Part shown: piece after piece, positions 1-38,715 of the stretch
Layout: each line of letters opens with the position of its first letter
Position numbering within the stretch: the first letter of the stretch is position 1
Source: Candidatus Dormiibacterota bacterium
GTDB taxonomy: Bacteria > Vulcanimicrobiota > Vulcanimicrobiia > Vulcanimicrobiales > Vulcanimicrobiaceae
Direction of reading: 5' to 3'
Assembly (NCBI GenBank): GCA_035532035.1
Contig: DATKRS010000014.1
Span: 1-38,715 of the forward strand
Length of the DNA: 38,715 nt
Made by a program: the position numbers and the translations under genes
Notes under the pieces: model-generated
Database searches by the model: none
What the model was told of the DNA's origin: nothing
The model's input: the letters and a program-made list of their open reading frames with translations, nothing else

Positions 1-1020
1 CGGGTTACACTAATGGGAGAAACACGTGCTCAGGAGCGATATCAAACTCAGTCCGCATTCCTCACATGACATGACCGACTGGGAATCATCGGTTGTTACT
101 TTGGCAGAGACGACTCGGTTCGGTCGTATGCGTCATTGTAAACATTGCCGCGCCGAACACGCGTATACTGTTCGCAGCGAGGCCATGCGAGGTGAACTTT
201 ATCGCGCTTGTTTAATGGGTAGTCGCAGGACAGTGCAGAATGGACATGAGCCTATGCCGAGGTTCAAGGCGAGCATGTATTCCCGGCGCCACTCCAAGTA
301 AGCTTTTCACCGCTTTGATAGTCAGCCGTCTGCATCTTTTCTTTGGCGTTTTGTAAAAGTGCTTAGCGTCTGCGCGTAAGTGCGCAACTTTGCCCTATCA
401 TGTGGGCCGATTTCTGCTATCTGGATCCCTTGTGGTTCGCAACGAAATGTCGGAGCAAGAGCTACAAACGTAGTGCCCAATTAGGTTGAATGCTGTAGCC
501 GTCTTCGCCTAGGCGAATCCGGGGAACCGCACTTGGCGCATGTCGTGGGTCGATACGAGGGCGGCGTGTTCAGTTTCTCGACAGTGTATTTGTTTGTGCC
601 GTACCACGCGTAGAGTTCGGCCTCGAAGCTCGCTCGACACTCCTTGCAGATCTGCCATGTGTCTGGCATTTGCGCCGCTTCGCTAAACGCCATTTCAAAT
701 CCAACGCCTATATGCTACCCGATGCGCGATGCTAATGAGGGACCTCTCGGATATAGGGCACCGCTAGGTGTGCTAGAGTTCATTTCGCCGTAGCCCGGGC
801 TCATGGAAGGGCTCCGATTGTGACCCAGCCGCGCCTCGCCAGGGGAGGGTCGGAGAGACGCCTAACGGTAGCCGCTGCGCTTGGGGAGGGGGTAACCTTC
901 CCAACAGCCTTATCAGCAGACATATTGAGCGAACTTTCGCGGATGGAGGCGAACCGAGGCGGAGAACAGAGGGAGCCAAATCGGCCGGTTCTTTCTTTTA
1001 TGTCAGGAAAATAAATACAT
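1..1020. other. gene-poor, lower-GC stretch before the tRNA block
   Basis: About 1 kb without a convincing long gene. The first ~780 bases look clearly less GC-rich than the rest of the window and lack its usual GCG/CGA-rich codon texture. Two short frames contain CxxC pairs: 26-301 (plus, GTG start, CKHC) and 481-693 (minus, listed separately). Nothing resembling an integrase, transposase or attachment repeat is visible. Bases ~780-1010 become GC-rich again but hold only low-complexity frames. The position directly upstream of a tRNA block, with shifted composition, is compatible with an old insertion edge, but that is inference. Confidence 0.5.
481..693 (-). CDS. small putative zinc-ribbon protein
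   Basis: A 70-residue frame with two CxxC pairs, CKEC near residues 16-19 and CAKC near residues 52-55, about 33 residues apart. That is the spacing of a small zinc ribbon. The segment between them is hydrophilic with several aromatics (AELYAWYG) and the C-terminus is basic (RRRRLQ). An internal ATG at residue 9 is an alternative start. I do not recognise the family. It lies in the lower-GC segment before the tRNA block, away from any operon, so it could be a cargo gene of a transferred segment or a chance frame. The paired CxxC motifs are the only real support. Confidence 0.35.
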   Translation of the reverse strand: MAFSEAAQMPDTWQICKECRASFEAELYAWYGTNKYTVEKLNTPPSYRPTTCAKCGSPDSPRRRRLQHST

Positions 1021-1105
1021 GGGTAGGTGGCCGAGTGGTTAATGGCACCAGACTGTAAATCTGGCGCGCGAAGGCGCTACGCTGGTTCGAATCCAGCCCT
1101 GCCCA
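1021..1105 (+). tRNA. tRNA-Tyr (GTA)
   Basis: The acceptor arm GGGTAGG pairs with CCTGCCC, followed by discriminator A. The anticodon loop CTGTAAA gives anticodon GTA. A long variable arm (GCGCGCGAAGGCGC) follows, as expected for bacterial class II tRNA-Tyr, and the T loop GGTTCGAATCC is canonical. No CCA is encoded directly after the discriminator, unlike the two following tRNAs. First of a Tyr-Gly-Thr block. Confidence 0.97.
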
Positions 1106-1112
1106 AGTGTTC

Positions 1113-1186
1113 GCGGGCGTTGCATAGTGGTAATGCCTCAGCCTTCCAAGCTGATGTCGCGGGTTCGATTCCCGCCGCCCGCTCCA
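1113..1186 (+). tRNA. tRNA-Gly (TCC)
   Basis: The acceptor GCGGGCG pairs with CGCCCGC, discriminator T, and CCA is encoded. The anticodon stem CAGC/GCTG closes a loop containing TCC, and the T arm GGGTTCGATTCCC is canonical. It lies only 7 bases after tRNA-Tyr, so the two are probably co-transcribed. Confidence 0.97.
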
Positions 1187-1207
1187 GATCCTATGAAGAG
1201 ATCGCGT

Positions 1208-1282
1208 GCCGTTGTAGCTCAGTGGTAGAGCACGTCCTTGGTAAGGACGAGGCCACGGGTTCAATCCCCGTCAACGGCTCCA
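1208..1282 (+). tRNA. tRNA-Thr (GGT)
   Basis: The acceptor GCCGTTG pairs with CAACGGC, and CCA is encoded at 1280-1282. The anticodon stem CGTCC/GGACG closes loop TTGGTAA with anticodon GGT. The T arm CGGGTTCAATCCCCG is canonical. Last of the Tyr-Gly-Thr block. In many bacteria this trio precedes the EF-Tu gene tuf, but here the next gene is on the opposite strand and is not tuf. Confidence 0.97.
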
Positions 1283-1579
1283 TCAGCTCGCGACGCTGTC
1301 GCGGTCGGCCGGCGGTTCGGAGAGGATGCGCTTTTCAACAGCGCGCTGCCAGGATGCACGACCCGGTAGCGCTGCCCAAGCGACGCTGCTATGTATCTCG
1401 TCGCCGACGAAGGCTTCGTCGAGGTTCCCATAGGCATCGTAGAGAGCGAACTGGCTTTGCACCGCGTTTCCGACGGAGGCGTCGATAACGAGAGAGCCGT
1501 AGCCGTACGCGGTGAGACTCGCGACGACGACAAAGATATGGACCGTGAAGATCCAGTTGAACCGAAAGATGCGCTTCAT
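1283..1579 (-). CDS. small single-pass membrane protein, unknown
   Basis: A 98-residue protein starting with a short basic segment (MKRIFRFNW), then one hydrophobic helix at about residues 9-30 (FTVHIFVVVASLTAYGYG). A mostly hydrophilic C-terminal part of ~65 residues follows, with clustered acids (LDEAFVGDE) in the middle and a basic, proline-containing end. The pattern fits an N-in single-pass anchor or an uncleaved signal. Its stop lies directly against the 3' end of tRNA-Thr on the opposite strand. I recognise no family. A ~200-base gap separates its start from the divergent small membrane gene at 1779, leaving room for promoters of both. The ATG at 1579 is the first in frame and puts the basic residues ahead of the helix. 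Confidence 0.55.
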   Translation of the reverse strand: MKRIFRFNWIFTVHIFVVVASLTAYGYGSLVIDASVGNAVQSQFALYDAYGNLDEAFVGDEIHSSVAWAALPGRASWQRAVEKRILSEPPADRDSVAS

Positions 1580-1778
1580 TCCAGCCTATCCCATACCGTA
1601 CTCTTCGTCGATGGGGTCGGCCCGCAACGCGACGGTGGGGCTCGATAAAGAGTCCGTAAAGGCGTTGGAGCGCGCATCGAGCGCTCGTGGGTGCGCGCCG
1701 TCAACGGAGTCGCGCAACACATGAGCTCGGGCTGTTGCGCGAAGCAGTAATCGCAGCACGCGCAGCAAAGCTACCCGG

Positions 1779-2027
1779 ATGGAACTCAAACCTACCTACA
1801 TCGGCACGATGCTTTCCCTGGCGACGATAGCGTTCGGTCTCATCGCTGCCGGCGCGTGGAACAAGTTCATTAGCGATCTCATCGCCTTGTTTCTCCGGCC
1901 GGGAAGCAGCGTGATCGCCGAGTTTTTCTACGCGATCGGCGTCACCGTAGTTGCGATCGTCATCGTGCAGAATCTCGGCAAGCTTGCGGAACGGGAGTCG
2001 CTCTTTGGGCCGAAAAGCAATCGCTAA
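1779..2027 (+). CDS. DUF5654-like small membrane protein
   Basis: An 82-residue protein with two hydrophobic helices, about residues 9-32 (TMLSLATIAFGLIAAGAWNKF) and 48-66 (FFYAIGVTVVAIVIVQNL). The segment with a conserved-looking AWN, followed by a second helix and short polar tail, matches what I remember of the DUF5654 family. That is a small integral membrane family of unknown function in archaea and some bacteria. Its stop overlaps the stop of ftsH on the other strand by three bases (convergent). Nothing in the sequence shows its role; a link to FtsH membrane proteolysis is only positional. Confidence 0.75.
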   Translation: MELKPTYIGTMLSLATIAFGLIAAGAWNKFISDLIALFLRPGSSVIAEFFYAIGVTVVAIVIVQNLGKLAERESLFGPKSNR

Positions 2028-4000
2028 ACGGGGGCCGCGGTCTCGGGCTTCGGCAGCGCTGGCGGCCCGAGAATACGTTTGAGTTCCGTTGCGTCGACGG
2101 TCTCTTCACGCAGGAGCGTCGCGACCAACGCCTCGATCCGATCGTGCACGCCGGCCAGCAGCGAGCGCACGTGCTCGTGTGACTCCGCGAGCAAACGCTC
2201 GACGTCGCGATCGATGCGCGCCGCCGTCGCCTCGCTGTACTCTCTCCCCTGCGCCATCTCGTAACCGAGAAATGGCTGTTGCTCGTCCGTGCGAAAGGCA
2301 AGCAGTCCGAGCTCTCCCATGCCCCATCGCGCTACCATGCGGCGCGCAAGCACTGTCGCTTCGACGAGGTCGTTCTCGGCGCCGGTAGAGATCTCGCCGA
2401 GCGCAAGTTCTTCCGCCGTTCTACCGCCGAGCATCACCGCGAGCCTTGCCATGAGATAGGCTCTGCTCAAGTTGTGCCGCTCCTCGCCGGGAATCTGTTC
2501 CGTCATTCCGAGGGCCCGGCCGCGCGGCACGATCGTGACCTTCTGTACCGCATCGGCTCCCGGCGTCAACCACGCGGTAATCGCGTGCCCTGACTCATGA
2601 TATGCCACGACCTTGCGTTCGCCCGGGTCCACGAGGCGCGTGTGCGTCGCTCCCAAGCGGATCTTGTCGTGCGCTTCCCAGAAATCCGCCTGCGCGACGG
2701 TGGTGCGATCTTTGCGAGCGGCAATCAGCGCCGCCTCGTTGCAGAGGTTCGCGAGATCCGCGCCGCTGAGACCGATCGTAGCCGCCGCAACCGCGGCGAG
2801 ATCGATGTCCGGTCCGAGCTTGATAGGACGCGTGTGAATCCGCAGGATGCCCTCGCGTCCGGGCCGATCCGGAAGATCGACCGTCACCTGACGATCGAAA
2901 CGTCCGGGGCGCAGCAGCGCCGGGTCGAGGACGTCGGGGCGGTTCGTTGCTGCGAGAATGATGACGTCGTAACGGGAATCGAATCCGTCAAGCTCGCCCA
3001 GGAGCTGATTGAGCGTCTGCTCGCGCTCGTCGTTTACCGTGCCGATGCCGGCACCGCGGCGCCGGCCGACCGCGTCCAGCTCGTCGATGAAGATGATTGC
3101 CGGCGCGATCTCCTTTGCCTGGTTGAAGAGATCGCGCACGCGACTCGCGCCGACGCCCACGAACATCTCGACGAACTCCGACGCGTTGAGGCTGAGAAAT
3201 GGCACGCCCGCTTCGCCAGCGACGGCCTTCGCGAGCAACGTCTTTCCGGTGCCGGGCGCGCCGACGAGCAGCACGCCGCGCGGAATGCGCGCTCCGATCG
3301 CTCGATATTTTTGGGGATGCCGAAGAAAGTCGACCTCTTCTTGAAGGTCTTCTTTTGCGGCTTCGGCGGCGGCGACGTCGTCGAACGTGACCTTCTCCAT
3401 TCCAGCCGCGTAGCGCTTTGCGCGCGATCGTCCGAAGCTGCTCATCAGCCCCGCCTGTCCGCGCCCGATCGACGAGAGCAACCAGATGAAGAGGCCGATT
3501 AGGAGCAACGCCGGGAGCCAGCTTCCGACGATCTGCCAGAACCACGGCGTCGTCGTCGTCGAGACGTCGACGATGACGTGGTGCTGCTCGAGCAGCGCCA
3601 CGAGCCCGCCATCGCCTTGCGTTGCGGGAAACGTGGTTGCGAATGCGATCGTCTTCGGCGGCGGGCTCACCGTTGGCACGGGTTGTCCGGCGATCGCATC
3701 GACGCGCCGGATATCCGATGCCGGCTGCGCATACGGCCGCGCGAAGGCGCCGGCGATCTGGTCCCCGGTGATGTGCACGGCGGAGACGTTTCCGGCTCGC
3801 ACCTGAGCGAGAAATATCGAATACGGAACCGTTTGTGCGTTTTGGCGGGGCGGGAAGAAGATCGCGAAGTTCCACACGATCAGGAACGCGAGAGCGATCC
3901 ACCAAGCGAATCCCCACGGGCTGCGCGGCTGCGCCCCTGGGGGATTGCGCGGCCGCTCCTGAGGAGGCCGCGGATTGGATCCCGGCTGTTGCTCTGCCAC
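2024..4000 (-). CDS. ftsH: ATP-dependent zinc metalloprotease FtsH
   Basis: A 658-residue membrane-anchored AAA+ protease that degrades misfolded and short-lived proteins. After a proline-rich N-terminus there are two membrane helices (about 31-50 and 159-177) flanking a ~110-residue extracytoplasmic domain. Then come the AAA+ module with Walker A GAPGTGKT (247-254), Walker [10 protein letters not shown] (302-310) and the SRH arginines near RPGRFDR (365-371). The M41 protease zinc site is HESGH (468-472), with the third ligand Asp in AENDL near 544. Length and motif order are normal, so it should be active. The start is GTG at 4000 and no strong ribosome site precedes it. It lies 44 bases downstream of the phosphoketolase gene, probably the last gene of a PPK2-phosphoketolase-FtsH transcript. 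It may be a paralog rather than the housekeeping copy, since it sits among stress genes. Confidence 0.97.
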
Positions 4001-4044
4001 TTGCGGTTATTTCTGCGCGGCGCGCGCCGCCCACTTCCGCTTTG

Positions 4045-6408
4045 TTACGACGCGTCGCGCGCCCATTGCCAGTTTCGTACGTCGGGCAGGTCCTCGCCGT
4101 ATTCGTCGATATAGCAGCGATGCTCGATGAGCGTGTCTCGTATCAACTGTTTGGCGTACGCCGCCGTGTCGCCCAATCGCGCAACGCGGTCGATGACGTC
4201 GCCGGCGAGGTGGTAGCGATCGAGCTCGTTTCGCACTGTCATGTCGAACGGGGTCGTCGTCGTTCCTTCTTCTTTGTAGCCGCGCACGTGCAGGTTGTGA
4301 TGCCCGTGACGCCGGTAGGTCAAACGATGGATGAGCCACGGGTACCCGTGGAAAGCGAAGACGATGGGCTTGTCGATCGTAAAGATCTCGTCGAAGTCGG
4401 AGTCGGGAATGCCGTGCGGATGCTCGCTGTGCGGCTGCAGCGTCATGAGGTCCACGACGTTGACCACGCGCACGCGTAGTTCCGGCAGATGGCGGCGAAG
4501 AAAGGTAACGGCCGCGAGCGTTTCGAGCGTCGGCACGTCGCCACAGCACGCCATGACGACGTCGGGCTCGGCGCCTTGGTCGTTGCTCGCCCACTCCCAG
4601 ATGCCCAAGCCGGCGCTGCAATGGTTGACGGCGCCGTCCATGTCGAGCCACTGCCATTCCGGCTGCTTTCCGGCGACGATCACGTTCACGTAGTTGCGGC
4701 TGCGAAGGCAGTGATCGGCGACCGAGAGCAAGCAGTTTGCATCGGGCGGAAGATAGACGCGCACCACGTCGGCTTTTTTATTGACTACGTGATCGATGAA
4801 GCCGGGATCCTGATGACTGAAGCCGTTGTGGTCTTGCCTCCAGACGTGCGACGTCAAGAGGTAGTTGAGCGAGGCGATGGGCCTGCGCCACCCGATCGCG
4901 CGAATGGACTTCAGCCACTTTGCATGCTGGTTGAACATCGAGTCGACGATGTGGATGAACGCTTCGTAGCAGGAGAAGAAGCCGTGCCGGCCGGTGAGCA
5001 GATAGCCCTCCAGCCATCCTTGGCAGATGTGCTCGCTCAAGACCTCCATCACGCGCCCGGTCGGCGAGACGTGATCGTCGTATGGAAAGACCTCGGCGGT
5101 GGACGTTCGATCGGTCACCTCGAAGAGCGCGGTCAGGCGATTCGACGCGGTTTCGTCCGGCCCGACGACGCGAAAGCTCTGCGGATTGTCGCGAAGGACG
5201 TCGCGAAGGAGGTTGCCGAGCACGCGCGTCGCTTCCGCGCGCACGCTTCCCGGTGAGGGGACGGCTACGGCGTAATCGCGGAACTCGGGCATGACGAGAT
5301 CGTGAAGAAGGGCGCCGCCGTTTGCATGCGGATTCGCGCCCATGCGCCGGACCCCGCGAGGAGCCAGCGCCGCAATCTCGCCGTGCACGCGGCCTTCCGC
5401 GTCGAAGAGTTCTTCGGGACGGTAGCTGCGCATCCAGGCTTCGAGCATCGCGAGATGTTCGGGATTCTCGCGCACGCTCGAAAGCGGAACCTGATGCGCG
5501 CGAAACGTTCCCTCGACCTGCACGCCGTCGACGATCTTCGGCCCGGTCCAGCCCTTCGGCGTCTTGAGGATGAGGATCGGCCATTGAGGACGCGTGGAGA
5601 AGCCCCGGCGCCGCGCCTCATCTTGTATTGCCTTGATGCGCTCCACGATGGTGTCGAGCGCACTCGCCATCATCTCGTGCATCGTTGCGGGATCGTCGCC
5701 CGCGACGACGAGCGGCTCGTAACCGTAGCCGACGAAAAGCGCTACCAGCTCCTCGTGCGGGATGCGTGCGAGTACGGTCGGCCCGGCGATCTTGTATCCG
5801 TTGAGGTGGAGCACCGGGAGCACGGCACCGTCGCGAACCGGATTGAGGAACTTGTTCGAATGCCAGCTCGCCGCTAGCGCTCCGGTCTCCGCCTCGCCGT
5901 CGCCGACGACGCAGCACGCGATGAGATCCGGGTTGTCGAAGACGGCACCGTATGCGTGCGCGATCGAATAGCCGAGCTCGCCGCCCTCGTTGATCGAGCC
6001 CGGCGTCTCGGGAGCGGCATGACTCGGCACGCCTCCCGGAAACGAGAACTGTTTGAAGAGCCTGCGCATGCCGGGCTCGTCGAGGCCGACGTTCGGGTAG
6101 AGCTCGCTGTAGGTTCCCTCAAGATAGGTATTGGCGAGTAGCGCCGGGCCGCCGTGTCCCGGGCCGGTCACGAAAATCGCATTCACGTCGTACTTCTTGA
6201 TGACGCGGTTCATGTGCGCGTAGATGAAGTTTAGGCCGGGCGTCGTTCCCCAGTGGCCGAGAAGCCGAGGTTTTATGTGTTCGGGCCGCAGAGGCTCCTT
6301 GAGAAGCGGATTATCGAGCAGGTAGATTTGCCCAACGGACAGATAGTTCGCAGCGCGCCAGTACGCGTCGATGAGTGCCGAGCCGGTTGTCGATGCGGGA
6401 GCGTTCAT
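4045..6408 (-). CDS. xfp: phosphoketolase (xylulose-5-P/fructose-6-P)
   Basis: A ThDP-dependent cytosolic enzyme that splits xylulose 5-phosphate (or fructose 6-phosphate) with phosphate to acetyl-phosphate plus glyceraldehyde 3-phosphate (or erythrose 4-phosphate). It has 787 residues, the family's usual size. Family blocks are complete: [13 protein letters not shown] and [17 protein letters not shown] at the N-terminus, the ThDP-diphosphate/metal motif GDGEAETG, the [10 protein letters not shown] and [16 protein letters not shown] blocks, and a C-terminal [16 protein letters not shown]-like segment (here [10 protein letters not shown]). The frame is open 19 codons further up, but ATG 6408 has GAGGAA eight bases before it and avoids overlap with the upstream PPK2 gene. 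The product feeds directly into the Pta and AckA encoded at 18644-20646. It is probably co-transcribed with ppk2 (19-base gap). Confidence 0.97.
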
Positions 6409-6427
6409 AAAAGCTTCCTCGGACAGC

Positions 6428-7327
6428 CTATCGCGTGTCCGAGCGCTCCGCCTCTTCGTCGGCATGATATTTGCGACGGATGTCGTCGATGTCGACGATG
6501 GTCGGCGGAAACGTCATATGCAGCGCGTCGAGCGTCTCGACGACGATCTTTGAAACCACGAGGTTGCGGAACCACTTGTGGTTTGCCGGAATGACGAACC
6601 ACGGCGCGTACGGCGTGCTCGTCTTGTTGAGCGCGTCCTCGTACGCCGTGAGATATTGCGTGAAGAAGTTGCGTTCGGCGTAGTCGGATTCGCTGATCTT
6701 CCAATGCCGCGTGGGGTCGTCGAGCCGTTTCTTAAAGCGCTTTAGCTGCTCGCCCTCGCTGATGTGGAGGTAGAACTTGAGAATCGTCGTTCCGGCGAGC
6801 GAGAGGCCCTTTTCGAACTCGTTGATGAGCTCGTAGCGTTTCGACCAGACGCTCTTTGGGACGAGATCGTGCACGCGAGCGATGAGAACGTCTTCGTAAT
6901 GCGAGCGATTGAAGATCACGATCTCACCCTTCGCGGGGCACTGATTGTGCGCGCGCCAGAGAAAATCGTGCGCCGCTTCGTCGAGCGACGGCGTTTTGAA
7001 CGCGTGCACGCGTGCCCCCTGTGGATTGAGCGCGTCGAAGACATGCTCGATCGTTCCGTCCTTCCCCGCAGCATCCAATCCTTGAAGGCAGATGAGCAGA
7101 GAACGCGTCTGTTCGGCGAACATGACGTACTGAAGACCGTGCAGCTTGCGATTGTCCGCTGCGACCTCGTTCGCCGCGCTGGCTTTACCCGTATCGGGAT
7201 CCTTAAACCCGGGGTTAGCGTCGGAGAGCCGAATGCCGTGCTTCGGATGAACCATGAATGCGTCGCGATAGGTACGAGTGGACACGAATGGAATGATTCG
7301 GGAGGAGATGTGCTCGTTCATGCTCAT
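6428..7327 (-). CDS. ppk2: PPK2-family polyphosphate:nucleotide kinase
   Basis: A 299-residue enzyme that moves phosphate between polyphosphate and nucleotides (AMP/ADP to ADP/ATP, or GDP depending on subclass). The P-loop is GLDAAGKD (83-90), the Walker-B-like block [10 protein letters not shown] (139-148), and the lid region has [14 protein letters not shown]. The arrangement is the one-domain type of the polyphosphate:nucleotide phosphotransferase family. Subclass (AMP- versus ADP-directed) cannot be fixed by eye. The N-terminal ~25 residues before MVHPKHG look less conserved, so an internal start is possible; ATG 7327 and ATG 7321 are both available. It is first gene of the minus-strand run with phosphoketolase and ftsH, and divergent from the GH130 gene across a very short gap, so its promoter must overlap that gene's 5' end. 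Confidence 0.95.
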
Positions 7328-7353
7328 GCGCTACTTTGCGGAGATTCGCCGCT

Positions 7354-8388
7354 GTGGAGTGTAGCTTCACGAGATTGGGAGTAACGCTCAAGCCCAGCCG
7401 CGTGCGGGACGAACGGCAGGGCGTCTTGAATCCGGCATGCGCGCGCCTGCGCGAGGGGGCGTTGCAGCTCTATCCACGGATGGTCGCGCCGGGAAACATC
7501 TCGCGGATCGGATCGTTTCGCGCATGCGAGCGGGCAGACGGGACGCTCGAGCTGGAACAACAGGGATTCGCGCTCGAGCCCGAGGCGTCGTACGAGCTGC
7601 GCAGCAAGCCCGGTGGGTACGGCTGCGAAGACCCGCGCGTAACCTTCATCGAGGCGATCGACCGTTACGTCATGGCGTACGTAGCCTTTGGGCCCCGAGG
7701 GCCCGATATCGCGCTTGCGATCTCGGAGGACGGACTCGCGTGGCAGCGCCTCGGCCCCTTGCGATTTCAGGGCGAGACGACGTCGTTTGCCGACAAGGAT
7801 GCCGCCTTTTTTCCGGAACCGGTCCGCTCTCCGAAAGGCGTCGAGTGTTTGGCGTTCTATCATCGGCCGACGCTTGACGTCTCGGTGCGGCGGGGACAGC
7901 GCGCGCTTACCGCGCTCGAGCACCTTGCGCCCGGACGTCGCGAGGGAATCTGCGTCGGATACGTTCCTCTCGCCGATGCGCAGCGCGATGCGAGCAGCCT
8001 GTGCATCGTGACGGAGTCGCACCGGCTCTCGCTGCCGGACGCGAACTGGGGAGCGATCAAGGTCGGGGCCGGGGCGCCGCCCGTGCGCGTTAGGGAGGGC
8101 TGGCTTGCCGTGATTCACGGCGTCGACGAGCTCGAGCACGCGAGCGGAGCGGCGCTCCTGCGCTACTGCGCCGGCGTCATCGTGCATGACGCCGACCAGC
8201 TCGAGCGAATCGTCTATCGATCCTCGGAACCGCTCTTCGTGCCGGAGGCGCGCGGAGAGATTCAAGGAACGGTCGGGCACGTCGTCTTCCCGACGGCAAT
8301 CGACAAACGAGCCGACCGCGTTTTCGACATCTTTTATGGCATGGCCGACTATGAGATCGGCCGTGGCCGCCTGACGCTACAGGCATAG
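7354..8388 (+). CDS. GH130-family glycoside phosphorylase
   Basis: About 344 residues of the five-bladed propeller family GH130. Its members phosphorolyse beta-mannosides (mannosyl-glucose, mannooligosaccharides or mannosyl-N-acetylglucosamine), giving mannose 1-phosphate. The first conserved block is RLGVTLKPSRV followed by GVLNPA; the hallmark GGYGCEDPRV block (ED at about residues 92-93 from this start) carries the catalytic Asp. Later blades contain DKDAAFFPEPV, NWGAIKVGAGAPPVRVREGW and HVVFPTAI, all expected. Substrate cannot be told from the sequence. The start is uncertain: TTG 7336, GTG 7354 (GGAG ten bases before) and TTG 7375 are all in frame, and I chose GTG 7354. Sugar phosphate released here could enter glycolysis or the phosphoketolase route encoded on the other strand. 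Confidence 0.88.
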   Translation: MECSFTRLGVTLKPSRVRDERQGVLNPACARLREGALQLYPRMVAPGNISRIGSFRACERADGTLELEQQGFALEPEASYELRSKPGGYGCEDPRVTFIEAIDRYVMAYVAFGPRGPDIALAISEDGLAWQRLGPLRFQGETTSFADKDAAFFPEPVRSPKGVECLAFYHRPTLDVSVRRGQRALTALEHLAPGRREGICVGYVPLADAQRDASSLCIVTESHRLSLPDANWGAIKVGAGAPPVRVREGWLAVIHGVDELEHASGAALLRYCAGVIVHDADQLERIVYRSSEPLFVPEARGEIQGTVGHVVFPTAIDKRADRVFDIFYGMADYEIGRGRLTLQA

Positions 8389-8424
8389 GCCTTCACGGCT
8401 CGTTCACATCGCCTTCCCCTCCGG

Positions 8425-8766
8425 GTGTTAGCCTGTTCCTTGAGGTACGACGCCGCAGCCCTCGTCGCGGCAGCGGCGTTGCCTGGAACAATCAAGGCAG
8501 TGGTCTCTCGGGGGGGCAGGTCCGACCTAGCTATGGATCATCTCGGCAGAGTTCCGGCACCGACCCTTCTCATTATCGGGGGAGCGGACACCGTGGTCAT
8601 CGACGTGAATCGTCAGGCGATGGAACGCATGAGCTGCGAACGCGATTTGGTTCTCGTAAAGGGCGCAACGCATCTCTTCGAAGAGCCGGGTGCATTGGAG
8701 CGCGTCGCGGAGCTGGCGCGAGCGTGGTTCGTACGCCACTTCAGCGCGGTTAAGGGCCCATCATGA
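8425..8766 (+). pseudogene. 3' remnant of a dienelactone-hydrolase-type gene
   Basis: About 113 residues matching only the C-terminal half of the alpha/beta hydrolases often fused to, or found beside, phosphoribosyltransferases in stress islands. Visible are the strand after the nucleophile (AAALVAAAALPGTIKAVVSRGGRSDLA), the catalytic-acid segment APTLLIIGGADTVVID and the catalytic His segment KGATHLFEEPGALERV. The nucleophile elbow (a G-x-S-x-G-type block expected just before AAALVAAA) is missing; the frame instead opens at GTG with MLACSLRYD. A protein lacking the serine and the N-terminal core strands should not be an active hydrolase. The stop overlaps the next gene's ATG (ATGA), so the 3' end retains its old operon junction. 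A functional short protein is less likely. Confidence 0.7.
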
Positions 8767-9452
8767 GCACGATCGTCGATGTCGTTTCCGCCCTGGAGCT
8801 GTTGAAAAAGTACGAAGTGCACGTCGCTCGTAGCCGATACGTCGACTCGGCGGAGGACGCGATCGCCTTTTCAGAGCGGCGGAATGCGCCCGATCCGCGT
8901 TTCGTGCCGATCGTCCTGCGCGTCGCGGTACCGGGTCGTCTCGGCGAGGCGAGCCAGTTCGAAACGATTCTCACGACCGAGCAAGACGTGCGCACGGAGT
9001 ACGATGCTCTCGCCGGCGCCGCAAGAGCCTCGGGAGGGCGGTTACTCGCTCAAGCGCTTCCCGAGCGCGGAACCGACATCGCGATAGTCGGCGAGACGGA
9101 TGAAGGACAGAAGTTCGTCGCGACAGGCAGTGGGCCCGACCGAATGCGAAAATCCGTTCCGTTAGGAGCAGCAGATGCGCAAGTGCTCGCGGACCGTATT
9201 CGAGCGCACCATCATCGCGTACCGACCGAGCAAATGCGACGCATGCTCGTCCATGTGTTCGCGCGGATATCGAAGCTTCTCGACGAGACCGCGGTGAGCG
9301 AGCTCGTCGTGACGCTGCGCGCGCATGAGAATGGCTATACGGTCATCGATGCCATGATGTCAGCACTAAGGCCGCTCCACTTCAAGGAGCGCCTCGACCC
9401 GCGCGCGCACGACCGCAAGGGCGACGACTACCATCCGAGCGGACGGCAGTAA
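8763..9452 (+). CDS. ATP-grasp protein like acyl-CoA ligase (ADP-forming) beta subunit
   Basis: 229 residues. The N-terminus SALELLKKYEVHVARSRYVDSAEDAIAFSE has the typical ATP-grasp start of ADP-forming acetate/acyl-CoA ligases (…LL.KYGIPV…..SAEEA..FAE). The central strand FVPIVLRV and the block LLAQALPERGTDIAIVGETDEG correspond to the …LVQ.M.P.G.E.IVG… region. Pyrococcus-type beta subunits have about this length. However, the usual glycine-rich FGLGG.FVE segment is replaced by ATGSGPDRMRK and the Lys after the central strand is absent (VLRV for VLK.), so activity is doubtful. No alpha (CoA-binding) subunit is adjacent. It follows the hydrolase remnant with ATGA overlap and abuts hpf tail to tail. 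Confidence 0.6.
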   Translation: MSTIVDVVSALELLKKYEVHVARSRYVDSAEDAIAFSERRNAPDPRFVPIVLRVAVPGRLGEASQFETILTTEQDVRTEYDALAGAARASGGRLLAQALPERGTDIAIVGETDEGQKFVATGSGPDRMRKSVPLGAADAQVLADRIRAHHHRVPTEQMRRMLVHVFARISKLLDETAVSELVVTLRAHENGYTVIDAMMSALRPLHFKERLDPRAHDRKGDDYHPSGRQ

Positions 9453-9833
9453 TCAGCGAACGCGCCGCGCGTGGTCTTGAAGGCGACGCTTTGCTCGGCG
9501 GAACGCGTCGCGAACCGCGAGCGCAGGATCCTTGTACATGGCAGCGATCTCGGCGCTCTTGTGCCGCGTGACCGCCGCGTCGTCGCCGGCGGGCGTCACG
9601 CGTAGACTCGGCTCCGTGTCGATCACGAGCTCCGAGCCGGGAACCTCGATGTCGATGCGAACGTGGAACGGCGCGCCGTGTCGAATGTGACGTTGTTCCT
9701 GTTCGACGAGGACCTCGCACGTCATGATCCGATCGTAAAATCGGCTCAGCTTGCTCGCCTCTCGTTCGATGAGCCTAGTCAGCCCTTCCGATGGGTGGAG
9801 GTGCCGGTAGGTGATCTTGACGGGAATCTCCAT
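9453..9833 (-). CDS. hpf: ribosome hibernation/S30AE-family protein (HPF/RaiA-like)
   Basis: 126 residues with the S30AE fold pattern: a strand opening MEIPVKITYRHLHPSEGL, helix LTRLIEREASKLSRFYDRI, strands CEVLVEQEQR and PFHVRIDIEVPGSELVID, and a terminal basic helix [21 protein letters not shown]. This is the short or RaiA-like form without the C-terminal dimerisation domain of long HPF. Such proteins bind the 30S decoding centre and silence ribosomes in stationary phase or energy stress. An insertion after the third strand (PAGDDAAVTRHKSAEIAAMY) is more acidic/polar than usual. The frame is open far upstream into the SDR gene, but ATG 9833 begins exactly at the conserved strand. It lies 17 bases after the SDR gene and fits the survival theme of the window. 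Confidence 0.88.
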   Translation of the reverse strand: MEIPVKITYRHLHPSEGLTRLIEREASKLSRFYDRIMTCEVLVEQEQRHIRHGAPFHVRIDIEVPGSELVIDTEPSLRVTPAGDDAAVTRHKSAEIAAMYKDPALAVRDAFRRAKRRLQDHARRVR

Positions 9834-9850
9834 GTGAAGATTGTACCGCT

Positions 9851-10624
9851 TTAGCGGGCGGTGTAGCCGCCATCGATCACGAGTTCTGACCCCGTGACGA
9901 ATTTGGACTCGTCGGACGCCAGATACAGCACGCCGTATGCGATATCGTCGGGCTCGCCGAGGTGGCCGAGCGGGTGCAGATCGGCAAGCGCCCGGCGCGC
10001 CGCCTGCTCGTCGCCCGTCGATGCAACGTAGTGCGCTACCATCGGCGTTTCGATGTATCCGGGGTGTATCGAGTTCACGCGGATACGATGCGGCGCGCCG
10101 TGCAACGCCGCCGATTTTGCGAGCAGTCTGATCGCGCCTTTGCTCGCGCAATAGGCTGCAGCATCGCCTTGCCCGACCATGCCGAGGATCGACGACATGT
10201 TGATTATCGACCCGCCTCCCGCGCGCTTCATCGCGGGGAAGACGTACTTCGTCCCGAGGAAGACCCCGTCGCAGTTGATGCTCATCAGCTTGCGCCATTG
10301 ATCGAGCGTGGCGTCCGCGACGTTTCCTGTCGTGCCGATTCCAGCATTGTTCACGAGGACGTCGACCCGCTCGAAGGCTTGCAACGCCGACGCGATGACG
10401 TTCTTCCACTCATTCTCGCTTGCTACGTCGTGCTTCACGAACGTCGCCTCACCGCCGGCGGCCCGTATGGCCTTAGCCGTTGCTTCGCCGCCGGTCGCGT
10501 CGAGGTCGGTGACGACGACCTTCGCGCCCTCGCGAGCTAATAGCCGCGCGCAAGCGCTGCCGATCCCCATCGCCGCTCCCGTGACGATGGCGACCTTACC
10601 GTGAACTCTTCCTGGGCGTTCCAT
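9851..10624 (-). CDS. short-chain dehydrogenase/reductase (NAD-type)
   Basis: A 257-residue classical SDR. The dinucleotide motif is TGAAMGIG, followed by an acidic residue at the end of the second strand (VVVTDLD) that favours NAD over NADP. NNAGIG, the Ser of INMSSILG and YCASK (Tyr and Lys four apart) complete the catalytic set, and the C-terminal GSELVIDGGYTAR is typical. Closest in style to cyclopentanol/hydroxysteroid-type dehydrogenases, but the substrate cannot be assigned. ATG 10624 was chosen; GTG 10630 overlaps the upstream stop (GTGA). It is downstream of the cupredoxin/heme-porin genes without a gap, so probably the same transcript. Confidence 0.92.
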   Translation of the reverse strand: MERPGRVHGKVAIVTGAAMGIGSACARLLAREGAKVVVTDLDATGGEATAKAIRAAGGEATFVKHDVASENEWKNVIASALQAFERVDVLVNNAGIGTTGNVADATLDQWRKLMSINCDGVFLGTKYVFPAMKRAGGGSIINMSSILGMVGQGDAAAYCASKGAIRLLAKSAALHGAPHRIRVNSIHPGYIETPMVAHYVASTGDEQAARRALADLHPLGHLGEPDDIAYGVLYLASDESKFVTGSELVIDGGYTAR

Positions 10625-10626
10625 GG

Positions 10627-11094
10627 TCACGGCATCGTCGGGCGAGGATTTTCCCAGGCGGTGCCGTTTGCGTACTTGACGCGAAGCACTTCGCAGAACG
10701 GGTACGCCGTTCCGAGGGGAAATACGTCGCGCGCCATCGTGAACTCATGGTCCTCGATGAGCACGCCTGGTGAGAAGGTACCGACGTCTCTCGCGACGTC
10801 GACGAGATAGCCGCGGGCGACGAGCCCGAAATCGATCTCCGTCGCTACGACCGGCGCGGTGTTCCGAAACGACACACCCAAGAACGCGTCCCAGTAGGGG
10901 AAGAAGGGGCCGGGATGCCACCGGCCCCAGGCGTCGATCCACGGATGCCGCTGTGCGGCCGTGTGGATGTGAGGATGACACCACGTCACCTGGATCTGCG
11001 ATCCGGCAGTCTGCCGCAGCGGCTGCGTTGCAGCAGAGACCGGCAGCGCGAGGAGCGCTGCGAGGGTCGCGAGTCCCAAGAGGCGTGCGTTCAT
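10627..11094 (-). CDS. secreted protein of unknown function
   Basis: 155 residues with a clear Sec signal peptide: MNARLLGLATLAALLALPVSA, with likely cleavage after VSA-A (about residues 20-22). The mature part has a His/Trp-rich N-terminal stretch (TWCHPHIHTAAQRHPWIDAWGRWH) and two cysteines, about 37 and 133. The middle (GVSFRNTAPVVATEIDFGLVARGYLV) reads as a small beta domain, much like domains with an immunoglobulin-type fold. I do not recognise the family. It follows the heme-porin-like gene by 9 bases and overlaps or touches the SDR gene, so it should share their transcript. The His cluster might bind metal, perhaps copper given the CuA protein upstream, but that is inference. Confidence 0.75.
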   Translation of the reverse strand: MNARLLGLATLAALLALPVSAATQPLRQTAGSQIQVTWCHPHIHTAAQRHPWIDAWGRWHPGPFFPYWDAFLGVSFRNTAPVVATEIDFGLVARGYLVDVARDVGTFSPGVLIEDHEFTMARDVFPLGTAYPFCEVLRVKYANGTAWENPRPTMP

Positions 11095-11103
11095 ATGCGG
11101 TCC

Positions 11104-12246
11104 TTATCTCACGTTCCGAATCGGCGCGGTGATCCAGATCATGTAGCGCCATTCGGGGGTGTTGTATTGCGCGAGAGCGTCTTCCACGTAGACGTGGACG
11201 AATGGAAGGATGTGATAGGAGAAATCGATGTTACCAGTGTGCAAGCGATTTCCCAATCCGTCGTTCGTCCACTCCTCACGTGCCGAGATAAGCCCCTTGT
11301 CGAGTACGGGCTCGTAGAACTCGAACGTCGTAGCGGTGCTCGACGCCGGAGCCAGACTCAGCCCTGGGTTGGCGTCGTACGCGCTCTGGTAGATTGCGAT
11401 CACGCCCGGGATTCCGTTGAGCGGATCGCGCTGGACGTACCCTGCGATCGAATGATACTGATCGGTGCCGCCCTCCGCAAGCGGGAACGACCCAGTCGAC
11501 CCGAAGGCACCGTACTCGAAGGGGCTCGTCGGGCTCGCGAAGGCGAGTTTGTATTGGAACGTCTTGTCGGTATCGTCCGAGAAATCGCTCGTCCCACCCC
11601 AGCCCGCTCCGCTTCCGAGCCACCCAGCTTCGGCATCGAGGCTTCCATGGATGTAGTTGATTTTGGCACCCCACCGATTGGCGTCGAGCTGGTAGGGATG
11701 TTCGCCGACGGTGATCTCCGGCGTCGAGAAGCTCGCGAGGTCGAACCACTGGCTGAAAAACGACGGTCCCGGAGCTTCGATCTTGCCGAAGAAGAGGTGC
11801 CCATCGCGGTGGAGCAGGTTGTTGTAGGCTAGCCAGAAGGTATCGAGATCGCCGGCTTGATCGTTCTGCCAAATCCACTGTTGAAAGTGGTAGGTGAAAT
11901 CGTTTCCGATCGCTCCCACCGCATGAATCGCAAGATTTCCGAACTGCGTCCGATGGGGAGCGGCCGGATCCTGAGTATCGTACGAGGTGTTCTCGCCGAT
12001 CCAAATCGGCAAGGCGCGCGCGAGCACGTGTGCGTCGAGGGACGCGTAACCGGTGCGCTGCACGTAGCGTCCGTAGGCGTTGAGGCCGGGGACCTGCGTG
12101 TGGCATAGGCTGCAAGGAACTCCGTACGCCTGTGCGAACGGCGGCATCGCCTGTGCGCGCTTCATCTCTGCCGGCGAGAGCCACACGAGCGAGACGAATA
12201 TCGCGATCGCGAGGACTGATGCTGCCGCTTGTGCGCGTCGGTTCAT
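11104..12246 (-). CDS. mono-heme c-type, porin-like exported protein
   Basis: 380 residues. A signal/anchor helix lies at about 8-24. A single c-heme motif CSLCH (Cys45, Cys48, His49) sits inside PPFAQAYGVPCSLCHTQVPGLNAYGRYV, a pattern I know from a family of exported proteins with one N-terminal heme site. The long remainder is rich in Gly, Tyr, Trp and alternating polar/hydrophobic strands (FQYKLAFASP, FEYGAFGSTG, FSYHILPFVHVYVEDAL) and ends in IWITAPIRNVR, like a beta-barrel. Predicted location is periplasm/outer membrane if the cell has one. ATG 12246 overlaps the upstream cupredoxin stop (ATGA), which fixes the start; the frame opens further up without meaning. A role in periplasmic or outer-surface electron transfer is inference. 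Confidence 0.75.
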   Translation of the reverse strand: MNRRAQAAASVLAIAIFVSLVWLSPAEMKRAQAMPPFAQAYGVPCSLCHTQVPGLNAYGRYVQRTGYASLDAHVLARALPIWIGENTSYDTQDPAAPHRTQFGNLAIHAVGAIGNDFTYHFQQWIWQNDQAGDLDTFWLAYNNLLHRDGHLFFGKIEAPGPSFFSQWFDLASFSTPEITVGEHPYQLDANRWGAKINYIHGSLDAEAGWLGSGAGWGGTSDFSDDTDKTFQYKLAFASPTSPFEYGAFGSTGSFPLAEGGTDQYHSIAGYVQRDPLNGIPGVIAIYQSAYDANPGLSLAPASSTATTFEFYEPVLDKGLISAREEWTNDGLGNRLHTGNIDFSYHILPFVHVYVEDALAQYNTPEWRYMIWITAPIRNVR

Positions 12247-12602
12247 GGCACCACGTGTACCGTGAGCGTCATGTTGGGATGACCGGCTCCGCAGACGATC
12301 GTACAATGGAGGATGTAGGTCCCGGCCTTTTGCGGCGTGACCACGACGGTCGTCCAAGTTCCCGGCATGATCGTGGTCTGCGGGATTCCGAGTTCGTCCG
12401 ACTTTAGTCCGTGCACGCCTTGCGCCGACGTAAGTCGTAGCCTGGTCGGTTGCCCGACGTGTAGCTCGATTGTCGAGGGCGTGAACTTCCAGTTGGACGC
12501 AACGATGTCGATGCTCGGGTGAGCAGCGGCAATAAGAACCGATGATGTCAAGGTAAGGGCGACCGCAGCGGCCGCCATGCGAACGAGGGGAACGAATCTC
12601 AT
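12243..12602 (-). CDS. exported cupredoxin with a CuA site
   Basis: 119 residues: signal peptide (about 1-27), then a single cupredoxin domain. The copper ligands are His64 (QGVHGLK) and the loop C-x3-C-x3-H-x2-M (Cys100, Cys104, His108, Met111; HCTIVCGAGHPNM). That is the binuclear CuA pattern of cytochrome oxidase subunit II, not the mononuclear plastocyanin type. There is no N-terminal transmembrane hairpin and no neighbouring oxidase subunit I, so it should be a soluble or lipid-free periplasmic electron carrier or a CuA-like stand-alone domain. It is first gene of the run CuA protein, heme-porin-like protein, secreted protein, SDR, hpf. The ba3 subunit II at 15830 has an equivalent site (C-x3-C-x3-H-x2-M), so the two could share copper-loading factors. 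Confidence 0.85.
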   Translation of the reverse strand: MRFVPLVRMAAAAVALTLTSSVLIAAAHPSIDIVASNWKFTPSTIELHVGQPTRLRLTSAQGVHGLKSDELGIPQTTIMPGTWTTVVVTPQKAGTYILHCTIVCGAGHPNMTLTVHVVP

Positions 12603-12681
12603 CTCGCGCTCCTTTCACCCCGGTTATAACGCCCACGTGGGAAACAACCGGGAAGAAGCTGAGAATCCGCGCGCTGGCCGG

Positions 12682-13050
12682 TCAGGCGGAGAGCAGAGCC
12701 TCCACCATGCGCAGCAATGTATCGGGCTCGCACGGTTTGGGGATTGCGGCCCGCACGCGGTAGATCCGCATGAAATCCCGGACGGCGTCGTTCGGTGGGG
12801 TGGCCGTGTAGAGTGCGAGAGCGAGCTCGGAGTTCGCGGGATCCGCGCGAATCCGCCGGATCAGTTCCCCGCCTGAAAGCACGGGCATCGAGAGATCGAT
12901 CAGCGCGAGCTCGGGGCGCTCCATAGAAACGCGCTCCAGCGCGCTCTCCCCGTCGGCGGCCTCGACGACCGTGTGCCCGGCGTGGCGCAGGAGCGTCGTG
13001 AGAAGTAGCCGGTTTGAAGCGTCGTCGTCAGCGACGAGGATCTTCGCCAT
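12682..13050 (-). CDS. single-domain response regulator
   Basis: 122 residues forming one receiver domain and nothing else. The acidic pocket is DDD near the N-terminus (MAKILVADDDASN), the phospho-acceptor Asp is in LALIDLSMP (about residue 52), the Thr is in ALYTATPP and the Lys in AAIPKP. It should signal by protein interaction, as CheY- or Spo0F-type proteins do. ATG 13050 is preferred over TTG 13056 and makes it overlap the end of the double-receiver gene by 23 bases. It is last gene of the kinase/double-receiver/receiver run, so it can be part of a phosphorelay with them. Confidence 0.93.
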   Translation of the reverse strand: MAKILVADDDASNRLLLTTLLRHAGHTVVEAADGESALERVSMERPELALIDLSMPVLSGGELIRRIRADPANSELALALYTATPPNDAVRDFMRIYRVRAAIPKPCEPDTLLRMVEALLSA

Positions 13051-13849
13051 CTGCAATGAGCTCGTCGATCTCGCGGCGGAGTCGCTCGGGATCGATCGGC
13101 CTGAGGATGAACTTGCGCGCGCCGAGCTCGATCCCTCGGCGACGATCCTTTGTCTGCCACGCCGTCGACGAAAGAAAGACGAATGGAATCGCTCGCCATT
13201 GCTCGCTTGCGTTCACCCGCTGGATGAGCTCGAAGCCTCCCTCGCCGGGCATGTGCAGGTCGCAGATGATGAGATCGGGGCGTACGTCTTGGAGCAGCTG
13301 GAGCGCCTCGCGCACGCTGCGGGCCTCCGCTACGCGATAGCCGAGCGGGACGAGCGCGGCACGTACGACGTCGAGATTCGTTTGAAGATCGTCCACGGCG
13401 AGGATGATCGGACCGGGCGTCGGCGTCGTGACCGCGGCCGAAGCGGGCGTCTGCGCGTGCCGGGGCGCCGCAGCACCCTTGCCGTGGCGCAGAAATCCCT
13501 CGACCTGCTGGACGAATCGTTCGGGATCGATCGGCTTTGGGATGTAGCCGTCGAAGCCGGCCTTGGCGATGCGCGCGTCGTCGCCCGGCATCGCGAGCGC
13601 CGTGACCGCGATCAGGGGAACCGACGAGAGATTCGGGTCGCTCTTGAAGTGTCGCGCAAACTCGTAGCCGTCCATGCCGGGCATGAGGATGTCGACCAGG
13701 GCTGCGTCGTAGCGGGTGTTGCGCGCTCTCTCGAGACCGCCGACGCCGTCGGCCGCGGCGTCGCACTCGTATCCGAAAGCGCCGAGGAGGTAGAGCATGA
13801 GATCCAAGTTCGCGCGGTTGTCGTCGACGGCGAGGATGCGAGCCGACAC
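13028..13849 (-). CDS. tandem two-receiver response regulator
   Basis: 273 residues with two receiver domains and no DNA-binding or enzymatic output. Receiver 1 (about 1-120) starts SARILAVDDNRANLD with acceptor Asp in AALVDILMPGMDGYEF and Lys in YIPKPIDPERF. A Pro/Ala/Thr linker (about 130-147) follows. Receiver 2 (about 148-270) starts IILAVDDLQTNLD with acceptor Asp in LIICDLHMPGEGGFEL and Lys in FILRPIDPERL, where the usual KP is changed to RP. The GTG start at 13849 lies one base after the kinase stop and gives a clean N-terminus; the frame extends into the kinase without meaning. Loss of the conserved lysine in receiver 2 suggests altered phosphorylation dynamics. Confidence 0.9.
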   Translation of the reverse strand: MSARILAVDDNRANLDLMLYLLGAFGYECDAAADGVGGLERARNTRYDAALVDILMPGMDGYEFARHFKSDPNLSSVPLIAVTALAMPGDDARIAKAGFDGYIPKPIDPERFVQQVEGFLRHGKGAAAPRHAQTPASAAVTTPTPGPIILAVDDLQTNLDVVRAALVPLGYRVAEARSVREALQLLQDVRPDLIICDLHMPGEGGFELIQRVNASEQWRAIPFVFLSSTAWQTKDRRRGIELGARKFILRPIDPERLRREIDELIADGEDPRR

Positions 13850-13850
13850 G

Positions 13851-14972
13851 CTATGCCTTTGCGTCGACGGGCAGCGTGAGCGTGAAGACGCTGCCCTCGC
13901 CAGGCTCACTGATGAAGCTCAGGTGTGCGCCGATCAGCTTCGAGAGTTTCTGTGAAAGGTGAAGGCCAAGCCCGGCGCCTTCTGCGCTTCGCCTGGAGAG
14001 CGGCTCGAGCTGTTCGAATGCTTGAAAGAGACGCTCGCGGTCCTGCGGCTTGATCCCGATCCCGGTATCCCGCACGTTGACGTCGCAGTGGAGACCCGAG
14101 CTTGTTGCCCGCGTGGAGACGTCGATCGTCACGGAACCCTTCTCGGTATACTTCAGCGCATTATTTGCAAGGTTGATGAGAATCTGCGAGAGCGCGCGGC
14201 GATCGCTGCGCACGACCGTCCGTTCGCGCGGCAGCACGACGTCGAACTCGAGCCCCTTGCTCGCGGCCATCGAACGCAACGAATCGCGGACTTCCTCGAT
14301 GACGTCGTGTAGGCTCATCGGTTCCAAGTGCAGCTCCACCTTGCCGGCTTCGATCTTTGCGAGATCGAGAATGTCGCTGATGAGCGAGAGCAGATGGCGG
14401 CCACTCGACTGAACGATGCGTAGTTGCTGTTCTTGTTCCTCGGTAAGCGGCCCGGGCAATCGCATGAGCAGCGTCCCGGTAAAGCCGATGATCGCGTTGA
14501 GAGGCGTTCGCAGCTCGTGGCTCATCGAGGCAAGGAACTGGTCCTTGGCGGCATTTGCAGCCTGGAGTTCCGTGTTTTTCGCCTGAAGCGTGCGCTCGAA
14601 CTCCTTGCGCTCGGTGATGTCGCGAATGGCGCTGACCACGAACGTGCCTTCGTCGGTCTCGAGCGGGCTGAGACTGATCTCGACGGGTACGTGGCGCCCG
14701 TCCTTGCGCACGCCGGCGAGCTCCAATCCGATCCCCATCGGCCGAGTCTTCGGGTCGCGGACGTACGCCGAGCGGTGCCCGGCGTGCCGCGCGCGCACCT
14801 TCTGCGGCACGAGCATCTCAATTGGCTGCCCGAGCATCTCGTCGCGGCCGTAGCCGAAAAGGCGCTCGGCCTGTTCGTTGACGAGCCGTATGCGTCCCTC
14901 ACCATCGACCGCGACCATGGCATCGGGAAACGAGTTGAAGAGCGGAAACGAGCTCGCCGAAAACGGCCTCAT
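13851..14972 (-). CDS. soluble PAS-sensor histidine kinase
   Basis: 373 residues, no membrane helix. A PAS domain (about 10-125) starts FNSFPDAMVAVDGEGRIRLVN and ends in the usual SAIRDITERKEFE. A short coiled linker leads to the HisKA domain with phospho-acceptor His152 in FLASMSHELRTPLNA. The HATPase domain has the N-box ILINLANNALKYTEKG, the G1 box RDTGIGI and the G2 box GAGLGLHLSQKL. All catalytic motifs are intact. The PAS domain lacks a visible heme or flavin ligand signature, so the signal is unknown. It starts 53 bases from, and divergent to, the operon with the stand-alone H-box protein and the ba3 oxidase. It probably phosphorylates the receivers encoded directly downstream and might control the divergent operon. 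Confidence 0.95.
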   Translation of the reverse strand: MRPFSASSFPLFNSFPDAMVAVDGEGRIRLVNEQAERLFGYGRDEMLGQPIEMLVPQKVRARHAGHRSAYVRDPKTRPMGIGLELAGVRKDGRHVPVEISLSPLETDEGTFVVSAIRDITERKEFERTLQAKNTELQAANAAKDQFLASMSHELRTPLNAIIGFTGTLLMRLPGPLTEEQEQQLRIVQSSGRHLLSLISDILDLAKIEAGKVELHLEPMSLHDVIEEVRDSLRSMAASKGLEFDVVLPRERTVVRSDRRALSQILINLANNALKYTEKGSVTIDVSTRATSSGLHCDVNVRDTGIGIKPQDRERLFQAFEQLEPLSRRSAEGAGLGLHLSQKLSKLIGAHLSFISEPGEGSVFTLTLPVDAKA

Positions 14973-15025
14973 CGCGCCTAACCCCTTCGCGGGTTATTCA
15001 TAAGCATCCGCTAATATCTCGCCCA

Positions 15026-15262
15026 ATGGAGAGCCAAGACCCGGCCGCCGCCGGGGAATCGCGACGCATCGCCGAGCAGTCGCTGCGGCACGAAATCGGG
15101 AACATGGTGACGATCGCTCAGGCAAATGTTGAGGGCATGATCGACGGCGTCGTCGAGCCGACGCTCGAGCGATTGGAATCCGTTCGCGAAGCCTTGGCGA
15201 GTGCTTCGCGTCTGCTCAAGGAACTCGCGATGTCGCAGAAGGAGGGCACATGGGGCAGTTGA
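15026..15262 (+). CDS. stand-alone H-box (DHp-like) small protein
   Basis: 78 residues, mostly helical. The centre reads IAEQSLRHEIGNMVTIAQANVEG, followed by a second helix ERLESVREALASASRLLKELAMS. This looks like the two-helix dimerisation/phosphotransfer (DHp) unit of histidine kinases, with His at about residue 22 in LRHEIGN replacing the usual HELRTP box. There is no ATP-binding domain. By analogy with Spo0B- or ChpT-type proteins it could receive phosphate from the receivers encoded across the divergent gap, but its small size allows at most a bare helical hairpin. Its 3' end overlaps the next gene by 13 bases, and the operon continues to the ba3 oxidase. Alternatively it is a kinase regulator that only mimics DHp. 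The reading as a real gene is supported by the overlap and position. Confidence 0.6.
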   Translation: MESQDPAAAGESRRIAEQSLRHEIGNMVTIAQANVEGMIDGVVEPTLERLESVREALASASRLLKELAMSQKEGTWGS

Positions 15263-15720
15263 CCGAGCGCGCGTTCGTTGCATGTCCGTACCATCGCGCG
15301 CGAGAGTATCTCGCCGCAGGCGTCGGCGAGCGGATTAACTCCGGTGAAGCGATGACGCTGAGAGTTCCACTCGCCGGCATAGAGCTGAAGAAGGATGTCG
15401 TCGTCACGTTCTCTCCCGGCATCGATCCGATGCACATGGATCAACCATGGCGCGTCCACTGGACGCCGGAGGGCGGTGGCCCGTACCCCGACTTCGACGG
15501 CGAGCTGACGGTGCGTGCCGACGAAGACTACACGTCGAGCGTGCTCGAGCTCGTCGGCGATTACCGGCCGCCGGGCGGCGCGCTCGGGCAAGCATTCGAC
15601 GCCGTCGTGGGCTCGCACATCGCCACGCTCACGGCGCGCAATCTGCTCAAGCGCCTCGGCGACGAGTTCGAGGCGCGATACGGAACCGAAGAGGAGCAGA
15701 AGCGCCATGAGAAAGGATGA
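15250..15720 (+). CDS. SRPBCC/START-like protein, unknown ligand
   Basis: 156 residues. The pattern is one of alternating strands (AMTLRVPLAGIELKKDVVVTFS, WRVHWTPEGG, DFDGELTVRAD, SSVLELVGDYRPPGG) ending in a long amphipathic helix (VVGSHIATLTARNLLKRLGDEFEARY). That is the order of the helix-grip SRPBCC fold. No membrane segment or signal is seen. The start ATG 15250 lies inside the previous gene and the end overlaps the 40-residue oxidase subunit gene by 14 bases, so translation is probably coupled. Position between a signalling protein and oxidase subunits suggests an accessory role for the oxidase, for example cofactor or lipid binding, but the sequence itself does not show it. Confidence 0.7.
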   Translation: MGQLTERAFVACPYHRAREYLAAGVGERINSGEAMTLRVPLAGIELKKDVVVTFSPGIDPMHMDQPWRVHWTPEGGGPYPDFDGELTVRADEDYTSSVLELVGDYRPPGGALGQAFDAVVGSHIATLTARNLLKRLGDEFEARYGTEEEQKRHEKG

Positions 15721-15829
15721 CGGCGACGCGCCGCTCGTTGGAACGCTGCGGTTCGTCTTCGTCATGGGGTTGTCGTTCGTCGTGCTTTGGCTCGCAATGT
15801 ACTGGCTGCTCGTAAGCCGGTGGCGATAG
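15707..15829 (+). CDS. cbaD: ba3-type cytochrome oxidase subunit IIa-like
   Basis: 40 residues: a polar N-terminus (MRKDDGDAPLVG) then one membrane helix (about 12-36, FVFVMGLSFVVLWLAMYWLLV) and a basic end SRWR. The length, single helix, and helix end VLWLAMYWLLVSR resemble Thermus thermophilus ba3 subunit IIa, whose 34 residues end VFWLGVYAVFFARG, as I remember it. In Thermus the gene stands directly upstream of subunit II, and here its stop TAG is followed immediately by the subunit II ATG. The start ATG 15707 overlaps the preceding gene. Subunit IIa supplies the helix that in aa3-type oxidases is part of subunit II, which fits the single-helix subunit II that follows. Confidence 0.82.
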   Translation: MRKDDGDAPLVGTLRFVFVMGLSFVVLWLAMYWLLVSRWR

Positions 15830-16303
15830 ATGCACGTCCACAGATACGAACGCGCGTGGATGATTTTCGGCGTGGCGATGCTCGTCGTCTTTCTCGTTCT
15901 CCTCGCGGTCGCCGCGATCTCAAACGACGTGGTACCGCCGAGCGGCATGCAGCAAATCGATCCTCGTGCAGTCGCCCGTACGCCTCCATTTGATAAACCC
16001 GGATTGCGCCGTTTGCCGGACGGATCGTACGAAGCATACTACGTCGCACGCGTCTTCTCGTTCGATCCTTCGGTTTTGACGATTCCGGTGGGAGCGAAGG
16101 TCACATTCTACGTCACGAGCACGGACGTCGTGCATGGCTTCTTCGTTCCCGGCACCGACATCAACATGATGGTGATTCCGGGGTGGGTGAACACGGAGAC
16201 GCACGTCTTTCGACGGCCTGGTGAATACTTGCTGATCTGTCACGAGTACTGCGGCATCGGCCATCAAAATATGTTTGGCAAGATCGAGGTCGCGAAAGTA
16301 TGA
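15830..16303 (+). CDS. cbaB: ba3-type cytochrome c oxidase subunit II
   Basis: 157 residues: one N-terminal membrane helix (about 10-31) and a periplasmic cupredoxin domain. The CuA ligands are His102 (DVVHGFF) and the loop CHEYCGIGHQNM (Cys137, Cys141, His145, Met148), with the bridging acidic residue in HEYC. It accepts electrons from a cytochrome c or cupredoxin and passes them to heme b in subunit I. Length and single helix match the Thermus-type B family rather than the two-helix aa3 form. The ATG directly follows the IIa stop and the end overlaps subunit I by four bases (ATGA), so the three subunits are one translational unit. Confidence 0.96.
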   Translation: MHVHRYERAWMIFGVAMLVVFLVLLAVAAISNDVVPPSGMQQIDPRAVARTPPFDKPGLRRLPDGSYEAYYVARVFSFDPSVLTIPVGAKVTFYVTSTDVVHGFFVPGTDINMMVIPGWVNTETHVFRRPGEYLLICHEYCGIGHQNMFGKIEVAKV

Positions 16304-17931
16304 TTGCAGATCGTCAGATGCGCCGCGAGAACCGCGTCGTCATCGCGCACGTGTACACGGCAACGGCGGCGATCGCGCTGGGTGCAATCTTCGGCGTCTT
16401 TCAGGGCTTTTCGCGAGCAGGAGCCGTGAGCGCCCCCGCGTGGTTCGACTACTATCGTATCCTGACGATGCACGGCGTGCTGATGGCGCTCGTCTTTACG
16501 ACGTTCTTCATCACGGGGCTCTCGCTCTTCGTCACCTATCGCGCGATTCCACGAGAGCGCGCGGTGGCGGTGGGGTGGGTCGGATGGATCGTGATGCTCG
16601 TCGGCACCGCGATGGCTGCGGTCGAGATCGTGCTCGGCAACGCGACCGTGCTCTACACATTCTACGCTCCCCTCAAAGCGAGCCCGTGGTTCTACATCGG
16701 GGCGACGATCTTGGTGCTCGGCACGTGGATCGTCGCATACGAGATCTTCGAGAACGTCGTCTACTGGCGCAAGAACAATCCCGGCAAACCCGTTCCTCTC
16801 GTCGTGTTTTGCGCAGCGGCGACGTTCGTCATGTGGGTCGTTGCCACGTTCGGGGTTGTCGCCGAGATGGCGATGCTCATTCCGTGGGCCTTCGGCTGGG
16901 TCCCCAGCGTCAACGTGTTGCTGACGCGGTTGTTCTTTTGGTACTTCGGCCACCCGTTGGTCTACTTCTGGATCATGGGCGCGTACATCATCTGGTATAA
17001 CATCATCCCAAAGCGCTACGGTGGGAACGTCTTCAGCGACGGCTTGACGCGCCTGACGTTCATCATGCTGATCTTGCTCTCGACTCCCGTCGGTATCCAC
17101 CACGAGTTCATGGAGCCCGGCATCTCGAGCGCGTGGAAAGCGCTCTTCACGGTCACGACCTACGGGGTCGTCATTCCGTCCTTCATCACCGCATTCGCGA
17201 TCTTCGCCTCGTTCGAGCTCGCCGCCATCAAGCAGGGGCGCAAGGGGTTCATTGCCACGGTACGATCGCTGCCGTGGAACGATCCGGCGTTTTCGGGCGC
17301 CGCATATGGCATGTTGCTCTTCATTCTCGGGGGCTTCGGCGGCCTCGTGAACGCCTCGTACGGCATGGATTCGGTCGTGCACAACACGATTTGGGTTGTC
17401 GGGCACTTCCACGTCACCGTCGGCGGACCGGTGGCGCTGACGTTTCTGGGCGCCGCGTACTGGATGATCCCGCGCCTCACCGGACGCGCCCTGTGGAAGC
17501 CGGAATGGGCGCTGATGCAGACGCGTCTGTGGTTCCTCGGCATGCTCGTGATGTCGTTCTCCATGCATTTCGCCGGCCTGCTCGGGGCCCCGCGCAGGAC
17601 TTCAGATGTCAGCTACGGCGGTGCCGCCGTCGCAGTAGCGTGGCAGCCGTACATGATCGCCGCCGCCGCCGGCGGCCTGTTGCTCTTCCTCGCGATTCTG
17701 ACGTTCGTCGCAGTCGCCGTCGGCACGCTGCTGCAGAACAAGAAGACGGAGTCGATGGAGGTCGAGTTCGCGGTGCCGGCGATGCCCGCGGAGGCGACGC
17801 CCAGCGCTCTGCAGCACCTCTTTCGCTGGGGCGTTATCGCTCTCGTCCTTGCGGTGCTGGTCTATGCGGGACCGATCGGTGACCTCGTCCACGCGCCAGG
17901 ATATAGCGTTGCTGGAATGCGAACGTGGTAA
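16300..17931 (+). CDS. cbaA: ba3-type cytochrome c oxidase subunit I
   Basis: 543 residues with about 13 membrane helices. Metal ligands are all visible: heme b His58 (TMHG), CuB His218 with Tyr222 in the cross-link motif WYFGHPLVYFW, CuB His267-His268 (VGIHHEF), and heme His369/His371 (VVGHFHVTVGG) after VVHNTIW. The HPLVY block and HHEFMEPG are of the B (ba3) family type; the A-type K- and D-channel residues are not expected here. It reduces O2 to water and pumps protons; B-type enzymes generally work well at low oxygen. A C-terminal helix (about 512-530) ends the protein. No subunit III or heme-synthesis gene is adjacent, so those must be elsewhere. A response-regulator gene follows 6 bases later. 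Confidence 0.96.
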   Translation: MIADRQMRRENRVVIAHVYTATAAIALGAIFGVFQGFSRAGAVSAPAWFDYYRILTMHGVLMALVFTTFFITGLSLFVTYRAIPRERAVAVGWVGWIVMLVGTAMAAVEIVLGNATVLYTFYAPLKASPWFYIGATILVLGTWIVAYEIFENVVYWRKNNPGKPVPLVVFCAAATFVMWVVATFGVVAEMAMLIPWAFGWVPSVNVLLTRLFFWYFGHPLVYFWIMGAYIIWYNIIPKRYGGNVFSDGLTRLTFIMLILLSTPVGIHHEFMEPGISSAWKALFTVTTYGVVIPSFITAFAIFASFELAAIKQGRKGFIATVRSLPWNDPAFSGAAYGMLLFILGGFGGLVNASYGMDSVVHNTIWVVGHFHVTVGGPVALTFLGAAYWMIPRLTGRALWKPEWALMQTRLWFLGMLVMSFSMHFAGLLGAPRRTSDVSYGGAAVAVAWQPYMIAAAAGGLLLFLAILTFVAVAVGTLLQNKKTESMEVEFAVPAMPAEATPSALQHLFRWGVIALVLAVLVYAGPIGDLVHAPGYSVAGMRTW

Positions 17932-17937
17932 TGGCAG

Positions 17938-18639
17938 GTGGAACGCAAACGGATTTTGGTCGTCGATGACGAGCCGCAGATCGTCGAGGTTCTGCACGCG
18001 TACCTCGAACGGGAGGGGCTCATCGTCGACTCCGCCGGTACGGTGGCGGAAGCGCTCGAGAAGATCGGCGCGCTTCGCCCGGATATGTTGATCCTCGACA
18101 TCACATTGCCGGACGGCAGTGGGTTAGACGTCCTGCGCGCCGTCTCCGGGCCGAATGGGCGGATTCCCTCGATCATGCTGACCGCGCGCGCCGAGGAGGC
18201 GGATCGCATAGTCGGTCTCGAGCTCGGTGCCGACGATTACGTCACGAAGCCGTTCTCGGCACGCGAAGTCGTAGCACGCGTTCGCGCGCTCTTCCGCAGG
18301 GTCGAAGAGACCGTCGTTTCGCCGTTGCAGCGCGCGGCGAAGAAGACGCTCGTCGGCAATTTGGAGATCGACCACGAGTTTCACGAAGTCCACATCGCGG
18401 GAAGTTCGGCGAATGTGACGGCGACCGAGTTCCGGATCCTTGCGCTCTTGGCGGAGAATCCAGGCGAGGTCTTCACGCGTTCGCATCTGCTCGATCGTTT
18501 GAACGACGGCGGCGACATCTTCGAGCGTACGCTCGACCGGCACATCAACAATCTGCGCAAAAAGATCGAGCCGGATCCGCACAACCCTGAGTACGTCCTG
18601 ACGGTGTACGGCGTGGGCTACAAGATGCGCCGGCCGTAA
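17938..18639 (+). CDS. OmpR/PhoB-type response regulator
   Basis: 233 residues. The receiver domain (about 1-120) has DDE near residues 10-12, acceptor Asp54 in LILDITLPDG, Thr in IMLTAR and Lys104 in YVTKPFS. The winged-helix effector (about 135-233) has VTATEFRILALLAENPGEVFTRSHLLDRL, the RTLDRHINNLRKKIE recognition segment and the terminal YVLTVYGVGYKM. It is therefore a DNA-binding transcription regulator. GTG 17938 is the start, six bases after the oxidase subunit I stop. No kinase is adjacent on this strand; the soluble PAS kinase at 13851 is the nearest candidate partner. It sits between the oxidase genes and pta-ackA, so it may control both. Confidence 0.95.
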   Translation: MERKRILVVDDEPQIVEVLHAYLEREGLIVDSAGTVAEALEKIGALRPDMLILDITLPDGSGLDVLRAVSGPNGRIPSIMLTARAEEADRIVGLELGADDYVTKPFSAREVVARVRALFRRVEETVVSPLQRAAKKTLVGNLEIDHEFHEVHIAGSSANVTATEFRILALLAENPGEVFTRSHLLDRLNDGGDIFERTLDRHINNLRKKIEPDPHNPEYVLTVYGVGYKMRRP

Positions 18640-18643
18640 CGCG

Positions 18644-19573
18644 ATGCACGTAGAGCGCGTTTTACCTGCTGGCTGGCACGCCGATCTCCTGCGGCGCTGC
18701 GAGGGCCTGCCGCCGGCCCGCACCGCCGTCGTCCATCCGTGCGACGTGCTCGCGCTCGAAGGCGCTGTATCCGCCGCTCGCGCCGGCCTGATCGTCCCGG
18801 TGCTCGTCGGGAACGAGGAGAAGATTCGCGCCGTTGCCAGAGATGCATCGCTCGACGTCTCCACATACGAGATCGTCTCTGCCGCGCACAGTCACGCCGC
18901 CGCCGCGATCGCGGTGCAGATGGCGCGCGCCGGGAACGTCGAGGCACTGATGAAAGGCAGCCTTCATTCCGACGAACTGCTGCACGAGGTCACGCAGCCG
19001 TTATCGGGCCTGCACACGGAGCGGCGCATGAGCCACGCCTTCCTCGTCGACGTGGCTGCGTATCCGCAACCGCTCGTGATCAGCGACGCCGTCGTCAATA
19101 TCGCGCCGACGCTTGATGAGAAGCGCGACATCGTGCGCAATGCCGTCGATCTCGCGCACGCGGTGGGAATCGCGGACGTCCGCGTGGCGCTCCTGGCGGC
19201 GGTCGAGACGGTCTCCTCCAAGATTCAGTCGACGCTCGATGCCGCGGCGCTCTGCAAGATGGCGGAGCGAGGACAAATTCCCGAGGGACTGCTCGACGGC
19301 CCACTTGCGCTCGATGATGCGCTGAGCCCGGCCGCTGCGATGGAGAAGAAGATTCATTCGCTCGTCGCAGGACGCGCGAACGTGCTGATCGTTCCCGACA
19401 TCGACTCGGGGAACGTTCTCGTGAAAGCGCTGAGCTTGCTCGCCCATGCGGCACTCGCCGGAGTCGTTTTGGGCGCGCGAGTCCCCATCGCGCTGGCGAG
19501 CCGCGCCGACAACGTGGCGACCCGTGTCGCGTCGGCGGCTGTCGCACTTCTGCTCGCGCGCGCCGCCAGGTAA
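18644..19573 (+). CDS. pta: phosphate acetyl/butyryltransferase
   Basis: 309 residues, the size of the catalytic Pta/Ptb domain without the N-terminal extensions of long Pta. Conserved blocks include VLVGNEEKI, EALMKGSLHSDELL, GLHTERRMSHAFLVDV, ISDAVVNIAPTLDEKRDIVRNAVDLAHAVGI, and the phosphate/CoA region VLIVPDIDSGNVLVKAL. The wording of these blocks is closest to the enoyl-CoA hydratase-linked phosphate acetyltransferase type. Reaction: acetyl-phosphate plus CoA to acetyl-CoA plus phosphate, reversible. It directly precedes acetate kinase by 8 bases, and the acetyl-phosphate can come from the phosphoketolase at 4045. Substrate chain length (acetyl versus butyryl) is not certain from sequence. 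Confidence 0.93.
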   Translation: MHVERVLPAGWHADLLRRCEGLPPARTAVVHPCDVLALEGAVSAARAGLIVPVLVGNEEKIRAVARDASLDVSTYEIVSAAHSHAAAAIAVQMARAGNVEALMKGSLHSDELLHEVTQPLSGLHTERRMSHAFLVDVAAYPQPLVISDAVVNIAPTLDEKRDIVRNAVDLAHAVGIADVRVALLAAVETVSSKIQSTLDAAALCKMAERGQIPEGLLDGPLALDDALSPAAAMEKKIHSLVAGRANVLIVPDIDSGNVLVKALSLLAHAALAGVVLGARVPIALASRADNVATRVASAAVALLLARAAR

Positions 19574-19581
19574 CGGAGTTC

Positions 19582-20646
19582 GTGCGCATCCTGTGCATCG
19601 ACGCAGGATCCTCGTCGATCAAGTTCGCGTGTTACGATCGGGATTCGGCGAACGAGCGGGCCGTCTACTCGGGAGCGGCCGAGACGAAGGGCGAGGGCGC
19701 CGCGGCCGGGCTCTGGAGAGCCGTTGAAGAGCACGACCCTCCCGACGCGATCGCCCATCGCATCGTCTTCGGTGGTCCGGGCTGCAATGCGCCCGTTCGG
19801 CTGAGCGATGCGATACTGAACGGCCTGCGCGAGCTCCGCGCGTGGGATCCGCTGCATCTCGGCGTCGAGGTCGCAATCGTCGAGGATGCCCTGCGGCGCT
19901 TTGCGCTCCTGCCGCAAGTGCTCTGCTTCGACACCGCATTCTTTCGCGGATTGCCCGACGTTGCCACGCGCCTCCCGCTGCCCCGGACGCTGCCGGCATC
20001 GCTGCGACGGTACGGCTTTCACGGACTCTCGTACGAGTGGGCGCTCGCATCGCTCGGCCATCCGCGGGGGCGGACCGTCCTCGCACACCTGGGCTCGGGC
20101 GCGAGCCTCTGCGCCGTTCGCGATGACGAGCCGGTTGATACGACGATGGGATACAGCGTGCTCGGCGGCGTCATGATGGCGACGCGGCCGGGCGATCTCG
20201 ATCCCGGCGTCATGCTTGCGCTCCTCGCGCAGGGATACACTGCCGCCCACCTCTCGAAGATGCTCTATGAGGAAAGCGGGCTGAAGGGCGTCTCCGGTTT
20301 CTCCGGCGACATGCGCGAGCTGCTCGCCGCGCGTGCAACGGATCCTCAGGCCGCGGAAGGCGTGGCGCTTTTCGTGCACCAGCTCCGAAAGCATCTGGGA
20401 GCGATGGTCGCCGTCCTGGGCGGCATCGACACGCTCGTCTTCACCGGGGGCATCGGAGAGCACGCGCCGGTGATTCGGGAAGAGGCATGCGCGCCGTTCG
20501 GATATCTCGGCATGCTACTCGACGATTCGGCCAACACCCGCGGCGACCCAACGATTTCCGCGGCGCGGAGCAGCGTCGTCGTGCGGATCGTCCGCGCGAA
20601 CGAGAACGCCATGATCGCGCGCCACGCGTGGTCCTTGTTGACATGA
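19582..20646 (+). CDS. ackA: acetate kinase (short form, altered N-terminal motif)
   Basis: 354 residues, about 45 fewer than typical acetate kinases. The ASKHA signatures are present: the N-terminal phosphate-binding strand ILCIDAGSSSIKF, the block RRYGFHGLSYEW (catalytic-region His), HLGSGASLCAVRDDEPVDTTMGY, MMATRPGDLDPGVML and FTGGIGEHAPVIRE, and the expected end VRANENAMIARHAW. One departure stands out: the family usually has Asn in the first motif (N-x-GSSS) and here it is Asp at about residue 7. The function is acetyl-phosphate plus ADP to acetate plus ATP. GTG 19582 starts eight bases after pta. The Asn-to-Asp change could lower activity or change the acyl or phosphate donor; it could also mark a neighbouring carboxylate kinase subtype (propionate or butyrate). 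Confidence 0.88.
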   Translation: MRILCIDAGSSSIKFACYDRDSANERAVYSGAAETKGEGAAAGLWRAVEEHDPPDAIAHRIVFGGPGCNAPVRLSDAILNGLRELRAWDPLHLGVEVAIVEDALRRFALLPQVLCFDTAFFRGLPDVATRLPLPRTLPASLRRYGFHGLSYEWALASLGHPRGRTVLAHLGSGASLCAVRDDEPVDTTMGYSVLGGVMMATRPGDLDPGVMLALLAQGYTAAHLSKMLYEESGLKGVSGFSGDMRELLAARATDPQAAEGVALFVHQLRKHLGAMVAVLGGIDTLVFTGGIGEHAPVIREEACAPFGYLGMLLDDSANTRGDPTISAARSSVVVRIVRANENAMIARHAWSLLT

Positions 20647-20649
20647 CGC

Positions 20650-20892
20650 TTGCCGAAGCCGCGCGCAGCGACGCTTTGGCGGTGCTCGCGCAGCTTCAAA
20701 CCTCGTCGGCCGCAGCTTCCGCCGTCGTTCGTGCTCGTGATCGCGGCGATCGTCGTTGCGTATGCGATCCTGGCCGAAGCGATGAAGGCCTGGTTCTTCC
20801 GCCTTCCGCGCGTGGTGACGGTTGTCCCCGCTCGACCGAATCGCCGTATCCTGCGCATCGCATCACGCTGGGTAAAGGCGCGCCGGCGCTGA
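20650..20892 (+). pseudogene. C-terminal remnant of a cation-transporting P-type ATPase
   Basis: In this frame the segment from about residue 21 to 53, LPPSFVLVIAAIVVAYAILAEAMKAWFFRL, reads like the last transmembrane helix of large cation-pumping P-type ATPases (MgtA/proton-pump type), which end in …PL...F..LV..I..AY..L.E..KRWF.R.. . No phosphorylation, nucleotide-binding or other membrane segments exist nearby. It starts at TTG just after ackA and ends 17 bases before uspA. A short surviving tail of a deleted gene is the simplest reading. An independent single-helix membrane protein is possible. Confidence 0.45.
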
Positions 20893-20909
20893 ACATGAAA
20901 GGAGAAGAT

Positions 20910-21344
20910 GTGTTCAAGAAGATGCTGCTTGCCTACGACGGATCGCCCTGCGCGCAGTCCGCGTTTGGGACCGCACTCAGCCTTGCGAAGGCCGAATCCT
21001 CGGCGCTTACGATTTGCACCGTAGTGGATCCGATCGAGATCGCCGGTGCGAACGCGCCTATGCCACCGACCCAGGCCGCACTCGACGACGCCCTCTCGCG
21101 CGCGCGCTCGATGCTTGCCGATGCTGCGTCTCGGGCGCGGGAGGCGGGCGTGAACGCGAGCACGGAGCTCTTGGAAGGCGAGCCCGCGTACGAGCTCGTG
21201 ACGCTGGCGGGTCGTTTGGGCGTCGACGTCATCGTCATGGGTACGCACGGTCGCTCGGGCCTGAAGCGGCTGTTTCTCGGCAGCGTTGCCGAGGAGACGC
21301 TCCGCAGCGCGGGCGTTCCCGTCGTTGTCGTGCATCAAAAGTAG
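20910..21344 (+). CDS. universal stress protein, UspA family
   Basis: 144 residues, one Usp domain: MFKKMLLAYDGSPCAQSAFGTALSLAKAE at the start and the ATP-binding signature VIVMGTHGRSGLKRLFLGSVAEETLRSAGVPVVVV at the end. The G-x2-G-x9-GS(V) pattern is intact, so nucleotide binding is likely. GTG 20910 has AAAGGAG five bases before it; the longer open frame that begins inside ackA is not supported. Usp proteins help survival under starvation, oxygen limitation and stationary phase. It lies between the acetate genes and the BON protein. Confidence 0.95.
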   Translation: MFKKMLLAYDGSPCAQSAFGTALSLAKAESSALTICTVVDPIEIAGANAPMPPTQAALDDALSRARSMLADAASRAREAGVNASTELLEGEPAYELVTLAGRLGVDVIVMGTHGRSGLKRLFLGSVAEETLRSAGVPVVVVHQK

Positions 21345-21427
21345 CTCCGCGCAAGAAATCTTCGCAGGAACTTCACGAGCGTTTCCCCCAGCGGACATAT
21401 CGTTTGGATTGAAGGGGGATTCGCCCG

Positions 21428-22102
21428 ATGATGATAGTGGATACAGATAGGTCGTTGCATCAGAGCGTACTCGATGTGCTCGAGGCGGAGCCGCGCGTAG
21501 AAGCGGGGAAAGTCGGCGTTGCAGTCGAGGGCGGCGTCGTGACGCTGTCCGGAACGCTGGGCAGCTTTACCGAGAAATGGGCGGCCGAGGCGGCGGTGAA
21601 GTCGGTCAAGGGCGTGCGCGGCATCGCAAACGAGCTGCGCGTCGAGTTGGCCGGCATGCACGTTCGCGATGATGCCGACATAGCCAAGACGGTCGTCGAA
21701 GTACTGCGCTGGAGCAGCGGGCTGCCGCAGGGAATTCAGCCCGAAGTACACGGCGGATACGTCACGCTGCACGGTCAAGTCGATTGGCCGTATCAGCGCG
21801 AGGACGCCATCGACATCGTCCGGCGCCTCTCCGGGGTGCGGGGCGTCTACGACGACATGACAGTCAAACCGTATTCCGTCGACCCGATGGAGCTGCGGCG
21901 CAGTATCGAGAGCCGTTTCCAGCGCTTGGCAGCATTCGACGCCAAGAACGTCGTGATCGACGTGAAAGACGGCGGGCTCGTGAAGCTCTCCGGTACGGTC
22001 GCCAGCCTCGCCGAGTTCGATGAAGCGGAATCGGCCGCGTACTCGGTGCCGGGCACCTCAGAGGTACGCAACGAAATTCGGATAAGCGACGAGGGTTGGT
22101 AA
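21428..22102 (+). CDS. triple BON-domain protein
   Basis: 224 residues forming three BON repeats: about 9-68 (ALDVL..VAVEGGVVTLSGTLGSFTEKWAAEAAVKSVKGVRGIANEL), 78-146 (QPEVHGGYVTLHGQVDWPYQREDAIDIVRRLSGVRGVYDDM) and 154-219 (NVVIDVKDGGLVKLSGTVASLAEFDEAESAAYSVPGTSEVRNEI). Each has the strand-G-x-V-x-L-x-G pattern. There is no signal peptide, unlike OsmY, so it should be cytoplasmic. Stress-island BON proteins of this multi-repeat type are known in other bacteria, function not established. The stop TAA overlaps the TTG start of the ABC ATPase gene. Confidence 0.92.
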   Translation: MMIVDTDRSLHQSVLDVLEAEPRVEAGKVGVAVEGGVVTLSGTLGSFTEKWAAEAAVKSVKGVRGIANELRVELAGMHVRDDADIAKTVVEVLRWSSGLPQGIQPEVHGGYVTLHGQVDWPYQREDAIDIVRRLSGVRGVYDDMTVKPYSVDPMELRRSIESRFQRLAAFDAKNVVIDVKDGGLVKLSGTVASLAEFDEAESAAYSVPGTSEVRNEIRISDEGW

Positions 22103-22878
22103 GAGCGGCATCCGACGACGCCCCCGAGATCGCGATCGAGGTCATCGACCTCACCAAGCGGTTCGGAGACGTCGCTGCCGTCAAGGGCATTTCATTTCGC
22201 GTTCCGCGTGGCATGGTGTTCGGGCTCGTCGGCCCGAACGGCGCGGGAAAGAGCACGACGGTCAAGATGTTGACGACGCTGCTCGCGCCAAGCTCGGGAA
22301 CGGCTCGCGTAGCCGGGTTCGACGTGCGACAGTCACCGGTTGCGGTGCGCCGGCGCATCGGATACGTTCCGCAAATGCAGTCCGCAGATCCGGATCTGAC
22401 GGGATTCGAAAACTTGCTCGTCTTTGCGCGGCTCTACGCATTGCCGCGCGCATCGCGCCGGCAGCGCATCCTCGACGCGCTCCATGCGATGGACCTCGAC
22501 GACGCGCGCGACCGTCTCGCTCGCCACTATTCGGGCGGAATGCTTCGGCGTCTGGAGATTGCGCAATCGCTGCTCAACGAGCCGGACGTGCTCTTCATGG
22601 ACGAACCTACGATCGGTCTCGACCCGTTGGCCCGGCATTCGGTGTGGGAGCGCGTGGGGCACCTGCGAAGCGCCCACGGCACGACGATCTTCATGACCAC
22701 GCACTACATGGACGAAGCCGCCGAGCTCTGCACGCGCGTCGCATTCATGCGTGAAGGGCGCATCGTCGCCGAGGAGTCCCCTGAGACGATCTCCGGCCGC
22801 TACGGCGCCGACGTGACGCTCGATGACCTCTTCATCCGCTACACCGGCGGCAACGCTTCCCAGCCGGCCGAACGATGA
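22096..22878 (+). CDS. ABC-2 exporter ATP-binding protein
   Basis: 260 residues of the DrrA/NatA class. Walker A GPNGAGKST, Q-loop PQMQS, signature YSGGMLRRLEIAQ, Walker B DVLFMDEPTIGLD and the switch His in FMTTHYMDEA are all present. The C-terminal ~40 residues (YGADVTLDDLFIRYTGG) are typical for this class. TTG 22096 is the first start after the BON stop region; the next gene (permease) begins with ATG overlapping the stop. It pairs with the permease to form an exporter, probably of a drug, lipid or polysaccharide precursor; substrate unknown. Confidence 0.95.
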   Translation: MVRAASDDAPEIAIEVIDLTKRFGDVAAVKGISFRVPRGMVFGLVGPNGAGKSTTVKMLTTLLAPSSGTARVAGFDVRQSPVAVRRRIGYVPQMQSADPDLTGFENLLVFARLYALPRASRRQRILDALHAMDLDDARDRLARHYSGGMLRRLEIAQSLLNEPDVLFMDEPTIGLDPLARHSVWERVGHLRSAHGTTIFMTTHYMDEAAELCTRVAFMREGRIVAEESPETISGRYGADVTLDDLFIRYTGGNASQPAER

Positions 22879-23654
22879 ATCCGCTCGAAACGATCCTGAC
22901 GCAAATCGCGGCGATCACCGACGCGGAGATCCAGAAGCTCGTTCACGACCCCGTCGAGCTCTTGACGCGGGTCATTCAGCCGGTGCTCTGGCTACTGATG
23001 TTCGGGGAGGTGTTCGCTCGCGTGCGCGGCATTCCGACCGGCAACATTCCGTACCAAGCCTTCCTCGTTCCCGGGGTCCTCGCGCAGAGTGCGTTGTTCA
23101 TCTCGATTTTCTTCGGGATCTCGGCCATTTGGGAGCGCGATCTCGGCGTGCTCTACAAGTACATGATGAGCCCCGCACCGCGGGAGGCGCTCGTACTGGG
23201 CAAAGCGCTCGCGGCGGGCGTGCGCGGGCTCTCTCAGGCCATTATGGTGTATGCGATCGGCTTGCTTATCGGCGTTCATTTGCGGGTCACGCTGGAGGCG
23301 GTCCTCGGCGTTTGCGTCGTCATCGTGCTCGGCGCGGCGGTCTTCTGCACGTTCTCCCTCATCATCGCGTGCATCGTCAAGACGCGCGAGCGCTTCATGG
23401 GCATCGGCCAAGTGCTCACGATGCCGCTCTTCTTTGCGAGCAGCGCGATCTATCCGCTCTCGTTGATGCCGGGATGGTTGAAGGCGGTCGCCATGATCAA
23501 CCCCCTCACGTACCAGGTCGACGCGCTGCGCACGTTCATGCTCGCCGGCTACCAGAGCACGTTCGGCCTCGTCACCGACTTCGGGGTGCAGCTCGGCATC
23601 TTCGCGCTGCTGCTCGTCCTCGCAGCGAGAATGTATCCGCTGATCCTGACCTAG
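22875..23654 (+). CDS. ABC-2 type exporter permease
   Basis: 259 residues with six membrane helices of the ABC-2 membrane domain (about 35-55, 70-90, 118-140, 150-172, 182-203, 237-255). The signature …LVPGVLAQSALFISIFFGISAIWERDLGVLYKYMMSPAPREALVLGKAL is typical: the cytoplasmic loop after helix 2, which couples to the ATPase, with the ER…G…K…SP pattern. NPLTYQVDALR near the end is another hallmark. The ATGA overlap with the ATPase gene fixes the start. No outer-membrane or adaptor component is nearby. Confidence 0.94.
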   Translation: MNPLETILTQIAAITDAEIQKLVHDPVELLTRVIQPVLWLLMFGEVFARVRGIPTGNIPYQAFLVPGVLAQSALFISIFFGISAIWERDLGVLYKYMMSPAPREALVLGKALAAGVRGLSQAIMVYAIGLLIGVHLRVTLEAVLGVCVVIVLGAAVFCTFSLIIACIVKTRERFMGIGQVLTMPLFFASSAIYPLSLMPGWLKAVAMINPLTYQVDALRTFMLAGYQSTFGLVTDFGVQLGIFALLLVLAARMYPLILT

Positions 23655-23697
23655 CAGGCGGGCCGAGGTCGAATGCGGGTGCGCCGCAATCGAGGCA

Positions 23698-23725
23698 TTG
23701 ACGATCGGTAATGACTCTGTAATGG
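23698..23725 (+). promoter_or_regulatory. candidate sigma70-type promoter for flp
   Basis: TTGACG at 23698-23703 and TAATGG at 23720-23725 are 16 bases apart, in the otherwise empty 135-base gap before the pilin gene. The match to the -10 consensus is moderate. The resulting leader would be about 60 bases. Confidence 0.35.
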
Positions 23726-23756
23726 CGCTGTATGCGCGCGTAGGGTGAGCCGAAAT

Positions 23757-23777
23757 CTATCGAAGTAACTATCGAAG
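23757..23777 (+). repeat. 9-bp direct repeat at the flp ribosome site
   Basis: CTATCGAAG occurs at 23757-23765 and again at 23769-23777, spaced by TAA. The second copy runs into the ribosome site GAAGGAGG of the pilin gene. A protein or RNA bound here would cover the ribosome site. No consensus known to me fits. Confidence 0.6.
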
Positions 23778-23789
23778 GAGGTTTACGTT

Positions 23790-23951
23790 ATGCCCAGACA
23801 GATTCGGTCGCTTCTCGCTGACGACAGCGGAGCCACGCTCGTCGAGTACGGACTGCTTCTCGCGCTGGTGGCGATGGCTGCCATGGTGTCGATGAAGACC
23901 CTCGGAACGCATATCAGCACCCTCTTCACGAGCGCCGCGAACAAACTCTGA
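23790..23951 (+). CDS. flp: Flp-type IVb pilin (orphan)
   Basis: 53 residues. Basic N-terminal leader MPRQIRSLLADDSG, then the prepilin cleavage site G-ATLVEYGLLLALVA with conserved Glu and Tyr at +5 and +6 of the mature protein, then a hydrophobic helix to about residue 36 and a short polar tail. This is the Flp/Fap pilin layout assembled by Tad secretion systems for surface attachment. A strong ribosome site (GAAGGAGG) lies eight bases before ATG 23790. No tad gene is in the window, so the pilin is orphan here and would need an assembly machine elsewhere. The gap in front contains a 9-bp direct repeat that may regulate it. Confidence 0.94.
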   Translation: MPRQIRSLLADDSGATLVEYGLLLALVAMAAMVSMKTLGTHISTLFTSAANKL

Positions 23952-23963
23952 GGCTCCCGCGAG

Positions 23964-25985
23964 TCAAACGCGAACGCTCCGCAAGCGCAAGGCGTTTGCG
24001 ATGACCGACACCGAGCTGAACGACATGGCCGCTGCGGCGATCATCGGCGAGAGAAGAATCCCGAAAAACGGGAAGAGCACTCCGCCGGCGATCGGTATGC
24101 CGAGCACGTTGTAGACGAAGGCGAAGAAGAGGTTCTGACGCACGTTGCGGATCGTCGCCGCGCTCAGACGGCGCGCGCGAAGGATGCCATCGAGATCGCC
24201 CTTCACGAGCGTTATGCCGGCGCTCTCGATCGCGACGTCGGTTCCGGTGCCCATCGCAATGCCGACATCAGCCTGCGCGAGCGCCGGCGCATCGTTGACT
24301 CCGTCGCCGGCCATCGCTACGATCCGGCCTTGCCTCTGCAGCTCCTTGACGATCTGCGCCTTTTCGCTCGGCGGAACGCCGGCGCGCACGTCGTCGATCC
24401 CGAGGCGCCGCGCTACGGCCGTTGCCGCGCTTTCGCGATCGCCGGTGACCATCACGACGCGCATCCCGTCGGCGTGCAGCGCGTCGATGGCCCCGCGCGC
24501 AGAGCGTTTGATTGGATCGGCAAGGGCGAGAAGGCCCGCGAGCGCATCGTCGATTGCGATGAAGGCGATCGTCGAGCCGTCACTTCCGGCGATTGACGCC
24601 TTCGCGGCGATCTCTGCATCGCCGATGCCGACGTCGGTCATGAACGCTGCGTTCCCCAGTGTAACGGCGTGGCCGTCGACCGTGCCGCGCACCCCTTTGC
24701 CGGGCACGGCGTGGAAGTCGGCGACGGGAGCGAGGTGCATTCCGCGGCCCTCTGCCCCCTGGACGATCGCTCGCGCGAGCGGATGTTCGCTCGCGCGCTC
24801 GAGGCTTGCCGCGAGGCGCAGCATCTCCGGCGTGCCGGCGACGGTCGCGAGCACGGGCGAACCTTCCGTCAACGTGCCGGTCTTGTCGATGACGAGCGTA
24901 TCCGCCCGGCACAACGTTTCGATCGCCTCGGCATTTTTGAAGAGCACGCCGATGCTCGCTCCCTTACCGCTTGCGACGGTGATCGACATCGGCGTTGCGA
25001 GACCGAGCGCGCACGGGCAAGCGACGATCAACACGGCAACCGCGTTGACGATCGCATGCGAAAGCGCCGGATGTGGGCCGAAGGCGAGCCAGCACGCGAA
25101 GGTCACGACCGCGGTCGCGACGACGACGGGAACGAAGACGGCGGCCACGGCGTCGGCAACGCGCTGGATCGGCGCTCGGCTTCGCGCGGCTTCGCCGACC
25201 ATAGCCACGATCTGAGCGAGCACCGTTTCGCTTCCGACGCGCCGCGCTTGCATGACGAAGGATCCGGTGAGGTTCAGCGTCGCGCCGATAACGCGGTCGC
25301 CCGGCTGCTTTTCGACCGGCATCGATTCGCCGGTGAGCATCGATTCGTCGACGGAGGAGCCGCCGTCGAGCACGATTCCGTCGACCGGAATCTTTTCGCC
25401 GGGGCGAACGCGAAGACGGTCGGCGACCGCGACCGCATCGAGTGCGACGTCCAGTTCGTTGCCGCCGACGTCGATGCGGTGCGCGGTTTTCGGCGCGAGA
25501 TCGAGCAGCGCGCGAATCGCGGCCCCGGTACTCCGGCGAGCGCGCAGCTCGAGCATCTGCCCGAGCAGAACGAGCGTCGTGATCGCAGCCGCCGACTCGA
25601 AGTAGGTCGCCCGGCCGCTCGCGGCCGCCGCGAGGCTGTAGAGGTATGCAACGCCGACGCCCAGACCGATCAGCGTGAACATGTTGAGGCTGCGAGCGAC
25701 GATCGAGCGCCAAGCACGCGCGAAGAGCGGGAAGGCGCACCAGAGGACAACCGGCGTCGTCAAGATCGCCTCGAGCCAAGGAATCGGCTTCGCCATCGCG
25801 AGCACCACGACGGGCGCGGTGAACGCGGCGCCCACCCAAAAGCGCCGCGTCATGTCGGCGAGCTCGCCGCCCTCCTCGACGTCCGCGCCTGGCTGAGTCG
25901 GTTCGAGCGCCATTCCGCACGTTGGGCATTCCCCGGGTCCGGCGGCTCGGACCTCGGGGTGCATGGGACACGTCCAGGTCGTCAT
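23964..25985 (-). CDS. copA: Cu(I)-exporting P1B-type ATPase
   Basis: 673 residues. It begins with a small metal-binding domain of the CPMHPEV…CPTCGM type (residues 6-24) rather than the usual CxxC HMA domain. Then come the P1B core: CPC (323-325, [12 protein letters not shown]) in the metal site, the actuator TGES, the phosphorylation motif DKTGT (367-371), the SEHPLA nucleotide motif, and the hinge [15 protein letters not shown]. The last helices contain [11 protein letters not shown] and [13 protein letters not shown], matching the Cu(I) signature (YN in helix 7, M-x-x-SS in helix 8). It therefore should export Cu(I) from the cytoplasm. ATG 25985 is used; the frame is open ~80 codons further up but without conserved sequence. 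Divergent from ppsA. With two CuA proteins in the window, copper supply and detoxification may be linked. Confidence 0.95.
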
Positions 25986-26086
25986 TCCATGATGGTAACC
26001 GCCTGCGCCTAGATATGGAAGCCTGAGAAGAAGTGCGGAATGCCCTTCGCGGCTGCTTCGCGCCCGTCGCGTAGGATGAGGCGATA

Positions 26087-28525
26087 ATGATGGCGCAAGC
26101 GAGCGCGGCCGGAGCCGACGCGCTCCTGGAATCGCAGTACGTCCGTCCTTTCCGCAGTATCTCGAACGCGGACGTGGCGAGCGTGGGCGGCAAGAACGCA
26201 TCGCTCGGCGAGATGTATTGCTCCCTGACACCGCTTGGCGTCCGTACGCCGAACGGTTACGCGGTTACGGCGGACGCGTACCGTTACGTGATGGAGCATG
26301 GCGGCGTCTGGGCAAAGCTGCATGCGGCCCTCGACGGACTCGACGCGTCGAAGATCGCCGATCTTGCGGTGCGCGCGCGGCGCGCGTACGATGCCGTTGT
26401 GTCGGCGCCGTTGCCGCAGGATCTCGCCGAGCAGATTTGCAGCGCATACCGCGGCCTCCAACGACAGTATGGCCCCGATCTTTCGGTCGCCGTCCGTAGC
26501 TCGGCGACCGCCGAAGACCTGCCGACGGCAAGCTTTGCGGGCCAGCACGAGAGTTATCTCAATGTTCGCGGCGAGACGATGCTTTTGGAGGCCTACCGTT
26601 CGTGTATCGCGAGCCTCTTTTTGGAGCGTGCCGTCCACTATCGCATCGACCAGGGATTCGACCATTTCAAGGTCGGGCTTTCGGTGGGCATCATGAAGAT
26701 GGTTCGTTCCGATCTTGCCTCGAGCGGCGTCGCCTTCACGCTCGATACCGAGAGCGGCTTTCGCGACGTCGTCTTCATCACGGGCTCCTACGGTTTGGGC
26801 GAAACGATCGTTCAAGGCGCCGTCGACCCCGACGAGTTCTACGTCTTTAAACCGACGCTGGCGCAAGGCTACCGCGGGGTGCTTCGGCGCAGGCTCGGCG
26901 CCAAAGAGCGCAGGCTCGTCTTCGGCGGCGGTACAACGCTGCAGTCGACGACGCAGACGCTCGCGACGCCGGAGATCGATCGAGGACGCTTCTGCCTCGA
27001 GGACGACGAGATCGTCGCTCTCGCCGTGTCGTGCGTTGCGGTCGAGCGGCGCTATAGCGAGCTCGCAGGCCATCCGCTTCCGATGGACGTCGAATGGGCG
27101 AAAGACGGCGTCGACGGGGAGCTCTATCTCGTACAGGCGCGCCCTGAGACCGCAGCGTCCCGTCGCGAGCTGAGCACGATCGACGAGTATCACATCGCCA
27201 CGGACGCCAAACCGATCGCGACCGGCCGCGCCGTTGGCTCGACCATTGCGTTCGGTCCCGTGCGCGTCGTCGAGGGGAGCGCGGACCTCGACGCCTTCCG
27301 TCCGGGCGAAGTGCTCGTATCGCACACGACGACGCCGGACTGGGAGCCGGTGATGAAGATTGCAAGCGCGATCGTAACCGATCGCGGAGGACGCACGTGT
27401 CACGCGGCGATCGTTGCGCGCGAGCTCGGGATTCCGGCGGTCGTTGGAACGGGAACGGCAACCGCCGTTCTTCACACGGGCGCGGAGGTTACGGTATCGT
27501 GCGCCCACGGTGAGGAAGGACGCGTCTACGCGGGGCGCCTCCACTTCGACGTCGAGCACGTGGACGTCGGCAAGCTGCCGCATCCGAAAACCAAAATTAT
27601 GTTGACCTTGGGGGATCCTGACTCCGCGTTTGCGCGCAGCATGCTGCCCAATGACGGGGTCGGGCTCGCTCGTATCGAGTTCATCGTCTCCGACGAAGTG
27701 CGCGTCCATCCGATGGCGCTCGCGCATCCGGAGCGCATTACCGATCCGACGATCGCGCGAACGATCGAAACGCTCGCAGAGAACGACGCCTCACCCGCCG
27801 AGTACTTCATTCGCACCCTTTCTGAAGGGGTTGGGACGATCGCGGCGGCGTTCTATCCGAAGCCCGTCGTCGTTCGCATGTCGGACTTCAAGAGCAACGA
27901 GTACGCGCAGCTCTTCGGTGGAAGCGCGTTCGAACCGCAGGAGGCCAACCCCATGCTCGGCCTGCGCGGCGCGTCACGGTACACGCACCCGATCTATGCC
28001 GATGCGTTCGCGCTCGAATGCGCTGCGATGAAGCGCGTGCGCGATGTCATGGGGCTTCAAAACGTCATTCTCATGATTCCTTTCTGTCGCCGGGTCGACG
28101 AGGCCGAGCGCGTCATCGCGCGCATGGCCGAGCTCGGCCTTCGGCGTGGACAGAACGGTTTACAAATCTATGTGATGTGCGAGATCCCGAACAATGTCAT
28201 TCAGATCGACGCTTTTGCGCGCCATTTCGACGGATTTTCGATTGGATCGAACGATCTGACGCAGCTCGTGCTCGGCGTCGATCGCGATTCGGAGCTTGTC
28301 GCAGCCGAGTTCGATGAGCGGGATCCAGGCGTGCTCGAGATGTTGCGTCAGACGATCGTGGGGGCCAAGCGAAACGGTCGCGCCGTCGGCATATGCGGAC
28401 AAGCGCCGTCGGATTACCCCGAGCTTGCGACCTATCTGGCGAAGCTCGGAATCGACTCGATCAGCCTCAACCCGGACAGCGTGCTGAAAACCATTCGTCA
28501 GATGACTGCGGAGGACGCAAAATGA
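26087..28525 (+). CDS. ppsA: phosphoenolpyruvate synthase
   Basis: 812 residues. The N-terminal pyruvate/PEP-dikinase ATP-binding domain starts [12 protein letters not shown] and contains [20 protein letters not shown]. The swivelling phospho-His domain has [21 protein letters not shown] with His439. The C-terminal PEP-binding TIM barrel has [29 protein letters not shown] and the catalytic Cys block GICGQAPSD. It converts pyruvate plus ATP plus water to PEP plus AMP plus phosphate. All key residues are visible. ATG 26087 and ATG 26090 are both plausible. The stop overlaps the ATG of the following uspA. Downstream pfkB makes the glycolytic theme clear. Divergent from copA with 100 bases between. 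Confidence 0.96.
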
Positions 28526-28992
28526 ACCGGCAGCGGATTCTCGTGCCCGTGGACGGCTCTGCGTTCGCCCTGGGCGCGGTGGACGTCGCGGTTGAGCTCG
28601 TCCGCGGGTTGTCGGCGGAGTTGCTGCTCTGCCACGTGATCGATAGCGGTCGAGCGGCGCGGCTCAGCTTCGGGGATCCTGCATTGCTCGACGGATGCTA
28701 CGACGCGCTGCGTGCCGACGGGGAGCGGTATCTCGCCGATGCTGTGGCGCGCGTCGAGGCCGCTGACGGAAAGGCGACGACGATCCTTGCGTACGGCGAT
28801 CCGTCTCAGGAAATTCAAACGATTGCGGCGCAGAAGAACGCGACGATGATCGTGATGGGAACGCACGGCCGAACGGGCCTCCTACACCTGCTGATGGGAA
28901 GCGTTGCAGAAGGCGTGATGCGCGCCGCGTCGGTCCCGGTAGTCGTCGTCCCGCCGAAACGAGAAGCGGCAGAAGAACGAACGGTCGCGTGA
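28522..28992 (+). CDS. universal stress protein, UspA family
   Basis: 156 residues, one Usp domain: [26 protein letters not shown] at the start and MIVMGTHGRTGLLHLLMGSVAEGVMRAASVPVVVVP near the end, with the ATP-binding glycines intact. It is the second Usp of the window (the other at 20910) and clearly diverged from it. ATGA overlap with ppsA and GTGA overlap with pfkB make ppsA-uspA-pfkB a tight operon. The C-terminal KREAAEERTVA tail is a short polar extension. Confidence 0.95.
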   Translation: MNRQRILVPVDGSAFALGAVDVAVELVRGLSAELLLCHVIDSGRAARLSFGDPALLDGCYDALRADGERYLADAVARVEAADGKATTILAYGDPSQEIQTIAAQKNATMIVMGTHGRTGLLHLLMGSVAEGVMRAASVPVVVVPPKREAAEERTVA

Positions 28993-29990
28993 ACGCGATC
29001 GCGACGGTCACGCTCAATCCGTCGCTCGACGTTCCCGTGGATCTTCCCGGCCTGCGCCTGGGCGAGACGAATCGTTGCCGCTCGAGCACGATCGATCCTG
29101 GAGGAAAAGGAATCAACGCGAGTCGCGTCATTCATCGGCTCGGCGGCGAGACCGTCGCGTACGGGTTCGTCGGCGGTCTCACGGGTGCGCTGCTGCGCGC
29201 GCGGCTGGACGAGGAGCGCGTCACCCACGACTTCGACGACGTCGAGGGGCTCACGCGCTTCGACGTCATGATCTACGAGCGCGCCGTCGGTCGCAGAACC
29301 CGTCTGCTGGCGGAGGGCCCCATCGTTGCGCCGCAGCACGTTGCAGCGTTGCAAGCAAGGCTCTGCGCCATCGGCGCCGGCCGCATCGTGACGCTCGGCG
29401 GCAGCGCCCCTCCGGGGATCGCTCCCACCATCTATCGAGATTTGGTCACGTGGTTGAACGCGCGAGGCGTGCGCTGCATCGTCGACGTGTCGGGCGAAGC
29501 CTTGGCGAGCGTTCTGCAAGCGCATCCGGCGCTGATCAAGCCCAACGAAGAAGAAGCAGCGGAGGTCGTCGGGCGCGCGCTGCATGGCGACGATGAAATG
29601 CTCGAGGCTGCGATCGAGTTGCGCGCACGCGGCGCGGCGTGCGTCGTCATCTCGCAAGGGGAGCGCGGCGCGCTCGGCGTGGACGCCGAGGGCGCGTGGA
29701 AGATCGAAGTGCCGAGCGTGACGGTGAGCAGCACGATCGGCTCGGGCGACTCGATGGTCGGCGCAATGGCACTGGCGCTCGAACGCGGCGCGACCTTTCC
29801 TGACGCGCTTCGATTAGGCGCGGCCGCCGGGACGGCAACGGCGTCGACGCCGGAACGCAACCTCTGCAGTTCAGTCGACGTGGAGCGTCTGGTACGTCAG
29901 GTGATCGTGCGCCCTCTACGGTATTGGTCGGGCACGAACGGTTCGCCGCCGCCCAGCGCGTCGGCTGCATCCCATGCCCAGCGTGGGTGA
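28989..29990 (+). CDS. PfkB-family sugar kinase (1-phosphofructokinase-like)
   Basis: 333 residues. PfkB/ribokinase-fold signatures: the substrate-binding IDPGGKGINASRVIHRLGG near the N-terminus, the ATP region IVTLGGSAPPGIAPTIY, LIKPNEEEA, and the anion-hole/catalytic block TIGSGDSMVGAMALALERG with the catalytic Asp. These are closest to 1-phosphofructokinase/6-phosphofructokinase-2/tagatose-6-P kinases. Start GTG 28989. The last ~25 residues (YWSGTNGSPPPSASAASHAQRG) read like out-of-frame coding sequence of the opposite-strand gene rather than protein; the 3' end overlaps it by 94 bases. A missing original stop is possible. Substrate (fructose 1-P versus 6-P) cannot be decided here. Confidence 0.9.
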   Translation: MNAIATVTLNPSLDVPVDLPGLRLGETNRCRSSTIDPGGKGINASRVIHRLGGETVAYGFVGGLTGALLRARLDEERVTHDFDDVEGLTRFDVMIYERAVGRRTRLLAEGPIVAPQHVAALQARLCAIGAGRIVTLGGSAPPGIAPTIYRDLVTWLNARGVRCIVDVSGEALASVLQAHPALIKPNEEEAAEVVGRALHGDDEMLEAAIELRARGAACVVISQGERGALGVDAEGAWKIEVPSVTVSSTIGSGDSMVGAMALALERGATFPDALRLGAAAGTATASTPERNLCSSVDVERLVRQVIVRPLRYWSGTNGSPPPSASAASHAQRG

Positions 29991-30970
29991 CGTAGGAACC
30001 CACGCGCGAGAGAAACCATGTCCGCATCCCCGCCGGCAACGATCTGCTCGGCCTGCTTTGGGTCGGTAATCATGCCCACCGCGATCGTTGCCATTCCCGT
30101 AGCGCGTTTGATGCGCGCGGCGAACGGAACCTGATAGCCGGGGCCAACCGCGACCCGTTGCTGTGGTGAGAGCCCTCCGCTCGAGACGTCGACGAAGTCG
30201 CAGCCGAGCTTCTTGAGGCGTTCGACGAATGCAGCCGATTGCTCGACGTCCCAGCCGCCCTCGACCCAATCCGTGGCGGAGATGCGCACGCCGAGAGGTT
30301 TTCTTTCCGGCCAAGCATCGCGCACGGCGGCGAAGAGCGCGAGCGGAAAGCGCATGCGGTTTTCGAGCGATCCTCCGTATCGATCGGATCGCCGATTCGA
30401 GAGCGGCGAGAGGAACTCGTGCGCGAGGTAGCCGTGCGCGAAATGGAGCTCGACGACATCGATGCCGAGCCGCTCGGCGCGCAGCGCCGCCACAACGAAG
30501 TCGCTGAGGACCTTCTGCATTCCCGCATCGTCGAGCTCGTGCGGGACGTGCCACCCGACGTCGTATGGGACCGCGCAAGGAGCAACGATCTCGTACGAGC
30601 GACCCGGCGGTGCGGGGCCACCGCCCTCCCACGGAGGAAGCGTCGCTCCCTTTCGGCCGGCGTGCGCCAGTTGCACGCCGATCTTGCTGCGGGTGTAGCG
30701 CCGCAAGAATCGCACGACGCGTTCCATCCCTTGCTCGTTCTCGTCGCTGTAGAGGCCGAGGTCGCAATCGGTGATGCGAGCCTCGGGGCTGACGTGCGTG
30801 GCTTCGAAGAAGGCCAGGGCGGGGCCGCACAGCGCGAAGTGTCCGAGGTTGACGAGATGCCAGTCGTTCGGGCTTCCATCCACGCTGGAGTACTGGCACA
30901 TCGGCGAGACGACGATGCGGTTCTCGAGCGTCAGCGAGCGCAAACCGATGGGCGAGAAGAGCTCAGGCAT
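29897..30970 (-). CDS. old yellow enzyme-family flavin oxidoreductase (YqjM-like)
   Basis: 357 residues of the FMN-binding TIM barrel. Blocks include LFSPIGLRSLTLENRIVVSPMCQYSS (the Cys modulating FMN is in PMCQYS), QLAHAGRKG, HFAHGYLAHEFLSPLSNRRSDRYGGSLENRMRF and GMITDPKQAE with MVSLARGFLRHP. This wording fits the thermophilic-like/YqjM class, which reduces activated alkenes with NAD(P)H. Substrate unknown. ATG 30970 fits the conserved N-terminus; the open frame above it is meaningless. Its start lies inside the end of the cyclopropane-synthase gene (8-base overlap), so both are one transcript, and its 3' end overlaps the convergent PfkB gene by 94 bases. Confidence 0.95.
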   Translation of the reverse strand: MPELFSPIGLRSLTLENRIVVSPMCQYSSVDGSPNDWHLVNLGHFALCGPALAFFEATHVSPEARITDCDLGLYSDENEQGMERVVRFLRRYTRSKIGVQLAHAGRKGATLPPWEGGGPAPPGRSYEIVAPCAVPYDVGWHVPHELDDAGMQKVLSDFVVAALRAERLGIDVVELHFAHGYLAHEFLSPLSNRRSDRYGGSLENRMRFPLALFAAVRDAWPERKPLGVRISATDWVEGGWDVEQSAAFVERLKKLGCDFVDVSSGGLSPQQRVAVGPGYQVPFAARIKRATGMATIAVGMITDPKQAEQIVAGGDADMVSLARGFLRHPRWAWDAADALGGGEPFVPDQYRRGRTIT

Positions 30971-32213
30971 ACAGATCTCGTCGCGTCGGCGGCAGATCGA
31001 CCGTGCCGTCGCCGCGCGGACGTGCGAGCAGTGATTGATAGATCGCGATGCGCGCGCTGCGGAAGCCCTGTGCGCTGCCGGCCAGGTAGAGCCGCCAGAT
31101 GCGGTAGCTCTGCTCACCGGCCGCGTCGACCGCTTCGGTGCGGTGCCGTTCGAGATTTGCAACCCACGCGCGCAGCGTCCGTGCGTAATGCTCGCGCAGG
31201 TTCTCGACGTCGCGCACCTCGAAGCCGGCGTCCTGCGCGACGGCCAGCGCCTCGGCGATACGCACGAGTTCGCCGTCCGGAAAGACGAAGCGCTCCATGA
31301 AGCTCGTCGCACGTCTACCCACTGCGGGGCCTTCGGCGGCGATTCCGTGATTGAGAAAGAGGCCGCCGGGGCGAAGCGCGCGATATGCGGCGCGAAAATA
31401 TTCCGGCAGTTTTGCGCGGCCCACGTGCTCGAACATGCCGATGCTCGCGACCTTGTCGAAGCGCTCGTCGCCGAGGTCGCGATAATCCCGTAGCTCGATG
31501 CTCGCGCTCCGGCGTAATCCGGCAGCGTCGATGCGCCGGTTGCCTTCCTCGTACTGCGATCGGCTGAGCGTTATGCCGAGCGCGCGCGCGCCGAACGCTT
31601 GCGCAGCGCGGATGACGAGCGCGCCCCAGCCGCATCCGATATCCAGCAAACGCTCGCCGGGGGCGAGACGAAGCTTGCGTAGGGTGTGATCGAGCTTCGC
31701 GAGCTGTGCCGTCTCGAGGTTCGAAAGGCCGTCGTCGTAATAGGCGCACGAATAGATGAGATGCGAGTCGAGAAAGGTGGCGTAGAACGGCAGCGGGAGA
31801 TCGTAGTGAAATCCGATCGCGGCCAAATCGCGCGCTCGTGAATGGAGCCCGCCGCGCAAGCGCGCTTCGCGCAGTCGCGCAAGCCGGGCTCGCGGGAGAC
31901 GGCGCAGCATCAGCCAGATGTGTGCGGCGCGCCGAGGCGTAAGGCCGGCGACGGCATTCAACAGCGCGTCGACGGCGGCTTCGATGTCACCTTCGCAGTC
32001 GAGGAGGCCGGCCGCGAACGCCCTTCCCGCCGAAAGGTCGAACGGTGCGCGTAGCGCCGTACGCAGCGCTCCGGGATGCGCGACGACGAGCGTGAAGCGC
32101 TGGCGGCTGCCCTCGACGCGGGTTCCGTCCCAGAGCCGTACGCCCATCGCGGTGCCGTAGGTGTCACCGAAGAGCGCGACGAGAGTCTCCTGGACGATGC
32201 GTGCGGGCTCCAT
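30963..32213 (-). CDS. cfa: cyclopropane-fatty-acyl-phospholipid synthase
   Basis: 416 residues. An N-terminal lipid-binding domain (about 1-110) is followed by a class I SAM methyltransferase: GFHYDLPLPFYATFLDSHLIYSCAYY (family hallmark), ERLLDIGCGWGALVIRAA for SAM, ITLSRSQYEEG, and FDKVASIGMFEHVG. YRIWRLYLAGSAQGF near the C-terminus is also typical. It adds a methylene bridge to unsaturated phospholipid chains, hardening the membrane in stationary phase or acid stress. ATG 32213 is used; the longer open frame above it has no conserved sequence. Divergent from the SpoIIE phosphatase gene with only 61 bases between, and upstream of the OYE gene. Confidence 0.95.
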   Translation of the reverse strand: MEPARIVQETLVALFGDTYGTAMGVRLWDGTRVEGSRQRFTLVVAHPGALRTALRAPFDLSAGRAFAAGLLDCEGDIEAAVDALLNAVAGLTPRRAAHIWLMLRRLPRARLARLREARLRGGLHSRARDLAAIGFHYDLPLPFYATFLDSHLIYSCAYYDDGLSNLETAQLAKLDHTLRKLRLAPGERLLDIGCGWGALVIRAAQAFGARALGITLSRSQYEEGNRRIDAAGLRRSASIELRDYRDLGDERFDKVASIGMFEHVGRAKLPEYFRAAYRALRPGGLFLNHGIAAEGPAVGRRATSFMERFVFPDGELVRIAEALAVAQDAGFEVRDVENLREHYARTLRAWVANLERHRTEAVDAAGEQSYRIWRLYLAGSAQGFRSARIAIYQSLLARPRGDGTVDLPPTRRDLYA

Positions 32214-32274
32214 CGTTCTTCTAAGATGGTTCTTCGGAGGCGGTCCTCCCTGCGCGCCGAAAAACGATCCTCCG
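32214..32274. promoter_or_regulatory. divergent intergenic region, cfa / SpoIIE-type gene
   Basis: Only 61 bases separate the cfa start (minus) from the phosphatase start (plus), so both promoters must lie here or within the 5' ends of the genes. GGAGG occurs at ~32237 and no clear -10/-35 pair is seen. The short distance suggests shared regulation of the two genes. Confidence 0.35.
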
Positions 32275-34224
32275 ATGCATACGCGAGTCGGCAAAATTCG
32301 TATGCAGGCGCTGCTCCTGAGTGCCGCGCCCCTGCTTTTTCTCGTCCTGCTCGCCGTCTTTGCGGCGCTGCTCGTCTCCAACGCGCAGTCGATCTCCGCT
32401 TCGTCGCAGCAAGCGACCAGGGTTCTCGGCGAGAGCGATGCCCTCAGCGCGATCGTCACGGCGGCGGCCCGCAGCGTTACGGACTATACGTCGTCGCACC
32501 GCCCTGCGGACCTGCGCAATTACCGGCGCTGGGCCGCAGCATTTCCGGGGCAAGCGAAAAGCCTGCTCGCCCTCACCACGGAGCAGCCGGCGGTACGCGC
32601 GAGCGCGCGGCGCTACGTCGCGGCAACGCATGAAGGCATGATCGTGATCGCACGCTACCTTGCGCTGATGCAAGCCGGGCACGCGTCGCAAGCACGCGCG
32701 TATGCCGCGTCGCCGCCCGTCCGCCGGCTCTCCCTTACGCTCAACAGCACGAAGAGCGGCCTCGACAAGCAAGAGCGCTCTCTGACGATGTCAGGCTTCG
32801 ACGCCTTTTCGCGGCGTTTGCGTTTTGCGCTTGCCGTCATTCTCCTCGTCTGTCTCTGCGGAATCGCCGCAACGCTTTTAGCGATGACGCACTTCGGCTT
32901 GCGCATCGTGCGCCGTCTCGAGCTCTTGGCGAGCAACGTACGCCGACTCGGCTCGGGCGAGAGCGTGCAGGCGATCGACGGAAACGACGAGATCGCAACG
33001 CTCGATCGGCTCTACCAAGAGATCACGCGCCGTCTGCGCGAGGCGTTGCGGCAAAAGGATGAGCTGCTCTTCGCATACGAACGCGAGCACCACGTCGCGT
33101 CGACGCTGCAGCAGGCGCTGCTCCCGCAGAACCTGCCGGTTGTCCCCGGCGTGCGCATCGACGCCGCATACGTTCCTGCCGCAAAGAGTGCCGAGATCGG
33201 CGGCGATTGGTACGACGTGTTTTCGATTTCCGAGCGGTCGCTCGGCATCGGCGTCGGCGACGTCGCCGGACACGACCTTCAGGCAGCGACGGTCATGGGA
33301 TCCGCGCGTCAGGCGATTCGCATCGCTGCACGCGAGGATCCGGACCCCGCGAGCGTCCTTCGTCGCGTCAATCACGCAATCTGCGCCGACGATCAGCAGC
33401 GCATGGTGACGGCGTTCTTCGGCGTGCTGGATCTCGCGGACGGCAAGCTGCGCTACGCGGTCGCCGGGCATCCGCCGCCCTTCCTCGTAACGCCGGAGCG
33501 GGAGACGAGCACGCTCGAAGGCAGCGGCATCGCGCTGGGCGTCAATCGGCGCTCCGATTTCACAACGTACGAGCTGTGCCTCGGGCTCGGGAACGCCCTG
33601 GTGCTCTACACGGACGGTATGGTCGAGGCCGAGCGCGACTACGATAAAGGCATGGCGGCCCTCGAAGCCGCGATCCGCGTCGAAGCATTCAGCCCTGGGG
33701 GCAATATCGCCGAGCAAATCCAGCGGCGCATTTTCGCGGGGGTGCAGCCGCGCGATGACTCGGCCGTGCTGTTCGTCGGCATTACCGATCTGCAGTGCGC
33801 GCCGGCGTCGGCGCTTCGCCAAACCTGGAAGCTCGACGCGAAGGACGAGAGCGCGGCGCACCGCGTCAAACGTGCGGTACTCTGGCATCTGGGCGAGATC
33901 GCCGCGCCAGCGTCGGATTTCGCTGCCGTCGAAGCGATCGTCGGCGAGCTCGTGTCGAACGTGGCGCGGCATACGCCGGGCGATGCCGAGGTGACGCTGG
34001 AGTGCGACGATCGCTCCGTCGCGCTGCACGTGAGCGATCGGGGCAAGGCGTTTCGTAGCACGGGCGAGCACGTTCCCGACGTGCTGGCCGAGGGCGGCCG
34101 CGGTCTCTTCCTGGTTCGGGCGCTGGCAGAACGGCTCGACGTGGTACACACGAGCGCCGGTAACCGCGTCTCGGTGCTGCTCCCGGTCGCGATCGGGTCG
34201 CCGCTTTCCATCACCGCGGCGTGA
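32275..34224 (+). CDS. membrane PP2C (SpoIIE) phosphatase fused to HATPase domain
   Basis: 649 residues. Two membrane helices (about 13-34 and 183-204) flank a ~150-residue extracytoplasmic sensor domain with a long helical pattern, CHASE3-like. A HAMP-like linker (205-258) follows, then the PP2C/SpoIIE domain (about 290-505) with metal Asps in GGDWYD (Asp311), GVGDVAGHD (Asp329), LYTDGMVEA (Asp447) and PRDDSAVLF (Asp494/495). A C-terminal HATPase domain of the anti-sigma RsbW type ends it, with N-box ELVSNVARHTPG, G1 HVSDRG and G2 GGRGLFLV. Such fusions dephosphorylate an anti-sigma-factor antagonist and act as its kinase, so one protein can do both halves of the switch. No STAS antagonist or sigma factor is adjacent. 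ATG 32275 gives a proper N-terminal helix; the longer open frame upstream overlaps cfa and is not supported. Followed directly by two GT87-like genes. Confidence 0.95.
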   Translation: MHTRVGKIRMQALLLSAAPLLFLVLLAVFAALLVSNAQSISASSQQATRVLGESDALSAIVTAAARSVTDYTSSHRPADLRNYRRWAAAFPGQAKSLLALTTEQPAVRASARRYVAATHEGMIVIARYLALMQAGHASQARAYAASPPVRRLSLTLNSTKSGLDKQERSLTMSGFDAFSRRLRFALAVILLVCLCGIAATLLAMTHFGLRIVRRLELLASNVRRLGSGESVQAIDGNDEIATLDRLYQEITRRLREALRQKDELLFAYEREHHVASTLQQALLPQNLPVVPGVRIDAAYVPAAKSAEIGGDWYDVFSISERSLGIGVGDVAGHDLQAATVMGSARQAIRIAAREDPDPASVLRRVNHAICADDQQRMVTAFFGVLDLADGKLRYAVAGHPPPFLVTPERETSTLEGSGIALGVNRRSDFTTYELCLGLGNALVLYTDGMVEAERDYDKGMAALEAAIRVEAFSPGGNIAEQIQRRIFAGVQPRDDSAVLFVGITDLQCAPASALRQTWKLDAKDESAAHRVKRAVLWHLGEIAAPASDFAAVEAIVGELVSNVARHTPGDAEVTLECDDRSVALHVSDRGKAFRSTGEHVPDVLAEGGRGLFLVRALAERLDVVHTSAGNRVSVLLPVAIGSPLSITAA

Positions 34225-35606
34225 TGCGGCAAGTCGCCGCGATTCTGCTCGTCGCGGCGGCACTTGGAATCTCAGGAGCCAACGTCGCTCGGGGCCGCTA
34301 CGCGATGGGCGATTTCAAGGCGTTTTACTGTTCGGCGCGCGTCGTGCTGCAGCATGGCGACCCGTACGCGGCGGCACCGATGGCGCGCTGCGAGCGGCAG
34401 CCGGCACGGTACCCATTGTACGTGACGCAGCCCGGAGAAGTCGTACCGGCCCCGCTGCCCGGATATGCGATCGCGCTGTTCGTGCCCTTCGCACTGCTGC
34501 CGTTCGACATCGCCGCCTTCGTCTGGATCGTGCTTCTCGCGGCGGCGTTCGCAGTCGCTGTCGCGCTCTTCGCCAAGACCGGTGCCGGAGACGGGTGGGC
34601 GATCGCGGTCGCGCTCGCCCTGCCGATGGTTGCCGTCTGCTTTCCCGTGGGCGAGCTTCCTCCGATCGCGCTTCTGGGGATTGCTCTTGCCGCGTGGAGC
34701 GCGCGATACGGCCGCCCGTGGGCGCTTGCGCTCGGCGTGGCATTCGCCCTCGTCGAGCCGCAAATCGGTGCGGCAGTACTGCTCGCGGCGGTTGCGCTCG
34801 GCCGGCGCTTTGCGATCCCCGCAATCGCGGTTGCCGCGATTCTCGGCCTCGTCTCGCTGACGCTACTCGGCGTTGCGGGAAACGTCGCCTACTTTCGCGT
34901 CGTTCTCCCCGCGCATCTGCTCTCCGAACTCCCGAGCGTCCTGCAGTACAGCCTGTCATGGATGCTCTATAGGATCGGCGTTGCGGCCGGCGCGGCGATC
35001 TTCGCGGGAAGACTCTGCTGGATCGTGATGCTCGGCGTCACGGTGTGGTTCGCGCGCAGCGACGCCGCGCGCGCTCGCCCCGAGATCGCGTTCCTCGCAG
35101 CGCCGGCGTTTGCCGTCGTCGGCGGCCCGTTTCTCCACCTCGATCAGATCGCGCTTGCCGTTCCGGCCGCCGCGTGGCTGGCGACGAACGCTCTGCGCCC
35201 CTCCTGGCTGCGCACGGCGGCACTCGTCGCGCTTGCGGTGCCGGTGCTCTATGTCTTTTCAGTCATCCGACTGGTCGCGCTCGCACCGTTCGTAGGCGCG
35301 TGGCTCGCAGCGACGTCATACGCGTCGGCGATTGTCGGTATCCGGACGGCGTTGCTGACGATCGTCGTGCTGTCGCTGATCGGCGGCGTCGCGATTCTCA
35401 CCGGCACGGGAAGCATGCACGCGCCGCCCGTTCAAACGTTGCCGGCAACGCTGCCGCAGGCGGCATGGGCGCAATACATCGGCAAGCACTTCATCATGAC
35501 GTCGTGGAGTCTCTGGCTCGTGAAAGCCCCGATCTGGCTTGCGATTGCCGCGACCGCCGCCGGACTCGTCTCGCTCGCGCGCGCGCCGAAGGGGGCCGCC
35601 GCATGA
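34224..35606 (+). CDS. GT87-like (DUF2029) membrane protein 1
   Basis: 460 residues with about 11 membrane helices. The first extracytoplasmic loop has GRYAMGDFKAFYCSARVVLQHGDPYAAAPMARCE, matching the GT87/DUF2029 pattern in which an Asp just after the first helix is catalytic (here Asp in GDFKAFY). Family members transfer mannose or arabinose from polyprenyl-phosphate sugars on the outer face of the membrane. The end has the loop …NVAYFRVVLPAHLLSELPSVLQYSLSW. ATG 34224 overlaps the phosphatase stop (TGATG). Its 3' end overlaps the ATG of its paralog by four bases. No sugar donor or lipid-carrier gene is near, so the acceptor is unknown. Confidence 0.8.
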   Translation: MRQVAAILLVAAALGISGANVARGRYAMGDFKAFYCSARVVLQHGDPYAAAPMARCERQPARYPLYVTQPGEVVPAPLPGYAIALFVPFALLPFDIAAFVWIVLLAAAFAVAVALFAKTGAGDGWAIAVALALPMVAVCFPVGELPPIALLGIALAAWSARYGRPWALALGVAFALVEPQIGAAVLLAAVALGRRFAIPAIAVAAILGLVSLTLLGVAGNVAYFRVVLPAHLLSELPSVLQYSLSWMLYRIGVAAGAAIFAGRLCWIVMLGVTVWFARSDAARARPEIAFLAAPAFAVVGGPFLHLDQIALAVPAAAWLATNALRPSWLRTAALVALAVPVLYVFSVIRLVALAPFVGAWLAATSYASAIVGIRTALLTIVVLSLIGGVAILTGTGSMHAPPVQTLPATLPQAAWAQYIGKHFIMTSWSLWLVKAPIWLAIAATAAGLVSLARAPKGAAA

Positions 35607-37039
35607 GTGCGCGCGCCGCGGCGGCGATGGCGATCGTCATTGCTGCGCTCTGCTGCTGGGTTCCGACCGTCGTGCACGGCCGTTTTGCGCTGGACGATTT
35701 CAAAGCGTTCTATTGTGCGGGTCGCGTTCTGCTGGCGCACGCGGATCCGTACGACGCGCTACCGATGGCGCGCTGCGAAGCATCGCCGGCGCCGGCACCG
35801 CTCTTCGTTGCGCGACCGGGCTTCGTACTGCCGGCTCCGCTCCCAGGCTACGCGATCGCTGGTTTTGCTGCGATCGCCTGGCTTCCGTTCGGCGTTGCCG
35901 CGGCGCTCTGGATCGTCGCTATGTTCGCCTCTACGGCTGCGGCGATTCTGTTGTTGGAGCGTCTGCGCACTGGGGATCGGTGGAGCATTCTCGTTGCGCT
36001 CGGCGTCGTGCTCGTGACGATCTCGTGGTCGGTCGGCGAGCTGCTGCCGTTCGCCTTGCTCGGCATTGCTCTTGCAGCGACTGGCACACGCGAACGCCGC
36101 CCCGGCTTGGTCGGCGTCGGCATCGTATTCGCGATGCTCGAGCCGCAGGTCGGCGTCGCGATGGCCGTTGCCGCTGCGGCGCTCTCAATGCGATACGCGA
36201 TTGCGGTTGGTGTGACGCTTGCCGTTCTTGCGATCGTGTCGTTCTCGGCGCTCGGCATCTCCGAGAACGTGGCCTACGTACGCGACGTTCTTCCGGCACA
36301 CATGCTCTCAGAGTTGCCGGCGTATTTCCAGTACGGCCTTCCGTGGGTGCTCGATCGGCTCGGCGTCTCCGCGGGGTCATCGCTCTTCGCCGGCCGCGTG
36401 TTTTGGCTCGCGATGCTCGGCGTGACGTTCTGGTTCTCGCGCACGGCACTGTCGCGGGAGAGACCGGAAGCAGCATTGCTTGCAGCGCCGGTCTTCGCTC
36501 TTGTGAGTAGCCCGTTTCTCCACCTGGATCACGTCGCGCTCGCCGTTCCCGGAGCGCTATGGCTTGGATGGCAACGCCCATCGTGGGTGCGCACTGCCGC
36601 CATCGTGGCGCTCGCGCTGCCGCTCTTTGCGGTGTTCTTGGCGCGGGGAACGCTCGTGCTCGTGCCGATCGTCGCGTTATGGTTGGGAACGGTGTACGGG
36701 CGTTCGCTTTTCCACGGGCTCGTCACGGCACTGGGGGCAATCGCCGTAACCGCGATTGCCGCCGTCGCATTCCTCGTTACCGGCTTCGGCTTCTCCACGA
36801 CGTCCGTCGTGGGGCTCCCGGTAACCATCGCGCAGACGCCATGGGCCGCCTTCGTAGCGACGCATTACGTCCTGTCCTCGTGGGGCGTGTGGCTCGCGAA
36901 AGCGCCGATATGGTTTGGGATCGGCGCGACGGCGGTGGGCTTTGCCGCGTTAGGCGCGACGGTGCGACGTGCCGTAGGGGATGGCCGTCGCGCGGATGTC
37001 GCGGCCGAGCATAGCGGCGGCGAGGTCCCAACTCGTTAG
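35603..37039 (+). CDS. GT87-like (DUF2029) membrane protein 2, paralog of the preceding gene
   Basis: 478 residues, about 11 membrane helices, and alignable to its upstream neighbour throughout: DDFKAFYCAGRVLLAHADPYDALPMARCEAS versus the same block there, NVAYVRDVLPAHMLSELPAYFQYGLPW, and HLDHVALAVPGALWL. It is a tandem duplication. Sequence drift between copies is largest in helix interiors. The first extracytoplasmic loop again holds the Asp of DDFKAFY (DD instead of GD). ATG 35603 is in the ATGA junction; the frame is open far into the first copy but unsupported. The last ~25 residues (VGDGRRADVAAEHSGGEVPTR) do not resemble the family and overlap the end of the opposite-strand gene by 90 bases. 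Confidence 0.8.
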   Translation: MSARAAAAMAIVIAALCCWVPTVVHGRFALDDFKAFYCAGRVLLAHADPYDALPMARCEASPAPAPLFVARPGFVLPAPLPGYAIAGFAAIAWLPFGVAAALWIVAMFASTAAAILLLERLRTGDRWSILVALGVVLVTISWSVGELLPFALLGIALAATGTRERRPGLVGVGIVFAMLEPQVGVAMAVAAAALSMRYAIAVGVTLAVLAIVSFSALGISENVAYVRDVLPAHMLSELPAYFQYGLPWVLDRLGVSAGSSLFAGRVFWLAMLGVTFWFSRTALSRERPEAALLAAPVFALVSSPFLHLDHVALAVPGALWLGWQRPSWVRTAAIVALALPLFAVFLARGTLVLVPIVALWLGTVYGRSLFHGLVTALGAIAVTAIAAVAFLVTGFGFSTTSVVGLPVTIAQTPWAAFVATHYVLSSWGVWLAKAPIWFGIGATAVGFAALGATVRRAVGDGRRADVAAEHSGGEVPTR

Positions 37040-37258
37040 CAGCTCGTACCATTCGATCCACTGACGGTACACGTCGTCGGGCGCGACGTCGAAACGCTGC
37101 GCGACTTCCGTGCAGAAGGTCCTCGTAGGTCGCCCGACGGTTTCGCGCGAGTGCCAGAGCCACGTCTTCCAAAAAATGATCGACGCGCGCTGAGCGTCAC
37201 CTGCGATCTCGAGCGAAAGCTCGAGGCGCGTGCCCTCTTCGTCCAGAGTTTGGAGCAT
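36950..37258 (-). CDS. small protein of unknown function
   Basis: 102 residues. Coherent amphipathic sequence: DAQRASIIFWKTWLWHSRETVGRPTRTFCTEVAQRFDVAPDDVYRQWIEWYELLTSWDLAAAMLG. It is Trp-rich, with two predicted helices. I recognise no family. It lies 63 bases downstream of the sulfoxide reductase gene on the same strand and could share its transcript. The last ~30 residues overlap the end of the second GT87-like gene. That overlap makes one of the two 3' ends suspect; the coherent body of this protein is outside the overlap, which argues it is real. ATG 37258 is the only reasonable start. Confidence 0.5.
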   Translation of the reverse strand: MLQTLDEEGTRLELSLEIAGDAQRASIIFWKTWLWHSRETVGRPTRTFCTEVAQRFDVAPDDVYRQWIEWYELLTSWDLAAAMLGRDIRATAIPYGTSHRRA

Positions 37259-37321
37259 CGCGACCTGCTTTCCGATCCGAAGAGCGCACTACTCGCCATC
37301 TGCGAGCGCGCGGTTCAACGC

Positions 37322-37840
37322 TCATCGGGGAGTTTTCCTCACGGGATTTTTACCAAACGGAAGAGATTCCTTCTCATTGCGCTTCGGTCGCGGAGTCAAC
37401 GAGACGAACGTTTTCACGAGACTCTCGATGCCCCGCTGATCGTCAGGGATGAATCTGCGCAGGAGAGCGCTGTCGAGGTCGAAGACGCCGTAGGCAGAGT
37501 TATCCACAACCAGCGGTACCACGATCTCCGAGCGAGCGGCCGAATCGCACGCGATGTGATCGGCGAACTGCGAAACGTCGTCGACGACGAGGATCTCGCG
37601 ACGCAAGAACGCCGCGCCGCAGACGCCCCTTCCTTTCGGTAGACGCGCGCAAGCGGGTCGCCCCTGGAACGGACCGAGCACCAACTCGCCCTCGGGGTCT
37701 GCGTAGTAGAAGCCGGCCCAGCTGACGTCGGGTATCTCGCCGTAGACCAGAGCGGCGAAGTTTGCGGCGTTGGCGATGGGATCGCTCTCGTCGCTCAGCA
37801 AGCCTCTGACTTGTTCCTCGAGCAGCCTGTAGTCCGTCAC
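37322..37840 (-). CDS. msrC: free methionine-(R)-sulfoxide reductase, GAF type
   Basis: 172 residues. A GAF domain (about 10-150) with three cysteines: Cys64 (RPACARL), Cys74 (GRGVCGAAF) and Cys98 (HIACDSAARSEIVVPL). Spacing of 10 and 24 matches the catalytic set of fRMsr proteins (E. coli Cys84, Cys94, Cys118, as I remember). GVCGAAF and DSAARSEIV are hallmark blocks. It repairs free methionine R-sulfoxide using thioredoxin. The C-terminal ~25 residues (RPKRNEKESLPFGKNPVRKTPR) are a basic, likely disordered extension. ATG 37840 is the first start. Divergent from the secreted CHRD-like gene across a gap with inverted repeats. Confidence 0.95.
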   Translation of the reverse strand: MTDYRLLEEQVRGLLSDESDPIANAANFAALVYGEIPDVSWAGFYYADPEGELVLGPFQGRPACARLPKGRGVCGAAFLRREILVVDDVSQFADHIACDSAARSEIVVPLVVDNSAYGVFDLDSALLRRFIPDDQRGIESLVKTFVSLTPRPKRNEKESLPFGKNPVRKTPR

Positions 37841-37898
37841 GACTCAAACGATTTCGCAGGAGCTGGGCGACAGCCTTGCGGGGCGAACCGACCCGCCT

Positions 37899-37944
37899 CG
37901 CCGTACGGCGGGGGTGGCGTCTCGAGCCCCCGAATCAGTGCTCG
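37899..37944. repeat. two neighbouring inverted repeats
   Basis: CGCCGTACGGCG at 37899-37910 is a perfect 12-base palindrome. A second hairpin CGAGC (37923-37927)…GCTCG (37940-37944) follows 12 bases later. No T-run follows either, and the flanking genes diverge, so they are not terminators of those genes. They could be an operator pair, a REP-like repeat or part of an untranslated leader of the CHRD-like gene. Confidence 0.55.
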
Positions 37945-37977
37945 GTTACCCTCGCTGCAGAAAAAGGAAACGCAACC

Positions 37978-38385
37978 ATGAGCCTTCCCCGTTTTGCACT
38001 TGCCGCTGCGGCTTTGCTGTCGGTATCCGCGATCGCGTGCGTATCGGCAGACACCCCGGCGACGCTCGACGTTACCATGAATGCGCAAAGCGGGTCCGGC
38101 GAAGACGGTACCGCGACGATCACACAGACCAGCAACGGCGTCCAGATCGTGATCTCGCTCCAGAACGCGACGTCGACGCCCGAACCAGCGCACGTCCATT
38201 TCGGCGTGTGCTCCGACCTAGGCGGCGTCCAACATCCGCTCGCGAACGTCGTCAACGGGTCATCGACGACCACTCTTCCAGGCGTCACGATTTCCGATCT
38301 GCTCTCCCGTCCGCTGGCAATCAACGTGCACAAGAGCGCCGACGATCTCGGAGCGTATGTCTCGTGCGGCGACATTCACGGATGA
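37978..38385 (+). CDS. secreted CHRD-like protein
   Basis: 135 residues. A Sec signal peptide (MSLPRFALAAAALLSVSAIACVSA, cleavage about residues 20-24) is followed by a ~110-residue beta domain. HVHFGVCSDLGG and LAINVHKSADDLGAYVSCGDI resemble the CHRD domain (chordin-like, also common in bacteria) with two His (in HVHFG and INVHKS) and two Cys (in GVCSD and VSCGDI) positioned like the metal-cage or disulfide set of that family. Function in bacteria is not established; some CHRD-like proteins may bind metal. ATG 37978 has a weak AAAGGAAA site in front; the frame is open upstream but without signal. No other secreted-protein gene is adjacent. Confidence 0.8.
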   Translation: MSLPRFALAAAALLSVSAIACVSADTPATLDVTMNAQSGSGEDGTATITQTSNGVQIVISLQNATSTPEPAHVHFGVCSDLGGVQHPLANVVNGSSTTTLPGVTISDLLSRPLAINVHKSADDLGAYVSCGDIHG

Positions 38386-38577
38386 CGACGCGAAGGTGGC
38401 CGCACGCGCGACGACGCGCTCGACTTTCGGCACGCGCGTCTTCGTCCAACGATCGTGGAGAAGAACGCGATACCAAATGAGACCGAGTGGCGCGATCAGC
38501 ACCACAGCAAGAAGGCATGAGATAGCGTCCGATCGTGGGCCAGATCCCGGGTTTTGCGAAAAGTCGAGGGCCTGCGC

Positions 38578-38612
38578 CCTGCGGGTGGGCGGCCGCTAGT
38601 AAGCGCCGCAGG
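38578..38612. repeat. inverted repeat before the terminal tRNA
   Basis: CCTGCGG (38578-38584) and CCGCAGG (38606-38612) can form a 7-bp stem with a 21-base loop. No T-run follows. It lies in the 292-base gap between the CHRD-like gene and tRNA-Arg. No convincing gene was found in that gap; a minus-strand frame (38260-38505) with one hydrophobic stretch is weak. Confidence 0.4.
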
Positions 38613-38677
38613 TTTCCATGCCCCGGCCGAAGGGCGGTTGCGCCGCAAACCCGCATAAAATGAGGCAAGGTCAGCGC

Positions 38678-38715
38678 GCGCCCGTAGCTCAAACTGGATA
38701 GAGCAGGGGACTCCT
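38678..38715 (+). tRNA. tRNA-Arg (CCT), truncated by window end
   Basis: The 5' half of a tRNA: GCGCCCG acceptor strand, then TA, D-arm GCTC…GAGC, then the anticodon stem GGGGA and loop start CTCCT, reading CCT. The rest lies beyond the window. Identity rests on the anticodon alone. Confidence 0.85.

Follow-up and report, generated by a model that had tools for sequence, protein, structure and literature searches.

A stand-alone CuA cupredoxin paired with a Cyc2-like mono-heme porin in Vulcanimicrobiota: a candidate module for inward electron transfer

Cyc2 is a fused cytochrome-porin and an Fe(II) oxidase, and much about the steps downstream of it remains unknown according to its reference study (PMC8406198). 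The route by which electrons leave cytochrome-porins of this type is poorly known, and the locus described here raises the question of what a free CuA protein does beside a porin that carries a heme motif. The locus lies in a 38,715-nucleotide stretch of DNA (the window) that belongs to the Vulcanimicrobiota (Eremiobacterota), and its two central genes encode a cupredoxin and a porin-like protein, here called CUP and POR. The features of the window that bear on the question are the following.

10627-11094, minus strand: exported His-rich protein of 155 residues (WCHPHIHTAAQRHPW...) without a known family, lying 9 bp downstream of POR
11104-12246, minus strand: POR, a predicted exported mono-heme cytochrome fused to a 16-strand outer-membrane porin, Cyc2-like, 380 residues
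12100-12150, minus strand: heme-cap signature in POR, A-M-P-P-F-A-Q-A-Y-G-V-P-CSLCH, a degenerate Cyc2 motif plus CxxCH
12243-12602, minus strand: CUP, an exported stand-alone CuA cupredoxin of 119 residues, assigned from Pfam, ligand conservation, model and fold match
12682-13909, minus strand: two response regulators or receiver proteins (13028-13909 and 12682-13056), overlapping or closely spaced, between the kinase and CUP
13851-14972, minus strand: sensor histidine kinase with a FixL-like PAS domain, upstream of CUP on the same strand and heading the gene run
15830-16303, plus strand: subunit II of the ba3-type oxidase, 157 residues, containing a CuA site of its own (CHEYCGIGHQNM)
16300-17931, plus strand: ba3-type oxidase subunit I, 543 residues (PF00115, 291 bits), the proposed electron sink

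The gene order on the minus strand is HK-RR2-RR1-CUP-POR-O155-SDR with overlaps or short gaps throughout, the stop codon of CUP and the start codon of POR overlapping as ATGA.

CUP begins with a Sec-type signal peptide (the export signals of both proteins were judged by eye) and contains the motif CTIVCGAGHPNM, that is C-x3-C-x3-H-x2-M, with a further His upstream in VHG. The copper ligands are H64, C100, C104, H108, and M111, and these five side-chain ligands show no variation in 34 aligned homologues from related genomes, so the motif is not a product of chance. CUP passes the Pfam cut-offs for COX2 (27.4 bits, cut-off 22) and Cupredoxin_1 (47.6 bits, cut-off 27), and its score of 43.9 bits against the CoxB equivalog, which describes a full subunit II, lies under the curated cut-off of 147.7. 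Its closest solved relatives are Thermus-type CuA domains. The structural model has a pLDDT of about 97 across the domain, CuA folds rank top among its matches, and the CuA domain of the Thermus ba3 oxidase (2cua) is matched with Z 13.7 and 1.5 A over 94 residues. The five ligands that characterize CuA are thus placed within a cupredoxin fold, as in oxidase subunit II of Thermus ba3; unlike that subunit, CUP is a stand-alone exported protein. The initial annotation had described an exported cupredoxin with this ligand pattern and a separate His, and this description is borne out. CUP is accordingly named a CuA cupredoxin, with a dinuclear centre predicted from its ligand set and fold.

Other origins of such a protein were considered. 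NosZ models match CUP through the CuA domain only, which rules out a fragment of N2O reductase. A substitute for a missing oxidase CuA is likewise ruled out, and CUP would be an additional carrier, because subunit II of the ba3 oxidase has its own CuA motif. A plasmid search with CUP found nothing beyond distant cupredoxins and subunits II of oxidases. An orphan CuA cupredoxin paralogue, about 50% identical to CUP and without a porin neighbour, was noted at L154:6073-6441 (G000:C10), close to a gene resembling peptide chain release factor 2.

POR has no family match in Pfam or NCBIfam, no sequence match in the PDB, and no relative in the viral contigs searched. Its only CxxCH is CSLCH at residues 45-49, and downstream of the heme-cap signature come PGL (residues 53-55) and LNAYGRY. 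Residues C45, C48, H49, P53, L55, N56, G59, R60, and Y61 are invariant in 37 sequences whose identity falls to 27-29%. An AlphaFold2 model built from the 37-sequence alignment (mean pLDDT 81.8, pTM 0.79) predicts an N-terminal helical cap bearing the CxxCH and exactly 16 beta-strands. The top Foldseek matches of the model are all outer-membrane porins, and the best PDB folds by VIA-align are OprP (2o4v, Z 22.6, 3.5 A over 287 residues) and OprO (4rjw, Z 22.5), with general porins scoring within one Z unit of these two. The 16-strand fold is common to general porins, and therefore the fold alone is no proof of kinship with Cyc2; the fold searches list no Cyc2 structure, which has no bearing either way. 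POR is thus predicted to be a heme-bearing barrel, in agreement with the initial reading of a single N-terminal CxxCH followed by a barrel-like body, rather than a soluble non-barrel domain.

Cyc2 has been defined by the motif AxPxFAR[Q/K][T/Y], a CxxCH, a PxL, a length of at least 365 residues, and a 16-strand porin, and OprO and OprP structures were named as its homologues (PMC8406198). POR resembles Cyc2 in its signal peptide, in AxPxFA..Y before a lone N-terminal CxxCH, in the PxL soon after, in its length of 380 residues, in its predicted 16-strand barrel, and in having OprO and OprP as best folds. It differs in the motif itself, AMPPFAQAY, in which Q replaces R and A replaces Q/K; FAR[Q/K] is absent from the 37-sequence POR alignment, where FAQ and FAK forms dominate. 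It differs also in its GRY-type signature, LN[AS]YGRY[VI]Q, and in having CuA as its partner. A plasmid search with POR gave one match, a Methylocystis Cyc2 homologue (P0001) with the strict motif as FARQT. The tblastn identity is 42% across residues 17-81, and the POR profile aligns to P0001 with an hhalign probability of 95.7 and an E-value of 9e-9 over 119 columns that cover the cytochrome domain and the first strands, so the two cytochrome domains are homologous. Further plasmid homologues carry FARQT or FAAQT, so the strict motif is not absolute. Since the R and Q/K positions differ, POR is not classed as a strict Cyc2; it is best described, from sequence and model, as Cyc2-like. Because of these two departures, Fe(II) oxidation cannot be transferred to POR by homology and is here a proposal only. 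Cytochrome-porins of this kind are known, as is their presence in the phylum, a Cyc2-like gene having been reported in one Eremiobacterota metagenome-assembled genome (MAG) from acid mine drainage (PMC8357290).

The association of the two genes extends well beyond the window. A single scan of genome contigs with the pattern LN[AS]YGRY[VI]Q yielded 61 relatives, all labelled Eremiobacterota, WPS-2, or unnamed bacteria, and the GRY signature was found only there. Of 60 related genomes, 52 contain a POR relative and 54 a CUP relative, the weakest of these belonging to more distant families. When non-redundant porins were counted, a CuA gene stood less than 1 kb upstream on the same strand in 46/63 plain GRY-type porins of Vulcanimicrobiota, plain meaning the GRY signature with no extra domain, and 17/63 had no CuA gene directly upstream. 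The corresponding counts are 0/9 for porins with a C-terminal cytochrome c domain (Fisher p 4e-5 against the plain porins, uncorrected for kinship) and 0/11 for FG-type paralogues; the loci are phylogenetically related, and the counts are not independent events. CUP and POR form a conserved gene module, and the neighbourhood search proposed with the initial annotation finds the pair co-encoded in dozens of genomes. At one locus (L086:9031-9369 and 9465-11020) a single porin has a CuA gene on either side; the upstream one shares its strand, and the other is convergent.

In-frame fusions of POR to a C-terminal CuA domain occur in L060 (513 residues) and L102 (486 residues counted from the heme-cap motif). 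Both are single open frames that run from the heme-porin through a linker to the CuA domain; in L060 the linker has 40 residues and Pfam Cupredoxin_1 is matched at 411-492. In L057 a cytochrome c domain lies at 417-488 (Pfam), the same position as the fused CuA of L060. A quick maximum-likelihood tree joins L058 (CuA upstream), L057 (cytochrome c fused), and L060 and L102 (CuA fused) in one supported group, and at least four changes of the cytochrome-c label are needed on it. This mixed group implies that partners have been exchanged at one position. Porin C-termini face the periplasm (PMC8406198), so a fused CuA would sit there. In the proteobacterial homologues examined, c-type cytochromes are encoded nearby, in one case together with a HiPIP. 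The plasmid-borne proteobacterial homologues of Cyc2 are thus similar to the CUP-POR pair in that a cytochrome-porin gene adjoins one for a periplasmic electron carrier, and differ in having a c-type cytochrome or HiPIP in place of CuA as that carrier. Taken together, the fusions and the exchange with cytochrome c suggest that CuA occupies the position of the periplasmic electron acceptor. Porins with a C-terminal cytochrome c were recorded at L057:1110-2585, L083, L085, L144, L149, L167, L168, L170, and L171, and at G000:C19:112080-113447 in the window's own genome; they are predicted two-heme outer-membrane proteins with a fused periplasmic carrier.

The oxidase of the window offers a candidate destination for the electrons. 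It is assigned to the ba3/B-type from its COX1 family and small CuA subunit II; the latter matches PF00116 with 48 bits and reaches 70 bits against the CoxB equivalog, below the cut-off of 147.7. The oxidase genes (15830-17931) begin about 3.2 kb from CUP, on the opposite strand and in a separate gene run. The initial statement that no oxidase lies in the operon therefore holds for the gene run itself and misses the neighbouring ba3 genes, which are contiguous with the pair in relatives. Thirty-four pairs have enough flanking sequence to be testable; 19 of them have ba3 subunit I no more than 6 kb away, and the other 15 have no ba3 within that distance. In six genomes (L066, L067, L069, L070, L076, and L077) COX2, COX1, CUP, and POR follow one another directly in this order and in one direction, and COX1 is separated from the POR heme motif by 556-649 bp; the chance of a locus that close is estimated at about 1% or less for a 2-3 Mb genome.

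The upstream part of the gene run is also shared, in that the order HK-RR2-RR1-CUP-POR is retained in L052, and a homologue of the 155-residue protein near the pair in L060 and L063 makes that protein an optional member of the locus. The PAS domain of the kinase has FixL chains as its best match among named molecules. In the alignment a His stands opposite the heme-proximal His of FixL, the heme ligand there, and the two distal arginines that are key in FixL are apparently absent. Heme-based O2 sensing, and with it O2-responsive control of the locus, is possible. The genome encodes Omp85, one cytochrome c assembly protein, and a second oxidase besides ba3. It is 96% complete and gives no RuBisCO match, which leaves autotrophic iron oxidation via the Calvin cycle unsupported, so the locus would serve lithoheterotrophy or supply energy for survival, as opposed to RuBisCO-based autotrophy. 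Some MAGs among the relatives bear the labels palsa and bog. The surroundings of the oxidase and the CUP-POR pair are dense in energy-stress type genes: FtsH, phosphoketolase, PPK2, acetate kinase, universal stress proteins (USPs), BON, a CopA-type ATPase, and PEP synthase are encoded within 2024-8280 and 17938-28992 of the window, and phosphoketolase, acetate kinase, and USP recur beside the pair in relatives. This gene set seems to resemble a low-energy or low-oxygen programme.

On this evidence we favour, with moderate confidence, a reading in which CUP and POR together act as a module that carries electrons inward, from the outside through the POR heme and CuA to the ba3 oxidase. The N-terminal mono-heme domain of POR would plug the periplasmic mouth of the barrel in the manner of Cyc2, and the pore would admit a small reductant, Fe(II) in solution being the likeliest, which would reduce the heme. 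The heme would pass the electron to periplasmic CUP, which would replace the cytochromes c found beside Cyc2 homologues elsewhere. CUP may in turn reduce the CuA of the nearby-encoded ba3-type oxidase, where O2 would be reduced, and low O2 may induce the locus, to judge from the FixL-like kinase that shares its gene run. Electron movement between a heme protein and a CuA carrier, as the initial annotation had it, remains the best reading, and "between" probably means inward. Several findings count against this reading: the departures of POR from the strict Cyc2 motif, the position of the window's ba3 genes on the opposite strand and in a separate gene run, the 15/34 pairs with no ba3 nearby, the second oxidase, the orphan CUP paralogue, and the 17/63 porins without CuA. 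A broader claim is evenly poised in our judgement, namely that in Vulcanimicrobiota a dedicated dinuclear CuA protein, sometimes attached covalently to the barrel, serves as the first periplasmic electron acceptor of outer-membrane cytochrome-porins in a minimal heme-porin/CuA/ba3 chain of three parts for reductants outside the cell such as Fe(II), with CuA and cytochrome c interchangeable in evolution.

The donor is the part of this route on which another reading has the most weight. Electrons might flow inward along the same path from reduced humic substances or another organic or small soluble donor, which would make the pair a general scavenger in acidic peat and soil. The departures of POR from the strict Cyc2 motif, the host's lack of a RuBisCO match, and the palsa and bog relatives all speak for such a donor; however, the architecture and best folds of POR agree with Cyc2 and a Cyc2-like gene is on record from an Eremiobacterota MAG of acid mine drainage (PMC8357290), and we regard a donor other than Fe(II) as unlikely, if well short of negligible. 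The direction of flow is not fixed by a single heme, and periplasmic electrons could instead pass from CUP through POR to an external acceptor such as Fe(III), a redox outlet at low O2 that would suit the energy-stress setting (phosphoketolase, acetate kinase, USP, BON, and the FixL-like kinase). CuA centres before oxidases typically lie at about +0.25 V, which is high for an outlet, and the ba3 linkage indicates O2 as the sink, so outward flow appears improbable.

Two further readings would remove electron transfer from the centre of the locus. Small exported copper proteins are known to serve in CuA assembly, and CUP could likewise deliver copper to the CuA of ba3 or help to assemble that site, with POR a redox-gated pore for copper or a nutrient and any electron transfer incidental. 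The frequent gene linkage to ba3 and the CopA-like ATPases near some POR loci would fit this function, but the full set of five CuA ligands, present in 34/34 homologues, exceeds what a transient donor needs, and a protein that is fused to a porin or swapped with cytochrome c fits an electron acceptor and not a chaperone; we give this reading a small probability, equal to that of outward flow. The least probable reading, and a very doubtful one, takes POR for a diffusion porin whose heme site is a non-functional relic, and explains its pairing with CUP by shared regulation alone. Its fold is that of an ordinary porin and the role of the heme is predicted, yet nine residues between C45 and Y61, both included, are invariant across the alignment, and the fusions and the partner exchange also argue against a relic.

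The inward module can be set beside the Fe(II) oxidation chain of Acidithiobacillus, which depends on Cyc2, ends at an oxidase, and includes the periplasmic cupredoxins rusticyanin and AcoP. These two are mononuclear copper carriers, whereas CUP has the ligands of a dinuclear CuA centre. Among single-domain cupredoxins, one with a green site has also been described (PMC4059628). The open-access literature searched gave no description of the CuA partner, of the fusions, or of the ba3-linked order, and its only match for CuA together with Cyc2 and porins, or for fused and stand-alone CuA cupredoxins, was PMC10654088, which does not describe such a pair. The initial view that the module was not known as described thus stands for the CuA partner and gives way for the porin, which is of the known Cyc2-like kind (PMC8406198, PMC8357290). 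The locus offers a concrete acceptor for electrons leaving such porins, with natural fusions as evidence, and its two small expressible proteins are suited to direct testing. If the reading is true, the range of CuA would widen, since besides forming a site inside oxidases it would serve an outer-membrane heme protein as a free carrier, and the oxidation of extracellular reductants would be added to the biology of a mostly uncultured and little-studied soil and peat phylum.

Other mono-heme porin-like genes were noted along the way. A POR paralogue of 51% identity without CUP, at G000:C31 (L089:10717-11877), adjoins a CopA-like ATPase, and the search flagged a TAG within its matched stretch. 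A second class of mono-heme porin-like proteins in the same phylum, of about 360-400 residues (L155-L164 and L166), has the signature PxFA[HQ]xY..CxxCH..PxLNxFG..GYRLPG, and in the loci read no CuA gene lies beside any of them.
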